Below are positions 1 through 64,000 of a stretch of DNA of 64,000 nucleotides, one piece after another (position 1 is the stretch's first letter; every line of letters begins with the position of its first letter). The notes under the pieces are model-generated. The model was not told the DNA's origin. It saw only the letters and a program-made list of their open reading frames with translations, and did no database searches. The translations under genes were made by a program, and so were the position numbers. Origin of the DNA: an uncultured Roseibium sp. (GTDB lineage: Bacteria; Pseudomonadota; Alphaproteobacteria; Rhizobiales; Stappiaceae); NCBI RefSeq assembly GCF_947496995.1, contig NZ_CANMFD010000001.1, positions 1,670,692 to 1,734,691 of the forward strand, written 5' to 3'.

Positions 1-1
1 A

Positions 2-355
2 CTCGTTTTCTTTCAGAGCCCGACCGATATCGCCCTCACGCCTTTACCGCCCGGACAGCGAATCCGGTTGGGCGGTCTGGTCGAGGACGGCTCGGTCGTG
101 CGCTCCGACAATGCGGAAGTTAGTTTTCGTGTCACCGACATGGAGAACACGGTAGCGGTGACCTATAAAGGAATATTGCCGGACCTCTTCCGCGAAGGGC
201 AGGGTGTGGTGACCGAAGGGTTTGTCAATCCGGCCGGGGTCTTCGTCGCCGACAGCGTGCTTGCGAAGCACGATGAAAACTACATACCCAAGGAAGTGGC
301 CGAAGCGCTGAAGAAACAGGGCCATTGGCAGGGCGAAAACGCTGCGGCCAACTGA
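2..355 (+). CDS. ccmE: Cytochrome c maturation protein CcmE, C-terminal part
   Basis: Periplasmic haem chaperone that takes haem from the CcmABCD complex and hands it to the CcmF/H lyase for attachment to apocytochrome c. The 5' end is cut by the window edge; an open frame runs from base 2. The visible part has the family's OB-fold core ([15 protein letters not shown], then [20 protein letters not shown]) and the haem-binding histidine in LAKHDENY near the end. It lies 59 bases upstream of ccmF in the same direction, consistent with one ccm operon. The methionine at base 68 is internal, since homologous sequence continues upstream of it. Identification is firm. Confidence 0.93.
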
Positions 356-414
356 CATTACAGGTTTGTGACCTTGTGGGTCCATGATCTGCTGAACGGA
401 ATCTGGGAGGGTCA

Positions 415-2403
415 ATGATCGTCGAATTCGGACATTACGCGCTGGTGCTGGCGTTTGCCCTGTCGCTTGTGCAATCCGTTGTCCCCCTGTGGGGCGCGTT
501 AGCCGGAGATGACCGGCTCATGGCCGTCGCCCCGCCGGTTTCCGTGACGACGTTTGTCATGGTGCTGCTGTCCTTCGCCGTGTTGACCAACGCCTATCTG
601 ACTGCGGATTTCTCGGTTCTCAACGTTCTGGAAAACTCCCATTCCGCCAAGCCGCTGATCTACAAGTTCACCGGCGTCTGGGGCAATCATGAAGGCTCGA
701 TGCTGCTGTGGGTGCTGATCCTGGTGTTCTTCGGCGCACTTGTCGGGTTTTTCGGAGGCAATCTCCCGAAGGATCTGCGCGCTGCGACGCTGGCGGTCCA
801 GGGCTGGATTTCCGCCGGGTTCATTCTTTTCCTGCTGGCAACATCCAATCCGTTCACACGCGTTGTCAATCCGCCGCTGGAAGGCGCTGATCTCAATCCC
901 ATCCTTCAGGACATCGGTCTGGCGATCCATCCGCCGCTTCTTTATGTTGGCTATGTCGGCTTCTCGATCACGTTCTCCTTCGCCGTCGCCGCTCTGATCC
1001 TTGGGCGCACGGATGCCGCCTGGGCGCGGTGGGTTCGCCCCTGGACGTTGCTCGCCTGGAGCTTTCTGACCCTGGGCATCGCAATGGGCTCCTACTGGGC
1101 CTATTACGAACTTGGCTGGGGGGGCTGGTGGTTCTGGGATCCGGTTGAAAACGCAAGCCTGATGCCCTGGCTGGCCGGGACGGCCCTTCTGCATTCCGCC
1201 ATCGTCATGGAGCGGCGGGAAGCGCTGAAGATCTGGACCATCCTTCTGGCGATCTTCACATTCTCGCTGTCGCTGCTGGGAACTTTCCTGGTCCGCTCCG
1301 GTGTCCTGACTTCCGTGCATGCATTCGCTACCGATCCGACGCGCGGTGTCTTTATTCTGGCTCTGCTGTGTTTCTTCATCGGCGGGTCCCTGGCGCTCTA
1401 CGCCTGGCGGGCGCCGGCGCTCAAACAGGGCGGGCTCTTCGCGCCGATCAGCAGGGAAGGGGCGCTGGTGCTGAACAACCTGTTCCTCACCTCCGCCTGC
1501 GCCGCCGTTTTTGTCGGCACGCTCTATCCCCTGTTTCTGGACGCGGTGACCGGAGAGAAGATCTCCGTTGGCGCGCCGTTCTTCAATCTGACCTTCGGAC
1601 CGTTGATGGTGCCGCTGCTGATCGCAGTTCCCTTCGGCCCCGTGCTTTCCTGGAAACGCGGCGACCTGCTGGCGGCGTCCCAACGGCTCTACGCGGCCTT
1701 CGGCCTCGCCATCTTGATGACGATCTTCACATTCTGGCTCTGGGGCATGGAAAAGGTTCTCGCTCCACTGGGCGTCGGCCTTGCTGTCTGGGTCATGGCA
1801 GGTGCGGTCTCTGAAATTCTCACCCGGGTGAAAATCCTCGAGATCGGCCCCTCCCGTGCCTTCTCGCGCCTGGTCGGCCTGCCGGGATCGGCCTGGGGAA
1901 CCACCATGGCCCATTTCGGCGTCGGCCTGACCGTTCTGGGTATCGTGACCGCCTCGGCGTTTCAGGAAGAGCGGATCGCGACCATGCGGCCGGGAGACGT
2001 CGTGGAGCTGTCCGGCTATCAACTGACATTCGATGGCGCAGCGCCCCGGCGCGGCCCGAATTTCACCGAGGAAGTCGGTCATTTCACGATCCGCCAGGGC
2101 GGCATCTTCGTCGCCGAACTCGATCCCTCGAAGCGCGTCTATACGGCTCGCCAGATGCCGACAACCGAGGCGGCCATCCACACCACCGGGTTCTCGCAGC
2201 TCTATCTGTCCCTCGGAGAAAGCCGGGGCGACGGCGCTGTCGATGTCCGGGTCTATTTCAAGCCGCTGATAACTCTGATCTGGATCGGCTGCGTGATCAT
2301 GGCCCTGGGGGGCGCTATATCGATTGCCGACAGGCGGCTTCGCGTCGGTGCACCGAAACCGGCCAGAAAACGCAAATCGGCTGCGCCGGCGCCGGCGGAG
2401 TAG
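415..2403 (+). CDS. ccmF: Cytochrome c haem lyase subunit CcmF
   Basis: Large inner-membrane subunit of the system I haem lyase, which with CcmH ligates haem from holo-CcmE to the CXXCH motif of apocytochromes. The 662-residue product has the usual family length and about 15 hydrophobic segments. It carries the periplasmic WWD-type haem-handling motif ([14 protein letters not shown]) and an earlier conserved [11 protein letters not shown] segment. A GGGAGG ribosome binding site precedes the ATG. The C-terminus is basic and alanine/proline rich. It lies between ccmE and ccmH, with seven bases to the next start. Confidence 0.96.
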
Positions 2404-2410
2404 ACATGCG

Positions 2411-2896
2411 ATGATCCGATCCCTTCTCACCAGCTTTCTCCTGTGCCTCTGCCTGCTGGCATCGCCGGCCATGGCTGTCGCCCCGGACGAGGTTCTGGCC
2501 GATCCGGCGCTGGAAGCGCGGGCACGGGTGCTGTCCGCCGAGCTGCGCTGCATGGTGTGTCAGAACCAGTCCATCGACGACAGCGACGCGCCTCTGGCCA
2601 AGGATCTGCGGGTCCTGGTCCGCGAGCGCCTTGTCGCGGGCGACAGCGATGCCCAGGTGATCGACTATCTCGTCTCCCGCTACGGCGAGTTCGTGTTGCT
2701 CAAACCCAGGTTCGCCTGGCACACGTTTGCCCTCTGGGCGGCAGGACCTCTGGCGCTGGTAGCGGGTCTTCTTGCGATTTTCCTTGCCCTGCGCAAACGC
2801 CGGACACAGGCAGCTCAGGCTGCCGACACTCCCGTCGCAGGACTTTCCGAGGAGGAAGAACGCAGGCTGAAGGCGTTGCTGGACGACAACGGCTAA
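2411..2896 (+). CDS. ccmH: Cytochrome c maturation protein CcmH (thiol reductase)
   Basis: Membrane-anchored periplasmic thioredoxin-like protein that reduces the cysteines of apocytochrome c before haem ligation. The 161-residue product has a signal peptide ending near SPAMA, then the diagnostic LRCMVCQNQ redox motif. A single transmembrane helix ([20 protein letters not shown]) and a short cytoplasmic tail follow. The frame is open further upstream inside ccmF. The start at 2411 was chosen because it gives the signal peptide and sits seven bases after the ccmF stop. This is the short CcmH form (CycL type); any CcmI would lie outside this stretch. Confidence 0.95.
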
Positions 2897-3024
2897 GGCA
2901 TTGTCCGGTCGAGTGATTTAATATGATCGGAAGGGGCTCAAGCTCGAGACTTTCACAAATTGCATTGCTGCTGTAACCTTGACACTATTCAGTATCCAAG
3001 TCTTTTCAAAATCATTGGTATTTC

Positions 3025-4572
3025 ATGATGTCAGGATTACTTTCTCGGACTGGATCCTACAGCTGGCCATCGCGATTTTTTGTCGCCGGAGCTTTTGTTT
3101 TTCTGACGCTCGTCAGTGCGTATTCTGTCAGGGCATTCGCTGAAACAACCGAATTTCCGGAAAAGCGGCTGGCGCTGGTCGTGGGTATTGGCGACTACCT
3201 GAATGTTCCCGATCTCGACAACACGCTTCGGGACGGCGCGCTGATCTCCAACACACTCAGATCGCTACAATTCGACGTGGTCGAGAAATACGACCTGGGA
3301 CTGATTGAATTCCGCGCCCTGCTTGAAGACTTTGCGTTCGAGGCGGAAACCGCGGATGTGGCGCTGGTCTATTTTGCCGGTCACGGCGTTGAAGTCGGGG
3401 GACAGAATTTTCTCATTCCCGCCGACTCCGCCGCGGCGTCCAGAAAGGAAGTGGCTCAGTCCTCCATTTCCCTCAACGAGATCCTGGGAGCTGTCGACAA
3501 GGCCAGGCAGTTGCGGATCGTGGTTCTGGATTCCTGCCGCAACGATCCGTTTGAACATCACGAGAGTGTGGAAATCATCGCCCTCGACGAACCCGCCCCT
3601 TTGAGCGGCCTTGCCCCGCCATCGCCGGAACGCGGAACCTTGGTCGCCTATGCTGCGAAGGCCGGAGCGACGGCGCTGGATGGTGACGGCAGCAACAGCC
3701 CCTTCGCTCGCGCGCTCTCCGACACGTTGCAGATTAGAGACCTGGAGATCGGACTGGCTTTCCGGCAAATTCGCGACACCGTCCTTCAGACGACCGGCAA
3801 CATGCAGGAACCGCACACATATGGGTCCTTGTCCGGCGAACCCTATTTCCTCGCCGGCCAGAAGCAGATGATCAACGCCCTGGAGGCTGCCGAGAGAAAG
3901 AATGCCTGGGCCACGCTTGAAGTCGACCAGGAAAATCAGCTCACGGCGCTGGCGGACAAGGGAGACATACGTGCCTTGAAGGGGCTGGCCTACATGCGGC
4001 TGGACCCGAACGAAAAACGCTATGACCCGGAGCGCGCGGCAGAGCTCTTGCGGCAGGCTTCCGATGCCGGGGATCCCGAAGCGATGTTCGAACTCGCACG
4101 GCTCTACGAGAGGGGCATTGGCGTCGATCAGGATATTGACGAAGCTTTGAACCTGTACCGGCAGTCGGCAGCTGAAAACTTTGCCGATGCGATCAACGAT
4201 CTCGGCTTCCTGCATTTTCAGGGAGGGCTGGGTGTTCCCCGCGATCCGGTCAAGGCGATCGAGTTCTTTCAGCGTGCCGCCGACCTGCGTCACCCTGAAG
4301 CCATGTTTAATTATGCGGCTTTGATAGATGACGGTGATGTCGAGGACCGGTCTCTGGAGGATGCTGCGAATTATCTTTATCAGGCGCTCAGGACCGGCAA
4401 CGAACAGGTTCTGAGCCTCCTTTCGGAAAGCCCCGACATGTTCAAGCAGGGAACCCGGCGGGCGTTGCAGGCAAGATTGACTGACCGGGCATTTTATGAA
4501 GGCGCGATTGACGGACAATTCGGTCCGCAAACCAGGCGCGGATTGCGCCGGGCATACGGTCTTTCGCAATAA
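3025..4572 (+). CDS. Secreted caspase-like (C14) protease with Sel1 repeats and peptidoglycan-binding-like C-terminus
   Basis: The 515-residue protein begins with a signal peptide or membrane anchor (about residues 18-39, ending AFA). A caspase/metacaspase p20 domain follows (about 47-275): VVGIGDY, catalytic histidine H120 in YFAGHG, and catalytic cysteine C171 in VVLDSCRNDPF. Residues 300-460 hold several Sel1-type TPR repeats (AAELLRQASDAGDPEAMFELARLYERGIGV and similar). The last 35 residues (DRAFYEGAIDGQFGPQTRR) resemble a peptidoglycan-binding type 1 module. Expected reaction is cleavage after basic residues in the periplasm; the substrate is unknown. It has its own 128-base upstream gap, so it is probably not part of the ccm operon. 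Confidence 0.85.
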   Translation: MMSGLLSRTGSYSWPSRFFVAGAFVFLTLVSAYSVRAFAETTEFPEKRLALVVGIGDYLNVPDLDNTLRDGALISNTLRSLQFDVVEKYDLGLIEFRALLEDFAFEAETADVALVYFAGHGVEVGGQNFLIPADSAAASRKEVAQSSISLNEILGAVDKARQLRIVVLDSCRNDPFEHHESVEIIALDEPAPLSGLAPPSPERGTLVAYAAKAGATALDGDGSNSPFARALSDTLQIRDLEIGLAFRQIRDTVLQTTGNMQEPHTYGSLSGEPYFLAGQKQMINALEAAERKNAWATLEVDQENQLTALADKGDIRALKGLAYMRLDPNEKRYDPERAAELLRQASDAGDPEAMFELARLYERGIGVDQDIDEALNLYRQSAAENFADAINDLGFLHFQGGLGVPRDPVKAIEFFQRAADLRHPEAMFNYAALIDDGDVEDRSLEDAANYLYQALRTGNEQVLSLLSESPDMFKQGTRRALQARLTDRAFYEGAIDGQFGPQTRRGLRRAYGLSQ

Positions 4573-4654
4573 TACTCTTCCGGACGTTCCTTTGCAGATT
4601 GGGGAACCTCGGCAATGTTCTTTTATAAATCTGATAAGTTCTGGGGAAATTCAA

Positions 4655-5284
4655 ATGCATGTTTCCATTTCTGCAAAAGCCATTCTCGTTCTTGCCGGTG
4701 TTGCAATCTCCGGCGTTTTCACAACCTCGAGCCAGGCTGCCTGGACGGGGTCTTCCGATGACACGTCGCTGGACCTGTCTGTCGAAGGGTTCCGCTCCGA
4801 CGAGATCCTCGGGCAAGTCGGACAGCCGGTGTCAAATGACGGTCTTCTGCAATTGGCATTTGCCGATGACGTCACCCAGGCGGTCGTCAAACAGATCCAG
4901 AGAGGCGCGAGCGAATGCAGCCGGCTGGAGGTCGTCTACAGGCTGGACTGTTTGCAGCGCGTCTTTTCGCAGGCGAGCGGCGCCACAGGCAGGAAGCCGG
5001 ACTACTCCACCGTGAATTCGGAATTGCGAAAGCTTTCCAGAACGCTGAAAGGGATCGTCGGCAAGAACCAGGACCGGAAAGCCCCGAAAGCCAAGCTGGG
5101 CAACAAATCCTACCGGGCAGTTTCCAAAGCGGCACTCCGCGAGGTGAACAAACTTGCATCCAAGGCGATCGAGGAAACCGCCACAAAGCTGCTTCGTTCC
5201 GCAGGGAACTCGCAAAAGCGTAAAGTGCATTATACGCGCATCGCCAATGCGGTGAATTCGACCAAGAAGATCCTGAGATCCTGA
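4655..5284 (+). CDS. Secreted protein of unknown function
   Basis: A 209-residue protein that I do not recognise. It has a clear signal peptide (AKAILVLAGVAISGVF) with likely cleavage after SSQA. The mature part starts acidic, has two cysteines (ASECSRLEVVYRLDCLQR) that could form a disulfide, and ends in a lysine/arginine-rich helical tail. The upstream open frame overlaps the previous gene; the start at 4655 is chosen because it begins the signal peptide and follows a GGGGAA-like site. It lies 82 bases behind the caspase-like gene on the same strand and may be its partner, but only position supports that. Confidence 0.7.
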   Translation: MHVSISAKAILVLAGVAISGVFTTSSQAAWTGSSDDTSLDLSVEGFRSDEILGQVGQPVSNDGLLQLAFADDVTQAVVKQIQRGASECSRLEVVYRLDCLQRVFSQASGATGRKPDYSTVNSELRKLSRTLKGIVGKNQDRKAPKAKLGNKSYRAVSKAALREVNKLASKAIEETATKLLRSAGNSQKRKVHYTRIANAVNSTKKILRS

Positions 5285-5306
5285 GCAGCGGCTACGGGAC
5301 AATATC

Positions 5307-5338
5307 GACCGCCGGGCTGTCATTTTGTGCCGGCGGTC
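5307..5338 (+). terminator. Hairpin after the secreted unknown gene
   Basis: A perfect 9-bp stem (GACCGCCGG with CCGGCGGTC) around a 14-base loop starts 22 bases after the stop of the preceding gene. It is not followed by a strong T-run, so it may be a processing or weak termination site. Confidence 0.45.
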
Positions 5339-5441
5339 AATCCTTTCACGAAGTTGTCTGTGGGAGTGACTTGCATACCCGGCTCGCGCGGTTACTTCTG
5401 AAGCGTTCTTCAAATGCTGTATCTCGCGAGGAGGCCCACGA

Positions 5442-6683
5442 ATGGCAAACCGTCCGCTGAAACTGGAATTCGACGGCGCTCATGGCGCACGGCTCGCAGC
5501 CCGGCTGGATCTTCCCCCCGGAAAAGTCAGAGCCTTTGCGCTGTTTGCGCATTGTTTTACCTGTTCCAAGGACATCGTTGCCGCCCGTCATATCGCCGCC
5601 GCACTCAGCGCGGAAGGCATTGCGGTTCTGCGCTTCGATTTTACCGGCCTGGGCGGCAGCGGTGGCGATTTCTCCTCCACAGGCTTTTCCTCCAATGTGG
5701 AGGATCTGAAGCTGGCCGCGGATTTTCTCCGCAAGACCTATGAAGCACCACAGCTCCTGATCGGGCATTCGCTCGGCGGCGCCGCGATGCTTGCCGTGGC
5801 GGGCGACATTCCCGAAGCGCGGGCAGTGGTGACGATCGGTGCGCCCTCCGATGCCGATCACGTTCTTCACAATTTCAATGGCTCCATCGAGGAAATACGC
5901 GAAAAGGGGGCAGGGGAGGTGACCCTTGCTGGCCGCCGTTTCACGATCCGCAGCGAGTTTCTCGACGATCTGCAGGCGCAGTCGGTCAGGGAAAAGACCG
6001 CGGAATTGCACAAGGCCCTCCTGGTCATGCATGCGCCGCTCGACGAGACGGTCGGCATAGACAACGCCACCAATATCTTCGTGGCGGCGCGCCACCCCAA
6101 GAGCTTTGTCTCGCTGGATACGGCAGACCATCTGCTGTCGGCAGAAGAGGACGCCAGCTATGCCGCCAGGGTGATTGCTGCCTGGGCGGGCAGATATCTG
6201 GACATGGGCGCACGCGAGACCGCCAGCGAGGTGAAGGACGGGGTCGAGGTCCAGGAAACCGGCCTGGGGAAATACCAGGTGATGGTGACGAGCGGAGCGC
6301 ACAGGTTGCTTGCCGACGAACCCGTGGAAGTCGGCGGTCTGGACAGCGGGCCGTCGCCTTACGGTTATCTGTCGGCCGCGCTTGGAGCCTGCACGGTCAT
6401 GACACTGCGCATGTATGCCGACAGGAAAGGTATCGATGTCGAAAGGATCGGCACGCGTATCCTGCATGGCAAGGTTCACGCAGCGGACTGCGAGGAATGC
6501 TCTGACGACCTGAAAGCGCACGGCGGGAGGATCGACAGGTTCGAACGGCTGATCTCCCTTGAGGGAGATCTCGATGAGACCACACGGCAACGCATGCTGG
6601 AAATCGCCGACAAGTGCCCGGTTCACAGGACACTGGAGGCCGGAGCGGCGGTGGTGACGCGGGAGGTTCCGTCAAAGACCTGA
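5442..6683 (+). CDS. Bifunctional alpha/beta hydrolase - OsmC family protein
   Basis: A 413-residue fusion. Residues 1-250 are an alpha/beta hydrolase with the nucleophile elbow GHSLGGAAM, an acidic residue near APLDETV and a late histidine in DTADHLLS. Residues 260-413 are an OsmC/Ohr-like domain with two redox cysteines: the peroxidatic one in AALGACTVMTLRMYA and the second in ADKCPVHRTL. OsmC-type proteins reduce organic hydroperoxides with thiols; the hydrolase half may feed an acyl or peroxide substrate to it. This domain order is a known fusion in proteobacteria. The ribosome binding site is GCGAGGAGG just upstream. The gene appears monocistronic. Confidence 0.9.
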   Translation: MANRPLKLEFDGAHGARLAARLDLPPGKVRAFALFAHCFTCSKDIVAARHIAAALSAEGIAVLRFDFTGLGGSGGDFSSTGFSSNVEDLKLAADFLRKTYEAPQLLIGHSLGGAAMLAVAGDIPEARAVVTIGAPSDADHVLHNFNGSIEEIREKGAGEVTLAGRRFTIRSEFLDDLQAQSVREKTAELHKALLVMHAPLDETVGIDNATNIFVAARHPKSFVSLDTADHLLSAEEDASYAARVIAAWAGRYLDMGARETASEVKDGVEVQETGLGKYQVMVTSGAHRLLADEPVEVGGLDSGPSPYGYLSAALGACTVMTLRMYADRKGIDVERIGTRILHGKVHAADCEECSDDLKAHGGRIDRFERLISLEGDLDETTRQRMLEIADKCPVHRTLEAGAAVVTREVPSKT

Positions 6684-6740
6684 GGATTGGCGCGGCGATT
6701 TCCGCAATAGTCTCGTGCATTCACTTGAGCGCAGGAAACT

Positions 6741-7820
6741 TCAGGCGAGTTCTCTTTGCAGCGTACCGAGCCGTATTTTCGTGAATGACAGCAGGCGGCG
6801 GGCGTCCTTGTCGGAGAGCGCCTCGTAATCGTTTGCCCATTTCTCGACGGTCGATTGCGGCTGTTTACTGTGGTTCGCGCGCGCACGGCACAAAGCCGAG
6901 TACTCACCATCTTCAACGCCAAGCGCCCGGCAGAGAACCGCAACGCCCGTAGCATCGTAGCGAAGCATGACGTTGGTCACGTATTTCTGTTCCATGCCCG
7001 ACATCTCGGCAAGCAGGAAACTGATGTCGAACAGGTTGTTGGACAGCGAAAGCTGCGTGATGGCCTTTCCCAGCGAGCGCTGGCCGGTGCGGACTTCCTT
7101 CAAGGTGACCTTAGCACAGATGCGCGTCGCCTTGCGTTCCAGTTTGGTGCTGGTGACGATCTTGCTGGCCTCCCGGAAGAGGTCGTGAAGCAGTGCTTCA
7201 TTTTCGTCACGCATTCGACGGATCCTGATCTGCTGCGGCTCCGGCATCAGGCTGATCAATTTGTCATAGTCGACTTCCGTGATGTCTGAACGTTCCATCA
7301 TCGCGTCGCGGATCGTCTCGTCATTCTCCGCCAGCTTGATCAGCATGCGGGAACCCCAACCGGAGATTTCCGCACCCGCGTTCTCGGCGACCGACTGTTT
7401 GACGGGCTTTTCGCCGCGCTCCAGAAGGACGTCCGTCACCCGCGATTCCAGATGCTTGCGTTTCGAAATTGCAAGGAGATGACCTTGCCCCATCGTTTTC
7501 GCGAGGTAGAGGATATCGGTCATGTCGAGGGCATTGGAAGAGGTCAGCATGGGGCGGGCGATGTCGATATCCTCACGGCCCAACTCGCAGGCAACCTGCT
7601 GTGAGGTGCTGTCGATCGGAGCAAGCTTTTCCGAAATCGCCCGTTTCTGAGCCGGCTCCATCATCGGAAGCATGCTTTCCAGAACGGAATTGAAAATCGC
7701 GATCTCTTCCGTCTGGCAACTGTCCGCGCCTTTCACGAACAGGCGGGTAACATGCTCAACCAGTTGATGCCGCTTTTCCGGTGAACTTTCCTGGGCAACG
7801 TTGAGAAGTTTGGTGATCAT
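6741..7820 (-). CDS. DUF2336 domain protein (paralogue 1)
   Basis: A 359-residue, all-helical cytoplasmic protein with no membrane segment and no known catalytic motif. It shares the pattern of the DUF2336 family with two other genes here: an N-terminal KRHQLVEHVTRLFV segment, a middle LMPEPQQIRIRRMRDENEALLHDLF segment, then YDATGVAVLCRALGV, and a final DYEALSDKDARRLLSFTKIRL segment. Function is unknown; the helical repeats suggest protein-protein contacts. An 18-bp palindrome lies about 100 bases upstream of its start. An ATATG start context without a strong Shine-Dalgarno sequence is visible. Confidence 0.8.
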   Translation of the reverse strand: MITKLLNVAQESSPEKRHQLVEHVTRLFVKGADSCQTEEIAIFNSVLESMLPMMEPAQKRAISEKLAPIDSTSQQVACELGREDIDIARPMLTSSNALDMTDILYLAKTMGQGHLLAISKRKHLESRVTDVLLERGEKPVKQSVAENAGAEISGWGSRMLIKLAENDETIRDAMMERSDITEVDYDKLISLMPEPQQIRIRRMRDENEALLHDLFREASKIVTSTKLERKATRICAKVTLKEVRTGQRSLGKAITQLSLSNNLFDISFLLAEMSGMEQKYVTNVMLRYDATGVAVLCRALGVEDGEYSALCRARANHSKQPQSTVEKWANDYEALSDKDARRLLSFTKIRLGTLQRELA

Positions 7821-8230
7821 ATGGGGTCATCCGCTTTTCTTGCGTTACGACTACCGAAAAGACGTTTACAACAAGATAAAGCAAATAAGGAAATTTTCAT
7901 ATTTGCGAAAACTCTAGGTAATTATCGCGATAATTAACGATAATTGTGTCGATGATGAAGTAGCCATATCCACATATTGTTGGTTTGTTGATGGTGTATC
8001 GAAAACATCTACGTAGAAATCATTACCCGACCGCTCCGGAAGCCAAAATGTTCTCGCGAACAAGCCGCACGGAAGCACTTGTGTGCGATGACAGCTCACC
8101 GAGTTGCGCTGAGCCCAAGGAAGGTGAGGCAGAGGATGGGCTGCAGGAGGCTTCAACGCTGCTTGAAATGGCCGGGAGGCATGCAGTCCGCGTAAGTGGC
8201 GCCTGGGTGTGACGTCACGCGGCGAAAGAC
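7821..8230. other. Intergenic region upstream of DUF2336 paralogue 1
   Basis: About 410 bases with lower GC content near its left end. It holds an 18-bp AT-rich palindrome (7919-7936), a further CGATAATT half-site directly after it, and a 10-bp GTGACGTCAC palindrome at 8209-8218. A 75-codon open frame at 7985-8212 has no ribosome binding site or recognisable product and is not annotated as a gene. Confidence 0.5.
7919..7936. promoter_or_regulatory. 18-bp perfect palindrome, candidate operator
   Basis: TAATTATCGCGATAATTA reads identically on both strands. The half-site CGATAATT recurs at once downstream (ACGATAATTG), giving three half-sites in about 30 bases. It is about 100 bases upstream of the leftward DUF2336 gene, a typical place for a dimeric regulator. 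I do not recognise the cognate regulator. Confidence 0.55.
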
Positions 8231-8313
8231 TAGGTGTGCTTTCCAATGAGGTTGTTCACCGGTCAGTCGCCTGAACCACAATCGCTGAACAACCTCATTG
8301 GAAAGCACACCTA
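8231..8313. repeat. 28-bp perfect inverted repeat with 27-base loop
   Basis: The arm at 8231-8258 is the exact reverse complement of the arm at 8286-8313 (TAGGTGTGCTTTCCAATGAG then GTTGTTCA, and its complement). The loop is 27 bases. The right arm contains the TAG stop codon of the leftward DUF2336 paralogue 2. The stem is far longer than in normal intrinsic terminators and lacks a T-run on either strand. It may end or stabilise that transcript, or be a remnant of a small mobile palindrome. Confidence 0.8.
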
Positions 8314-9309
8314 AGCCGCCACTTCCTGTCTGACGGTTTTCAGCCTGATTTTCATGAGGGCGAGCAGCCGCCGCGCATCTGTCTCGTCCAGCATATGGTA
8401 ATTGGTGAGCCACTTGCTGCCGGTGCTTTCCGGAAATTTCAGGTGCTTGCAACGCTCCTTGCAAATCGCCTGAAATTCCTTCGCGCCGATGCCCGTAGAC
8501 CTGCAGACGGTGGCGATACCGGTCGAGTCGTAGCGGATCATGAGCTTGTGGACATATTTCATGTCCAGCGCAGAGAAGAAGGACAGAAGAGCGACTACGT
8601 CGAGGAGGTTGTGTTCAACGGCAAGCTGATACACCGCCTTGTTCAGGGTTGTCTTGCCGAGCTGGATACCCACCACCCAGGACTTCGGGCCGATTTTGGC
8701 TGGCCGCCTTGTCAGTTCGGCGCCTGCTGCGACTTCGCTGTCGTCCTTGAAAAGGTCATCCAGCACCTCCTCGTTGGATTTGCGCAGATGCCGGAGGCGG
8801 TCACCCAGTTGCCGGGGCATGTCCTTAACCAGGGCCTCGAACTCGGCCATGGTGATTTCGGCGCCCAGATTGGCAGCAAGGGTCTGCTTGACCTCCCTGT
8901 CGCCCCGTTTGAGCATGAATTGGGAAAGGTCCTTGCCGACATGATCGCGCTTTGCCATGGCCAGGAGATGTCCCTGGCTTTTGGTTTCGGCGATCTTCAG
9001 CAGATCCGCATCCGTCAGGGATTGTGAGCGTTCCAGGACGGCTTTGGCGACGGGTAGATCGTCCGCGGCAATCGTGGCTGCAAGACTGGAGGACGTCGCC
9101 AGTGTGTCGGCAAGTCGCTCCGACACTTCCTTGCGTGTCTCCGGGTCAAGGGAACCGTAAACACCTTCCAGCATGCCATTGAGAAGATTCGATTCTTCCG
9201 AGCCGACATCATCGGTTCTTGCCGCGAGCAAGCCTGTAACATGCTCAGCAAGCTGGTGCTTTTTCTTCGAAGAACTTTCTTTGGCAAGCTGGAGAAGTGT
9301 ATCGATCAT
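8311..9309 (-). CDS. DUF2336 domain protein (paralogue 2)
   Basis: A 332-residue helical protein paralogous to the genes on either side. Shared landmarks are KKHQLAEHVTGLLA near the N-terminus, MPRQLGDRLRHLRKSNEEVLDDLF in the middle, RYDSTGIATVCRSTGI, and YHMLDETDARRLLALMKIRL at the end. No signal peptide, membrane segment or catalytic motif is visible. Its stop codon lies inside the right arm of a 28-bp perfect inverted repeat. The ribosome binding site is AGGGTGG before the ATG. Function is unknown; a cytoplasmic scaffold or signalling role is only a guess. Confidence 0.8.
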   Translation of the reverse strand: MIDTLLQLAKESSSKKKHQLAEHVTGLLAARTDDVGSEESNLLNGMLEGVYGSLDPETRKEVSERLADTLATSSSLAATIAADDLPVAKAVLERSQSLTDADLLKIAETKSQGHLLAMAKRDHVGKDLSQFMLKRGDREVKQTLAANLGAEITMAEFEALVKDMPRQLGDRLRHLRKSNEEVLDDLFKDDSEVAAGAELTRRPAKIGPKSWVVGIQLGKTTLNKAVYQLAVEHNLLDVVALLSFFSALDMKYVHKLMIRYDSTGIATVCRSTGIGAKEFQAICKERCKHLKFPESTGSKWLTNYHMLDETDARRLLALMKIRLKTVRQEVAA

Positions 9310-9489
9310 GGAGCCACCCTATTACCAGAAGTTTCGCAGAATTTCCTTTACAAGCCGTGAATAAGGTCAAAAAAACACTGGCAAAATTACTTAGTCTCTG
9401 CGAGCCGTTCCCGGCAAGACTTGTGCCCGCAAGCTGGCTGCACGACTGAAAATCTTGACGCAATTCCGGCTTTGCTTCATGGGACTGAT

Positions 9490-10164
9490 ATGCTTGAACG
9501 TCCGATCCTCTACTCCTTCCGCCGCTGCCCATATGCCATCCGGGCCAGGCTTGCGATCTCCGTGAGCGGGCAGACAGTCGAACTGCGTGAGATTGTTCTG
9601 CGGGAAAAAGCGCCTGAATTCCTGAAAACCTCTCCATCCGCCACTGTTCCGTGTCTCAAGGATGGAGAGAACGTAGTGGACGAGAGCCTGGACATCATGC
9701 TCTGGGCGCTGGAACGCAACGATCCTGAACGATGGCTCGTCCCGGAAGTCGGCGACACCACCGGAATGTTCAACCTGATCGAAGAATGCGACGGCCCTTT
9801 CAAGCACCATCTCGACCGCTACAAATACGACACCCGCCACCCGGACGCCGTCCGGGAGGAGGAGCGCTCCAGAGCTTCCGATTTCCTGTGGCGTCTCGAT
9901 AACCGGCTGTCGGCAAGCCCCTGGTTGTCCGGGACAAGGCCTGCGCTCGCCGATTTTGCCGTTCTGCCTTTTGTGCGCCAGTTCGCCAACACGGACCGGA
10001 CGTGGTTCGAGGGTGAGGGCTGGAGTGGACTGCTGCACTGGCTGGAAGCCTTCGAACGCTCCGAGCTGTACCATGCGGTCATGCACAAATGGCCCCGCTG
10101 GAGCAACGGCGATGCGCCGGTTCTGTTTCCCGAGGAAATACCGGCCGAGACTTCTACGAAGTGA
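9490..10164 (+). CDS. Glutathione S-transferase family protein
   Basis: A 224-residue protein with an N-terminal thioredoxin-like domain (ILYSFRRCPYAIRARLAI, residues 6-23) whose CPY segment sits where the catalytic cysteine or serine of GSTs lies. The cis-proline/acidic region follows (SATVPCLKDGENVVDESLDIM). The C-terminal helical domain contains SPWLSGTRPALADFAVLPFVRQFA, with the conserved GST N-capping ADFAV motif. The start at 9490 was chosen over an upstream in-frame codon because it begins the thioredoxin fold directly. The 3' end overlaps the convergent DUF2336 gene by 11 bases. It lies between two DUF2336 paralogues on the opposite strand. Confidence 0.87.
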   Translation: MLERPILYSFRRCPYAIRARLAISVSGQTVELREIVLREKAPEFLKTSPSATVPCLKDGENVVDESLDIMLWALERNDPERWLVPEVGDTTGMFNLIEECDGPFKHHLDRYKYDTRHPDAVREEERSRASDFLWRLDNRLSASPWLSGTRPALADFAVLPFVRQFANTDRTWFEGEGWSGLLHWLEAFERSELYHAVMHKWPRWSNGDAPVLFPEEIPAETSTK

Positions 10165-11176
10165 TGCGGGCGAGTTCCTTTGGCGGCGCGGCGGCTTTCT
10201 GGGCGTTCTCCAGTTGCATGACCATCAGGTTCAGAAGCCGGGTCGCGTCGCGTGCATCCAGGAGGCTGTAGTTGGATGCCCAGAGCGTGATGATCGACGC
10301 AGGCAGGCGCAGGTGACTTCCCCGGACACGGCACAATGTCGAGTAGGCCAGATCGCCGACACCGAGCGTCTTGCAGATCACGGCAAGGCCGGTGGCATCG
10401 AAACGGACCATAAGGTGGGACACGGTCTGTTCGGGCACACCGGAGACTTCCGCCATGAGAGAGGCGACGGCCATCAGGTTCTTGTCGAGGCAGAGTTGGG
10501 TCAGAACCTGATCCAGATGAACACCGCCTGTTTTGAGGATGGCAAGCCAGTCCGCGATCGGAATGCGGATATCGCGCTCGGCGAGCTCCGGGCCGACGGT
10601 CAGGTCGCTTTCCTCCCTGAGCAAATCCTGGATGAGTTGCTCGTTCGACTTGCGCAGATGGGAAATCTTGTTGCCCATCTTGCCGGGCAGTTCCGCAACG
10701 AGCCGGTCGAAGTCCTCCGGCGAGATGTCCGCCCCCAGATTGCAGAGAATGAACCTGCGAACTTCGGCGTCTCCCAGAGACAGAAGCAGCGTTGTGAGTT
10801 CGCGGCTGAGAACCCCTCTCTGCGAGATCGCCTTCAGGTGTTCCTGACCTTTTTCACGTGCGAGCTGCATCAGGTCTTCTTCGCTCAAGGCGGGAGACTT
10901 CTCGAGCATGGGGGCCGCGATAGAGGCCTCTTCGGACGCCAGCAGGCGTGCCAGATCGCGCGAGGTGGATGAACTGCCGGCGAGCTTTTCGCTGATCCTC
11001 CGCTTCGTCGAGTGTTCAAGATCCGACAGGGTATTTGCCAGAACGGCGTTGAGCGAGTCGACTTCACCTGCGTCCAGAGAATTCAGTCCCGTGGCGAGCT
11101 GATCGGCCACAAATGCGGCCAGATGATCGCGTTTTTCCTTTGGGCAACTCTCGACAAGGGTACTCAAGGGTGTCAT
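10154..11176 (-). CDS. DUF2336 domain protein (paralogue 3)
   Basis: A 340-residue paralogue of the two genes to its left. It has KRDHLAAFVADQLA near the N-terminus, LPGKMGNKISHLRKSNEQLIQDLL in the middle, then RFDATGLAVICKTLGV and YSLLDARDATRLLNLMVMQL. No membrane segment or catalytic motif is visible. It runs divergently from degP with a 276-base gap and overlaps the end of the convergent GST gene by 11 bases. No good Shine-Dalgarno sequence precedes the ATG. Function is unknown. Confidence 0.8.
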   Translation of the reverse strand: MTPLSTLVESCPKEKRDHLAAFVADQLATGLNSLDAGEVDSLNAVLANTLSDLEHSTKRRISEKLAGSSSTSRDLARLLASEEASIAAPMLEKSPALSEEDLMQLAREKGQEHLKAISQRGVLSRELTTLLLSLGDAEVRRFILCNLGADISPEDFDRLVAELPGKMGNKISHLRKSNEQLIQDLLREESDLTVGPELAERDIRIPIADWLAILKTGGVHLDQVLTQLCLDKNLMAVASLMAEVSGVPEQTVSHLMVRFDATGLAVICKTLGVGDLAYSTLCRVRGSHLRLPASIITLWASNYSLLDARDATRLLNLMVMQLENAQKAAAPPKELARITS

Positions 11177-11342
11177 CGGGAGGGGGACAACTCGATTCCA
11201 ATGGCGTGGATATTGATGCTATTGTCATTAGGATAAGTACCTAAATATTAAAGAATGCCCGACATTTTCGAAGCGTTTTTGTCTTAAATGCGAGCAATTG
11301 CCATCGGCTCCGGGGCAACCTTACAAAAACGTAATGCTACCG

Positions 11343-11354
11343 ACAGGCGCCTGT
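11343..11354. promoter_or_regulatory. 12-bp palindrome upstream of degP
   Basis: ACAGGCGCCTGT is a perfect palindrome about 100 bases upstream of the degP start, in the divergent gap between degP and DUF2336 paralogue 3. It could be an operator; no regulator is recognised. Confidence 0.3.
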
Positions 11355-11452
11355 AAGGATGGCTTGCCTATCTTCCTCATCGAACCAGACGCGCGAATCC
11401 CCGCTCGCGGTCAAAGTGACCTTCAAGTCGAATGTCGGTAGAGGAAGAAAAT

Positions 11453-12979
11453 ATGAAAAATCGTGGCTCAGTCTCACTCTTGCGGTCCCGCCGCGCCAAG
11501 CTGATGGCAGGAGCGGTTGCACTTGGTGCCGCCGGCCTCTTGAGCGCGCAAACCATTGTTCCCAGCCAGCTCGCATTTGCGGACGCGGTTCGTGTGGATG
11601 CACAGGCGCCGACCGACTTTTCCCAGGTTGTCCGCACTGTCAGCCCGGCCGTTGTCTCCGTTCAGGTGAAGCAGGCCGTGGAGCCGCGGATGATGAACTT
11701 CGGCGGCAAGGACAATTCCCAGGAATTCTTCAAGGGGCTTCCGGAAGGACATCCTTTTGAGCGGTTTTTCCGTGAATTCGGCGGCCGCGGCGGCGAGGAA
11801 GGACAGAACCAGCGTCGTTCCCCGCGTCAGTACGGCATGTCGCAGGGCTCTGGGTTCTTCATTTCCGCAGACGGTTATGTCGTCACCAACCAGCATGTGA
11901 TCGACAAGGGGACCGAGTTCACGGTCATCGACCAGGACGGCAAGGAATTTGACGCGACCCTGATCGGCGCCGACAAGCGTACGGATCTGGCTCTGCTGAA
12001 GGTCGAGGGCGACAAGGACTTCACCTATGTCGAATTCGCCAAGGAAGCACCGCAGGTCGGCGAATGGACAGTTGCCATCGGCAACCCCTTCGGCCTTGGC
12101 GGCTCCGTTACGGCCGGTATCGTCTCCGCCCGCGGCCGTGATATCGGCGCAGGTCCCTACGACGACTTCATCCAGATCGATGCGCCCGTCAACCGGGGCA
12201 ACTCCGGCGGTCCGGCCTTCAACATGCACGGCGAAGTCATCGGTGTGAACGCGGCGATCTTCTCGCCCTCCGGCGGCAATGTCGGCATCGCGTTCGCGAT
12301 CCCTGCCTCGACCGCGCAAGATGTCATCATGGAGCTGAAGGATGACGGGACCGTCGTTCGCGGTTGGCTGGGCGTTCAGATCCAGAACGTCACCGATGAT
12401 ATCGCCGAAAGCCTCGGCCTTGATGAGGCTCGCGGCGCGATTGTCGCGGAAGCACAGGAAGACAGCCCGGCCGAGAAGGCTGGATTGCGCTCGGGCGACA
12501 CCATCCTGGCCGTCAACGGCGCCAGCGTGAAAGGTCCGCGTGAGCTTTCCAAGATCATCGCCACCTACGATCCGGACACACGCATCGACGTGACGATCTG
12601 GCGCGACGGCGAAGAGCAGGACGTTTCGGTCACGCTGGGCCGCCTGCAGGAGAAGGAACAGGTCGCAGCGGCAACGCAGACTGAAAAGACCAAAACCAGC
12701 CTGGACGAACTCGGCCTTGTGCTGATGACCCGGGAAGAGGCCGGTCTTGAAGGGAAGGGCGTTTTCATCGCCGAAATCGACCCTGACAGCGCTGCTGCCG
12801 AGAAGGGTCTCAATCCCGGCGATGCCATTCTGGAAGTTGCCGGCGTGAAGGTCGAAAGCCCCGCAGATGTCCTCAAGGCTCTTGAAAAGGCTGAAAAGGA
12901 CGGCCGCAAGGCGGTTCTGTTCCGGGTTGAAGCCAACGAAACGACACGGTTCGTGGCCCTTCCCATGAACCTCGCCTGA
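11453..12979 (+). CDS. degP: Do-family periplasmic serine protease (DegP/HtrA)
   Basis: Envelope quality-control protease/chaperone of 508 residues. A basic N-terminus and hydrophobic signal (residues 15-45) lead to a trypsin-like domain with catalytic triad H148 (VVTNQHVI), D178 (RTDLALL) and S251 (GNSGGPA). Two PDZ domains follow, the first from about residue 300 (GWLGVQIQNV) and the second from about 420. A GAGGAAG ribosome binding site supports the ATG at 11453 over an in-frame GTG or ATG upstream. In rhizobia degP sits between the ccm genes and a FeuP/FeuQ pair; here the right-hand half of that order is kept. Confidence 0.96.
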   Translation: MKNRGSVSLLRSRRAKLMAGAVALGAAGLLSAQTIVPSQLAFADAVRVDAQAPTDFSQVVRTVSPAVVSVQVKQAVEPRMMNFGGKDNSQEFFKGLPEGHPFERFFREFGGRGGEEGQNQRRSPRQYGMSQGSGFFISADGYVVTNQHVIDKGTEFTVIDQDGKEFDATLIGADKRTDLALLKVEGDKDFTYVEFAKEAPQVGEWTVAIGNPFGLGGSVTAGIVSARGRDIGAGPYDDFIQIDAPVNRGNSGGPAFNMHGEVIGVNAAIFSPSGGNVGIAFAIPASTAQDVIMELKDDGTVVRGWLGVQIQNVTDDIAESLGLDEARGAIVAEAQEDSPAEKAGLRSGDTILAVNGASVKGPRELSKIIATYDPDTRIDVTIWRDGEEQDVSVTLGRLQEKEQVAAATQTEKTKTSLDELGLVLMTREEAGLEGKGVFIAEIDPDSAAAEKGLNPGDAILEVAGVKVESPADVLKALEKAEKDGRKAVLFRVEANETTRFVALPMNLA

Positions 12980-12985
12980 TCGGGA

Positions 12986-13007
12986 ACCGGCTCCCTCGGG
13001 AGCCGGT
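12986..13007 (+). terminator. Hairpin downstream of degP
   Basis: A perfect stem (ACCGGCTCCC with GGGAGCCGGT) begins seven bases after the degP stop. No T-run follows. A second imperfect inverted repeat (GGCCGGTCCG with CGGACCGGTC) follows at about 13020-13062. Together they may reduce read-through into the two-component genes. Confidence 0.45.
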
Positions 13008-13142
13008 ACCTGACGGCAGGGCCGGTCCGCCCTCTGCCCCGAAACCCGACGGACCGGTCCTTGCCTTGGGTTCAACGTAAAGAACCCGGCATGGCCGCCC
13101 CGGCCATTGTTATTCCGACACAACTCAAGGTAAAAGGGGGGT

Positions 13143-13829
13143 ATGTTGAGAATTCTCGTTATTGAAGATGATCCCGAAGCTGCCGGTTATCTCGTCAAGG
13201 GCCTGAGTGAACTCGGCCATACGGCGGACCAGGCGGCCGACGGACAGACCGGGCTGCAGATGGCCATCGACAGCAGCTACGATATTCTCATCGTCGACCG
13301 GATGCTTCCGAAGCTGGACGGGCTTTCGCTCATCAAGGAACTGCGCCGGGAAAACAACCACACCCCGGCCCTGATCCTTTCCGCGCTTGGTCAGGTGGAC
13401 GACAGGGTGAAAGGCCTTCAGGCCGGTGGTGACGATTACCTTCCCAAACCCTACGCATTCACCGAGCTGCAGGCCCGTATCGAGGCTCTGGCCCGACGCC
13501 CGAAGTCGGCCCAGCAGGTGGAAACGACCTACACCGTCGGTGACCTGACACTTGATCGCATGACCCGTTCCTGCCGGCGCGGCGAAACGGACATCCCGCT
13601 CCAGCCGCGCGAATTTCGCTTGCTGGAATATCTCATGCAGCACGCCGGCCAGGTGGTCACCCGCACGATGCTGCTGGAAAACGTCTGGGAATATCACTTC
13701 GATCCGCAGACGAACGTGATCGATGTCCATATTTCCCGGCTTCGCGGCAAGATCGACAAGGAATTTGACACACCGCTCCTGCATACGATCCGCGGCGCCG
13801 GGTACACCATCCGTGACACGGTTCACTAA
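13143..13829 (+). CDS. OmpR-family response regulator (FeuP-like)
   Basis: A 228-residue two-component regulator. The receiver domain (1-120) has the acidic pair in VIEDDPEA, the phospho-acceptor aspartate in ILIVDRMLPK and the lysine in DDYLPKPY. A winged-helix DNA-binding domain follows (LTLDRMTRSCRRG to RGAGYTIRDTV). A strong AAAGGGGG site precedes the ATG. It overlaps the start of its kinase by 17 bases, which implies coupled translation. The sequence LSALGQVDDRVKGLQAGGDD and the position after degP resemble rhizobial FeuP, which controls cyclic glucan export genes; the assignment to FeuP is inferred. Confidence 0.9.
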   Translation: MLRILVIEDDPEAAGYLVKGLSELGHTADQAADGQTGLQMAIDSSYDILIVDRMLPKLDGLSLIKELRRENNHTPALILSALGQVDDRVKGLQAGGDDYLPKPYAFTELQARIEALARRPKSAQQVETTYTVGDLTLDRMTRSCRRGETDIPLQPREFRLLEYLMQHAGQVVTRTMLLENVWEYHFDPQTNVIDVHISRLRGKIDKEFDTPLLHTIRGAGYTIRDTVH

Positions 13830-15264
13830 ATTCACCAGAACGACCGCTTTCAAGCTGTCGCTGCTCTATATCGCCGTCTTCACGGTGATGTCCGGGTTCC
13901 TGCTGTTTTATATTTCCGACAGCACCGACACGCTGATGTCGGAGCAGGTTGTCCAGACCGTTGACGCGGAACTGAAGGGACTGTCCGACATCTATGTGCG
14001 GGGAGGGCTGCGCGATCTGGTGGACACCATCGACCGCCGCTCCCGCCACCCCGACGCCAGCCTCTACCTGCTGGTCGATTTCGCAGGCAATGCCCTGGCC
14101 GGGAACATCGCGCGCCTGCCGACCATCGTGCTGGAGGAGGCCGATGGCGGGCTGCGCAGGGTGCGCTACACGCGCCTCGGTCAGGACACGGAAGACATCG
14201 AACGCCAGGCGATGGTCCGAATATTCGAACTGCGCGGCGGGTTCCGCCTGCTTGTCGGCCGGGATCTCGGCGACCAGTTGCTCTTTTCAAATCTGCTGGC
14301 CAATGCTCTGCGGCTCTGGCTGATCCTGGTCGTGATCATGGCAGTGATCACCTGGCTGTTCGTCAGCCGCCGGGTGATGAAGCGTATCGACGAAATCTCC
14401 GCGACCGCCCGCACCATCATGAATGGTGACCTGTCCAGACGGCTGACGCTGGCGGGCAACGAGGACGAATTCGACCGGCTGGCCGTCAGCCTCAACGCCA
14501 TGCTGGAGCGGATCGAACTGCTAATGCAGTCGATGAGGGATGTGACCGACAACATCGCCCATGACCTGAAGACCCCGCTGACGCGGCTCCGGACCCGCGT
14601 GGAAACCACCTTGCGCGAGGCGGAGGGGGAAACGGCGTATCGTCCGGCGCTGGAAGCGACGCTCGAGGAAACCGACAATCTGCTGCGCATCTTCAACGCG
14701 CTTCTGCGGATCGCCCGGATCGAATCCACGGCTCCCGGATCGGTCATGGGGCCGGTGGACATCGACAAGCTTGTCGCGGAGATCGCCGAGCTCTACGAAC
14801 CCTTGATCGAGGATGAAGGCGGTCGGTTGGAAACGGATGTTCCCGCTGGTCTCAAGGCGGACTGCAACAAGGATCTGATCAGCCAGGTCCTCGTCAATCT
14901 CATTGAAAACGCCCTAAAATACGGCCGCTCGGAAAGCGGCGAGCTGCTGATCCGCCTGTCCGGCAAGGAAGAGGCCGGCCGCGTTGTACTGACCGTAACG
15001 GACGCCGGTCCCGGCATTCCGCAAAAGGATCAGGACCGGGTCAAGGAACGTTTCGTCCGCCTGGAGGAAAGCCGTTCCGAACCGGGCACGGGCCTGGGCT
15101 TGAGCCTGGTCAAGGCGGTGGCACGCCTGCATGGTGGAGAATTGCACTTCAACAGTAAGGGTCCGGGCCTTTCCGCCCGGATCGATTTGGCAACGGTGGG
15201 TGACGGGGGTGGTGATGGACGGGGCAGGACATCCGAAAACGCAAGACAGCCACTTGGAAGATGA
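13813..15264 (+). CDS. HAMP sensor histidine kinase (FeuQ-like)
   Basis: Membrane sensor kinase of 483 residues partnering the upstream regulator. It has an N-terminal transmembrane helix (LSLLYIAVFTVMSGFLLFY), a periplasmic sensor of about 130 residues, and a second helix (LRLWLILVVIMAVITWLF). HAMP, the phospho-acceptor box (NIAHDLKTPLTRLR), the N box (NLIENALKYG) and the G boxes (DAGPGIP, GTGLGLSLVKAV) follow. The start is a GTG at 13813 inside the regulator gene; longer in-frame starts would overlap it much more. Its 3' end overlaps glnE by 50 bases. The FeuQ identity rests on gene order. Confidence 0.88.
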   Translation: MTRFTKFTRTTAFKLSLLYIAVFTVMSGFLLFYISDSTDTLMSEQVVQTVDAELKGLSDIYVRGGLRDLVDTIDRRSRHPDASLYLLVDFAGNALAGNIARLPTIVLEEADGGLRRVRYTRLGQDTEDIERQAMVRIFELRGGFRLLVGRDLGDQLLFSNLLANALRLWLILVVIMAVITWLFVSRRVMKRIDEISATARTIMNGDLSRRLTLAGNEDEFDRLAVSLNAMLERIELLMQSMRDVTDNIAHDLKTPLTRLRTRVETTLREAEGETAYRPALEATLEETDNLLRIFNALLRIARIESTAPGSVMGPVDIDKLVAEIAELYEPLIEDEGGRLETDVPAGLKADCNKDLISQVLVNLIENALKYGRSESGELLIRLSGKEEAGRVVLTVTDAGPGIPQKDQDRVKERFVRLEESRSEPGTGLGLSLVKAVARLHGGELHFNSKGPGLSARIDLATVGDGGGDGRGRTSENARQPLGR

Positions 15265-18211
15265 CGGCGGAAAAGCCGCGCTCGCCGATCGCATTTCGGT
15301 GGTTCCGGTAGCTCCCGATCCTGTCCATGCGGCTCTTTTTCTGAAGGACCTTCTTGCGCATGCAGAAGCCGGGGCTTCCCTCGGTGCGCTCTTTCAGAAG
15401 AAGCCGGAAGTGAAAGATTTCCTGACGGGCATTATCGGCAACTCGCCTTTCCTGCGCGATCTCATGCTGACCGACCCCTCAAGGCTTCTGCATATTCTCG
15501 AGGAAGGTCCCGAAGTCCGGATCAGGCGAATTCTGGCCGATGCCTCACAAGCGCGCGCCGAGGACGAGGCCGGCATCATGCGGGCGCTGCGTTTGCTGAA
15601 GCAGGATCTGGCCCTGACCCTCGGTCTTGCCGATGTCTGCGGAGCGGCGGATCTCGACCTGGTGACCGGAGCCCTTGCCGGCTTTGCCGATGCCGCGCTC
15701 ACGGCCGCGATCCGGTTCTGCCTGGACGATCTTGCCCGCCGCAACAAGTTCAATCCGCCAGATCCGGAAAAACCGGAAGAAGGCAGCGGCCTGATCGTGC
15801 TTGCCATGGGCAAACATGGCGCCAACGAACTGAATTATTCTTCCGATATCGATCTGATCGTTCTCTACGATCCCGAACAGGCTCCCATGGCGGGCACGGC
15901 GGAAGCCCCGGTGGAATTCGTCCGGCTGACGCGGCGGCTGGTCAAGATCATGCAGGACAGAACCGCCGACGGATATGTCTTCCGCACCGATCTGCGCCTG
16001 CGTCCCGATCCCGGGGCGACTCCGCTGGCGATGTCCGTTCCCGCGGCACTGGTCTACTACGAATCCCTCGGCCAGAATTGGGAGCGCGCGGCGCTGATAA
16101 AGGCGCGGCCCTGCGCGGGCGATATTCCGGCAGGGGAAGCGTTCCTGCAGGAAATCGTTCCTTTTATCTGGCGTAAATATCTCGATTTCGCCGCGATCGC
16201 CGACGTCCAGTCGATCAAGCGGCAGATCCACATGCACAAGGGCCACAGTGTCATCGCCGTGGCGGGGCACAACGTGAAGCTCGGCCGTGGCGGCATTCGC
16301 GAGGTGGAATTCTTCGTCCAGACGCAGCAGCTCATCGCCGGCGGCCGCAATCCCGCCCTCCGGGGCCGGCGGACGCTGGACATGCTGGACGCACTTTGCG
16401 AGGCGGACTGGATCCGTCCGGAAGCGCGTGACGAGATGGCGCAAGCCTATCGCTTCCTGCGCACTGTCGAACACCGCATCCAGATGCTCAACGACGAGCA
16501 GACCCAGCTTCTGCCCAAGGACAGGGAAGGGGTGATGCGTATCGCCGCGCTGATGGGGTTTGACAGCCTTCAGGCCTTCGAAACGGAATTCCTGGAACAT
16601 GCGCGCAAGGTCCAGCATCATTACGCGGAACTTTTCGAGGACGAGCCGGCGCTGTCGTCAGAACTCGGCAACCTTGTCTTTACGGGTGACGATCATGACC
16701 CGAATACATTGGAAACGCTCTCCGGGCTCGGCTTCAAGAACCCGGCGGACGCCGCCGCCATCGTCAAATCATGGCATTTCGGACGCTACCCGTGCACCCG
16801 CTCGTCCCAGGCGCGCGAACGGCTCACGGAACTGCATCCCACTCTTCTCGGGGCCTTGGCCGCCACGGAGAATGCCGACGCGGCGCTGCGGTCCTTTGAC
16901 AGCTTTCTGGCGAAATTGCCGGCGGGCGTGCAGCTCTTTGCCCTGCTGAAATCCAATCCGCACCTCCTGACGCTTCTCGCCACCACCATGGGCGCCGCAC
17001 CGCGCATGGCCGATACGGTTTCCAAACGGGTGCATGTGCTCGATGCCGTGCTGGATCCGGCCTTCTTCGGCGCGATGCCGAGTGTCGAGGAGTTCCGCAC
17101 CGGCCTTGATCGGACGCTCGGGCAGGCGAGATTTTACGAAGAGGCCCTGGACCGCGCGAGGATCTTTACCCAGGAACAGCAGTTTCTCATCGGCCTGCGC
17201 CTGATTTCCGATACGCTGTCCGCTGACAGGGTCGGCTTCGCGCTGGCCCGGCTGGCCGAGGTGGTGGTTGACCGTATCCTGACGCAGGTCATGAACCATG
17301 TCGGGGAGAGCCACGGCAAGGTTGAGGGCGGGAACGTCGCCGTGCTTGCCATGGGAAAACTGGGCGGCCGGGAAATGACCGCTGCCTCCGATCTCGATCT
17401 GATCCTGCTCTACGAGGCTCCGCCGGACGCGAAGATGTCCGATGGCAAGCGGCCTCTGGCGATCCCGCAGTATTACACCCGCCTGACACAGCGCCTGGTC
17501 ACCGCCCTGTCCGCGCCGACGGCGGAAGGCTCTCTCTACGAAGTCGACTTCCGTCTGCGTCCGTCCGGAAATGCCGGGCCGCTGGCGACCAATCTGGACG
17601 GCTTCATCGATTATCAGGAAAAGAGCGCCTGGACCTGGGAGCACATGGCCCTGACCCGTGGCCGGGTGATTGCCTCCACGTCTCAGAGGTTCCGGCAGAA
17701 GATCTACGAAAATATCTGCAGGACACTCACGCAGCCGCGCGACACGAAGAAGCTTGCCGACGATGTGCGAACGATGCGTGCCCGGATTGAAAAGGACAAG
17801 GGAACAAGAGACATCTGGGATCTGAAACAGGTCGGAGGTGGACTGGTCGACATTGAATTCATTGCCCAGTGCCTTCAACTTGCGCACGCCGGGGAAAACC
17901 CGGCCGTTCTGGCGCAGGGAACCGAGCAGGCGCTGGAATTTCTGCGTGATGCCGGCTGCCTGGAAATCGGCGAGGCCGAATTGCTGCTGGAGGCACTGCG
18001 GCTCTATCAGCGCCTGACCCAGGTTCTGCGCTTGACCCTCACCGGAAAATTTGTCCCGGCGGAAGCGCCCGGCGGGGTCCTCAACCTTCTGGTCCAGGTC
18101 TCGGGAAGTCCGACCTTTGCCCGGCTGGAAACGGAACTTGCCGACCTCCAGGCAAGGGTGCGGGCAGCGTTCGTCCGGCTCGTCGGTGAGGTTCAACCCG
18201 CCGGGGACTGA
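15215..18211 (+). CDS. glnE: Bifunctional glutamine-synthetase adenylyltransferase/deadenylylase
   Basis: Controls glutamine synthetase I by AMP transfer in response to PII protein and glutamine. The 998-residue protein has the two tandem nucleotidyltransferase domains of GlnE: the first with ELNYSSDIDLIVLYD (about residue 205) and the second with MTAASDLDLILLYE (about residue 720). Each is followed by an IEFF/IEFIAQ-type helical region (GGIREVEFFVQT; GGLVDIEFIAQ). The start at 15215 was chosen because it follows GACGGGGGTGG; the frame is open further upstream within the kinase gene. Its target GSI is not in the window, while GSIII at 41.5 kb is. Confidence 0.95.
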   Translation: MDGAGHPKTQDSHLEDDGGKAALADRISVVPVAPDPVHAALFLKDLLAHAEAGASLGALFQKKPEVKDFLTGIIGNSPFLRDLMLTDPSRLLHILEEGPEVRIRRILADASQARAEDEAGIMRALRLLKQDLALTLGLADVCGAADLDLVTGALAGFADAALTAAIRFCLDDLARRNKFNPPDPEKPEEGSGLIVLAMGKHGANELNYSSDIDLIVLYDPEQAPMAGTAEAPVEFVRLTRRLVKIMQDRTADGYVFRTDLRLRPDPGATPLAMSVPAALVYYESLGQNWERAALIKARPCAGDIPAGEAFLQEIVPFIWRKYLDFAAIADVQSIKRQIHMHKGHSVIAVAGHNVKLGRGGIREVEFFVQTQQLIAGGRNPALRGRRTLDMLDALCEADWIRPEARDEMAQAYRFLRTVEHRIQMLNDEQTQLLPKDREGVMRIAALMGFDSLQAFETEFLEHARKVQHHYAELFEDEPALSSELGNLVFTGDDHDPNTLETLSGLGFKNPADAAAIVKSWHFGRYPCTRSSQARERLTELHPTLLGALAATENADAALRSFDSFLAKLPAGVQLFALLKSNPHLLTLLATTMGAAPRMADTVSKRVHVLDAVLDPAFFGAMPSVEEFRTGLDRTLGQARFYEEALDRARIFTQEQQFLIGLRLISDTLSADRVGFALARLAEVVVDRILTQVMNHVGESHGKVEGGNVAVLAMGKLGGREMTAASDLDLILLYEAPPDAKMSDGKRPLAIPQYYTRLTQRLVTALSAPTAEGSLYEVDFRLRPSGNAGPLATNLDGFIDYQEKSAWTWEHMALTRGRVIASTSQRFRQKIYENICRTLTQPRDTKKLADDVRTMRARIEKDKGTRDIWDLKQVGGGLVDIEFIAQCLQLAHAGENPAVLAQGTEQALEFLRDAGCLEIGEAELLLEALRLYQRLTQVLRLTLTGKFVPAEAPGGVLNLLVQVSGSPTFARLETELADLQARVRAAFVRLVGEVQPAGD

Positions 18212-18401
18212 TCGGGCAGGGCCTTCCAGGGGGGCGAAGGCCGTGCTGGATCCGAACCTGCCGCGGTTTAGGTAAGCCGGGGTGCGCAGTGTCTCACTAT
18301 CGGAAAAAGACCGGCGCGTGCTTGCGCGGTGACGCGCGGCACAGGGAAGTGTGGGCCCGATCCTCCAAATTCGCTCCAGGCGAAGTGCACGGAGAGATCA
18401 A

Positions 18402-19442
18402 ATGGCGCTGCATCGGGACTTGAAGAACATTGTGGACTGGGCCTGGTTGAGACGGGCGGAACTGATGGAAAAGGCCCGGGCCACAGGTCGGCCGAAAGGA
18501 CAGACGCATATGTCGCCGGGCAACCGGGCGGTCAGGGAGATTTATGGCTACATCTGCGGCGCGACCGCCGGCAAGCGTGTCTCCGAAAGGACGATGACCA
18601 CCTTCTCCGGAACGCTCTACAGGAAACTGCACAACAAGCTTGACGGGCGTATCAGATACCTGTGCCAGACCAACGAAGTGAAAAAAATGAGGGATCTTGC
18701 AGATTTCCCGGAACCGAGGGACTGGGTCGCCGCATTCATCCATTTTCAGAAGCGTCCGATGCCCCCATGCACCGAACGTGTCTATGTGAATCTCAAGGAG
18801 CCGACGAGGGCGAATGCGTTCAGTGCGATCCTGAAGAAGGTCTGGCATCTGCCCGGCGTCACCAGCGCGAAAGTCGCAGCACCCGGTGCGGTCAAGAGCG
18901 ACACCGTCCTTGTCTACTGCAAAGACAGGGAAACACGCCAGGAAGTCATCAGGATCATCACCAAGTACAAGAAAAGAAACCTAAGATACTTCGGGTCGGA
19001 ACTTCCGAAACTGGTTGCGTCAGTCGGAACAGGCATCGGACATGGCGCCGAGCCGCCGGACATTCACCCGGAAAGGCCGAACAGCCAGAGGTTCGAAGCC
19101 GGTGAGACAGACGGTCAGAGCTTCGGAATGTACCGGGCAATCCTCATCTTCACCGCGCTGGAGCGCACACAGTTTCCCGAAGAGATGAGCCAGGATTTCA
19201 GCAGCAGGGCCGGTATCAACCTCAGCAGGTTTCAGAACGCCAATCCGAGACACGGGATGCATCTGGATATTGCCGGGGAACAGAGAAAACAGGTGAACGC
19301 CGTCCGCGAGATGGGCCAGAAGATGGAGTTTGAACAGCGGGTGGAGACAATCTTCCGGCTAGCGGGGCTGGACACGGAACACCCGGAAACTCAAGGCAAC
19401 CCCATCCTGAATGCTCCGCCGCCACCTCCGCCGGTAAATTAG
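18402..19442 (+). CDS. Unknown protein, possibly HopA1 effector-family-like
   Basis: A 346-residue cytoplasmic protein without signal peptide or membrane segment. The middle and C-terminal parts show YVNL (128-131), SAKVAAPG (156-163), SDTVLVYCKD (166-175), GIGHGAEPPD (211-220) and SFGMYRA (240-246). That order resembles my memory of the HopA1 type III effector family, whose relatives also act as lyases in class V lanthipeptide and thioamitide biosynthesis. The N-terminal 120 residues are basic and unfamiliar, and the tail is proline rich (APPPPPPVN). A GGAGAG site precedes the ATG. Lysine and arginine use AAG/AGG codons more than in neighbouring genes, a mild hint of transfer. Confidence 0.6.
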   Translation: MALHRDLKNIVDWAWLRRAELMEKARATGRPKGQTHMSPGNRAVREIYGYICGATAGKRVSERTMTTFSGTLYRKLHNKLDGRIRYLCQTNEVKKMRDLADFPEPRDWVAAFIHFQKRPMPPCTERVYVNLKEPTRANAFSAILKKVWHLPGVTSAKVAAPGAVKSDTVLVYCKDRETRQEVIRIITKYKKRNLRYFGSELPKLVASVGTGIGHGAEPPDIHPERPNSQRFEAGETDGQSFGMYRAILIFTALERTQFPEEMSQDFSSRAGINLSRFQNANPRHGMHLDIAGEQRKQVNAVREMGQKMEFEQRVETIFRLAGLDTEHPETQGNPILNAPPPPPPVN

Positions 19443-19552
19443 AGCCTGTCGCGTCCAATCGGAGACATGAGGCTCAGGAAGGCGCCCACAGCTGCATTTA
19501 CATGGTAAATGCGTTCGGGCGATTTCCCGAATTCAATTCAACGCGAATTTCT

Positions 19553-22183
19553 CTAGAACCGTGCCGAAAGCCTGGCGAATATGCCGTGATCGCGAGCGGT
19601 TGCGCCCAGTTCGCCGTTGTAGCTGAGGGAGCCCTTGACACTGTCGCTGAAGCCGAGGTTCAGGCCGGCTTCGACCAGAGCTGCGTCTCGGTCGAGCGGC
19701 GTTCCGGAGATTTCGAACGCATCGCCGCCGGAAAACTGCATCGTCGAGGCCGCATCAAGATCGCCGATGGCGTGACGCCAGCCGAGGCTGCCGAACAATG
19801 CGGCGTTGAACGCGCCGGTGGCGGCGATCTGTGTTTCCGCCCGAACGCCAAGCGTGGTGGTACCCAGGGTCTGCGAGGTCGAGGCAACGGTGAGTGCCGC
19901 CGCACCGCCGGTCTCGGTGAAGCCATCGCTTTGCTGATAGATGAGGGCAGCTCCCGCGAAGGGTTCGATACGGGCGGACCCGGTCTCGAACATATAGCCT
20001 GCTTCACCGAAGACATGCGCCGTGGAGGCGGCATAGTCGGCCCGCAGGGTATTTGTCAGCGTGCCCGCGCTGACATTGCGCGTGGTGGAGACATCGTGCC
20101 AGGCGTAACCGGCGCCCAGGTGCAGAGCAATCGCGCCGAACTGACGGCCGGCATAGGCCCCGAGTTGATAGCTGTCGGCATCTCCAGACGAGGCGCGGGC
20201 ATCGGCGTCGAAGCTGCTCTTGCCATAACCGGCCAGCATACCGGCGCGCCAGCCGTTGAAGATGTCCGCATCGAGACCGAGAAAGAAGCCGCCGCTGGTG
20301 TGATCCACTTGCGCCGCATTGCTGTCGCCGCTGGTTTCCCCCCAACTGCCATAGGCCTTGCCCCAGGCGGTGACGCCCAGGGAGCTGTCCGGCGCCTCGC
20401 CGGGTCCATTGAAGGCGATCATCGGCAGATCGCCGGCCGCCAGGCCGTCGAAGGCGCCGCGGATGCGTTCGCCGACGGCATCGCGGCCGAAGCGGCTCTG
20501 CTGGACCAGAAGCGTGTTGGCGGAGGCATGCACCTCGCCCGAAAGACTGTCGAAAGCCTCTCTTGCGTCCGCCCCGCTGAGCACGACGACTGCGTCGTAG
20601 ACGGTATTTCCCGACCCCAGGCTTTGTACACCATTGGCCGTTGCGCGCTGGTTTCCCGTATTGGCCGTGGACGCCAGGCCGGAACTGTTGCGTGTCAGCG
20701 TCAGGGTGACCGCGTTGGCGCCATAGCCGAGCGTGGCGTCCAGATAGGCAAAGTTGTCGCTCACGGAGCCGAAGGTACCGGTGACACCGCTACCTGCGGT
20801 CAGGATCGTGTAGGTGGTCGAGGTGTTATAGGTGGAACCGTTGTCTGTGCCGTTTTCAGCCTCGACGGTGACCTTGGCACCGCTGTCGATGGTGACCGTG
20901 CCGGTGGCGGCCAGCTTGTCGGAGTTACCGTCCTTGTCGACCTCGACCGCGTAGGTGGAGCCGGAAACGAAGTTGACATTTCCCGCCACATTGAGTGTGC
21001 CGATGGAATTGCCGGGCGCGACGGTGGCCCCGGACGACAGCGAGAAACTGCTCACCGTTCCGGTGCCGCCGATGGTTCCGCCGCTTGCGACCGTGATCGC
21101 CGTGGTGAAGGTGCTGTTGAAGGCGAGGGTGCCGCCGTTGATGGTGGTGGTCCCCGTGAAGCCTGACAGGTCTCCGCTGAGCTTTGTCACACCGGCTTCA
21201 CTGACAAGGGTGCCGCTGCCTGTGATGTCGGCATCGAAGGCGTAATCGGTTTCGGTGTGATTGAACACGATCTTGCCGGTGCCGCTGCCAAAGGCCACGG
21301 TGTCGGAGTTGAGCGTTCCGGCCGCAGCCGCCGCGCTGCCTGCCGCCGCGCCGATGTTCAGCGTGCCTGTGGACCCGCCGTTCTTTGCGATGCTCAGTGT
21401 GCCGCTGCCCGCGTTAAGGGTCATTTTGCCCCCGTCGGCGAGTGTCAGACTTCCCGAGCCGTCATTGCCCAGGATGGACCCGTTGGCCGCCTCGATGAGA
21501 GAGCCTTGACCCGTGACGGTCGCGGTGCCGGTCGAGCCCGTGAGCCACCCGATATCGATGTCGTCGCCGCTGAACTTGCCGCCGTCGGAAACCATCAGCG
21601 TGCCCGTGCCTTGATTGCCGACATTGACACCTGTGGTGGTGACCCATTGCGACCCCGATCCGGTCACTGTTACCGTTCCCTCGGAACCGGCCTGGTTGCC
21701 AATCTGCCCGAGGACGGTCGTGACCTTGCCGCCGTTGGTAATGGTCAGTGTCCCTGTGCCCAGTTCGCCAACGCCGAGGTCGACGCTGTTGAGCCATTGA
21801 GACCCGGCCCCGTCCACCGTGATCGTCCCCTCGGAACCGACCTGTTTGCCGAGAGACCCACCAGCGCTCGTGACCTCGCCGCCGGCCGAAACGGCCACCG
21901 ACCCTGTGCCGCTGTCGCCAATGGTGATCGCGCCGCCATTTGCCCACGGATGGCCCAGTGTGCCCGGGGCCCCGGCGCCGCTGCCGATCACCGTGTAGCT
22001 GGCGCCGTCAACAGTATCGATAGAGGCCAGGGCAGGCGACATCGGGGTCAGCAACAGAACGAGACTGCCGGTCATGGCCGTTGCCAGCAGCAGAGTTGCG
22101 CGGCGCTGTCGGGACGCGCAGGGAACACATGCAGCGGAGAGACTTTTGGCATTCCGCGGAAAACAGATCGGTGAGAAGGGCAT
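19553..22183 (-). CDS. Type V autotransporter with repetitive passenger and beta-barrel
   Basis: An 876-residue outer-membrane autotransporter. A long signal region (about 54 residues, ending SPALAS) precedes a glycine/serine/threonine-rich passenger. In its first part a unit of roughly 48 residues recurs ([43 protein letters not shown]). The passenger-associated-repeat region ([27 protein letters not shown]) follows. The C-terminal third is the autotransporter barrel domain ([30 protein letters not shown]) ending in the expected aromatic residue, ARLSARF. Role is probably adhesion or surface display; no protease catalytic triad was seen. It converges on the gene before it and has its own promoter region upstream. 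Confidence 0.9.
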
Positions 22184-22493
22184 CGGTTCCTGCCTGCGTT
22201 CGATAGTCGGCGGCTAAGCCGATTGGCTCCAGTATGAGCGCGTGACGCCGGGGCACTCCCTGAAGACACAAACTCTTGATAAAACAGGTAGAAACAAAAA
22301 CCTTCCAGTCCACAACCGCGAAGCCGCGGAGATGATGGGGTTCTTGTCGCTTTTTACAATTGATTCACATGTATTTGGAAACGGACGCCTCGAGCAAACC
22401 GGCTGGAATACCGAATAAACGGGCAACTGACGGTGAGACGCCGAACCTGACGATTCGGAATCGTCCTGAAAGCCGGGGGCAGGGGGCGCCGGG
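22184..22493. other. Intergenic region between autotransporter start and histidine kinase end
   Basis: 310 bases containing the upstream region of the leftward autotransporter. It is AT-richer around 22265-22380. I see no convincing palindrome, promoter consensus or RNA gene in it. Confidence 0.5.
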
Positions 22494-24848
22494 TCAGGCC
22501 GCGTCCGGGTCCGCCAGCGGCAGCGTGAAGCTGACCGTCGTGCCTTTTCGGACTTCCGACTGGATTGTCAGGGTGCCGCCGTGCAGTTCCACCAGAGACC
22601 GGGCGATTGCAAGACCGAGGCCGGAGCCCTGGTGGGTCTTGGTGAACTGGTTTTCCACCTGAACGAAGGGCTGGGCGAGACGTTCAATGTCCCGTTCGCA
22701 GATGCCGATGCCGGTATCGCTCACTTCGAAGCGCAGCTTGTCGCCGCGCGGACGCGCCCTGAGGGTGACCGTGCCGTCGTCGGGGGTGAATTTCACCGCG
22801 TTGGCGAGCAGGTTCAGCAGGATCTGCTTCAATGCCCGCTTGTCCGCCTGGACGGAGATATCCGCAGGCAGATCGGTGTTCACGGTGATGTTCTTTTCCG
22901 TCGCGGCTCCCGTGACGATCCGGCTGGCGTCTTCCGCGGCGGCGGAAGCATTGACCGCTTCCGTTTCGATGGTCATCCGTCCGGCTTCGATCTTGGACAT
23001 GTCGAGAATGTCGTTGATCACGTTGAGCAGGTAAGTTCCCGAGGAATAGATGTCCTTGCAGTAGTCGTTGTAACGATCGGTGCCGATCGGCCCGAACATT
23101 TCCTGGGTCATGATGTCCGAGAAACCGATGATCGCATTGAGCGGGGTTCTGAGCTCATGCGAAATATTGGCCAGGAACTCCGATTTCGCCTTGTTGGCCG
23201 CTTCCGCCCGTGTCTTTTCTTCCTGGTACTTGTCCGCCAGGTCAACGAGTTGACGGGCCTGGACTTCCAGCGTCTGCCGGGATTTCTGCAGGTCGGTGAC
23301 AGTGGCCTTCAACCGGCGTTCGGAGTCCAGCAGCTTCTCTTCGTGTTTCTTCAGCGCGGTGATGTCGGTGCCGACCGAAACGAAACCGCCGTCCTTGGTG
23401 CGGCGTTCGGAAATCTGCAGCCAGCGGCCGTCTTCCAACTGCGCCTCATAGGAGCCGTCCGGCGCGCCGCCGCGCTGGGTGACAGTGACCGGCTGCGGCG
23501 CGACTTCCGCGTTCGAGGCGGCGGCCATCACGTCCTTGTAGGGGGTGCCCGACTTGATCACCGAACTCGGCAGGCTATGCAGCGACTGGTAATTGGAATT
23601 GCAGATCACCAGCTCGTTTTTGTGGTTCCACAGAACGAATGCTTCGGAAATTGTTTCGATCGCATCGCGCAGGCGCAGGTCCGCCATCCGGCTTTGCTCG
23701 GCCAGCCGATGCTGCTCGGTGATATCGATGCAGATGCCGATCAGATGCGGCTCGGCCCGGCCCGTCTCGGACTGAATCTCTCCCCGGGCACGCAGCCAGA
23801 TCCAGCTGCCGTCGGCGTGGCGCATCCGGAAAGTCTCGTCGACAAGCGTTTCGCCGCTTTCCAAGAGATGTTCGGCAAGGCCGAGCAGGTCGATGTCGTC
23901 CGGATGGGTGATGTCGGCAACGTCGGCAAAGCTCAGGATGTCGTCCTTCGGCTCCCGGCCGAGAAGCTCATAGAGCGAAGAGGACCAGAACATCCGTCCT
24001 CTGGACAGGTCCCAGTCAAACAGTCCGCAGCGTCCATGGGTGAGGGCGGTGTCGATCCGTGCCCTCGTGGCGGCATACATCTCATCTGCGGCCTCGGCGC
24101 GCGTCGCCTGGCTGAAAAAGCCGTAGATCATCGCGAGAAGAACCAGGGAGGTGCCGACGAAAAGCGTGACATTCGTCGACAGCTCGTCGCGCCATTCGAC
24201 GAAGATCTGGCTTTCCGGCTGCAGGACGGCAATCATGCCCAGACGGCCGTCAAGGTAATGTACGGTGGCAAGCACCTGTTCGTCTCCATCGCCGCCGCCG
24301 ATGTCCGCAGGAACGGACAGGACGCCCGCGCGTGCGCCGAAGACGGTCAGGGGCTGGGACGGGCTGAGAATATCGGTGACCGGACGATTTTCCAGAGCCG
24401 GCTGCGGCGGTGCTGAGGCGACGATCTTGCCCGTCTCATCCGTGACCAGGAAAATCCGGCCCTTGCTGGTTGCGCCGGCCGGAAGGCTGTTGGCGAGATT
24501 GCGTTTCAGGATTGTCCTGTAACCGGCTTCCGGCAGCGCGGCTTCTGCATCGCCAAGGCTGTTGGCGACGACGGTCGCCATCAGGCTGAGCGTACTCTGG
24601 GCGGTTTGCCGGGTTTCCGAGAAGCTGTTGATCAGCTCGCCGGTACGGAACATTGCAAGGATGACAATGAAGAGGATCGCCAGACCGGGAATGGCGCGGC
24701 GCATGAAGCCGTCCGTGCGCGAAAGGCTTTCCAGAAGGGAAGCGAACAGAGACTGCAAGGGCAAGCCTGCCCGGCTTGCGCTCGTCTTGCTATCCGACTC
24801 CTTCTCGCCGCGCCGCGAAATCGCGTCGCCAGCTATTGCTCGCGCCAT
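22494..24848 (-). CDS. Membrane PAS sensor histidine kinase (PleC/DivJ-type)
   Basis: A 784-residue hybrid-less kinase. Transmembrane helices lie at about 52-69 and 227-246 around a periplasmic sensor. A PAS domain follows (about 265-390; LFDWDLSRGRMFWSSSLYELLG), then a second PAS (about 395-510; FVLWNHKNELVICNSNYQ), a short coiled coil, the phospho-acceptor domain (FLANISHELRTPLNAIIGF) and an ATPase domain ending GSGLGLAIARSLVELHGG. The histidine domain with MFGPIGTDRYNDYCKDI and LLNVINDILDMSKIEAGRM is of the PleC/DivJ kind that acts on the cell-cycle regulator DivK in alphaproteobacteria. No response regulator is adjacent. The DivK link is inferred from family only. Confidence 0.88.
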   Translation of the reverse strand: MARAIAGDAISRRGEKESDSKTSASRAGLPLQSLFASLLESLSRTDGFMRRAIPGLAILFIVILAMFRTGELINSFSETRQTAQSTLSLMATVVANSLGDAEAALPEAGYRTILKRNLANSLPAGATSKGRIFLVTDETGKIVASAPPQPALENRPVTDILSPSQPLTVFGARAGVLSVPADIGGGDGDEQVLATVHYLDGRLGMIAVLQPESQIFVEWRDELSTNVTLFVGTSLVLLAMIYGFFSQATRAEAADEMYAATRARIDTALTHGRCGLFDWDLSRGRMFWSSSLYELLGREPKDDILSFADVADITHPDDIDLLGLAEHLLESGETLVDETFRMRHADGSWIWLRARGEIQSETGRAEPHLIGICIDITEQHRLAEQSRMADLRLRDAIETISEAFVLWNHKNELVICNSNYQSLHSLPSSVIKSGTPYKDVMAAASNAEVAPQPVTVTQRGGAPDGSYEAQLEDGRWLQISERRTKDGGFVSVGTDITALKKHEEKLLDSERRLKATVTDLQKSRQTLEVQARQLVDLADKYQEEKTRAEAANKAKSEFLANISHELRTPLNAIIGFSDIMTQEMFGPIGTDRYNDYCKDIYSSGTYLLNVINDILDMSKIEAGRMTIETEAVNASAAAEDASRIVTGAATEKNITVNTDLPADISVQADKRALKQILLNLLANAVKFTPDDGTVTLRARPRGDKLRFEVSDTGIGICERDIERLAQPFVQVENQFTKTHQGSGLGLAIARSLVELHGGTLTIQSEVRKGTTVSFTLPLADPDAA

Positions 24849-25005
24849 AGGAAGTGTGCCTCAAAATCCGCCGCCTCGGAGATCGCCCCGAATCACTTCC
24901 ATTTGAATCAAAAGGTCTGTTTTTGTCCAGCCCCGGCCAAGAAGAAAATGGTTAACGCGTGCCCGTCTTTGCTGGTCTCGCGTTAACTTCTCACAGTATT
25001 GCCCA

Positions 25006-27654
25006 CTATTGCAGTGTTCTGTCGACGATATCGCGGCTGTCTCTTGACAGATCTTCGCATGAAGAAACCCTCAGGAGGGCAGATTCAGCAAGGGCAGATC
25101 GTTGTGGGTCAAGCGCGCGCCAGGAGCGGAAACTGGTGAGGAGGCGCGAGGCGACTTGCGGATTACGCTTGTCGATCTCCAGAACCGATTCGGCAATCAG
25201 CTCAAATCCGGTTCCGTCGGCACGGGCGAACTGGGTAGGATTCCCGGTGGCGAAGGACTGCAGCAAGGCCCGCACACGGTTCGGATTGCCTGCATCGTAA
25301 AGCGGCTGTTTCATCAGGGCGCGGACTTTCGCCGGCGTCTCGTCTCCAGGCGCTGTCGCCTGAACCATGAACCATTTGTCCATGGCGAGCGAATTTGTCT
25401 CGTGCCGCGCCTTGTAGAGCTCGATGGCCTCCGCTTCACGGGGCATGTGGTCATGGACCATAAGGGTCAGCGCCGCCAGCCGGTCCGTCATGTTGTCGGC
25501 TTTGGTGAACAGCTCCCAGACCAGCCCGGCGGCATCGGGGGCTCCGGTGGCCGCGTAGTAGTAGAGCGCCCGGTTGGACAGGGCGCGTTTCCCGGCTGCG
25601 GCGGCATCCGGGGAATAGGCGGCATCGCCGGACAGTCCGGTGACCAGGCCGAGAAGAATATCGCCATGCTGGCGGGCAACGGCCTGGCGGAGCAGCTTGC
25701 GGGCCGCATGGACAGCATCCGGGTCGACATCCTTGCCGATCTCCTGAGCAATGTCGGCTTCGCTCGGCAGGGTGAGGGCCTGGGCCTTCAGCGCGGCGTC
25801 CAGGGACATGTCGCTCAGCACCGACCCGAAGACCCGTATGACATCCTCGGAAGGCACGGCGGCTTTGTCGTCCCGGATCAGACCTGCCAGCCGGACGAGG
25901 TCCTGCATTGCAAGGGTCTGCACCGCCTGCCAGCGGTTGAAGGGATCGCTGTCCTGAGCGGCCTGGAACTGAAGCTCGTCCGACTGGAGTTCCTGGTGGA
26001 GGCGGACAGGCGCGGAGAAGTCGCGCAGCAGCGACAGGACCGGCGCGGAAGAAATATTGCGGAACGTTATCTCCTGCCGGGCTTTCTCAAGCACAATGAC
26101 GTCACCGGCAATCCGGGCGCCCTTGGGCGCACTTGTAATGTCGATGTCCTCGCCATTGGGGCCGATCAGACCGAAGCGAAGCGGTATGACGGCGGGTTTG
26201 CTCGATTTCTGTCCCGGCACGGGCGGGATTTCCTGGGCGAGGGAAACGGAAAAGGTCTGGTGGCTGGAATCGTAGCGTGTCTTGACCGTCACCACCGGCG
26301 TGCCGGCTTGATCGTACCACAGGGCGAATTGACCGAGATCGGTGCCGGCTGCTTCCTCGAAACACGCCAGAAACGCCTCGATGGTCGTTGCCTCGCCGTC
26401 ATGGCGCTCAAAGTAGAGGTCGAGGCCCGCACGGAATGTCTCACTGCCCAACAGGGTCTTGAGCATGCGCACGACTTCGGCGCCCTTTTCGTAAACCGTG
26501 GCCGTGTAGAAGTTGTTGATCTCGTGATAGAGGCGCGGACGCACGGGGTGGGCAAGCGGTCCGGCGTCTTCCGGGAACTGGTGGGATTTCAGCAGGCTCA
26601 CATCGGCGATACGCTTGACCGGACGCGAGCGCATGTCGGCGGAGAATTCCTGGTCGCGGAAGACGGTCAGGCCTTCCTTGAGGCAGAGCTGGAACCAGTC
26701 TCGGCAGGTGATGCGGTTGCCGGTCCAGTTATGGAAATACTCGTGCGCGATCACCGCCTCGATATTGGCGTAGTCCTGATCGGTCGCGGTTTCCGGGGCT
26801 GCCAGAACGTATTTGTCGTTGAAGATGTTGAGACCCTTGTTCTCCATCGCGCCCATGTTGAAATCCGACACCGCGACGATGTTGAACACATCCAGATCGT
26901 ATTCGCGGCCAAAGACTTCCTCGTCCCAGCGCATCGAGCGCTTGAGCGAATCCATCGCCCAGGCGCACAGGGTTTCCTTGCCGTGCTCCACGTAGATGTT
27001 GAGCGCGACATCCTTCCCCGAAGACGTGGTGAACCTGTCGGGAACTTCGGCGAGGTCTCCGGCGACAAGGGCAAACAGATAGGCGGGCTTGGGATGCGGG
27101 TCGTGCCAGACGGCGTAGTGGCGGTCGGTACCTTCAACGGCACCCTCTTCAACGAGATTGCCGTTGCCGAGCAGCACCGGACAATCCGCCTTCGGTGCCT
27201 CGATGCGGGTCGTATAGACCGCCAGAACATCGGGCCGGTCGAGGAAATAGGTGATGCGGCGGAAGCCTTCCGCCTCGCACTGGGTGCAATAGGTTCCCGA
27301 GGACCGGAAGAGCCCCATCAACTTGGTATTGGCGTCCGGATTGACTTCGGTCTCGATGGTCAGCTCGAAAGGCGCGGCCGGCGGGCTCTTGATTTCAAGT
27401 CGGTCCGGCGCTGCCACATAAGCGGATCCCGGCAGGTCTTCGCCGTTCTGTTTCAGGCCGGCAAGTGCCAACTCGTCGCCATCGAGAACCAGCGGCGCAC
27501 CTTCTTTGGTGCCCTCTGCCCGGGCAACCGACAGCGTGGCTGTGATTTTCGTTGCCGCCGGGTCGAGAAGAACGTCCAGATGAACCTTGTCGATGCGATA
27601 GGCGGGCGGTTGATAGTCTTCCAGCCGGATGGCCGGCGCCGTTTCGGAACGCAT
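25006..27654 (-). CDS. pepN: Aminopeptidase N (M1 family metallopeptidase)
   Basis: Cytoplasmic zinc aminopeptidase of 882 residues, the usual length of bacterial PepN. It has the substrate-binding GAMEN motif at 268-272 and the zinc site HEYFH at 304-308 with the third ligand E327 (KEGLT), within HEYFHNWTGNRI. The C-terminal domain is of the DUF3458 kind with long helical repeats. An AGGAG site precedes the ATG. It removes N-terminal residues from peptides in protein turnover. It is monocistronic and divergent from the following methyltransferase. Confidence 0.96.
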   Translation of the reverse strand: MRSETAPAIRLEDYQPPAYRIDKVHLDVLLDPAATKITATLSVARAEGTKEGAPLVLDGDELALAGLKQNGEDLPGSAYVAAPDRLEIKSPPAAPFELTIETEVNPDANTKLMGLFRSSGTYCTQCEAEGFRRITYFLDRPDVLAVYTTRIEAPKADCPVLLGNGNLVEEGAVEGTDRHYAVWHDPHPKPAYLFALVAGDLAEVPDRFTTSSGKDVALNIYVEHGKETLCAWAMDSLKRSMRWDEEVFGREYDLDVFNIVAVSDFNMGAMENKGLNIFNDKYVLAAPETATDQDYANIEAVIAHEYFHNWTGNRITCRDWFQLCLKEGLTVFRDQEFSADMRSRPVKRIADVSLLKSHQFPEDAGPLAHPVRPRLYHEINNFYTATVYEKGAEVVRMLKTLLGSETFRAGLDLYFERHDGEATTIEAFLACFEEAAGTDLGQFALWYDQAGTPVVTVKTRYDSSHQTFSVSLAQEIPPVPGQKSSKPAVIPLRFGLIGPNGEDIDITSAPKGARIAGDVIVLEKARQEITFRNISSAPVLSLLRDFSAPVRLHQELQSDELQFQAAQDSDPFNRWQAVQTLAMQDLVRLAGLIRDDKAAVPSEDVIRVFGSVLSDMSLDAALKAQALTLPSEADIAQEIGKDVDPDAVHAARKLLRQAVARQHGDILLGLVTGLSGDAAYSPDAAAAGKRALSNRALYYYAATGAPDAAGLVWELFTKADNMTDRLAALTLMVHDHMPREAEAIELYKARHETNSLAMDKWFMVQATAPGDETPAKVRALMKQPLYDAGNPNRVRALLQSFATGNPTQFARADGTGFELIAESVLEIDKRNPQVASRLLTSFRSWRALDPQRSALAESALLRVSSCEDLSRDSRDIVDRTLQ

Positions 27655-27880
27655 CGAGGTCTCCTGAAGCAGATCAGCTGAACAAATCGCGGCGGGAAAA
27701 AAGGAAACCCGCCTTTCGCTTAGCCGTTAGCATGATCGGGGTTCATGGCAAAGACCTGTTTCCCTTGCCAGGCCAACGGGTCGGCCGGGAGACCGTAACA
27801 GTGAATTGTCGGAGACGGCTTTGACCTGACGCAAGGCATTGTCTATGTGAGGAGCGTTGTCAGTAACAGGAAGTTTTTTA

Positions 27881-28378
27881 ATGAGCCGTCTGGACAGTTT
27901 TATCCGCCGTATGACCTCGCAGAAAATCCTGCTGGAGCATCTGGTCGACAAGGTCAACGAAGTCGAGGGACCTGTCCTTGAGCTGGGCCTCGGCAACGGC
28001 CGCACCTATGATCACCTGCGGGAAATCTATCCCGGCAAGGAAATCTTCGTGTTCGATCTGGCCATGAACTGCCACCCGAGCTGCGCACCCGATGCCGAAC
28101 ACATGATCCTGGGCGACATTCGCGACACGCTGGCCTTTTGCGGTCCCCGCGTCGGAGCCAGGGCATCCTTTGCTCATATCGATATCGGTTCCGCAGACCC
28201 CACCAACGATCTTGCCATCGTCAACTGGCTTGAACCGCTGCTCGACGAGCGCATGGCTGTCGGCGGTTACGTGCTGACCGCGCTCGAACTTCATCTGTCG
28301 AATTTCGAAACCCTTGAGAAGCCGGAAGGCATTCACCCGGGCCGCTACCACATCTACCGCAAGGTCGCGGAAGCTTGA
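27881..28378 (+). CDS. Class I SAM-dependent methyltransferase-like protein
   Basis: A 165-residue protein with a Rossmann-like core. Motif I is VLELGLGNGRTYDHL, the acidic residue after strand 2 is in IFVFDLAMN, and AHIDIGSADPTND follows later. Length is short for a full methyltransferase, and substrate is unknown. The ATG at 27881 was chosen over an in-frame GTG/ATG upstream because AACAGGAAG precedes it. The stop overlaps the start region of the CaiB-type gene, so the two are probably co-transcribed. Confidence 0.75.
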   Translation: MSRLDSFIRRMTSQKILLEHLVDKVNEVEGPVLELGLGNGRTYDHLREIYPGKEIFVFDLAMNCHPSCAPDAEHMILGDIRDTLAFCGPRVGARASFAHIDIGSADPTNDLAIVNWLEPLLDERMAVGGYVLTALELHLSNFETLEKPEGIHPGRYHIYRKVAEA

Positions 28379-28395
28379 AATTCGAGGATTCGCGC

Positions 28396-29589
28396 ATGAA
28401 CGCGCCGCTCAAAGGCATCAAGGTCGTCGAACTCGCCCGGATTCTCGCCGGCCCCTGGACGGGCCAGACCCTCGCCGATCTCGGCGCGGACGTGATCAAG
28501 GTCGAAGCCCCTCAGGGGGACGACACCAGAGGCTGGGGACCGCCGTTTCTCAAGGACGAGGCGGGCGAGGACCGGGATGCCGCCTATTTTCATGCCTGCA
28601 ACCGCGGCAAGCGCTCGATTGCAGTCGATTTTCGCACCGATGAGGGGCAGGAGATCGTCCGCAGGCTGGTCGCGGACGCGGATGTCCTGATCGAGAATTT
28701 CAAGGTCGGCGGTCTTGCCAAGTATGGCCTGGATTATGAAAGCCTGCGGGAGGTCAATCCGAAGCTGGTCTATTGCTCGATCACCGGCTTCGGCCAGGAC
28801 GGACCCTATGCTCACCGCGCGGGCTACGACTTCATGATCCAGGGCATGGGCGGGATCATGGACCTGACCGGCGAGCCGGAGGGGGAGCCGCAGAAAATCG
28901 GCGTTGCCTTCGCCGATATATTCACCGGTCTTTACGGCGTCGTCGGAATTCTCTCCGCGCTGCGCCGGCGCGACGAGACGGGCGAGGGCGAATGGGTGGA
29001 CATGGCTCTTCTGGATGCCCAGGTGGGTGTTCTCGCCAATCAGGCGCTCAATTATTTCGTCACCGGCAAGTCGCCGAAGCGGCTCGGCAATGCTCACCCC
29101 AACATCGTTCCCTACCAGATCTTTCCGGCAAGGGACGGGCACCTGATCATTGCCGTCGGAAATGACGGCCAGTTCAGGCGTCTGTGCGGCGCGCTTGGCC
29201 TGCCGGAGCTGGCAGAGGAACCGAAGTTTGCCACCAACGCCGCGCGGGTGGCATCCCGCTCGGAGTTGGTACCGCTTCTGGCTGCACAGACCGCGACGCG
29301 GATGCGCGACGATATTCTCGATGCGCTGGAGTTGGAGGGCGTTCCTGCCGGGCCGATCAATTCCGTCGAGGATGTCTTCAATGACACGCAGGTGAAGCAC
29401 AGGGACCTGAAGGTCGAGTTGCCCGCGAACGGGGTCGCGGGCGGTTCGGTCGCTTCGGTTCGCACGCCGATCAAATTCCGCAACGCGTCTCTTGTTCTGG
29501 AGCGCGCCGCGCCCGGGCTCGGCGAACATACGCAGGAAATCCTGGCAGAGCTCGGGCTGGTGGCCGATGCCGTCGAGCCGGACATTTAA
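28396..29589 (+). CDS. CaiB/BaiF family (class III) CoA transferase
   Basis: Moves CoA between acyl groups through an aspartyl-CoA intermediate. The 397-residue product shows the family's N-terminal LKGIKVVELARILAGPWTGQ and LGADVIKVEAPQGDDTR. The catalytic aspartate region is YDFMIQGMGGIMDLTG, and the C-terminal part has GVPAGPINSVEDVFNDTQ. Donor and acceptor cannot be told from sequence. The ATG at 28396 follows GAGGATT; a TTG 21 bases upstream would overlap the previous stop. It lies directly behind the small methyltransferase. Confidence 0.92.
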   Translation: MNAPLKGIKVVELARILAGPWTGQTLADLGADVIKVEAPQGDDTRGWGPPFLKDEAGEDRDAAYFHACNRGKRSIAVDFRTDEGQEIVRRLVADADVLIENFKVGGLAKYGLDYESLREVNPKLVYCSITGFGQDGPYAHRAGYDFMIQGMGGIMDLTGEPEGEPQKIGVAFADIFTGLYGVVGILSALRRRDETGEGEWVDMALLDAQVGVLANQALNYFVTGKSPKRLGNAHPNIVPYQIFPARDGHLIIAVGNDGQFRRLCGALGLPELAEEPKFATNAARVASRSELVPLLAAQTATRMRDDILDALELEGVPAGPINSVEDVFNDTQVKHRDLKVELPANGVAGGSVASVRTPIKFRNASLVLERAAPGLGEHTQEILAELGLVADAVEPDI

Positions 29590-29655
29590 GATTGACCCGC
29601 CCGCTGGGGATGTCTCTTTCATGGCGTCCCCGTGAACCCGACTTTGGATATCGCC

Positions 29656-30249
29656 ATGGCTGAGCCGGAGTTTCTGAAAATTCTGGAGTCCAGTGTCCTT
29701 TCCAACGACTGGGGCACGCTGACCAGATACAGGTTCGAATTACGACGCCGGGACGGCAGCTGGCAGGAGCAGACCCGCGAAGCCTATGACGGGGGCAATG
29801 GCGTGACCTGCCTGCTTTACAATCCTGAAACCGACTGTGTCCTGCTGACCCGGCAGTTCCGCCTACCGGTCTGGCTGAACGGCAAGGACCCTTTCCTCAT
29901 CGAGACGCCCGCCGGGCTGCTGGAAGGCGCTCAGCCGGTGGATCGGATGCGGGCGGAGCTGATCGAGGAGACCGGCTTCGACATCTCCGTTCTGGAACAC
30001 CTCTTCGATGTCCATATGAGCCCGGGTTCGGTAACGGAATACCTTTCCTTTTTTACCGGCACATACCATCTGGGGAACAAGGTGTCCGAAGGTGGCGGTG
30101 AAATGCACGAGGGGGAGGACATAGAGGTCCTCCATATACCCCTGTCAGAAGCGCTGGACATGATTCGAGCCGGAGAGATCTGTGACGCCAAGACGATCAT
30201 CCTGTTGCAGGAACTTGCCTTGAGAAAACGCGCGCCGGACCGGTCCTGA
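29656..30249 (+). CDS. Nudix hydrolase, NudK-like
   Basis: A 197-residue Nudix-fold hydrolase, probably acting on nucleoside diphosphate sugars. The Nudix box is PAGLLEGAQPVDRMRAELIE followed by ETGF. It is one residue shorter than the common form, and the usual arginine of REUXEE is alanine. The downstream segments VHMSPGSVTEYLSFF, GGGEMHEGEDIEVL and GEICDAKTIILLQE are those of NudK-type GDP-mannose pyrophosphatases. A GTG at 29632 is an alternative start; the ATG at 29656 has a GGA-type site before it. It lies 66 bases after the CoA transferase on the same strand. Confidence 0.87.
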   Translation: MAEPEFLKILESSVLSNDWGTLTRYRFELRRRDGSWQEQTREAYDGGNGVTCLLYNPETDCVLLTRQFRLPVWLNGKDPFLIETPAGLLEGAQPVDRMRAELIEETGFDISVLEHLFDVHMSPGSVTEYLSFFTGTYHLGNKVSEGGGEMHEGEDIEVLHIPLSEALDMIRAGEICDAKTIILLQELALRKRAPDRS

Positions 30250-30353
30250 TACAATTTCTGACCGTTCAGTTACATTGCTTGCGGGATTCGCCTTAATTTG
30301 ACGCCAACACTTTGGCAGGTAAGCTGATCGCTACTGAAAGAGGATTTCGCCCG

Positions 30354-32234
30354 ATGGCGATCATGAAACGCAGCGGACGGCGCATGAAGTGGCCCTTGAC
30401 GACAATCGTCGGGCTCGGCTTCGGCGCTTTCGTGGCAATCGCAATCGGTCTGGTGCTGGGATTGTCGGTCTCGGCGAATTTCCGCAATACGTTCTCGCTT
30501 CTCAACGACAAGACCATCCTGAGTACGGATGCACTGGAAACCCAGCTTCGCACGCATTTCAAATCGGTCGAAAATGCGGTTATCGGGCTCAAACCCTATT
30601 TCGACAACGGGACGATCGGGTTCGACAACCCGGACAAGACGCTGGAAGATCTTTCGATTGTCCTGAGCGCCAACGCAGATGTGAGCACATTGGCCTTGAC
30701 CGATCCGGAAGGCAGGCGGATCGGCATGTTCCGGGCCCCGTCGGGGAAGCTGTGGCGGGTCGAAACCGATGTTCCGCCTCCCGGAATGACCGTTCAGGAA
30801 CTTCCGCTGCTTGCGGTGGACAGTCCTCCGACCTGGGGACCGCTCGTGCGTCAGGAAGTCGGTCTGTTTGCAAATGTATCGGTCCCGCTGGTGCGCGACG
30901 GCAAGGTGATCGGAACTCTGACGGCGGCCAGCACAATGGAAGATCTGGCCCATATCGTCACCACGCAGGATGAAGGTAACGACAACACTGTCTTTATCAT
31001 TTCCGGTGAAGGTCAGCTGATCATGCACTCCGATCAGGACTGGCTCCAGACCGGAGGAGGCATGAATAATGCACTGCCAGCCCCCTGGAGAACCGCGGGA
31101 GACCCGGTCATCGCCGCTCTGGTTGATGAGGAGCGGCTCGAGGAGTTCCAGAAAGCGGCCGACCGGGGTATCGAGGTCTCGCGTGTCGAGGCCAATGACG
31201 AGAGTTTTATCGTCATGAAGGCCAGTCTCGACGGGTTCAGCGACCAGCCCTGGATTGTCGGGCAGTATTACCGCGGCGCAACCGTTTCCAGGGAAGTCAA
31301 ACGACTGGCGGGCTCGATGTTCGTCGGCTTCGGCGCCCTGGCGATTTCCGTGCTGATCGCCTATTGGCTAGGCCTGCGGGTTGCCCGCCCCCTGCGCAAT
31401 CTCGCGGTTCAGTCGCAACGGGTCGGCAGCCTGTCGCTGAACGAGGTCGAACCGCTCCCGCGCAGCCGGGTCGCGGAGGTCGATCAGGTTGCCCTGGCTT
31501 TCAACTCCATGGTGGAGGGCCTGAAGGCCATGAACCCCTACGTGCCGCGCTCGCTGTTCATCAAGCTCATGCGCCTCGGCGGCGGCAAGGCGGCCGAAGC
31601 GCGACGCGCGGAGCTGACGATCGTGTTCACGGATATCGTCGGGTTCACCGCCTTGTCCGAACATCTCTCCGCGGAAGAAACCGCAGGTCTCCTCAACGAC
31701 CACTTCGCCATTCTGGTGGAAGCCGTCGAAGGAGAGGGGGGCACGGTGGACAAGTTCCTGGGCGACGGCATGCTGGCCTTCTGGGGCGCTCCGGATGCGC
31801 GCCACGACCATGCCGAAGCGGCGGTAAGGACCGCCCGAAGGATCGCCTCGGCCTTTCACGCGGCCAACGAGGAGGCGGCGCAGAACGGGCGGCCGCAAAT
31901 GTGCCTGCGGATCGGCATTCACACCGGACATGCCGTTGTCGGCAACGTCGGCGCGCTTGACCGCTGGAACTATACGGTCGTCGGCGACACGGTGAATGCG
32001 GCCGAGCGCCTGCAGACATTGGGCAAGGAAGCCCCCGGCTCTCCGGAAGTGACCATCCTGGCAAGCGCGGATACCATCGCGCAGCTTCCCGCCGAGCGAA
32101 ACCACCGTCCCGTTGGAGAGCATCATCTGCGCGGCCGTAGCGGCCTGATGGAAGTTTACTGGCTGGATCCGTTCGCGGAGGCGTCCCCAAGCGCCTCCGA
32201 GGCACAAGACGTGCCCGTAAGCGCAGCGCAGTAG
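30354..32234 (+). CDS. Membrane adenylate/guanylate cyclase with HAMP domain
   Basis: Class III nucleotide cyclase of 626 residues, likely making cAMP. An N-terminal transmembrane helix (VGLGFGAFVAIAIGLVLGL) is followed by a periplasmic Cache-like sensor of about 270 residues. A second helix (MFVGFGALAISVLIAYWLGL) leads to HAMP and the catalytic domain. Metal-binding aspartates are in VFTDIVGFT and FLGDGMLAFWG; the lysine in TVDKFLGD and the N/R pair in GDTVNAAERL fit an active adenylate cyclase. An AGAGGA site supports the ATG at 30354. A second cyclase lies at 61.6 kb and a CRP-type operator at 34.4 kb. Confidence 0.92.
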   Translation: MAIMKRSGRRMKWPLTTIVGLGFGAFVAIAIGLVLGLSVSANFRNTFSLLNDKTILSTDALETQLRTHFKSVENAVIGLKPYFDNGTIGFDNPDKTLEDLSIVLSANADVSTLALTDPEGRRIGMFRAPSGKLWRVETDVPPPGMTVQELPLLAVDSPPTWGPLVRQEVGLFANVSVPLVRDGKVIGTLTAASTMEDLAHIVTTQDEGNDNTVFIISGEGQLIMHSDQDWLQTGGGMNNALPAPWRTAGDPVIAALVDEERLEEFQKAADRGIEVSRVEANDESFIVMKASLDGFSDQPWIVGQYYRGATVSREVKRLAGSMFVGFGALAISVLIAYWLGLRVARPLRNLAVQSQRVGSLSLNEVEPLPRSRVAEVDQVALAFNSMVEGLKAMNPYVPRSLFIKLMRLGGGKAAEARRAELTIVFTDIVGFTALSEHLSAEETAGLLNDHFAILVEAVEGEGGTVDKFLGDGMLAFWGAPDARHDHAEAAVRTARRIASAFHAANEEAAQNGRPQMCLRIGIHTGHAVVGNVGALDRWNYTVVGDTVNAAERLQTLGKEAPGSPEVTILASADTIAQLPAERNHRPVGEHHLRGRSGLMEVYWLDPFAEASPSASEAQDVPVSAAQ

Positions 32235-32283
32235 TCCCGAACACCAGACGAATGCCCGGGCTTGAGGGTTTTGTCGGGGCCGG

Positions 32284-33201
32284 TCATGTTGGCGACCGTT
32301 CCCGCGCGACCAGTTCTATGAAAGCCCGCAGCGGTGCCGGCGCAAGTCTGCCGGGATAGTAGAGGCGCGGACCGTCGACCGTCGGCCACCAGTCTTGCAG
32401 TACGGGCCGCAGCGTTCCTGCGTCGAAGTCATCTTCGAGCCAGTTCCGGAAGGTTCGGATAATTCCGTGTCCGAGGCGGGCATAGATTATCGCGGTATGC
32501 ACCGAATTCACGCTGACGATCAGGCGCGCTCGCGGGTCGACCGTTATCGCCTCCTTGCCCTTGCGGAGCTCCCACGGCAACAAGGGGCCGCTGGGAAGGC
32601 GATAGCGGATGCAATCGTGATCGAGCAGCTCCTCCGGTTCGCAAGGGGCGGTGCGCGCCGCGAGGTAGGCGGGCGCGGCGGCAAGCGCGAGCTGTTGAGA
32701 GCGAGGCCCGATGGGCACGGAAATCATGTCCTGCGCCAGTTGCTCACCATATCTGATACCCGCATCGCACCCCTTGGCGATGGCATCCACCAGACTGTTC
32801 TCGATCACGAGTTCGACCTTCACGTCAGGATGAAGCAGCAGAAAACGGTCGATGATGGGCGGCAGAATATCCGGCACGACCGCACCGGGCACGTTGAGCG
32901 TGAGCCTGCCGCTGACTCTGCCTTTGGAGCTAGCCGCATCGGCTAGAGCTGCCCGTGTTTCCGCAATCAGCGGAGTGATGCGCTCGGCAAGGCTGCGCCC
33001 GGCCTCGGTCGGCATGACACTGCGTGTCGTCCGCAGCAAAAGCGGTACTCCGAGCCGTGCCTCGAGCCGTGAAACGGTCTCGCTGACGTTCGACGGAGAA
33101 ATCCCGAGCCGTTTCGACGCGGCGCGAAACCCGCCTTCTTCCAGCACGGAAAGCAGGACGGAAAGGTCATCGAGGCTTGGGTCATCATGATTGTTCGCCA
33201 T
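32284..33201 (-). CDS. LysR-family transcriptional regulator
   Basis: A 305-residue regulator with an N-terminal winged helix (LSVLEEGGFRAASKRLGISPSNVSETVSRLEARLG) and a periplasmic-binding-like effector domain. It is divergent from the NmrA-type oxidoreductase across 148 bases that hold a 13-bp palindrome. LysR regulators in this arrangement usually control the divergent gene and themselves. The ATG at 33201 gives a normal length; an in-frame codon 36 bases upstream would add 12 atypical residues. Confidence 0.9.
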   Translation of the reverse strand: MANNHDDPSLDDLSVLLSVLEEGGFRAASKRLGISPSNVSETVSRLEARLGVPLLLRTTRSVMPTEAGRSLAERITPLIAETRAALADAASSKGRVSGRLTLNVPGAVVPDILPPIIDRFLLLHPDVKVELVIENSLVDAIAKGCDAGIRYGEQLAQDMISVPIGPRSQQLALAAAPAYLAARTAPCEPEELLDHDCIRYRLPSGPLLPWELRKGKEAITVDPRARLIVSVNSVHTAIIYARLGHGIIRTFRNWLEDDFDAGTLRPVLQDWWPTVDGPRLYYPGRLAPAPLRAFIELVARERSPT

Positions 33202-33211
33202 AGAGAACAGA

Positions 33212-33224
33212 GTATTTCGAATAC
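33212..33224. promoter_or_regulatory. Palindromic candidate LysR operator
   Basis: GTATTTCGAATAC is a dyad (GTATT and AATAC around TCG) 11 bases upstream of the LysR start, in the divergent gap with the quinone-oxidoreductase gene. Placement suits autoregulation. Confidence 0.5.
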
Positions 33225-33349
33225 GCTGGATTATCAATCATCAGGAAACAGTCATTCTGGTCAGCGGAAGTGGTTCGGCAGCGCATATCGAGGCTGTCGT
33301 CCGGAGCGCTTCTCTCTCTCTTTGTTCAGCCAGGGAACGGAACACCATC

Positions 33350-34216
33350 ATGTTGATTGTCACAGGCGCTACAGGCCAGCTTGGCCGCAGGATCGTCGAA
33401 CATCTTCTCTCTCTTGTGCCCGCAGGCCGGTTGGGGGTCAGCGTCCGGGACCCGGATCGCGCGCGCGATCTGTCTGCCCTCGGCATCCGGGTGCGGCGCG
33501 GCAACTACACCGACCTCGCAAGCCTGCTGGCCTCCTTCGAAGGCGCCGAGCGGATTTTGCTGGTTTCCTCCAACGCGGCCGCCACCGGCGGCGATCCGCT
33601 CGCGCAGCACAGCGTCGCGATAGCCGCTGCAAAGCAGGTTGGCGCCGAACGATTGCTCTACACGAGCCAGGTTTCCGCCTCTGACGCCTCGCAGTTTCCA
33701 CCCGGACGCGATCACGCGGCAACGGAGCGCATGCTGGAGGCATCCGGACTGGCCTGGACAGCCCTTCGCCACGGCTTCTATGCCGCCAGCGCACTTATGA
33801 TAAATGCCCGGGGCTTTGCGGACGGGCTGCTTGCAGTCCCGCAGGACGGCAAGGTTGCCTGGACCACGCATGACGACCTTGCCGCGGCCGATGCTGCCAT
33901 GCTGGCGGGCGTTGAGGAGGTCGATGGCCCAACGCCGCCCCTGGCCGCCGGGGAGGCGCTGGATCTTGCCGACCTCGCCGCACTGGCCTCCGGTGTCCTG
34001 GGTAAACCGGTGACACGTGATGTTCTGGGCGATGAAGCCTGGATGTCGGGCGCGAGGGCAAGGGGCATGCCTGAACGCGCGGTGGAGATCATGATGGGCT
34101 ATTTCCGGGCCGCACGGGCTGGAGAATTCGCCGCCACCGATCCGATGCTCGAGCGGTTGATCGGACGCCCGGCCGCATCGATGCGCACATTTCTGCAGGA
34201 AAACCTGCAAGGCTGA
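33350..34216 (+). CDS. NmrA/QOR2-type NAD(P)H oxidoreductase
   Basis: A 288-residue atypical short-chain dehydrogenase. It has the N-terminal nucleotide-binding TGATGQLGRRIVEHLL motif, then ILLVSSNAAATG and LLYTSQVSA, and ALRHGFYAAS, as in QOR2 (YtfG)-type quinone oxidoreductases. These reduce quinones with NADPH. The usual YxxxK pair of classic dehydrogenases is absent, as expected for the NmrA-like branch. A CAGGGAACGGA site precedes the ATG. It is divergent from a LysR regulator that probably controls it. Confidence 0.88.
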   Translation: MLIVTGATGQLGRRIVEHLLSLVPAGRLGVSVRDPDRARDLSALGIRVRRGNYTDLASLLASFEGAERILLVSSNAAATGGDPLAQHSVAIAAAKQVGAERLLYTSQVSASDASQFPPGRDHAATERMLEASGLAWTALRHGFYAASALMINARGFADGLLAVPQDGKVAWTTHDDLAAADAAMLAGVEEVDGPTPPLAAGEALDLADLAALASGVLGKPVTRDVLGDEAWMSGARARGMPERAVEIMMGYFRAARAGEFAATDPMLERLIGRPAASMRTFLQENLQG

Positions 34217-34531
34217 CGTCTGCCGCAGACGCTTGCTGGCGGGAGCACGATCTGTCTTCTGGTCGTTTGAGGCTGCAACAGCCTGCCGGAACAGCCGGTA
34301 GGCAGAAATTCGAAATTCCGTATCTGAAAGAACTTGCCCCAAATACTTGCCTGAACCCGGGCTGTGACCAAGATTCTGAACAGAAAAGGATTTTTTTGCG
34401 AATGTGACGCAAATCACAGACGCTTCGGTTGCTTTTCTGCATTGCTATCCTCCTGCGATTTTGGTTGTCTTTGTTTTGAAACATGGGCTTAGTAAGTCAC
34501 TCCAAATCAATCCTGGGCGGGAAGGAAAAGC
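34217..34531. other. Upstream region of the ABC importer operon
   Basis: 315 bases before the importer operon. It contains a perfect CRP-type site at 34403-34418 and the ribosome binding site GGGAAGGAAAAG just before the GTG start. No coding potential is seen. Confidence 0.55.
34403..34418. promoter_or_regulatory. CRP/FNR-type operator
   Basis: TGTGACGCAAATCACA matches the CRP consensus TGTGA-N6-TCACA at every defined base. It is 114 bases upstream of the first gene of the peptide-type importer, a position that suits activation by a cAMP receptor protein. Confidence 0.7.
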
Positions 34532-36421
34532 GTGGTGAATGTTCTCTCGATCGAGGGACTGACAGTCGATTTCAATACAGCGGAAGGTTTTGTCCGGGCC
34601 GTCGACGATGTGTCGTTCGTGGTGCCCGAAAACCGGACAGTCGCGCTCGTCGGGGAATCCGGTTCTGGCAAGACGGTCATTTCCCAGACGATCATGGGTC
34701 TGCTGCCCCAGGCGGCGGCGATCACCTCGGGCAAGGTGATCCTGGCGGATCCGACCGGGGCGGAACCGCCTGTCGACATCGCCACGCTGGAGCGCAAGGG
34801 CCCGCGGATGCGGCACCTGCGCGGCAACCGCATCGCAATTATCTTTCAGGAGCCGATGACCTCCCTGTCGCCGCTGCACACCATCGGCGACCAGATCGGC
34901 GAGGCAGCGCTTCTGCACCGCAACGTCTCGGGTGCGCAAGCCCGTGAACTCACCAAGGAAATGCTGCGTCTCGTGCAGTTTCCCGATCCGGAACGGGCGC
35001 TGGACACCTATCCGTTCGAGCTCTCCGGCGGCCTGCGGCAGCGGGCCATGATTGCCATGGCGATGATCTGCCGGCCGGCACTGTTGATCGCCGACGAACC
35101 GACCACGGCCCTGGATGTGACAATCCAGGCGGATATCCTCAAGCTCATTCGCGAGGTACAGGCCGAACTGCGCATGTCGGTGCTGTTGATCACCCATGAT
35201 TTCGGCGTGGTCGCCAACATGGCCGATGAGATCGCGGTCATCTATCATGGCCGTATCATGGAAAAGGGCACCGCTCAGCAGCTGTTTTCCGATCCGCAGC
35301 ACGATTACCTCAAGGCCTTGCTCAACGCGGTGCCGAGCTTCCACATGGACAGGGACGAACGGCTGGTGCCGATCCGGCCGATCATCCTGAAATCGGAAGA
35401 CCTGACCCGCAACCGGCCGCACTGCGACGTCGCCCCCGGTGAGCCGCTGGTGGAAATGCGCAACGTCACCAAGACATTCACCCTGCGCAAAAGCTCGTTT
35501 CTCGGCGGCAAGGCCAAGACGCTGACCGCACTGGACGACATCAACCTGACCATCCGCCGTGGCGAATGTCTCGGACTGGTCGGCGAATCCGGGTCCGGCA
35601 AGACCACCGCCGCCAAGGCGATCCTGCGCGCAATCGATCTGCAGGGCGGCAAGGTTCTCTATAATCGCGGCAAGGGGCTGGAAGACATCGCCGCGCTGAA
35701 GGGTGCGGATCTGATGGATTACCGCCGCCGGGTGCAGCTGATTTTCCAGGATCCGTTCTCCTCGCTCAATCCGCGCATGACCATCAACGACATCCTGATG
35801 GAACCCTTCGAGGTGCACGGCATCGGCACACCGCAGGAGCGCGCGGAACGCGCACGCAGCCTGATGGATCTGGTCGGCCTCGATCCGCGCTTCCTGCGCC
35901 GCTATCCGCATTCCTTCTCCGGCGGCCAGCGACAGCGCATCGGCATCGCCCGGGCGCTTGCGCTCAATCCGGAATTCATCCTGTGTGACGAACCGACCTC
36001 CGCCCTGGACGTGTCGGTTCAGGCGCAGATCCTCAACCTGCTGCAGGATCTGAAACGGGATCTCAATCTGACCTACCTGTTCGTCAGCCACAATCTGGCG
36101 GTGGTGGATTATCTTGCGGACCGGATTGCCGTGATGTGCCGCGGCCGCCTCGTGGAAATGGGCGAGACGCGCACCGTGACCGGCAATCCGCTTCATCCCT
36201 ATACCAAGGCGCTCTTGTCGGCGGTTCCCGAACCGGATCTGTCGGCGCAACTCGATTTTGCCGCTCTCGATGCCAAACGGGCATCCGAGCCGCAACTTTG
36301 GCCGGAACCCTTCCGCCTGACAGACGGTGTCGAACCGTCACTCGTCGAAATGGAACCGGATCATTTTGTCTGTGCACCCGGCCTGAAGAATGCCGGGGCG
36401 CTTGAGGGGACTGCAGCATGA
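34532..36421 (+). CDS. Peptide-type ABC importer, fused dual ATPase
   Basis: A 629-residue protein with two complete nucleotide-binding domains, equivalent to a DppD-DppF fusion. The first has Walker A GESGSGKTV, signature LSGGLRQRAM and Walker B LLIADEPTTALD. The second has GESGSGKTT, FSGGQRQRIG and FILCDEPTSALD. Each is followed by the oligopeptide-transporter C-terminal region. Translation starts at GTG (34532) after GGAAGGAAAAG. It overlaps the binding-protein gene by four bases (ATGA). With the next three genes it makes a full importer for peptides or related solutes in the inner membrane. Confidence 0.95.
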   Translation: MVNVLSIEGLTVDFNTAEGFVRAVDDVSFVVPENRTVALVGESGSGKTVISQTIMGLLPQAAAITSGKVILADPTGAEPPVDIATLERKGPRMRHLRGNRIAIIFQEPMTSLSPLHTIGDQIGEAALLHRNVSGAQARELTKEMLRLVQFPDPERALDTYPFELSGGLRQRAMIAMAMICRPALLIADEPTTALDVTIQADILKLIREVQAELRMSVLLITHDFGVVANMADEIAVIYHGRIMEKGTAQQLFSDPQHDYLKALLNAVPSFHMDRDERLVPIRPIILKSEDLTRNRPHCDVAPGEPLVEMRNVTKTFTLRKSSFLGGKAKTLTALDDINLTIRRGECLGLVGESGSGKTTAAKAILRAIDLQGGKVLYNRGKGLEDIAALKGADLMDYRRRVQLIFQDPFSSLNPRMTINDILMEPFEVHGIGTPQERAERARSLMDLVGLDPRFLRRYPHSFSGGQRQRIGIARALALNPEFILCDEPTSALDVSVQAQILNLLQDLKRDLNLTYLFVSHNLAVVDYLADRIAVMCRGRLVEMGETRTVTGNPLHPYTKALLSAVPEPDLSAQLDFAALDAKRASEPQLWPEPFRLTDGVEPSLVEMEPDHFVCAPGLKNAGALEGTAA

Positions 36422-38304
36422 ATCTCTTGAATTCCTTAAGGGCGGGTCTGTTCCTGACCGCCGCAATGATCGCGGGGCCGGTGGCCGCGCTGGACCTGAA
36501 GGAAACGCCGGGTCTCGATCCTTCCCTGCCGCCTGTGGCTGAGCGGCTGCCCGCCGAACCACTGGTCGTGGATCTTGAAGCCAAGGGCCGCCAGACCGGC
36601 AAGCAGGGCGGATCGATCGACACACTGATCGGCCGCGCCAAGGATGTCCGCCTGATCAACGTCTGGGGCTATGCGCGCCTTGTCGGCTATAACGAGGAAC
36701 TGGAACTCGTTCCCGACATCCTGAAAGACGTGACGGTCGAGGACGGCCGGATCTTCACGCTGCAGACCCGCAAGGGGCACAAGTGGTCGGACGGTCAACC
36801 CTTCGGCGCAGAGGACATCCGCTATTATTTCGAGGATGTCGTCAGCAACGAGAGCCTGAACCCCTCCGGACTGCCGCCGTTCCTCCAGGTCAACGGCAAA
36901 CCGCCCGTTTTCGAGGTTCTGGACGAGACCACGGTGCGCTTCACCTGGGAGGATCCGAACCCGCTTTTCCTGCCGGAACTGGCAAAATCGCGGCCGCCGT
37001 TCATCTACCGCCCGGCGCATTACCTGAAACAGTTTCATGAAAAATACGGCGATCCGGATTTCATTGCCGGCGAAGCGGAAAAGGTGAAGGCCCGCAGCTG
37101 GGCGCCGCTGCACAACAAAAAAGACGACATGTACAACGCCCAGAATGTCGATATTCCCAGCCTTCAGCCCTGGGTGCGCAAGCGCAGCGACAGCGATCTG
37201 CGCTTCATTCTGGAACGCAATCCCTTTTACCACCGGGTCGACACCGCCGGTCAGCAGCTTCCCTATATCGACAACGTCGTCATGACCGTTGCCGACGGCA
37301 AGCTGATCCCGGCGAAAGCCCAGGCGGGCGAAAGCAATCTTCAGGCACGCAATCTCAACTTTGCCGATATCACCGTGCTCAAGAAGGGCGAAAAGCAGAA
37401 CGACTACACCACGGCTCTCTGGGCCAACACCAAGGGCTCGGAGATCTCCATCCTGCCGAACCTGACGGTCAAGGACCCGGTCTGGCGCGAGTTGCTGCGC
37501 GATACCCGTTTCCGCCATGCGCTGTCACTGGCGATCGACCGCAAGCTGCTCAACCGCGTCTTGTTTTTCGGGCTCGGCAAGCCGGGCAACGACACCGTTC
37601 TGCCCGCCAGCCCGCTCTACAAGGTCGAATACACCGACAAATGGGCGGACTATGATCCCGAACAGGCCAATGCGCTGCTGGACGAGATCGGCCTGACGGA
37701 ACGCAATGACGACGGCATCCGCCTGATGCCTGACGGACGGCCGCTGGAAATCATCGTTGAAACGGCGGGTGAGGAACAGGTGCAGGACGATGCCCTGGAA
37801 CTCGTCACCGAGATGTGGCGGGAAGTCGGCGTCGAACTGTTTGCAAAGCCGAGCCAGCGCGACAACATGCGTGAGCGGGCAATCACCGGCGAGCTGGTCA
37901 TGTCCGTCTGGTGGGGTTTTGAAAACGGTATCCCGACCTCCGAAATGCCGCCGGAAGACTACGCACCGGTGCATGGGGACAGGCTTAACTGGAATGCCTG
38001 GGGCGACTACTACGAGACCGGCGGCGAGGGCGGTGAAAAGCCGGACTGGAAACCTGCCGAACGCCTGATGGAATTGTACAATTCCTGGCTCACTTCCAGA
38101 ACAGCTGAAGAACGGACGAAGATCTGGGAGGAAATGCTGCAGATCCACGCCGACGAAACCATCCATATCGGTCTGGTTTCCAGCGTTCCCCAGCCGGTGG
38201 TGATCAAGGATGTCGAGAACGTTCCGCTCGAAGGCATCTACGGCTGGGACCCGGGCGCGCATTTCGGCATTCACCGCATGGATGAATTCTACAAGGCCGA
38301 CTGA
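36418..38304 (+). CDS. ABC importer periplasmic solute-binding protein (family 5)
   Basis: A 628-residue periplasmic binding protein of the DppA/OppA (SBP_bac_5) family. The signal peptide is LRAGLFLTAAMIAGPVAA, with no lipobox cysteine. Family landmarks are FTLQTRKGHKWSDGQPFGAEDIRYYF and FRHALSLAIDRKLLNRVLF. It is longer than the usual 530-550 residues, with extra tryptophan- and acid-rich segments (WWGFENGIPTSEMPPEDYAPV). The ligand is unknown. It overlaps the ATPase gene by four bases; a 233-base gap with a strong hairpin separates it from the permeases. Confidence 0.93.
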   Translation: MNLLNSLRAGLFLTAAMIAGPVAALDLKETPGLDPSLPPVAERLPAEPLVVDLEAKGRQTGKQGGSIDTLIGRAKDVRLINVWGYARLVGYNEELELVPDILKDVTVEDGRIFTLQTRKGHKWSDGQPFGAEDIRYYFEDVVSNESLNPSGLPPFLQVNGKPPVFEVLDETTVRFTWEDPNPLFLPELAKSRPPFIYRPAHYLKQFHEKYGDPDFIAGEAEKVKARSWAPLHNKKDDMYNAQNVDIPSLQPWVRKRSDSDLRFILERNPFYHRVDTAGQQLPYIDNVVMTVADGKLIPAKAQAGESNLQARNLNFADITVLKKGEKQNDYTTALWANTKGSEISILPNLTVKDPVWRELLRDTRFRHALSLAIDRKLLNRVLFFGLGKPGNDTVLPASPLYKVEYTDKWADYDPEQANALLDEIGLTERNDDGIRLMPDGRPLEIIVETAGEEQVQDDALELVTEMWREVGVELFAKPSQRDNMRERAITGELVMSVWWGFENGIPTSEMPPEDYAPVHGDRLNWNAWGDYYETGGEGGEKPDWKPAERLMELYNSWLTSRTAEERTKIWEEMLQIHADETIHIGLVSSVPQPVVIKDVENVPLEGIYGWDPGAHFGIHRMDEFYKAD

Positions 38305-38324
38305 CGCCCGGAACCCGAAACGCA

Positions 38325-38354
38325 GTGAAGCGGCGGCCTGTTCCGCCGCTTCAC
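38325..38354 (+). terminator. Strong hairpin between binding protein and permease genes
   Basis: A perfect 12-bp stem (GTGAAGCGGCGG with CCGCCGCTTCAC, six-base loop) starts 20 bases after the binding-protein stop. There is no T-run. Such hairpins protect upstream mRNA or reduce downstream expression, giving more binding protein than permease. Confidence 0.65.
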
Positions 38355-38537
38355 TCTGACAAGGCCGGAGCCGCCGGCCTGAGGGGAATTGACCGGGATC
38401 GATCCGCTTTCGCATGAGAGCAAGGGAAAGCGGACAGGTTGATCGGTTGAAAACTGTTGGAGTAACCTTTGTCCGTTCGAGAACAGGTTGCTCCGGGGAC
38501 TGCCTTGAGGACACAATCGGGGCAGAGGGGATATTAG

Positions 38538-39563
38538 GTGCTTTATTATATTTTTCGCCGGATTCTGATGATGATCCCGACATTGTTCGTGATCAGTCTG
38601 CTGATATTCTTCATCATCGAACTGCCCTCCGGAGATTACATTTCCAACCAGATCGCGGCGCTGAAATCCACCGGTGAGCAATCCTCCATCGCCAAGCTGG
38701 AATTCCTGCGCAAGGAGTTCTCGCTCGACAGGCCGTTTTTCGAACGCTACCTCGTCTGGATCGGTCTCTGGCCCGGACCGCACGGCCTGGACGGGCTCAT
38801 TCAGGGCAACTGGGGCTGGTCGTTCGAGTTCGACAAACCGGTCGACCAGGTCGTCGGCCCGACACTGCCGCTGACCATCGTGCTCAACTTCGCCACGATC
38901 CTGTTCGTCTATGTCGTGTCCTTTCCGATCGGGATCTATTCGGCGACGCGGCAATATTCCTGGGGGGACTACGGTTTCACCTTCATCGGCTATATCGGCC
39001 TGGCAACGCCCAACTTCCTGCTGGCGCTGATACTGCTGTATCTGTTCAACCTTTGGTTCGGCCTGTCCGTCGGCGGCCTGATGGCGCCGCAGTATATCGA
39101 CCAGCCGTGGAGTTTCGACAAGGCGATGTCGGTGCTGGCACATCTGATCATCCCCACCATCGTTATCGGAACGTCCGGTACCGCCGCCATGATCCGGCGT
39201 CTTCGCGCCAATCTTCTCGATGAACTGCACAAGCAGTATGTCACCACCGGCCGTGCCAAGGGCCTGAAGGAAAACCAGCTCCTGATCAAATATCCGCTGC
39301 GGATGGCCATCAATCCGTTCATTGCCGATATCGGCAACCTGATCCCGTCGCTGGTGTCCGGCTCGGTGATCGTCTCCGTGGTGATGAGCCTGCCGACCGT
39401 CGGGCCCGTCCTGCTGTCGGCCCTGCAGTCTCAGGACCAGTTCCTCTCCGGCTTCATCCTGCTCTTTGTCGCCGTGCTCACGCTGATCGGCATGCTGATC
39501 TCCGACCTGCTGCTGGCGGTCCTCGATCCCAGGATACGTCTTGGTGGGAGGGCGGCGTCATGA
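38538..39563 (+). CDS. ABC importer permease (DppB-type)
   Basis: A 341-residue inner-membrane permease with about six to seven helices. It has the DppB-type N-terminus (YYIFRRILMMIPTLFVISLLIFF), and the cytoplasmic EAA-like loop with its conserved glycine is LHKQYVTTGRAKGLKENQLLIKY. The start is GTG at 38538. It overlaps the second permease by four bases and completes the importer. Confidence 0.94.
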   Translation: MLYYIFRRILMMIPTLFVISLLIFFIIELPSGDYISNQIAALKSTGEQSSIAKLEFLRKEFSLDRPFFERYLVWIGLWPGPHGLDGLIQGNWGWSFEFDKPVDQVVGPTLPLTIVLNFATILFVYVVSFPIGIYSATRQYSWGDYGFTFIGYIGLATPNFLLALILLYLFNLWFGLSVGGLMAPQYIDQPWSFDKAMSVLAHLIIPTIVIGTSGTAAMIRRLRANLLDELHKQYVTTGRAKGLKENQLLIKYPLRMAINPFIADIGNLIPSLVSGSVIVSVVMSLPTVGPVLLSALQSQDQFLSGFILLFVAVLTLIGMLISDLLLAVLDPRIRLGGRAAS

Positions 39564-40741
39564 GCATGGACCCGAAAGACGGAACCCCGAAGCGCGAGGT
39601 CGAACACTACGTCGACCCGGCTCCCTTCAATCCCGCTGTCACCGAGGAGATGACGGCCGCACAGGAACGCTTCTTCCAGGCGTCCCAGTGGCAGATCATG
39701 TGGTGGAAGTTCAAGCGCCACAAGCTTGCCGTCTGGTCGGGCATTGTCCTGATTCTGTTCTACCTCTGCGTTCCCTTCGCCGAGACGATCGCTCCCTATA
39801 CACCGAACCTGCGCGACAGCGACCACCTCTATGCGCCGCCGCAGCCGGTGCACCTCTTCCATGATGGCCGTCTGGTCGGGCCGTTCGTCTACGGCATGAA
39901 GTCGTCCCTCGACATGGAGACCCTGCAATGGGTCTTTACGGACGATACCAGCGATGTGCAGCGGATCCGCTTCTTCTGCAACGGTGCGCCCTATGAATTC
40001 TGGGGGCTGTTCGACACCACCTTTCACCTGTTCTGTCCGGCGGAAGGGGGAACGCTCTTCCTTCTGGGCACCGACAGGCTCGGCCGTGACCAGTTTTCCG
40101 GTCTTGTCTACGGCGCCAGGCTGTCGCTCACGGTCGGCATCGTCGGCGTGACGATCTCCATCGTGCTCGGACTGTTCTTCGGCGGTATCGCCGGCTATTT
40201 CGGCGGCTTCCTCGACAACATCATCCAGCGGATGATCGAAATCATCAGATCGCTGCCGGAATTGCCCCTGTGGATGGCGCTCTCGGCGGCGCTGCCGGTC
40301 ACCTGGGGCCCCGTGTGGATCTATTTCGGTCTGACGATCATTCTCGGTCTGCTCGACTGGCCGGGGCTAGCGCGCGCCGTGCGCTCCAAGCTGCTGTCGC
40401 TGCGCGAGGAGGAATACGCCAAGGCCGCGGTGCTCATGGGCGCCAAGCCCGGCCGGGTGATCACCCGCCATCTGCTGCCCGGTTTCACCAGCCACATCAT
40501 CGCCTCCGCGACCCTGTCGATCCCGGCGATGATCCTGGGCGAAACCGCGCTGTCCTACCTCAATCTCGGCCTGCGCCGTCCGGCCGTTTCCTGGGGCGTT
40601 CTCTTGAACGAGGCGCAGAACATTTCCGTAGTCACCGTCTATCCCTGGCTGATGGCACCGGTGCTGCCGATCATCATCGTGGTTCTGGCGTTCAATTTTC
40701 TCGGCGACGGTTTGCGCGATGCGGCAGATCCCTATAAGTGA
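39560..40741 (+). CDS. ABC importer permease (DppC-type)
   Basis: A 393-residue permease, about 90 residues longer than common DppC proteins. The N-terminal cytoplasmic part and first helix (LAVWSGIVLILFYLCVPFAETIA) are followed by a large periplasmic loop of about 120 residues (DSDHLYAPPQ to LGTDRLGRDQFS). The core permease domain then has the EAA loop EEEYAKAAVLMGAKPGRVI. It starts inside the previous gene's stop (ATGA). A hairpin with a short T-run ends the operon. Confidence 0.94.
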   Translation: MSMDPKDGTPKREVEHYVDPAPFNPAVTEEMTAAQERFFQASQWQIMWWKFKRHKLAVWSGIVLILFYLCVPFAETIAPYTPNLRDSDHLYAPPQPVHLFHDGRLVGPFVYGMKSSLDMETLQWVFTDDTSDVQRIRFFCNGAPYEFWGLFDTTFHLFCPAEGGTLFLLGTDRLGRDQFSGLVYGARLSLTVGIVGVTISIVLGLFFGGIAGYFGGFLDNIIQRMIEIIRSLPELPLWMALSAALPVTWGPVWIYFGLTIILGLLDWPGLARAVRSKLLSLREEEYAKAAVLMGAKPGRVITRHLLPGFTSHIIASATLSIPAMILGETALSYLNLGLRRPAVSWGVLLNEAQNISVVTVYPWLMAPVLPIIIVVLAFNFLGDGLRDAADPYK

Positions 40742-40765
40742 TGCTTTTGAAAATCCATTCGTTCC

Positions 40766-40785
40766 GGCGGGCCCCTCGGCCCGCC
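40766..40785 (+). terminator. Terminator of the ABC importer operon
   Basis: Stem GGCGGGCC/GGCCCGCC with a CCTC loop, followed by TTT, 25 bases after the permease stop and just before the methyltransferase gene. Confidence 0.65.
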
Positions 40786-40804
40786 TTTGCCGTCAGGAAA
40801 CACC

Positions 40805-41398
40805 ATGTCTAAAAACGCCACCACCGCCGAAGGCTGGGATGAGGAATACGAAGCCGGGCGCTGGGCCTTTCTGCGCTCGCTGCCCGAAAGCGGCCGCTAC
40901 GGCATCATCGGCATGTGGCTCAATCTGACCGGGTCCATGGACGAGGTTCTCGACATCGGTTGTGGCGAAGGGCTCTTGTACGAACGCCTGCAGCCCATGG
41001 GCATCAAGCGCTATGTCGGCATGGATCTCTCCCCGGCCTCCCTCGAAATCGCCGATGTCGACCCGGCCATCGCCTCCTTGCGGGCAGGGGACATGCACAC
41101 GTTCGCGCCGAAGAACGGCGAGACCTTCTCAGCCATCGTCTTCAACGAGGTTCTGCATTTCGCCGAAGACCCGGCCGCCCTCGTCGCCCGCTATCGCCCT
41201 TTCCTGAAACCGGACGGCGTCATTGCGCTTTCCATGTACTCCCCCAAACGCCCGGAATCCGGCGCCAACCGCCTGATCGACGCTCTCTGGCAGGCAACCG
41301 ACGACGAGAGCCAATGGACCGTGCTCGACGACTACCGCCTCGTCTCCGACAAGAAGGGCGTGACGTGGCGGATGCGGCTGGTCAAGCCTGTGGGGTGA
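40805..41398 (+). CDS. Class I SAM-dependent methyltransferase
   Basis: A 197-residue methyltransferase with motif I VLDIGCGEGLLYERL, the motif II acidic residue in YVGMDLSPASLEIADVD, and a later FNEVLHFAEDP segment. No membrane segment is present. The substrate is unknown; the fold is the UbiE/Coq5-like methyltransf_11/25 type. The ATG at 40805 follows TCAGGAAAC; a codon 18 bases upstream lies inside the terminator stem. It converges on the glutamine synthetase gene. Confidence 0.88.
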   Translation: MSKNATTAEGWDEEYEAGRWAFLRSLPESGRYGIIGMWLNLTGSMDEVLDIGCGEGLLYERLQPMGIKRYVGMDLSPASLEIADVDPAIASLRAGDMHTFAPKNGETFSAIVFNEVLHFAEDPAALVARYRPFLKPDGVIALSMYSPKRPESGANRLIDALWQATDDESQWTVLDDYRLVSDKKGVTWRMRLVKPVG

Positions 41399-41417
41399 GG
41401 GGCAGCACTGCTTTTAA

Positions 41418-41448
41418 GGCCTGTCCGGCGCACACCGCCGCACAGGCC
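41418..41448. terminator. Bidirectional hairpin between convergent genes
   Basis: GGCCTGT pairs with ACAGGCC and inside it CGGCG pairs with CGCCG, around CACAC. It lies between the methyltransferase stop and the GSIII stop and could serve both. T-runs are weak. Confidence 0.5.
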
Positions 41449-41468
41449 CATTTCCCGTTCCTCAAGTC

Positions 41469-43649
41469 CTACTTGATAAACAGCATTTCCTGATAGGTCG
41501 GCAGCGGCCACAGGTCGTCTGCCACCAGCTCTTCCAGCGCATCCACGTAGCCGCGGATTTCCAGCATTTTCGGCAGCACGGTCTCCTTGATCATGAAGCA
41601 GTGGGCGGCGACGTTCTGCGCGTCGTGCTCGCTGGCTTTAAGGGCCACCAGCTCCGCGACGGAATCCTGAAGCTTCTTGATCAGGCCGGTCACCTTGGTA
41701 AGGGTGTCATGGTCCGCCTCGATGCCCAATGCCTTCAGGTTGACGAGGCTGGCCGCCAGTTCGCCCTGGTAGCGCACCGCCGCCGGGAAGATCATCGTCC
41801 TGGCCATTTCCACGACCAGGTTGGATTCGACGTTCACGCTGGCGATATATTGCTCGGAATAGACCTCGTAGCGCGAGTCCAGTTCGCGTTCCGACAGGAC
41901 GCCGTATTTGGCGAACAGATCGGTGTAGGTCTGTTCCTTGATGACACCGAGGGCATCCGGCGTGGCGACAAGATTGGGAAGGCCGCGCTTTGCCGCCTCG
42001 ACCTGCCATTCAGCGGCATAGCCGTCGCCGTTGAAGACAACGCTCGAACAGTCCTGCCAGACGGTCTTCACGTAGGCCGCGACGGCCGCGCCGAGCTTCT
42101 CCTGCGTACTGGTATCGGACGCCTCCAGTGCCGTTGCCGCTTCATCGAGCGCTTCCGCCATGATGGTGTTCATGGCGACCATCGGCCCGGCGATGGACTG
42201 GTTGGAACCCACGGCCCGGAATTCGAACCGGTTGCCGGTGAAGGCCATCGGGCTGGTGCGGTTGCGGTCGCCAGAATCCTTCGGGATCTGCGGCAGCACA
42301 TCGACACCGATGTTGAGCGGCGTTTTCCTGGAGGTCACCGGGCTGCCGTTGACGATGGATTCCATCACCTGGTTGAGCTCGGTGCCAAGGAACACGGAGA
42401 GGATGGCGGGCGGGGCCTCGTTGGCCCCCAGACGGTGATCGTTCGAGGCGGAGGCGACGACGTTGCGCAGCAGCTTGGCGTGTTTGTAGACCGCCGAGAT
42501 CATCGCGGCGCAGAAGACGAGAAACTGTGCATTTTCCGCCGGTGTATCGCCGGGATCGAACAGATTGCCCGCCTTCGGAGACCCCATCGAAAAGTTCACA
42601 TGCTTGCCACTGCCGTTGACGCCGGCGAAGGGCTTTTCGTGCAGCAGGCAGGTCATGCCGTATTTCTGCGCCACCTTCTTCAAGGTGGTCATGACCAGTT
42701 GCTGGTGATCCGTCGCGACATTCGCCATTTCATAGACCGGGGCGAGTTCGAACTGACCGGGGGCCACCTCGTTATGCCGGGTCTTGGCCGGAATGCCGAG
42801 CTTGAAGCATTCGCGCTCGACTTCGAACATGAAGGCCTGGACGCGCTCCGGGATGGCGCCGAAATAATGGTCGTCAAACTCCTGACCCTTCGGCGGCGGC
42901 GCACCGAACAGGGTTCTGCCGGCGGCCAGCAGGTCCGGGCGCGCATAGAAGAAATTGTTGTCGACCAGGAAATATTCCTGTTCCGCACCGGCCGACGATG
43001 AGACGAACGGGCCGTTTGTGCCGAAGAAACTCAGCACCCGCTGCGCATGTTTGTTGAGGGCCTGCATCGAGCGCAGCACCGGGGTCTTCTTGTCGAGCGC
43101 TTCTCCGGTCCAGGAAACGAAGGCCGTCGGAATGCACAGCGTCGTGCCGTTGGGGTTCTCGATGATATAGGCCGCGCTGGTGACGTCCCAGATCGTGTAG
43201 CCGCGCGCCTCGAAGGTCTGGCGGATGCCGCCATTGGGAAAGGAAGACCCGTCGGGCTCGCCCTGGATCAGCGCCTTGCCCGCGAAGGTGCCGATGGTTC
43301 CGCCGTTGCTGTCGGGATCGAAGAAGGAATCGTGCTTTTCGGCGGTCAGGCCGGTGAGCGGATAAAAGACGTGCGCGTAATGGGTCACGCCCTTCGAGAT
43401 CGCCCAGGTCTTCATCGCCTCGGCGACGGCATCGGCGGTGTCGATGTCCAGGGGCTCACCCGATGTGATGGTGTTTTTCAACGACTTGAAAATCGCCTTG
43501 GGAAGGCGCTGCTCCATCTCGTTCAGGCTGAAAACATTCTGGCCCCAGACGCTGCTGGTCGGGCTGGACGCAAAATCGAAACCCGATTCAACCGGCGGTG
43601 TCGATGTGATTGTAGAAATTGCACTTAAACGCGCTGCGTTTCCGCTCAT
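41469..43649 (-). CDS. Glutamine synthetase type III
   Basis: Makes glutamine from glutamate and ammonia with ATP. At 726 residues it is the large GSIII (GlnN-type) form, not GSI (about 470). Typical segments are [20 protein letters not shown] at the N-terminus, the catalytic-core [37 protein letters not shown] and [20 protein letters not shown]. The frame stays open for 75 codons upstream. The ATG at 43649 is chosen for its GGGGGA site and the GSIII-like N-terminus. A sigma-54 promoter 40 bases upstream points to nitrogen control; GSIII is not an expected GlnE target. Confidence 0.95.
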
Positions 43650-43688
43650 GTTAATCCCCCAATGCGGTCTTATGACCTTGAGAGCAAG

Positions 43689-43704
43689 CGCAAGTTTCAT
43701 GCCA
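43689..43704 (-). promoter_or_regulatory. Sigma-54 promoter of GSIII
   Basis: On the minus strand TGGCATGAAACTTGCG matches TGGCAYG-N4-TTGC with the exact -24 GG / -12 GC spacing. It points at the GSIII gene and places the transcript start about 30 bases before the ATG. RpoN with NtrC is the usual activator of nitrogen-assimilation genes. No clear NtrC enhancer was found upstream. Confidence 0.75.
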
Positions 43705-43888
43705 TGTTGCGCCGGGAGAAATACGGGTTTTTCGGCCCGGCGACAGACAAGCCGCCTAAAGATTGTACGACGGCGCAAGGCTTTGCCCTCTGCGCAGGCA
43801 GATGCGACGGCGAAACGCCTCTGGTTCGTAGCAGCAAGTCGCGACGTTTTCCTGAAGGCGGAATGACGAACCATACCGCTCGCACCAG

Positions 43889-44042
43889 TCTCCCCCCTTT
43901 GAGGGGGAGATGTCTCCGCAAGGAGACAGAGGGGGGCTCAGCCTCTCGGAACGACACAGTTTCGCCGAATATGCTGGGTCGCTTCACCCCCCCCTCTGTC
44001 AGCTTTGCTCCCCTCTCCCCCTAAGGGGGAGAGGGGAGCAAG
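43889..44042. repeat. Palindromic intergenic mosaic repeat
   Basis: The left part contains CTCCCCCCTTTGAGGGGGAG then GGAGACAGAGGGGGG; the right part contains CCCCCCCTCTGTCAG and CTCTCCCCCTAAGGGGGAG. Left and right form an imperfect inverted repeat, each with a small palindrome of its own. Closely similar elements (RIME-like) are widespread between genes in rhizobia and relatives. Confidence 0.65.
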
Positions 44043-44274
44043 TGGAGATGCTCTCTTCTGGTGTCTCCCCGGACAAGCGAAGCGCAGAGCCGGGGCCAAC
44101 TCGCGGTGCAGCTTGTTGAAAAGGTTGAATTTTTCACTTGAGAGTTACTTCAATTGGCCTGCTCTCTGGAAATGAGTGGGCCCCGGGTCTCACTCCGCTC
44201 GCACGGGGTGACACCAATGTTTGCAGCAACGCCCCGGCCCGAATGCGAACACTCGGGCCGACCGGACCAGGTCT

Positions 44275-44562
44275 TCAACCCGGCAGCATCACGATCGTCG
44301 ACTTGCCGCCCTTGTTGCGCAGGGCGTGGGTGGCCGCGAGGTCCGGGTCTTCCCGCCAGGCCCTGGCCGAATCCAAGTCGGGAAAGGACAGGAGGGCGGC
44401 GATGTCGGGTGTGTCACCGGCGGCTTCCAGAACCTGGGGATCCGGATCGACGACAATCAGGCTGCCGCCGTGTCTGGCAAGCGCTTCTGCCGCCTTGTCG
44501 CGATAGGTGCTGAGCGTTTCCCTGTCGGTAATCGTGATCAGGGCGAGGGCTTGAACGGTCAT
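44275..44562 (-). CDS. DUF1330-like small protein
   Basis: A 95-residue cytoplasmic protein of the DUF1330/dimeric alpha-beta barrel kind: VQALALITITDRETLSTYRDK, then GGSLIVVDPDPQVLE and ALLSFPDLDSARAWREDP. Members are small dimers of unknown biochemical role. AAGGAG precedes the ATG. The same frame is open far upstream, but that stretch is the antisense of the LysR gene. It is divergent from the LysR gene across 88 bases and is the likely target of that regulator. Confidence 0.85.
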   Translation of the reverse strand: MTVQALALITITDRETLSTYRDKAAEALARHGGSLIVVDPDPQVLEAAGDTPDIAALLSFPDLDSARAWREDPDLAATHALRNKGGKSTIVMLPG

Positions 44563-44641
44563 GTCGGTCTCCTTTTGAAATGACGTTTGCAAGCTACCGC
44601 AGACGGACACTGCGAAAAAATCTTCAAATTCGGAAGGAAGA

Positions 44642-44657
44642 TGTGCAAATATGCACA
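44642..44657. promoter_or_regulatory. Dyad at the start of the LysR gene
   Basis: TGTGCA and TGCACA are perfect complements around AATA. The dyad overlaps the ATG at 44651 and would fit an autoregulatory operator in the DUF1330/LysR divergent gap. Confidence 0.4.
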
Positions 44658-45550
44658 GGATGGATAACTGGGATGACTTGAAATTCGTGCTCGCGGTCTC
44701 AAAGGCAGGCAGTCTGGTGAAGGCGGCGCGGGGATTGGGGGTGACCCATTCCACCGTTTCCCGGCGCTTGTCGGCCTTTGAAAGACGCATGGGCACCCGA
44801 TTGTTCGACCGCCTGCCGGAAGGCTTCACGCCGACGGCCGCCGGAGAAGAGGCGATTACCGCCGCAAGGCGCATGGAAGCGGAAATCCTGGCGCTCGACA
44901 CCCGCATCACCGCGCAGGATACCGAGCTTGAGGGCGTCCTCAGGGTCACGGCAGCACAGCTTCTGTTCCAGGTGCAGCTCGCGGATATCATGAAGCAGTT
45001 TGCCGAGCGCCATCCGCGTATCGAGCTTGAGATGATCGCGGCGAACGAAGTCTTGAGCCTTCACCGGCGCGAGGCCGATATCGCCGTGCGCGTGACCAAC
45101 AATCCGGACGCCAACCTCTTCGGCCGCCTAGCGACGGGCCAGCGCCGGGGCTTTTACATGTCGCGCGACTTCGCACGCAGATTCAGCGGCACGCTGGGTG
45201 TCAGCCACGATCCGGCACCGCTCGCCTGTGTCGCCTTCAAATGGTGGGGGCGGGGAGTTCCCAAGGATATCCGTGCCCGCTACCCGGGCGCTTATGTCTC
45301 CCTTGTCACGGACGACATGATTGCTCACTGCGCGGCGGTAAAGGCGGGCATGGGAATTGGCCGGCTGCCGTGTTTTCTCGGTGACCCGGACCCCGAACTC
45401 ATCCGCTTGCCCGGCCTCGACCCGCTGCCCTATTTCGACATATGGATACTGACCCATCCGGACCTGAAGAACGTCTCCAGGATACGCACTTTCCTGCGGT
45501 TCGCAGCCGATGCCTTCAAGGACAAGAGCGCGCTCTACATGGGGACGTGA
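44651..45550 (+). CDS. LysR-family transcriptional regulator
   Basis: A 299-residue regulator with an N-terminal winged helix (WDDLKFVLAVSKAGSLVKAARGLGVTHSTVSRRLSAFE) and an effector-binding domain. It belongs to the branch with short, partly degenerate effector domains often found beside small enzymes. An ATG at 44660 is an alternative; 44651 is kept because GGAAGGAAG lies ten bases before it. It is divergent from the DUF1330-like gene and converges on the nitrile hydratase operon. Confidence 0.9.
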   Translation: MHRMDNWDDLKFVLAVSKAGSLVKAARGLGVTHSTVSRRLSAFERRMGTRLFDRLPEGFTPTAAGEEAITAARRMEAEILALDTRITAQDTELEGVLRVTAAQLLFQVQLADIMKQFAERHPRIELEMIAANEVLSLHRREADIAVRVTNNPDANLFGRLATGQRRGFYMSRDFARRFSGTLGVSHDPAPLACVAFKWWGRGVPKDIRARYPGAYVSLVTDDMIAHCAAVKAGMGIGRLPCFLGDPDPELIRLPGLDPLPYFDIWILTHPDLKNVSRIRTFLRFAADAFKDKSALYMGT

Positions 45551-45568
45551 TTTTCGCCCCGCCCGCCG

Positions 45569-46021
45569 TCAAATCCAGCGGCGCACCCGGCCGAGATAAT
45601 CGCGATAGGGCGCGCCGAAGAGGTCGGTCAGGCGCTCTTCCTCCGGCTTGATCTGAAATTCGGTCATGTACCAGACAAAGCCGGGCACGATGATCAGCGC
45701 CGTCAGGGTGCCGAGCCAGATGGCCTCCGCCAGCAGCAGCGCCAGGATGCCGAGATACATCGGGTTGCGCGTGAACCGGTAAACGCCGTCGGTGACAAGA
45801 ACGGAGGCGTTTTCCGGCCTCATCGGGTTGGTCGTCGTCTTGCGCTGCCGGAAGGCCAGAATGGCCTGAATTCCGGGAACCAAGCCGGCAAGGACCAGCA
45901 GCACCGCGAGCAGCTTCCGGCCCGGCAGGGCGATGGAAAGATGCGGCATCAGCCAGGCCCCCACCCAAAGCAGGAGCGCCGCGAGCACAAGAACAATGAC
46001 CGGCGGGACTTTCAGCTCCAT
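45569..46021 (-). CDS. ICMT-like membrane methyltransferase family protein
   Basis: A 150-residue inner-membrane protein with four to five helices (VIVLVLAALLLWVGAWLM and later ILALLLAEAIWLGTLTALII). The C-terminal signature VYRFTRNPMYLGILAL with KPEEERLTDLFGAPYRDYL is that of the isoprenylcysteine carboxyl methyltransferase/phospholipid methyltransferase-like family. Substrate is unknown. It begins two bases after the stop of the nitrile hydratase accessory gene and so is the last gene of that operon, an unusual partner. Confidence 0.85.
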   Translation of the reverse strand: MELKVPPVIVLVLAALLLWVGAWLMPHLSIALPGRKLLAVLLVLAGLVPGIQAILAFRQRKTTTNPMRPENASVLVTDGVYRFTRNPMYLGILALLLAEAIWLGTLTALIIVPGFVWYMTEFQIKPEEERLTDLFGAPYRDYLGRVRRWI

Positions 46022-46022
46022 C

Positions 46023-46391
46023 TCAGATCCGCCCCTTGTCGAGTTCGATAGGCTGTCCATGTGGCGTTGCATGAGCGGCTTTGTCCCAGGCGACCTTCAG
46101 GGCGGCCAACTGACCGCCGGCGGCAACGCCCTTTGCCGTCAACAGGGTCTCGAATACCGCCAGCCAACGGTCGTAATAGCCGGGGCTTTCCGGTGCAGTT
46201 TCCCCGTCTCCGGCAAGCTCCGCGCCGAGGGCCTGCGTCCATTCCTTCCAGGTAAAGAGCCCGGCTTCATGAGCCTTCACGGTCATCGCGAACACCCGGG
46301 CTTCCCATGGTGCGCCGAACACCGGTTCGCCGTCCCGGTCCAGCGGCAGGTCGGGCAACGCGGCTTTTATCGATGCCTCAGGCAAGGTCAA
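46023..46391 (-). CDS. Nitrile hydratase accessory protein (activator/beta N-terminal-like)
   Basis: A 122-residue protein resembling the N-terminal half of nitrile hydratase beta subunits (PDLPLDRDGEPVFGAPWEARVFAMTVKAHEAGLFTWKEW). Such accessory proteins deliver cobalt and mature the alpha subunit. There is no ATG; TTG codons at 46391 and 46385 are possible starts, and GGGAG precedes the first. It overlaps the beta subunit gene by 14 bases, which suggests coupled translation. The start is uncertain by a few codons. Confidence 0.8.
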   Translation of the reverse strand: MTLPEASIKAALPDLPLDRDGEPVFGAPWEARVFAMTVKAHEAGLFTWKEWTQALGAELAGDGETAPESPGYYDRWLAVFETLLTAKGVAAGGQLAALKVAWDKAAHATPHGQPIELDKGRI

Positions 46392-47037
46392 GATAAGGCT
46401 CCCAGAGATCGAGATGCAGGCTGAGGTCCGGGTCGCTGTCCGGTCCCCAGATATCCGTGCCGTTGAAAGCGACGCCGTACAGGCAGCAGGGCTGCTCGCC
46501 CTTGTCGTGGGCGTTGCTGTCGGGAAAGACGTGAACGCCGTGGATGACTTCGATGCGACCGACAACGTCGCGGGCGTAGCGGGGCAGGCGGGTGTGCGTC
46601 ACCGGATGCATGCGCTTGGTGTGCACCCTGTCGCCCACCCGGTATCTGGCAGCCTGCTGCCGGGGACGGTCCACCGGCGCACCTTTCGCCAGCACATCTG
46701 CAACGTCTTCGGCCTTGAGGACCCGCTTGACGGGTTTGGCCGGTACCAGAACTTTGGCCTGTTTCAACTCCTCGTCGGTCGCCAGGCCGTGGGTAACCAC
46801 CAGCCTCTCCAGACCCTTGGTCCAGATCTCGTAATAGCTTGAGGATAGATAGTCGGCCGGGTGCAGCGCTTCGCGGGCATGGCGAGAGGCATCGAGCGTC
46901 CATGAGCCCGTCGCGCCCATGGCAAGGGTGATGGCAAAGGCGCGTTCTTCCCATTTGGCGTGGAAATTCGGCTCGTCCTTTTCCATTTCAATCGGCCCGA
47001 AGCCCATCTGGCCGCCAAGATCCTGAGCACCGTTCAT
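46378..47037 (-). CDS. nthB: Nitrile hydratase beta subunit
   Basis: Structural partner of the metal-bearing alpha subunit; the enzyme hydrates nitriles to amides. The 219-residue protein starts [16 protein letters not shown], the classic beta N-terminus, and has [20 protein letters not shown]. Its C-terminal SH3-like domain includes [20 protein letters not shown] and a DLWEPYL ending. It overlaps the alpha gene by four bases (ATGA) and the accessory gene by 14. Confidence 0.95.
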
Positions 47038-47663
47038 GCGGTCGGCTCCTTCACCAGAGGGTCGATCGCCAGGCCGGTGCCGATCATGCTGTCGCGGGTG
47101 ACAAGCGCGGCTAGGTCGTCTTCGCTCCAGTCGTCGGTTCCCAGCGGCCTTTGCGGGATGACCAGATAGCGGACCTCCGCGGTTGAATCCCACACCCGGA
47201 TATGTTTGCCCCGAGGCAGCCGGACACCGAATTCCTCCAGCACGCCGCGCGGATCGCGCACGGCGCGGGAGCGGTAGGGCGCGGATTTATACCACACCGG
47301 CGGCAGGCCGAGCACGGTCCACGGGTAGCAGGAACACAGCGTGCAGACGACCATGTTGTGGGTCTCGTCGGTGTTCTCGACCGCCACCATATGTTCGCCC
47401 TGACGCCCGGTGAAACCGAACTCGGTTATCGCCGCCGTCGCGTCCGCCAGCAGCCTGTCGCGATAATCCGCGTCCACCCAGCTTCTCGCAACGACCATCG
47501 CGCCGTTCTTCGGGCCGATCTTCGTCTCATAGGTTTCGATCAGCGCATCCAGAGCTGGCGGATCGATATAGCCTTTTTCCGTCAGCAGGGTCTCCAGAGC
47601 CCTGACACGCAACTCCGTGTCGGAAAGGTCTGAGTGATCATGGTCATGGTCGTGATCGGACAT
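47034..47663 (-). CDS. nthA: Nitrile hydratase alpha subunit, cobalt type
   Basis: Catalytic subunit of 209 residues. The metal-claw motif VCTLCSC (residues 106-112) has threonine in the third place, the mark of cobalt enzymes (iron enzymes have serine). The two outer cysteines become sulfinic and sulfenic acids. The N-terminus is unusual: histidine and aspartate alternate ([10 protein letters not shown]), a likely metal-binding tag. CAGGAG precedes the ATG. It is the first gene of an operon alpha-beta-accessory-ICMT-like. No amidase or cobalt transporter is seen nearby. Confidence 0.95.
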
Positions 47664-47905
47664 GGGGGCTCCTGAAACGCAATGTGTCTCATATGAGGAT
47701 GCGGGTCCGGTGCTGTCAATTCGGCGGCCGCCTTCGCAAGAAATATGTTCCGCTGCCCGCCCGTCAACGCCGTTCGCGGCGCTCACAAGATATGAACCGC
47801 AGTCACATTGGCGAGATCCGGCCTTACGCGACCAGGCGGGAGTATCTATCTGCGGCGATCATGATCGCGAAACAACGAAACTTTCCAGGAAAGCCAGAAA
47901 AATCA

Positions 47906-48379
47906 ATGTCCATTACACTCCGGAATCTCCTCATCGCCGGCCTTGTGGCTGAAATTGCATTCGAAGCCTATGCGTGGCTCGTTTCGCCGCTTCTCTTTGG
48001 TGTTGTTCTGCAGCCGGCCAACCTGATCGTCGCATTGGCGAATATCGGCTTCGGGGTCACTCTTCCGCACTGGATGGGCTTCCTCGTGCACTTCGGCGTT
48101 GGTGCTATCGGCTTCTCGGCTTTCGTGCTGCTGACGCATATGGCCACCCGGCTGAATCTCGTTCTGTCAGGTGCGGTCGCGGGCGTGATCCTCTGGTTCG
48201 TCGCGCAAGGCCTCCTTGCCCCGCTGGTCGGACGGACGTTCATGATGGGTTTTGGAGCCTATACACAGTCATCCCTTGTCGGTCATGTCGGCATGACACT
48301 GATCGCCGGGATCGTTCTTTACAAGCTGCGCCCTGCGGAAAATCGGGACCTGGCCGAGGGTCTGGGCGGCACCGCTTGA
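47906..48379 (+). CDS. Small membrane protein of unknown function
   Basis: A 157-residue inner-membrane protein with four predicted helices (LLIAGLVAEIAFEAYAWLV, LIVALANIGFGV to FLVHFGVGAIGFSAFVLL, LVLSGAVAGVILWFVAQGLL, LVGHVGMTLIAGIVLYKL). I do not recognise the family. The start at 47906 follows CCAGGAAA. It is divergent from the nitrile hydratase operon across 242 bases; any link with it is only positional. Confidence 0.75.
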   Translation: MSITLRNLLIAGLVAEIAFEAYAWLVSPLLFGVVLQPANLIVALANIGFGVTLPHWMGFLVHFGVGAIGFSAFVLLTHMATRLNLVLSGAVAGVILWFVAQGLLAPLVGRTFMMGFGAYTQSSLVGHVGMTLIAGIVLYKLRPAENRDLAEGLGGTA

Positions 48380-48545
48380 GGTTGGATTACGGCTCGAAGG
48401 CTGCGGTCGGAGCACTGAAAACTTCGGTGTTTCGACCGCGGCTCCAGCAGCCATTCCCCGCAACCGCGATCTCCTCTGGGGGAATCTTCGCCGAGCCGTT
48501 TTGCTTCCCTGCCGGGACGCGTCACACTGTGCGCCGGTGAGACAA

Positions 48546-49058
48546 ATGACGGAGGCAGAGGTGAAGATCGGGCTTGGCGGCGGGTGTCATTGGTGCACCG
48601 AAGCCGTCTTTCAGGCGATTGCGGGCATATCCAGAGTGGAACAGGGCTTCATCAGCTCCGATCCGCCGGATAACGCATGGTCCGAGGGTGTTATAGTCAC
48701 CTTCGACCCGGCGGTGCTGCCGCTGGAAGTCCTGATCGAGATCCATCTCAGAACCCATTCCAGCACCTCCGCTCACAAGATGCGCGGCAAGTACCGCAGC
48801 GCGATCTACGTCTATGACGCGGGAACGGGTGTGAAAATCGGCCGTGTGCTGCACGCCCTGCAACGCGGTTTCGATGCCCCACTGGTGACGAAAGTCCTCA
48901 CCCTGTCTGCCTTCAAGGCCTCCGACGAGCGCTTCCGCAATTACTATCTGAGCGGCCCGGATCGGCCCTTCTGCAAGACCTATATCGACCCCAAGCTGGC
49001 GCTGCTGAGGAAGGACTACGGCAGGGTCTTGCGGGAACAGGTAGAGGCGGCGGAATAA
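48546..49058 (+). CDS. msrA: MsrA-like peptide methionine sulfoxide reductase
   Basis: A 170-residue protein of the MsrA fold, which reduces methionine-S-sulfoxide. The catalytic cysteine C14 is in GGGCHWCTEAVFQ (canonical GGCFWC). The next family motif (GYxGG ... TGHAE) is not conserved: GFISSDPPDNAWSEGVIVTF stands there, though an acidic residue remains. HSSTSAHKMRGKYRSAIYVY corresponds to the HDPT-QGxDxGxQYRS segment in altered form. It is a divergent member and may use another substrate. The frame is open upstream; the ATG at 48546 is chosen for length and for the family N-terminus. Confidence 0.8.
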   Translation: MTEAEVKIGLGGGCHWCTEAVFQAIAGISRVEQGFISSDPPDNAWSEGVIVTFDPAVLPLEVLIEIHLRTHSSTSAHKMRGKYRSAIYVYDAGTGVKIGRVLHALQRGFDAPLVTKVLTLSAFKASDERFRNYYLSGPDRPFCKTYIDPKLALLRKDYGRVLREQVEAAE

Positions 49059-49146
49059 AGCGCGCCGGAGCGATGTTTGTTTCTTTGGCCTCCTCGTCAT
49101 TCCAGACAAGTGCGCCAAAGGTGCACGCAGATCCAGAATCCATAAG

Positions 49147-49929
49147 TCAGCGTGAACGCAGCGAACTCAAACCGTCAAACAGCCCCTTCACGTCCGGCCA
49201 TTCAGCGCCGTCATGATGCGCGGCAATCGCCAGAAATTCTTCAAGAAATTCGAAACAGCCCTCGTCATGGGCCAGATGGTGGGTCAACAGGCCGAGCGGC
49301 TCGCTTCCCGTATTGCGGCGGCGGGTGAGCTGCAGGTCGAAGCGCAGCCGTGCGCTTTCCCAGCCGATGAAACGCACCTGCTTCTTCCATTTGATGATGT
49401 CGACATGCGACTGGACCTGATGGGCGCGCGGAAAATTGTGCCAGGTGAAAGTGGACAGACCCGGCAGGCCGATCTCCGGCAGACGGCGGGAGATTTCCGC
49501 ATCGATCCGGTTCCACGGCGGAACCATGGCGGCAATGAATTTGTCGCCAAACAAATCCTCCAGCCGCGCCTTGCCCTGTGCGAGCTGACCGATCAGCTCC
49601 TGAGGATCGCGGCGCGAGCCGAGTTCGGCCGCCTTTTCGCCGAGATCCTTGCGCTGAAAGTTCCTGTGCTGCCAGCCGTGCTGCAGAACATGGGCATGCG
49701 GCTCGTTGCAAAGCCGGTCAGCCAAGGCTTGGGTGGCATCCTTGGGGATGACAGCAAGGGCGATGTCGACACCGTGCCGGTTGGCCAGATCGAGCATGCG
49801 CTCAAGCGCCGGGGTTGGCTCAATCGCATCGTCGTCCCGCCACCAGAAGTGGACCTTGCGGTTTCGCTCCGCGAACCAGTCCAGATGGGCGGTCAGTTCG
49901 TTCCTGAAACGTTGCAGGTCTTGCGTCAT
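49147..49929 (-). CDS. Polysaccharide deacetylase-like protein
   Basis: A 260-residue protein with a NodB-like arrangement: WWRDDDAIEPTPAL (residues 28-41) in place of TFDDG, and the metal-binding HGWQHRNF (about residues 83-90) as HxxxH. PPWNRID follows, as in the R/PxW motif. No signal peptide is visible, so it would act in the cytoplasm, on a lipid-linked or nucleotide-linked sugar perhaps. It is the last gene of a five-gene operon with four glycosyltransferases and overlaps the one before by four bases. Confidence 0.85.
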   Translation of the reverse strand: MTQDLQRFRNELTAHLDWFAERNRKVHFWWRDDDAIEPTPALERMLDLANRHGVDIALAVIPKDATQALADRLCNEPHAHVLQHGWQHRNFQRKDLGEKAAELGSRRDPQELIGQLAQGKARLEDLFGDKFIAAMVPPWNRIDAEISRRLPEIGLPGLSTFTWHNFPRAHQVQSHVDIIKWKKQVRFIGWESARLRFDLQLTRRRNTGSEPLGLLTHHLAHDEGCFEFLEEFLAIAAHHDGAEWPDVKGLFDGLSSLRSR

Positions 49930-51080
49930 CTCTTGCGGCCCTCCAGATCTTCCAGAAGGATATCGGCGCTTTTCTCCGCGCCACCGAGCATCACCTGGTG
50001 ATGACTGCGGGGCAGGGCAAGAGCGTCGTCGATAGCGGCTGCCAGCCGTTCCGGGGTCAGGCCCGCTTCCGGCACGACGATCGCGCGGCCATGGTTGGCC
50101 AGCGCCTGCGCCCGCTGGCTCTGCTCGGTCTCATTGGCCTGTGCAAACGGCACCAGCACGGCTGCAACACCTGCGATCAGGATATCGAGTACGGTATTAT
50201 ATCCGGCCTGGCTCACAGAAAGCCGGGCGCGTTTCAGCAGCTCGGGAAAATCCCGGCGGGCACGCTCGACGATCACGCCTTTTCCCGCGCGTCCTTGATA
50301 GACGGCAAAGGCTTCAGGGGACACATCGTGACCGATCAGCACCCGCCAGGGCGTATCCTCCGCGCGCCGGGAAAGCGGGCGGGCGTCCAGCGCGGCCGAC
50401 AGCAGCCCTTCCGCCACAGCGCCGCCGCCGCAGGAGATGATCACCTCGTCCTCGCCGTCGCTTGCCTCCGCCGCGGGGCGTGCGCCGCCACCGACATAGC
50501 CGGTGTAGCGCACGAGCGGGGCAACCCGGTCCGCAAAGGGAAAACTGTCAGCGAGCTGAATGAAATCCGGATCGGAATGGATCAGGATACGGTCGTAGTA
50601 TCTGAGCGCCTGATCCGCCATCCATTCCTCTTTCCAGAGTTCCTTCTTGCGCACCAGGATGTCACGGATGGAAGTGGCAATCAGCGGCGGCTTTGCACGC
50701 GCCCTGGCGGTTTCCAAAAGCGGCGTCAGTTCGAAATCGAGCTGACGGCGGCCGAAGGGGTAGGTCTCCGTCAGCAGCAGATCGAAGTCATCTGCTTCGA
50801 ACGCTTGAATCGATGCATTAACGCGGGCGGATTTCCAAGTCTCGTCAATATCTTGATTGTCCAAAGTGACAAGACGCTTGAAAGCGGCGTCCGGGCTCTT
50901 GCAGGCCGGAAGCTCGACGATTGTAAGTCTGCCGGTGTCCAGTGTCGGCGGGATCCTGTTGCCGCTGGCGAGTGTCACCTCTACGCCTCTGGCGGCCAAC
51001 GCCTTGCCGATACCTGCGGCCCGGACCACATGGCCGGTGCCCAGCAGATGCTGCACATGGATGAAGGCCTTGAAGCTCAT
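49926..51080 (-). CDS. MurG-like glycosyltransferase (GT-B fold)
   Basis: A 384-residue glycosyltransferase. The N-terminus HVQHLLGTGHVVRAAGIGKALAARG carries the GTGHxxR motif of MurG/GT28-type proteins. The C-terminal part has VIISCGGGAVAEGL and LSVSQAGYNTVLDILIAGVAAVLVPF, the donor-sugar binding region of that family. It overlaps both neighbours by four bases. Donor and acceptor are unknown. It is similar in fold to the first gene of the operon. Confidence 0.88.
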   Translation of the reverse strand: MSFKAFIHVQHLLGTGHVVRAAGIGKALAARGVEVTLASGNRIPPTLDTGRLTIVELPACKSPDAAFKRLVTLDNQDIDETWKSARVNASIQAFEADDFDLLLTETYPFGRRQLDFELTPLLETARARAKPPLIATSIRDILVRKKELWKEEWMADQALRYYDRILIHSDPDFIQLADSFPFADRVAPLVRYTGYVGGGARPAAEASDGEDEVIISCGGGAVAEGLLSAALDARPLSRRAEDTPWRVLIGHDVSPEAFAVYQGRAGKGVIVERARRDFPELLKRARLSVSQAGYNTVLDILIAGVAAVLVPFAQANETEQSQRAQALANHGRAIVVPEAGLTPERLAAAIDDALALPRSHHQVMLGGAEKSADILLEDLEGRKR

Positions 51081-52204
51081 GGAACGGCAGTCTCCGTGCG
51101 CGCTTCGTAGGTTTGCACGGCCTTGCGGACAAAGGCATCGAGCCGCCCCGCCCCGGCGTCAAGCGAATGGCGGCTATCGATATGCTGGCTGGCGGCATGT
51201 CCCAGCCGGTCGGCCAGGGAAGGGTCGTCCAGCACCCGCTCCAGATTGGCGGCGAAACCCGCCGCATCGCCTTCCGCCGACAGGAGACCGGTTTCGCCGT
51301 CGACAACGATATCCGGCACCCCGAACGTATCTCCCGCGATAATGCCGATGCCCGCGGCTTGAGCTTCCAGAAGCACAAGACCGTAGGCTTCACGGATTGC
51401 CGGCCAGACGAGCAGATCGTGGCGGGCATAGTGAACGGCAATCCGGTCCTCGGGCAGGGCGCCCAGCCAGGCGACCTTTTCCGGCGGGAACAGCTTCTTC
51501 ACATGGTCCCGGTTCGGCCCGTCGCCGATGATCGTCAATTGCCAGGACCTGTCCCGCACCTGTGTCAGCGCTTCGGCCAGAACCTCATAGGATCTGGTCT
51601 TGTCGCCTTCGCGCATCATGCCGACCGCAAGCAGCTTCAAGGGCAGGGCCGCCAGCGGCTTGGCGGCCTCGGAGGCCTGCCGGTAGGGGGCTGTATCCAG
51701 AAACGGCAGAAGCACCTCCAGGCGCTCGTCAGGAACGGCCGCGCCCAGGCATTCCGCGTCGGCATTATGGATCGCCGCGACCGCATCCGCCCGGTGCAGT
51801 GCTGCATCGGCAGCGGCAAATCCGAAAGCCCAGTCGTCCGTCTGGCGCTTCGGGGCGCGGCTGGCTTCGACAATGGCGTAGGGCAGGGCAAATCGCTCTG
51901 CCAGCGCGGGGCCGATCCAGTCGGGTGCCTTGTGATAGAGGTGATAGGTCAGAAACAGATCCGGCCTGTAGCCGGTTTTTTGCCAGTCGGCGGCGATCCG
52001 CTCAACTTCCTGCAGGGCCTCCGCCTTCACGGCCGCCTGAATGGCGGTGCTCCCTTCCTTGCGCCACGAGCGGAAGGTGCTGGCAACGGTGACCTCATGC
52101 CCGGCCGCCTCCAGTGCCTTGACGATCAGGCGTCCCATTGTCCGGTCCCCGGAAGGCACCGGATGGTCCAGCGGTTTCATCGGAGCGGTAAAGGCGATCT
52201 TCAT
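51077..52204 (-). CDS. Glycosyltransferase family 4-type protein
   Basis: A 375-residue GT-B glycosyltransferase. The N-terminus is IAFTAPMKPLDHPVPSGDRTMGRLIVKAL; the C-terminal half has LTIIGDGPNRDHVKKLF, VAWLGALPEDRIAVHYARHDLLVWP and EAYGLVLLEAQAAGIGIIAG, the E-x7-E donor motif of the GT1/GT4 group. It lies 39 bases after the previous glycosyltransferase gene and overlaps the next by four. Specific sugar unknown. Confidence 0.88.
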   Translation of the reverse strand: MKIAFTAPMKPLDHPVPSGDRTMGRLIVKALEAAGHEVTVASTFRSWRKEGSTAIQAAVKAEALQEVERIAADWQKTGYRPDLFLTYHLYHKAPDWIGPALAERFALPYAIVEASRAPKRQTDDWAFGFAAADAALHRADAVAAIHNADAECLGAAVPDERLEVLLPFLDTAPYRQASEAAKPLAALPLKLLAVGMMREGDKTRSYEVLAEALTQVRDRSWQLTIIGDGPNRDHVKKLFPPEKVAWLGALPEDRIAVHYARHDLLVWPAIREAYGLVLLEAQAAGIGIIAGDTFGVPDIVVDGETGLLSAEGDAAGFAANLERVLDDPSLADRLGHAASQHIDSRHSLDAGAGRLDAFVRKAVQTYEARTETAVP

Positions 52205-52243
52205 GAGGTTCCTTGCTGAGGCGTAAGGCGGTGACCCGGCACC

Positions 52244-53464
52244 TCAGAGCACCTTACGGAATTTTTCCGCCAGGCGGTCAAGTCCCGGATCGGTGGCAAA
52301 ATCCTTGCGCACCAGCCGGGAGGCCGCAAGGCCGAGCGCGTTGCGCCGCGCCGGATCCCGGATGAGACCTTCCATGGCCTGCGCAAGGTCTTCGCGTGCA
52401 CCGGGAGCCACAAGCACGCCGGTCTCGCCGTCCCGGATGAGTTCCGGAATGGCCGACACGCGGGTGGACAGGCAGCAAAGGCCCATCGACTGGGCTTCCA
52501 TCAGGACATTGGGCAGCCCGTCCCGGTCGCCGGACTTAGCCAGTTTGGACGGCAGGATGAAGAGGTCCGCCTTCTGACAGGCGGAAATGACTTCCTCGCG
52601 CGGCTGCGCCCCGCGCCAGTCGATCCTGTCTGAAAGACCCAGCTTGCCGGCTTCGGCCTTCAGGGCATCCGACAGTTCGCCGCCGCCGATATGGGTGAAG
52701 TGCCAGTTGAGGTCACCGGGAAGCCGGGCGAGCGCTGCAAGAAGATCGTCATAACCTTTTTTCTCCACCGCCCGCCCGACGGAGACGAGCCGGACCGGCT
52801 CTCCTGTGCCGTCCCGATGGGACGGTACCTGGTCGGGCGGCGGAAAGCCCGAGAAATCCAGGCCGTGATAAAGCAGCTCCACCTTGCCTGGGTCGTCGGA
52901 CAGGCCGTTCAGATGTTCGACGTTGACGCGCGTACAGGTGACGCCCCAGGCAGCATCGTTGATTTTCGTCTTCAGGTCCCATTCCGGACTGGTCCAGATG
53001 TCCTTGGCATGGGCGGAAAACGACCAGCCGCGCCCGGAAAGATGGGCAGCATATCTGGCGGCCGAGCAGGGCGTGTGCAGGTAATGGGTATAGATCCAGG
53101 AAATATCGTCCGGCAGCTCGTGAGCAAAAACGCAGCCCTGTGCCCAGCGGCGGCGGCGGTCCGCGTTCGGCTGGCGGGCGAGATCTGCATCGAACAAGGC
53201 TTTTGCGGCTTCATAAGTCGGCTGCTTCTCGGCCCAGCGTTTCGCCCTTGCGACACGCGCCGGATCGTCCTTGACGTATTCGGGAAGATACATCACCTCG
53301 GCGGAAATCTGCCGGTGCAGGTCGTGAATGAACGGGTCGTAGGGCTTGCGCAGGGCGACGATCAGGACGCCGATGCCCCGCCGTTCCAGCCCGAGAATTT
53401 CCTGGGCAATGAAGGTCTCGGAAAGGCGCGGGTAGCCTTTGACCACAATGGCAATACGGGACAT
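52244..53464 (-). CDS. Glycosyltransferase family 4
   Basis: A 406-residue GT-B glycosyltransferase. N-terminal motif VVKGYPRLSETFIAQEILGLERRG is typical of colanic-acid-type GT4 enzymes (WcaL-like). The donor site is LVSVGRAVEKKGYDDLLAAL, IDWRGAQPREEVISACQKADLFILPS and LPNVLMEAQSMGLCCLSTRVSAIPEL. It is second in the operon, 45 bases after the first gene. A hexosyl transfer to a polysaccharide or lipid carrier is expected from the family. Confidence 0.92.
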   Translation of the reverse strand: MSRIAIVVKGYPRLSETFIAQEILGLERRGIGVLIVALRKPYDPFIHDLHRQISAEVMYLPEYVKDDPARVARAKRWAEKQPTYEAAKALFDADLARQPNADRRRRWAQGCVFAHELPDDISWIYTHYLHTPCSAARYAAHLSGRGWSFSAHAKDIWTSPEWDLKTKINDAAWGVTCTRVNVEHLNGLSDDPGKVELLYHGLDFSGFPPPDQVPSHRDGTGEPVRLVSVGRAVEKKGYDDLLAALARLPGDLNWHFTHIGGGELSDALKAEAGKLGLSDRIDWRGAQPREEVISACQKADLFILPSKLAKSGDRDGLPNVLMEAQSMGLCCLSTRVSAIPELIRDGETGVLVAPGAREDLAQAMEGLIRDPARRNALGLAASRLVRKDFATDPGLDRLAEKFRKVL

Positions 53465-53509
53465 CGACGGGCTCTTGATGCGGGACGCGGAAGGGGCACG
53501 GTCCGCCGG

Positions 53510-54727
53510 TTAGAAATTGACCAGTTTACGGCCGTCATCGACCAGTTGTTCTTCGAAAATCCCACCCACGCGGGTGGTGATTACATCAAGACCACCGAGA
53601 AGATTGTCGACACCGGCGGAGGAGGGCGCCGCCATGTCCGGGAGCTCCGACAAGGCTGCCGACATAAGGTCTGAATCCGGATAGCGATCGATCGGCAGCA
53701 CTTTGAGAAGACCGCTTTGTTCCGCCCGTTCTGCCCGGATGGCCTGCTCGCGGCGCGGGATCACGCGCGGCACCATCAGTGTCGGCTTGTCGAAGGACAG
53801 GATCTCGCAGAAGGTGTTGTAGCCGCCCATGCCGACGATCGCGGTTGCATGGGCGAGATACGGCTCGATCTGGGGCGTGAAGCGGATGATCTCGACATCG
53901 CGCAAATGTTCCGCCCGTTCGCTGAACTGGGCAGCCGCCGCCGCGGGCATGAACGGGCCTAGCACGATCAGAGCGGGAAACAGCGGCCGCTGCCGGGTTT
54001 CATAGGCGCGCATCACCCAGTCCACCATTTCAACGCCGTCGCCCCCGCCTCCGGGGGTGACCAGAATATAAGGTTCCTCGCCGAAGGGTGTCGGCGGCGG
54101 GTCGTCCTTGACCGCATTGGGCAATTCGCGCCGCAGGTATCCGGTGTAGCGGAGCTTGTCCGTAACGTTGTCGGGCAGGCTTATGCCTTCAAGCGGATTG
54201 CAGATGTCCTGCGGGCCGTAGATCCAGATATCGTCGTAAAGATCCCTCAGCGCGGGGTAGACGTTCTTGCGGTCCCATTCTTCCTTGAGAACCGCCGGGT
54301 CGTCCATGACGTCCCGCAGACCGAGCACCAGCCGGGTGTCGGTCTCCTTGAGCGCCTCGAGCGTGCGCAGCACTTCACCGCGCAGGCCAAGCGGCTCCTT
54401 GTCGACGATGAAGATATCGGGCTCGAACACCTTGGCCGTGTGTTCGATGATCGACGAGCGGATCGCCAGCGTCTGATCGATGTTGATATGCAGGGAAAGC
54501 GGCGTGTATTCGCCGTTGCGCAGTTTGATGACGCCGGGAATGCGGACAAAGTCTACGCGCGAGCGGAACTCGAAACTGCCGATGATCGGCGAGCCTGAAA
54601 GGATAAGCACGGACAGCGTATCGAAATCGCCGACGAGGGAATGAGCAATCGCGCGGCACCGCCGCAGATGGCCAAGTCCGAAGGAATCGTGGCTGTAGAT
54701 CAGTATCTTCGGCGTCTTGGAACTCAT
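53510..54727 (-). CDS. Predicted glycosyltransferase (COG4671-type)
   Basis: A 405-residue GT-B protein that opens the leftward operon. It has ILIYSHDSFGLGHLRRCRAIAHSL at the N-terminus, a GHLRR motif as in MurG relatives, then ILVTPGGGGDGVEMVDWVM and IVGMGGYNTFCEILSFDKPTLMVPR. The start at 54727 follows CCAGGGGC. It runs divergently from the ABC transporter operon across 483 bases. Donor and acceptor are unknown. Confidence 0.87.
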   Translation of the reverse strand: MSSKTPKILIYSHDSFGLGHLRRCRAIAHSLVGDFDTLSVLILSGSPIIGSFEFRSRVDFVRIPGVIKLRNGEYTPLSLHINIDQTLAIRSSIIEHTAKVFEPDIFIVDKEPLGLRGEVLRTLEALKETDTRLVLGLRDVMDDPAVLKEEWDRKNVYPALRDLYDDIWIYGPQDICNPLEGISLPDNVTDKLRYTGYLRRELPNAVKDDPPPTPFGEEPYILVTPGGGGDGVEMVDWVMRAYETRQRPLFPALIVLGPFMPAAAAAQFSERAEHLRDVEIIRFTPQIEPYLAHATAIVGMGGYNTFCEILSFDKPTLMVPRVIPRREQAIRAERAEQSGLLKVLPIDRYPDSDLMSAALSELPDMAAPSSAGVDNLLGGLDVITTRVGGIFEEQLVDDGRKLVNF

Positions 54728-55210
54728 ACTGCCCCTGGAATTGTAAAGCTTCCCCAAGCCACATTCTTATTAGACAGGCCGAAAAGGTGCAAGAAACGAC
54801 GATGCACCGCCTGAAGTCGAGCAAAAACCTGCCAGGCTTCGGCAAGGCAAAACGCGTTGCCGGGCCGTTCCCGGTGCAGAGCTGCCACCGAGCAAAGCTC
54901 TCGCCCGTCCGGCAATGGACAAGGTCCGGAAACCCGCTTGCTATCCTGGCGTCTTGTCCGGACGAAATCGCTCATGTCAGTTCAGCCTGTCTTCGTAGGG
55001 AGTGGCCGGAGGCCTTATGTCTCAAGTGATTGGCCTTTGTCACGTCCCGTTATGGCTTGACACGAAACTTTCGACAGGGAACGGTCAAATGACACTATCA
55101 AAGTGCTTGTGGCAAATGCTAATCCAGACTGGCACAACGAATTGGGATCGTTAATATACCGGATGTGATCTGCTTGCACATATATGATCCATGTCTGTTT
55201 GGATGAATTG
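54728..55210. other. Divergent promoter region between glycosyltransferase and ABC operons
   Basis: 483 bases that must hold the promoters of both operons. The right part (about 55060-55200) is AT-rich. A TGGCAC at 55130 is not followed by a correctly spaced GC, so it is not a sigma-54 promoter. I see no strong palindrome and no coding potential. Confidence 0.5.
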
Positions 55211-57793
55211 ATGGAAAAAAGCCTTTTTAGCTTTATTTGGAAGTATAGCGCTCGGCAACAGATCTACATTCTTCTGGTCACCGTTCTGTCTTATCCAGTG
55301 GTCTATGTTCTGCTGGAACTGCCGAAACTGATTGTGAACGATGCAGTTCAGGGGGACAATTTTCCGCGGAATATACTGGGCTTCGATTTCGATCAGGTGC
55401 CCTATCTGCTTCTGCTGTGTTTTACATTTCTGGGTCTCGTGGTCGTTTCCAACGGGCTGAAATTCTATCTGAACGTTTTTAAGGGCCGTCTTGGCGAGCG
55501 CATGCTGCGGCGCTTGCGCTTCGAGCTCTTCCAGCGCGTCCTGCGCTTCCGGCTGCCGCATTTTCGCAAGGTGAGCTCCGGCGAGATCATTCCGATGATT
55601 ACATCGGAAGTCGAGGATGTCGGCGGGTTTATCGGCGAGGCGTTCGCGCTACCGGCCTATCAGGGCGGCATGCTGGTGGTCCAGATCGGGTTCATCTTCA
55701 TGCAGGACCCGCTGCTGGGCCTTGCTGCGATCAGCTCCTATCCCATTCAGGGATACGTCATTCCCTATTTGCAGAAGCGGGTCGTCATACTGTCGCGCCA
55801 GCGGGTCCGCAACATCCGCGTGATCGCCGACAAGGTGGGCGAAAGCATCACAGGCGTGGCGGAGATCCATGCCAACGATGCTGCCGCGTGGCATTCAGCC
55901 GATATATCCGATCGTCTGTATGAGAATTTCAGGATCCGCTACGAGATCTTCAACCGCAAATTCCTGATCAAGTTCCTGAACAACTTCATGAACCAGCTGA
56001 CGCCGTTCTTCTTCTATCTGATCGGCGGCTATCTGGTGATCGAGGGCAACTTGAGCATCGGTGCGCTGCTGGCGGTGATCGCAGCTTACAAGGATCTGGC
56101 AGGCCCCTGGAAGGAGCTTTTGTCCTACTACCAGATGACCGCGGACGTCAGCGTCAAGTATCAGACGGTTGTCGAGAATTTCGATCCGCCGGACATCCAC
56201 GAACTCGACCGGCTGACAAGCGACGAGAAGGCCGAGCTGAGCGGCGATCTCAAGTTCGATAATGTGAGTTTCTCGGGCGGTGCCGCCGGCCAGGAGGTCA
56301 TGGAAATATCCCTGACCGTTCCCGCGGGCACAGCCTGCGCGATCGCCGGGCCAGACGGCTCCGGCCGGTCCGAAGTGCTGCAGCTTGCGGCGGGGCTGGT
56401 CTCGCCCTCGTCGGGCAAGATCTGCATCGGGGAGCACGATCTGGACAAGCTGACGGATTCGACCCTCGGCCGCGAAATCGCCTACGTCGGCGGGGCTGTC
56501 CACGTTTGGACCGGCACCATCCGCGACAACCTCTACTACGGTCTGCGTCACAGGCCGCTGATTCTGCCCGAACGCGAGGGCGAAGCTCTCAGGCTGTACA
56601 AACGACGGGTCAGCGAAGCGAAGGAAACCCGCAACCCGCTCTACGACCTCGAAGCTGTCTGGGACGATCTGGAAGCAGCAGGCGCCGACAGCATCCATAC
56701 GCTCGACGAAAAGGCTCTGGAGCTTCTGGAAGCCGTTGGGCTCGACAAGGACATCTACCGCCTCGGGCTGCAGTCGCGGTTTGATCCGTCGATGGATGAC
56801 ACATTTGCCGGAAAGATCCTGAACGTACGCAAGAACCTTGCAGATCGCATCCTGCATGAACCGGCCCTCGAAGGCCTGGTTGAGCTCTGGCATCCCGATC
56901 GCTTCAATGCCAGTGCGAACCTTGCCGACAACCTATTCTTCGCCGTTCCCTCCGATCCTGAAATCACCATGGATCAGGTGCCGGAAATGGAGGAGGTGAG
57001 GGCGTTCCTTACCGAGACCGGGCTTGACGAAAAGTTGCGCAAAGTTGGCTTGAAGATCGCCGAAACCATGCTGGAACTGTTCTCCAACGTCTCCGGCGAC
57101 AGCGGACTTCTGGGGGCGTATTCCTTCATCACCCAGGATGAAATCCCCGAATTCGAGCGGATCGTGCGGATCGCCAAGTCAGAGCAGCAGCGGCCGGGAC
57201 TGACCGATGCGGACAGGTCCAGGCTCAGGGGGCTGGCCTTCAAGCTGGTGCCTGCCCGGCATCGTCTGGGAATCATGACCGATGAGCTTCGCGATGAGGT
57301 CATAGCGGCCCGCAAGAGGTTCCTGGAGACCGTGGTCAAGGATAATTCGGCCTTTGTTGCCTTCGATCCGGACGTCTATCTGCCGCCGCTCACCATCGAG
57401 GATAACCTCCTTTTCGGCCGGGCAAGGGTCGATCGCAGGGACGCCCGCAGGCGCATCGACGACGTCATCCGCACGATCGTGGAAGAGACAGGCTTGCGGC
57501 GTCCGATCATCTACGCGGGCTTCGGTTATCATGTCGGCGTGTCCGGGTCCCGTCTGTCGGCAGGCCAGCGACGCCGTATTGCATTGGTCCGGGGTCTTCT
57601 GAAAAATGCAAAAATCACCATATTGGATGATATCGCCACAGGAACGACCGAAGACGACAAAGCATTGCGCCGTGGTCTTCAGGAAATACTGTCTGGAAAG
57701 ACTTTCCTGTTCGGGACGTCCAATGCCGATATAGCGGCCGAATTCGATCAGCGGTTCATTCTGGACCAGGGGCGCATTTCAGATAAGGGGTAA
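55211..57793 (+). CDS. ABC exporter-like protein with degenerate ATPase and long insert
   Basis: An 860-residue half-transporter. Residues 1-320 are an exporter-type membrane domain (YILLVTVLSYPVVYVLLELP; FLNNFMNQLTPFFFYLIGGY). The ATPase starts at about 345. Walker A is GPDGSGRS (380-387) with arginine for the lysine; the Q-loop position is GG (427-428); the signature LSAGQRRRIAL (782-792) lies about 395 residues later instead of about 100; Walker B is ITILDD, with aspartate for the catalytic glutamate; the switch histidine is replaced (GTSNAD). The insert repeats an xDNLxFG-like segment. The start at 55211 is preferred over 55184 on protein grounds. It is first in an operon with a cNMP-binding and an MBL-fold gene. 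Confidence 0.87.
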   Translation: MEKSLFSFIWKYSARQQIYILLVTVLSYPVVYVLLELPKLIVNDAVQGDNFPRNILGFDFDQVPYLLLLCFTFLGLVVVSNGLKFYLNVFKGRLGERMLRRLRFELFQRVLRFRLPHFRKVSSGEIIPMITSEVEDVGGFIGEAFALPAYQGGMLVVQIGFIFMQDPLLGLAAISSYPIQGYVIPYLQKRVVILSRQRVRNIRVIADKVGESITGVAEIHANDAAAWHSADISDRLYENFRIRYEIFNRKFLIKFLNNFMNQLTPFFFYLIGGYLVIEGNLSIGALLAVIAAYKDLAGPWKELLSYYQMTADVSVKYQTVVENFDPPDIHELDRLTSDEKAELSGDLKFDNVSFSGGAAGQEVMEISLTVPAGTACAIAGPDGSGRSEVLQLAAGLVSPSSGKICIGEHDLDKLTDSTLGREIAYVGGAVHVWTGTIRDNLYYGLRHRPLILPEREGEALRLYKRRVSEAKETRNPLYDLEAVWDDLEAAGADSIHTLDEKALELLEAVGLDKDIYRLGLQSRFDPSMDDTFAGKILNVRKNLADRILHEPALEGLVELWHPDRFNASANLADNLFFAVPSDPEITMDQVPEMEEVRAFLTETGLDEKLRKVGLKIAETMLELFSNVSGDSGLLGAYSFITQDEIPEFERIVRIAKSEQQRPGLTDADRSRLRGLAFKLVPARHRLGIMTDELRDEVIAARKRFLETVVKDNSAFVAFDPDVYLPPLTIEDNLLFGRARVDRRDARRRIDDVIRTIVEETGLRRPIIYAGFGYHVGVSGSRLSAGQRRRIALVRGLLKNAKITILDDIATGTTEDDKALRRGLQEILSGKTFLFGTSNADIAAEFDQRFILDQGRISDKG

Positions 57794-57895
57794 CGATATG
57801 GCGGCGAATACTGGAGCGCGGCGAGCCTGCAGACCCCGGTCTGATGCAGGATTGCGAACAGGCCGGGATATGCACGATCTGTCCAGGAGGCAAAA

Positions 57896-58354
57896 ATGAC
57901 ACTGGAAACCGAAGTCGAAGCCCTGCGAAAGGTCCCGCTGTTCCACGGTATTGATGAAACCAAATTGCGTCTTCTGGCATTTATAAGTGACAGGACGGAA
58001 TATCCGGCGGGCGAACGCCTGTGTTCCCAGGGAGAAGAGGGCGACTGCGCGTTTATCATTCTCTCGGGTGATGCGGATGTTCTGGTTCACACGCCGGAAG
58101 GAGAGAAGAAAGTCGCCCAGGTCTCGGAGAATTCCATCGTCGGCGAAATAGCCATTCTTTGCGATGTCCCGAGGACTGCCACACTGGTCGCCGCAAATAA
58201 CATGGACGTTCTAACGGTTTCGAAAGATGATTTTCTGAAACTGCTGAAAGAATTTCCGGATATTTCGCTGGAAGTCATGCGGACACTGGCGCTGCGGCTT
58301 GAACGGACGACCCGTGATCTGGCCGATGCGCGCCGGGGAGCTGCCGGCGGTTAG
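57896..58354 (+). CDS. Cyclic-nucleotide-binding domain protein
   Basis: A 152-residue single-domain protein with the cNMP-binding beta-barrel. The phosphate-binding cassette is SIVGEIAILCDVPRTATLVA, which keeps the glutamate and arginine that hold the ribose and phosphate. A C-terminal helix (LEVMRTLALRLERTTRDLA) follows and there is no DNA-binding domain, so it is a sensor subunit, not a CRP. CAGGAGG precedes the ATG. It lies 102 bases after the ABC gene and 10 bases before the MBL gene. Confidence 0.92.
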   Translation: MTLETEVEALRKVPLFHGIDETKLRLLAFISDRTEYPAGERLCSQGEEGDCAFIILSGDADVLVHTPEGEKKVAQVSENSIVGEIAILCDVPRTATLVAANNMDVLTVSKDDFLKLLKEFPDISLEVMRTLALRLERTTRDLADARRGAAGG

Positions 58355-58364
58355 GGAGTAATAC

Positions 58365-59189
58365 GTGGCTGAAGAATTTTCGCTTCGCTGTTGGGGCGTC
58401 AGGGGATCCACCCCGACACCCGGGTCGAGCACATTGCGATACGGAGGCGAAACCTCCTGTTTCGAGATCCGGGCAGGCGACGCTCTCGTGCTCGTCGATT
58501 GCGGCTCCGGCGCGCGAAACCTCGGCATGGAGCTGTGCGGATGCAGACCACGTTCATTCGATCTGCTGTTCACCCACACGCATCTCGATCATATTTGCGG
58601 ATTGCCTTTCTTCAAGCCGGCCTACGATCCCAATTTCGAGGTAACCGCCTGGGCGGGCCACTTTCAGGACGACACCAGTCTGGTCGATATCGTCAGCCGC
58701 ATCATGTCGCCGCCGATCTTTCCGGTCGCGGCCAAAACCCTGAAAGCGGTCGAGTTCAAATCCTTTACCGCAGGCGAACCCATTCCGCGCACCGACGACC
58801 TGGTGATCAAGACAACCCGCCTCAATCATCCAGGCGGTGCCTGCGGCTACCGCTTCGACTATCACGGCAAATCGATCTGCATCATTACCGACCATGAACA
58901 CGGAGATCCGGAGATCGATGCCGCCCTGCCGGAGTTCGTCCGGGACGCGGATGTCATGATCTACGACGCCATGTTCACCGACGAGGAATATCCGGTCTTC
59001 AAGGGGTGGGGACATTCCACCTGGCAAAAGGCCGTGGAGCTGTCGAAAGCCGGTAACGTCAAGACCCCCGTTCTCTTCCATCACGATCCGCTCCGCTCGG
59101 ACGACGAACTCGATGAAATCGGCCTTGCCGCCCAGAACGCCTATCCGGGCATGCTGGTCGCAAGCGAGGGCATGATCCTGCTGCCCTAA
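58365..59189 (+). CDS. MBL-fold metal-dependent hydrolase (PhnP/COG1235-like)
   Basis: A 274-residue metallo-beta-lactamase-fold hydrolase. The dinuclear metal site starts with THTHLDH (H71, H73, D75, H76); later ligands lie in RLNHPGG, ITDHEH and FHHDP. The N-terminus LRCWGVRGSTPTPG is shared with cyclic-phosphate phosphodiesterase-like members. A phosphodiesterase on cyclic nucleotides is plausible beside a cNMP-binding gene but not shown. The start is GTG at 58365 after TTAGGGAG, ten bases after the previous stop. Confidence 0.9.
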   Translation: MAEEFSLRCWGVRGSTPTPGSSTLRYGGETSCFEIRAGDALVLVDCGSGARNLGMELCGCRPRSFDLLFTHTHLDHICGLPFFKPAYDPNFEVTAWAGHFQDDTSLVDIVSRIMSPPIFPVAAKTLKAVEFKSFTAGEPIPRTDDLVIKTTRLNHPGGACGYRFDYHGKSICIITDHEHGDPEIDAALPEFVRDADVMIYDAMFTDEEYPVFKGWGHSTWQKAVELSKAGNVKTPVLFHHDPLRSDDELDEIGLAAQNAYPGMLVASEGMILLP

Positions 59190-59367
59190 GACGTCAGGTC
59201 TCATTCCAGAGCAACAGGAACTCGATCGACAGCCCTTAAGCCAGGCCTAACGGGCCGCGTTGCGCGGATCCGTGCTGTTACCGGTCTCCAAAAGCAGTGT
59301 CGGCAGCTAAATCGGAGGTGACGGTTGTGTCGCGCCCCTCCCGGCGATCCCATCTCTTCTGTCGGTC

Positions 59368-59395
59368 AAAAAAGCATCCTGCACGCAGCAGGATG
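59368..59395 (-). terminator. Leftward intrinsic terminator
   Basis: On the minus strand CATCCTGC pairs with GCAGGATG around TGCGT and is followed by CTTTTTT. No gene on the minus strand is seen just upstream. Confidence 0.65.
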
Positions 59396-59962
59396 TGAAG
59401 GGGTGATCCCTTTGCCACCGCGCAAGGAGCTTGATCTGATGGCGGTAGAAAACGTGACCTTGACGGATGGGCTGGAAAAGAACGGGTCAGGCTTCCTGTC
59501 CAATGCGGCTGTATCACCGACATCCGTTCCTTCGGGAGTATTTTCAATCTCGCTCCTTCACACACTTCCGGGTGGAGGGTCCCCGCAAGGGTGGCCGTCG
59601 CGCGCAGGGGAGCCGAGCGGCTCCGTCGCATTGGCGAAGAACCGGACGATTGCCGAAGGGGCACTGGTCTGAGGGTTTTCGCCGGAAAGTCCTGCGATAT
59701 CGCTGTCTTTCTGCCCATATATTGGCGTTTCTGCCTTTGTTCGTCATCCAGAAAGAGGCCATGCGGTGTGCCATAGCCTGATGAAGCCTAGAGACTGAAC
59801 AAACCTGCCGTTCGCAGGATAATGAATGGTTCGTCCAGAACATTGTCAGAGAGCCCGCGCTCCCACGCGCTGGAGTAAATGACCTTCCCGAACCAAGACC
59901 GGGCTTGGCAACTTCGCATCGTTGCGAGCCTCAACGGAGCCTTGTTCGATGCGATCGATTGC

Positions 59963-59991
59963 AAAAAAAAGGGCGGCCCAAACGGCCGCCC
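59963..59991 (-). terminator. Strong leftward intrinsic terminator
   Basis: An 8-bp GC-only stem (GGGCGGCC with GGCCGCCC) with a five-base loop is followed on the minus strand by eight T. On the plus strand it is followed by A, so it acts leftward. It lies 265 bases left of the LuxR gene start, with no minus-strand gene in between. Confidence 0.75.
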
Positions 59992-60255
59992 AAAAAAAAC
60001 ACTACAGCTAAAAAATTGATCGAATGCCGGTTGCAGGAATGCGGGAATCCCTGAAGCGCAACCGGGAAACTGCTCACCGAAACTCGAAAATTTGCTCCGA
60101 ACAGCAGCCCAATACGATCAATAGTTGTTTACAGGGTGTATACATTAGGTGCATGGTCCATTTGGACTATCCAGCAACAAAACCATCAATCGAAGGGGTG
60201 GAGTCGAGCTAACTGGACCCGCCAGAATATTTAACATCGGGGCTTTGGGGGAATC

Positions 60256-61407
60256 TTGGGCGTTGCTGCGGAAAAATATTTTCACCTCTCGAACATTGCC
60301 GTTGCCGCGGCAATGGACCCGGATTGCTGGCAGCAGTTGCTTGACGAAATGGGACAGGCAATCGGTACGCGGGTGTGCACCCAGCTCATCGGCTTTGACC
60401 AACTGACCAAAGCAGCTCCGCTTGCCTATGCCTCAGGCTACGATCCGGAATTTGTGAAGCTTTATGAAACCCATTATGCCGACAAGAACCCGTTCGCGGC
60501 GAATTTTGAAAAATGCGCGGTCGGTGCGTCCATTTCCGCCGATCAGCTCTGCGCGCCGGAGAGGCTGAAGAAAACCGGGTTTTACGCGGACATCATCCGG
60601 CCGCAGGAGGATATCTACGGCGGCGGCGGATCGATGCTTGCGAACGATTCAGGCCGGATGGTCCTCATAGGCGGAAATTTGCGGGCCAAGGATCGCGACA
60701 AATACGAGCGGGAATGGCTTCGTCTGTGTGAGGCATTGACGCCGGTTATCCGCCAGTCGCTCGAAATCAGTCGCACCATCTCAGGGTTGTCGTTCGAGAA
60801 ATGGGCGGCCGAGCATCATATGCTCGGTGCGGATACGGCGATATTCGTCGTGGATCCCACCATGACGATCCACCACGCGTGCGACGTTGCGCAAGAGATG
60901 CTGGACAGGGGAACGCCGGTGGGCAGCGGGTTCAATCGCCGTCTCAAGTTCTCTTCCGAAGAGGATCAAAGGCAGTTCGCAACTCTTTGCCGGCTTCAGC
61001 TCAAGGGCAATCAAAACATCTTCAAGAGCTGGCGTCTTACCGACGGACGGGGACAGGGGTGGACCTGCCGTCTTATGGGACTGCGCATGGGCGAACTGGA
61101 CTGGTCGCCTTTTGCAGGCTTTTTGACAAAATCGATCACGACCATCCTGATTGCAATCAAGAAGGATGTCAGCCAGGTCTCCATTCAGGAAATGATGCAG
61201 ACGGCTTTCGGTCTCAGCCAGGCAGAAGCCCAGTCCGCGCTGCTGCTCGCCGACGGGCTGACACTCGCGGAGATCGCGCAGAACCGCCAGGTCAGCATTT
61301 ATACCGTGCGGAACCAGATCAAGGCCGCCCTGTCGAAATCCGGATGCCGGCGCCAAAGCGAACTGGTCAGCAAAACCGAACAGATGCGCCTGCAGGGCGG
61401 CTGGTAG
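60256..61407 (+). CDS. LuxR-family transcriptional regulator
   Basis: A 383-residue regulator. A C-terminal LuxR helix-turn-helix (GLSQAEAQSALLLADGLTLAEIAQNRQVSIYTVRNQIKAAL, about 320-362) follows a long N-terminal part of about 310 residues with two PAS/GAF-like segments. It is too long and unlike in sequence for an acyl-homoserine-lactone receptor of the usual 240 residues. The start is TTG at 60256 after GGGGGAATC; an ATG at 60313 is an alternative. It stands alone before the second cyclase gene; no ligand can be assigned. Confidence 0.85.
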   Translation: MGVAAEKYFHLSNIAVAAAMDPDCWQQLLDEMGQAIGTRVCTQLIGFDQLTKAAPLAYASGYDPEFVKLYETHYADKNPFAANFEKCAVGASISADQLCAPERLKKTGFYADIIRPQEDIYGGGGSMLANDSGRMVLIGGNLRAKDRDKYEREWLRLCEALTPVIRQSLEISRTISGLSFEKWAAEHHMLGADTAIFVVDPTMTIHHACDVAQEMLDRGTPVGSGFNRRLKFSSEEDQRQFATLCRLQLKGNQNIFKSWRLTDGRGQGWTCRLMGLRMGELDWSPFAGFLTKSITTILIAIKKDVSQVSIQEMMQTAFGLSQAEAQSALLLADGLTLAEIAQNRQVSIYTVRNQIKAALSKSGCRRQSELVSKTEQMRLQGGW

Positions 61408-61591
61408 CCACGGGAAGACTGTTGATCCGGGCGTCAGTTTCCCAAGACATGTTGTCACGGGAGTGATCTCACGCGACGGTCAATTTACCCGCCCGCGTGT
61501 TGCACATTCCGGTTTGAAAGTTGAAACTCCACGTCTTCATGCAAATCAACCCGCGTTCTTGTGAGCGTCGGGGGCTCCGGACCGGATACCC

Positions 61592-62947
61592 ATGAGCTCT
61601 TACCGCGACACCTTGTATTATATTTTCCGTGGCGGCCCGCCGGATGCCGGAATACCGGCAAGGGTGCGCGCGGAAATCCGATCCAACGAGGCGACGTCAG
61701 AGCGGTTGATCGGCTGGGTCCAGCTGGGCCTGGTGTTGTTCTTTTCGAGCCTTTATGCGATTGCGCCCAGGGCGGAAGGCTCCGCCGGGTTCAATTTCGT
61801 GCCTATCGCTCTTGGCATCTATTTTCTTTTCACGGTGCTGCGGCTGTTTCTCTCCTACAGGTTCGAGCTGCCGAACTGGTATCTGCTGGTTTCGATCGGT
61901 GTCGACATGGCGCTGCTGGTCGGGCTGATATTTTCCTTCCACATTCAATACGGCCAGCACCCGACGTTTTATCTCAAGACGCCGACCCTGATGTATGTGT
62001 TCATTTTTATTGCCCTGCGGGCGCTCAGGTTCGACCCGCGCTTTGTTCTGACGACGGGCCTGGCGGCCGTCGCAGGCTGGCTCGGACTGGTTTTCTATGC
62101 GGTTCTGGCGGACATGGACCATATGCGGGTGACCCGCAATTACGTTGAGTATCTGACCGGAAACACGATCCTGATCGGGGCTGAGCTCGACAAGACGATG
62201 GTCATCTTCGCGGTGACGATCATCCTTTCCGTCGCACTCTACCGGGGGCGGTCGATGCTCTTCGAGGCCACCCGCGACCATGCGGCGGCGATGGACCTGC
62301 GCCGGTTCTTCGCACCTGAAGTCGCCGCGTCGATTACCGGAGCGGATACGCAACTGCAGGCCGGGGAGGGCAACTTGCGGGAGGCGGCGATCCTTTATGC
62401 CGACATCCGGAGCTTCACCGCCACATCCGCCGGACTGCCTCCGGAGACCGTTCTGGCTGTCCTTGCGGAGTATCAGAACCTTGTGGTGGAAGTGATCAAT
62501 CAGGAGGGGGGACGTGTCGACAAGTTTCTGGGGGACGGTATCCTGGCCACCTTCGGCGCCATCCAACCGTCGACCACGTTTGCCGCCGACGCACTGCGGG
62601 CGGCCACGCGCCTGATCGAAACTGTCGATGCCGGCCAACACCGGTTTTCCGCCGCCGGCTGGCCCGGCTCTCTGAGGGTGGGCACGGCGGTTGCCGCCGG
62701 GAAGGTCACTGCCGGGGTGATCGGCTCGAAGTCCAGGCTGGAGTTCACCGTCATCGGCGATGCGGTCAACCGGGCGGCGAAACTGGAAGACGCCAACAAG
62801 GCCCAGCATACCAAGGCCTTGACCGACAGGGCCACCTGGGAACTTGCCCGCGCGCAAGGCTTGCAGGTGCCTTTGATCGAGGAGAGGCCCGGCGCAAATG
62901 TGGCGGGCATTCCGCAACCGCTCGATCTGGTCGTCCTGGCCCACTGA
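61592..62947 (+). CDS. Membrane adenylate/guanylate cyclase (six-helix)
   Basis: A 451-residue class III nucleotide cyclase. Residues 35-230 make six hydrophobic segments (LGLVLFFSSLYAIAP; LLVSIGVDMALLVGLIF; VIFAVTIILSVALY). The catalytic domain from about residue 260 has the metal-binding aspartates in ILYADIRSFT and FLGDGILATFG, the lysine in VDKFLGD and VIGDAVNRAAKLED. All catalytic residues expected for an active cyclase are present. It lies 184 bases after the LuxR gene on the same strand and 2.4 kb from the MBL/cNMP operon. Confidence 0.92.
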   Translation: MSSYRDTLYYIFRGGPPDAGIPARVRAEIRSNEATSERLIGWVQLGLVLFFSSLYAIAPRAEGSAGFNFVPIALGIYFLFTVLRLFLSYRFELPNWYLLVSIGVDMALLVGLIFSFHIQYGQHPTFYLKTPTLMYVFIFIALRALRFDPRFVLTTGLAAVAGWLGLVFYAVLADMDHMRVTRNYVEYLTGNTILIGAELDKTMVIFAVTIILSVALYRGRSMLFEATRDHAAAMDLRRFFAPEVAASITGADTQLQAGEGNLREAAILYADIRSFTATSAGLPPETVLAVLAEYQNLVVEVINQEGGRVDKFLGDGILATFGAIQPSTTFAADALRAATRLIETVDAGQHRFSAAGWPGSLRVGTAVAAGKVTAGVIGSKSRLEFTVIGDAVNRAAKLEDANKAQHTKALTDRATWELARAQGLQVPLIEERPGANVAGIPQPLDLVVLAH

Positions 62948-63042
62948 TCCGCCCGACGGGATGCAAACATGCTTGACCGGAGGATCAATCTCGGTCACCT
63001 TGCTCGAAAATTTGACCTATTCGTCAATGGAAAAGAATTAGA

Positions 63043-63058
63043 CCATTGATTTCAATGG
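63043..63058. promoter_or_regulatory. Operator-like dyad upstream of the dehydrogenase gene
   Basis: CCATTGATTTCAATGG is a 7-2-7 dyad. A further TCAATGG half-site lies at 63024-63030. A possible -35 (TTGACC at 63012) is upstream with a weak -10. The dyad is 17 bases before the ATG, where a repressor would block transcription. Confidence 0.55.
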
Positions 63059-63074
63059 ATTGTGGAGGCGAAAA

Positions 63075-63842
63075 ATGAATCTGGATTCAACTCTTTCGGC
63101 CATCGTTACCGGCGGTGCCTCAGGCCTCGGAGCGGCAACGGCCCGCATGCTTGCCTCCGAAGGTGTCAAGGTAACCCTCTTTGACCGTAATGGGGAGCAG
63201 GGACAGGCAGTGGCCGCTGACATCGGAGGGTTGTTCGCCGATGTCGACGTGACCGACCAGGCCAGCGTGGAGGCCGGTTTCGAAGCGGCCCGCGCCGCCC
63301 ATGGCCAGGAACGCATTCTGGTCAATTGCGCCGGTATTGCACCGGTCGCCAAGACGACGTCGCGGGGCGAAGCCCATCCGATGGACATGTTCGAGAAGGT
63401 GATCGCGGTCAATCTGGTCGGCTCGTTCCGCTGCCTGTCGATCGCAGCGACCGGCATGGCGGAACTCGAGCCGTGTACCGCTGACGGCGGACGGGGCTTG
63501 ATCGTATCGACCGCCTCCGTTGCCGCATTCGACGGCCAGATCGGCCAGGTCGCTTACGCGGCCTCGAAGGCGGGTGTCGCCGGAATGACATTGCCGGTCG
63601 CACGCGATCTTTCCAGATCCGGCATCCGGGTGATGACCATCGCGCCCGGTATTTTTGAAACACCGATGCTGCTCGGCCTTTCGCAGGAAGTGCAGGACTC
63701 GCTCGGTCAACAGGTACCGTTCCCCTCCCGCCTCGGCCGGGCTGCCGAATATGCGCAGCTCGTCAGATCGATTTGTGAAAACGACATGCTGAACGGCGAA
63801 ACCATCCGTCTGGACGGCGCCATCCGCATGGCGCCTCGGTGA
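63075..63842 (+). CDS. Short-chain dehydrogenase (3-hydroxyacyl-CoA dehydrogenase type 2-like)
   Basis: A 255-residue classical SDR. The NAD-binding motif is TGGASGLGAATARML, the NAG motif is LVNCAGIAPV, and the catalytic S-Y-K is in STASVAAFDGQIGQVAYAASKAG. The order and APGIFETPMLLGL resemble 3-hydroxyacyl-CoA dehydrogenase type 2 enzymes of fatty-acid or isoleucine breakdown. GTGGAGGCG precedes the ATG at 63075. It is preceded by an operator-like dyad and followed by a hairpin. Confidence 0.93.
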   Translation: MNLDSTLSAIVTGGASGLGAATARMLASEGVKVTLFDRNGEQGQAVAADIGGLFADVDVTDQASVEAGFEAARAAHGQERILVNCAGIAPVAKTTSRGEAHPMDMFEKVIAVNLVGSFRCLSIAATGMAELEPCTADGGRGLIVSTASVAAFDGQIGQVAYAASKAGVAGMTLPVARDLSRSGIRVMTIAPGIFETPMLLGLSQEVQDSLGQQVPFPSRLGRAAEYAQLVRSICENDMLNGETIRLDGAIRMAPR

Positions 63843-63848
63843 TGAGTG

Positions 63849-63874
63849 CCCGGCGGTGCTCAGGCACCGCCGGG
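63849..63874. terminator. Bidirectional hairpin between convergent genes
   Basis: An 11-bp perfect stem (CCCGGCGGTGC with GCACCGCCGGG) and a four-base loop lies six bases after the dehydrogenase stop and before the end of the leftward VOC gene. T-runs are absent. Confidence 0.5.
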
Positions 63875-63902
63875 ACCTTCTGTGGGAGGCGATGGCCCGG
63901 CT

Positions 63903-64000
63903 TCAGGTTGCGTAGCTGACCACTTCGAATTCGATGCCGTCATCGTCGTGGAAATAGAACCGCCGGCCAGGCTCGTAGTCGGCGTGGTTTTTGGTTTCGT
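63903..64000 (-). CDS. VOC-family (glyoxalase/bleomycin resistance-like) protein, C-terminal fragment
   Basis: The last 32 codons of a leftward gene cut by the window edge. The translation contains HADYEPGRRFYFHDDDGIEFEVVSYAT, with the F-x-D-x-D/N-G-I-E-x-E-V motif that carries the metal-binding glutamate of vicinal-oxygen-chelate proteins. Activity cannot be told from this part. Confidence 0.8.
   Translation of the reverse strand, partial: ETKNHADYEPGRRFYFHDDDGIEFEVVSYAT

What the first reader, a model, noticed from the sequence alone, without database searches (positions are those of the whole stretch)
55211..59189. ABC - cNMP sensor - MBL hydrolase operon: a possible cyclic-nucleotide-gated export system
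A single-domain cNMP-binding protein with an intact phosphate-binding cassette sits between the altered ABC protein and a hydrolase with a dinuclear metal site. Spacing (102 and 10 bases) implies one transcript. A cyclase gene lies 2.4 kb downstream on the same strand. A model is cNMP made by the cyclase, sensed by the small protein to control the ABC protein, and removed by the hydrolase.
Basis: inference. Interest (0 to 1): 0.8.

Follow-up and report, generated by a model that had tools for sequence, protein, structure and literature searches.

The report
Cyclic-nucleotide-linked degenerate ABC exporter cluster
Many alphaproteobacteria carry a large gene cluster for what is probably a sugar-containing surface product, whose membrane "pump" has lost most of its usual ATP-burning residues and is tied, sometimes in one protein, to a cyclic-nucleotide sensor, which suggests a transporter switched by a second messenger.

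Summary
The window comes from a Roseibium-like alphaproteobacterium.

The ABC-CNBD link is strong. Among 116 distinct relatives the CNBD gene follows on the same strand in 95 and is fused in one reading frame in 15; the tree needs at least two fusion or fission events. The phosphate-binding cassette is intact in 89 of 98 CNBDs.

The ABC protein has a type IV exporter fold, but its nucleotide-binding domain is degenerate across the family: one of 116 members is seen to keep all five catalytic residues checked. It also holds a ~270-residue insertion made by triplication of its helical-subdomain segment.

The genes belong to a bigger conserved cluster with four glycosyltransferases, a deacetylase-like gene and an oligopeptide-type importer. 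The hydrolase and cyclase recur as a pair of their own, beside the CNBD gene (window) or at the cluster's far end.

That the CNBD binds cAMP, that the hydrolase degrades it, and what the ABC protein moves are all inferred. Known CNBD-ABC exporters (HetC) make this a new variant, not a new kind.

The parts
55211..57793 (+). ABC exporter-like protein: type IV exporter membrane domain plus degenerate nucleotide-binding domain
56348..56374 (+). degenerate Walker A (GPDGSGRSE)
56543..57370 (+). insertion of about 270 residues in the nucleotide-binding domain, the family's hallmark
   Evidence: found in 131 of 385 class genomes; alignment
56468..56800 (+). repeat copy 1 (TIRDNLYYG), post-Q-loop/helical-subdomain segment
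   Evidence: hhalign
56858..57130 (+). repeat copy 2 (NLADNLFFA)
   Evidence: hhalign
57332..57556 (+). repeat copy 3 (TIEDNLLFG), runs into the signature motif
   Evidence: hhalign
57896..58354 (+). single-domain cyclic-nucleotide-binding (CNBD) protein, partner of the ABC protein
58139..58192 (+). phosphate-binding cassette VGEIAILCDVPRTATLVA
   Evidence: GE..R[TSA]A intact in 89 of 98
58365..59189 (+). MBL-fold (PF12706) hydrolase with THTHLDH metal site, candidate cyclic-nucleotide phosphodiesterase
61592..62947 (+). class III cyclase with a hydrophobic, probably membrane-bound N-terminal part
53510..54757 (-). glycosyltransferase (GT28-C-like), divergent from the ABC gene
52244..53464 (-). 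glycosyltransferase (GT4 type)
51077..52204 (-). glycosyltransferase (GT4 type)
49926..51080 (-). glycosyltransferase (GT28/MurG-like)
49147..49929 (-). polysaccharide-deacetylase-like protein (below Pfam cut-off)
34532..36421 (+). importer ATPase (two-NBD, oligopeptide type), conserved member of the cluster
36418..38304 (+). importer substrate-binding protein (SBP_bac_5)
38538..39563 (+). importer permease 1
39560..40741 (+). importer permease 2

Best explanation
The locus is part of a conserved alphaproteobacterial cluster that probably makes and moves a sugar-containing envelope product. Its exporter-like ABC protein is controlled by a dedicated CNBD subunit. Model: the class III cyclase makes a cyclic nucleotide, most likely cAMP; the CNBD protein binds it and, docked on or fused to the cytoplasmic side of the ABC protein, changes its conformation or its residual ATP use, so that the glycan precursor made by the four glycosyltransferases is flipped or released; the MBL enzyme removes the signal. 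Shown by sequence: the ABC-CNBD partnership with natural fusions, the intact phosphate-binding cassette, the exporter fold, family-wide loss of catalytic residues, the triplicated segment, the shared cluster, and the recurrent MBL-cyclase pair. Inferred: the ligand, the phosphodiesterase activity, the direction and nature of transport.
Against: No binding, ATPase, transport or hydrolase data. The closest experimental precedent, HetC, has a CNBD that bound ppGpp and not cAMP (PMC10986499, passages read). The MBL scores higher against RNase Z models (69.9 bits) than against the cyclic-nucleotide phosphodiesterase model (37.2 bits), both far below cut-off. Where the transition-state Arg is expected (role recalled), the window's cyclase and 15 of the 20 cyclase rows shown of 24 (window included) have Lys. 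A cyclase was found in only 22 of 80 named loci, 15 of them one lineage block. Of 71 genomes with ABC and MBL, 10 have them on one contig but over 30 kb apart and 37 on different contigs; 21 MBL genomes are not on the ABC list at all. The window's genome has 10 cyclase and 10 CNBD matches, so the circuit need not be private. The fused model does not establish a docking surface (linker pLDDT under 50).
Confidence: 0.5

Rival explanations
1. Ligand-gated pseudo-transporter: the ABC protein no longer hydrolyses ATP usefully and works as a cyclic-nucleotide-gated channel, scramblase or membrane receptor, as CFTR and SUR do in animals (analogy recalled).
For: Only 1 of 116 members is seen to keep Walker A Lys, Ser/Thr, Walker B Asp, catalytic Glu and H-loop His; 42 keep none or one. 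Some fused members have lost the Walker A altogether. Five other exporters of the same genome are canonical. CNBD fused or adjacent in 110 of 116.
Against: Glycines and a basic residue of Walker A and the signature Gln are still well kept, so ATP binding probably matters. Some ABC proteins work with one degenerate site (recalled).
Confidence: 0.25
2. The ABC protein is one half of a heterodimer with a canonical exporter encoded elsewhere, the degenerate half being regulatory; the CNBD tunes the pair.
For: Heterodimeric exporters (TM287/288, TmrAB) are among the listed fold matches. The signature motif (Gln in 107 of 116, Ser or Thr in 97), which would complete the partner's site, is better kept than the Walker and H-loop residues.
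Against: No second match to the ABC query in the 15 cluster layouts, so a partner would have to lie elsewhere.
Confidence: 0.15
3. The CNBD binds another ligand such as ppGpp, and the cyclase and MBL are neighbours for unrelated reasons; the MBL could process RNA.
For: HetC CNBD binds ppGpp, not cAMP (PMC10986499, passages read). The MBL is nearer RNase Z models than phosphodiesterase models.
Against: The cassette keeps the Glu and Arg that contact the cyclic nucleotide in classical CNBDs (role recalled), and the closest solved relatives include cGMP- and cAMP-dependent kinases. MBL-cyclase pairs also occur in genomes not on the ABC list (G135 and G236).
Confidence: 0.2
4. A Pycsar-like anti-phage system: cyclase plus cyclic-nucleotide-sensing membrane effector.
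For: PADLOC Pycsar cyclase and effector models match the cyclase and the CNBD. A membrane protein fused to a CNBD exists in 15 loci.
Against: The PADLOC matches cover the shared domains only. The ABC family sits in a recurrent glycosyltransferase and importer cluster, and a cyclase is often not found beside it.
Confidence: 0.03

Closest known systems
HetC of Nostoc PCC 7120, a peptidase-containing ABC exporter with an N-terminal CNBD (PMC10986499; passages read)
   Same: ABC exporter whose function needs an attached CNBD.
   Different: HetC has a C39 peptidase, an N-terminal CNBD that bound ppGpp, and needs its ATPase Glu. Here no peptidase, the CNBD is separate or C-terminal, and the catalytic residues are mostly lost.
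MsbA / type IV ABC exporters
   Different: Far below the MsbA cut-off of 602 bits; degenerate catalytic residues; triplicated segment inserted in the NBD.
Atypical class-II phosphodiesterases Rv1339, YhfI, C. glutamicum CpdA (PMC9293780; passages read)
   Same: PF12706 MBL fold and the [T/S]HXHXDH motif.
   Different: Scores 37.2 bits against a cut-off of 400 on the cyclic-nucleotide phosphodiesterase model; closer to RNase Z models. RNase Z has the same kind of motif (alignment).
Bacteriocin-type transport systems with a CNBD protein (TIGR03896)
   Same: CNBD protein associated with transport; weak match of this CNBD (44.1 bits, cut-off 161).
   Different: No bacteriocin gene was looked for specifically; none showed among the conserved genes tabulated here.
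CFTR and SUR (recalled)
   Same: ABC fold with degenerate sites, controlled by nucleotides or cyclic-nucleotide signalling.
   Different: Eukaryotic, no CNBD subunit; analogy only.

Membership tests
Type IV ABC exporter (fold) | exporter membrane domain plus NBD in one chain | tested here: met
Active ABC ATPase | Walker A Lys and Ser/Thr, Walker B Asp, catalytic Glu, H-loop His | tested here: not met
   Window keeps 2 of 5; 1 of 116 members is seen to keep all 5; the His place is not covered in 6 rows
MsbA equivalog | score above the curated cut-off | tested here: not met
   171 bits against 602
CNBD cyclic-nucleotide-binding protein | CNBD fold with phosphate-binding cassette GE..R[TSA]A | tested here: met
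   PF00027 72.6 bits; intact in the window, and in 89 of 98 in all
CNBD cyclic-nucleotide-binding protein | binds cAMP or cGMP | not testable with these tools
   needs a binding assay
Atypical class-II cyclic-nucleotide phosphodiesterase | PF12706 with [T/S]HXHXDH | tested here: met
   not specific, RNase Z has it too
Atypical class-II cyclic-nucleotide phosphodiesterase | above cut-off of NF041851 | tested here: not met
   37.2 bits against 400; that model may be narrow
Class III adenylyl cyclase | catalytic domain with metal Asp pair and substrate-specifying Lys | tested here: met
   PF00211 45.8 bits; YADIRSFT, DKFLGDG (roles recalled)
Class III adenylyl cyclase | transition-state Asn-Arg pair | tested here: inconclusive
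   Asn kept, Arg position is Lys in the window and in 15 of 20 rows shown of 24, window included (role recalled)
HetC-like CNBD-PCAT exporter | C39 peptidase domain in the exporter | tested here: not met
   no peptidase domain among Pfam matches
Pycsar defence | cyclase paired with a CNBD effector that kills or stalls the cell | tested here: inconclusive
   PADLOC matches cover only the cyclase and CNBD domains; effector action cannot be tested

The most novel reading that the evidence does not exclude
A widespread bacterial family of cyclic-nucleotide-gated ABC proteins: the ATPase has decayed and second-messenger binding by an attached CNBD has taken over as the gate of a former exporter, with its own cyclase-phosphodiesterase pair in the cluster. 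This would be a bacterial counterpart of ligand-gated ABC proteins, built on an NBD with a triplicated helical subdomain.
Probability: 0.2. Interest if true: 0.9.

Novelty: new variant of a known kind. Interest (0 to 1): 0.72.

Why it matters
Bacterial cAMP is mostly known as a transcriptional signal (recalled). A conserved ABC-CNBD unit would place cyclic nucleotides in direct, post-translational control of an envelope export step in many alphaproteobacteria, including Rhizobium and Sinorhizobium symbionts. The family also poses a clean question: what does an exporter do when its ATPase residues are lost family-wide while its sensor partner is kept? The natural fusions give single-protein constructs to answer it.

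Tried and rejected
First reading from 10 kb flanks: the MBL looked like a lineage-specific neighbour (20 of 80 loci; none in the 20 loci). This was wrong as a general statement: a search for the MBL itself and wider fetches showed it at the far end of the same cluster in many genomes. Cyclase enrichment on narrow flanks (22 of 80 loci against about 4.5 expected; 7 cyclases in 6 of 40 further loci against about 2.1) is mostly one lineage block (15 of the 22), so I do not rest the case on it. In the 15 wide layouts, MBL shows in 10 and a cyclase in 7, but nine of the 15 genomes were picked because one search had already placed an MBL nearby, so the 10 is no rate.

An alignment with free CNBD proteins beside the fusions (A5) misplaced the CNBD rows; A6 without them was used instead. 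The fused model gives no docking evidence: disordered linker, and no inter-domain error in the output. Paper searches for the cluster gave no paper that describes it as far as titles and abstract beginnings tell; of the papers they listed only HetC was opened, for passages. Only open-licence PMC papers were searched. PHROGs gave only general ABC and hydrolase matches. Promoter and terminator scans gave no more than shuffles.

Rows dropped before counts: L062 and L169 (ABC match under 780 residues; one without, one with a distant CNBD gene) and five loci at 95% identity or more to another. In one search the sequences are cut to the matched stretch, so the His place is empty in 6 rows; one of these, L170, has the other four residues and might be canonical. 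One search used 129 of the 131 ABC genomes, typed, and 92 of the 111 MBL genomes (the listing was cut short); the 37 genomes with the genes on different contigs, often drafts, count as misses. The 29 MBL loci are the best-scoring ones, not a random draw. Expected figures use values that I assumed (1.3 MBL copies, 4.2 Mb) or took (cyclase density over 40 genomes), and ignore relatedness.

One search was a filing with a formatting error, not a search.
Full report
What is there. The window (64 kb of a 5.46-Mb genome) belongs to a Roseibium-like bacterium: the closest named ABC relatives are Labrenzia and Roseibium at 75-87% identity. On the + strand lie an 860-residue ABC protein (55211-57793), a 152-residue CNBD protein (57896-58354), a 274-residue MBL hydrolase (58365-59189), a LuxR-type regulator (60256-61407) and a class III cyclase (61592-62947).

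Catalytic residues. Of 116 distinct members, 1 (L047) keeps Walker A Lys, Ser/Thr, Walker B Asp, catalytic Glu and H-loop His; 3 keep four, 21 three, 49 two, 42 one or none. The His place is not covered in 6 rows. The window protein keeps two (residues R, S, D, D, S at the five places). Five other exporters of the same genome (L002, L003, L004, L006, and one seen as both L005 and L008) have canonical Walker A, LSGGQ, DEAT and His motifs; a sixth, L007, matched Walker A and LSGGQ but not my Walker B pattern. In the family, a basic residue in Walker A (104 of 116 K or R) and the signature Gln (107 of 116) persist, so nucleotide binding may remain.

The CNBD partner. In 123 loci with an ABC relative the CNBD gene follows on the same strand in 100, is fused in frame in 15, lies elsewhere in the fetched stretch in 5 and is not seen in 3. 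After removal of near-copies and partial genes: 95, 15, 4 and 2 of 116. One of the last two (L120) lies on a contig that ends soon after the ABC gene. From the ABC stop to the start of the CNBD match the median is 36 bases. The tree (FastTree) needs at least two changes between fused and separate; two fusions carry a further GGDEF domain (L122 E 1.2e-13, L114 E 3.1e-6). In four loci labelled Gammaproteobacteria (L105, L107, L110, L136) the CNBD gene lies away from the ABC gene; in L105 and L107 it is within 1 kb of a cyclase gene, in L110 and L136 no cyclase was found. The phosphate-binding cassette is intact in 89 of 98 CNBDs (near-copies included), Thr following the Arg in 86. Three of the nine altered ones are the fused L063-L065, whose Walker A has decayed as well.

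The cluster. Divergent from the ABC gene lie four glycosyltransferases and a deacetylase-like gene: relatives in 70, 66, 65, 63 and 54 of 80 named loci; a histidine phosphatase gene that is not in the window's cluster is in 43. Beyond them is an oligopeptide-type importer (window 34532-40741), with relatives in 62 of 103 loci, a few of them probably unrelated ATPase hits. On R. leguminosarum pRLG202 and S. meliloti pSymB a cyclase, the importer, annotated glycosyltransferases (three and one), the ABC gene and the CNBD gene lie in one stretch.

Hydrolase and cyclase. The MBL follows the CNBD gene within 520 bases on the same strand in 25 of 123 loci, two of them near-copies. Elsewhere it can lie beyond the importer: it is within 30 kb of the ABC gene in 24 of 71 genomes with both genes, against about 1.3 expected; in 10 it is farther on the same contig and in 37 on another contig. 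Full layouts are, mostly of genomes picked because the MBL was near. In 8 of 29 MBL loci a relative of the window's cyclase lies downstream on the same strand, and none was found upstream or on the other strand within the 1.5 kb fetched. So the window's hydrolase and cyclase are a recurrent pair. The MBL keeps HXHXDH and further His/Asp residues in its 20 relatives, one of them gapped there. PMC9293780 (passages read) defines atypical class-II phosphodiesterases by PF12706 and [T/S]HXHXDH; the window protein has both, but RNase Z shares the motif and scores higher. The cyclase keeps its metal Asp and substrate Lys; the expected transition-state Arg is Lys (roles recalled).

Reading. The ABC-CNBD unit is as well supported as sequence can make it. 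That the signal is cAMP, that the MBL removes it and that a glycan is moved are reasonable but inferred. The nearest experimental precedent is HetC (PMC10986499, passages read), in which the CNBD is essential but bound ppGpp. Nine searches of open-licence papers listed no paper that, by title and abstract beginning, describes this cluster.

Noticed in passing
window 30312-32234: A second class III cyclase (640 aa; HAMP and cyclase domains, Cache below cut-off) lies upstream of the importer; rhizobial clusters also have a cyclase upstream of the importer.
   Followed up: partly
L114:10001-13504 and L122:2095-5613: Natural ABC-CNBD fusions with an extra C-terminal GGDEF domain, possibly joining cyclic-mononucleotide and c-di-GMP signalling.
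   Followed up: partly
L063, L064, L065: Fused members in which both the Walker A and the CNBD phosphate-binding cassette have decayed.
   Followed up: no
window 60256-61407: LuxR-type regulator between MBL and cyclase; a relative was found in only 4 of 80 named loci, all Roseibium or Labrenzia.
   Followed up: no
L191 and L192: Two divergent MBL paralogues side by side (40% and 48% identical to the window's).
   Followed up: no
downstream of the CNBD gene in relatives, e.g. L057:9862-10371: A Methyltransf_17 (PF12692) gene often takes the MBL's place after the CNBD gene; 30 of 80 named loci have a relative somewhere in the fetched stretch.
   Followed up: no
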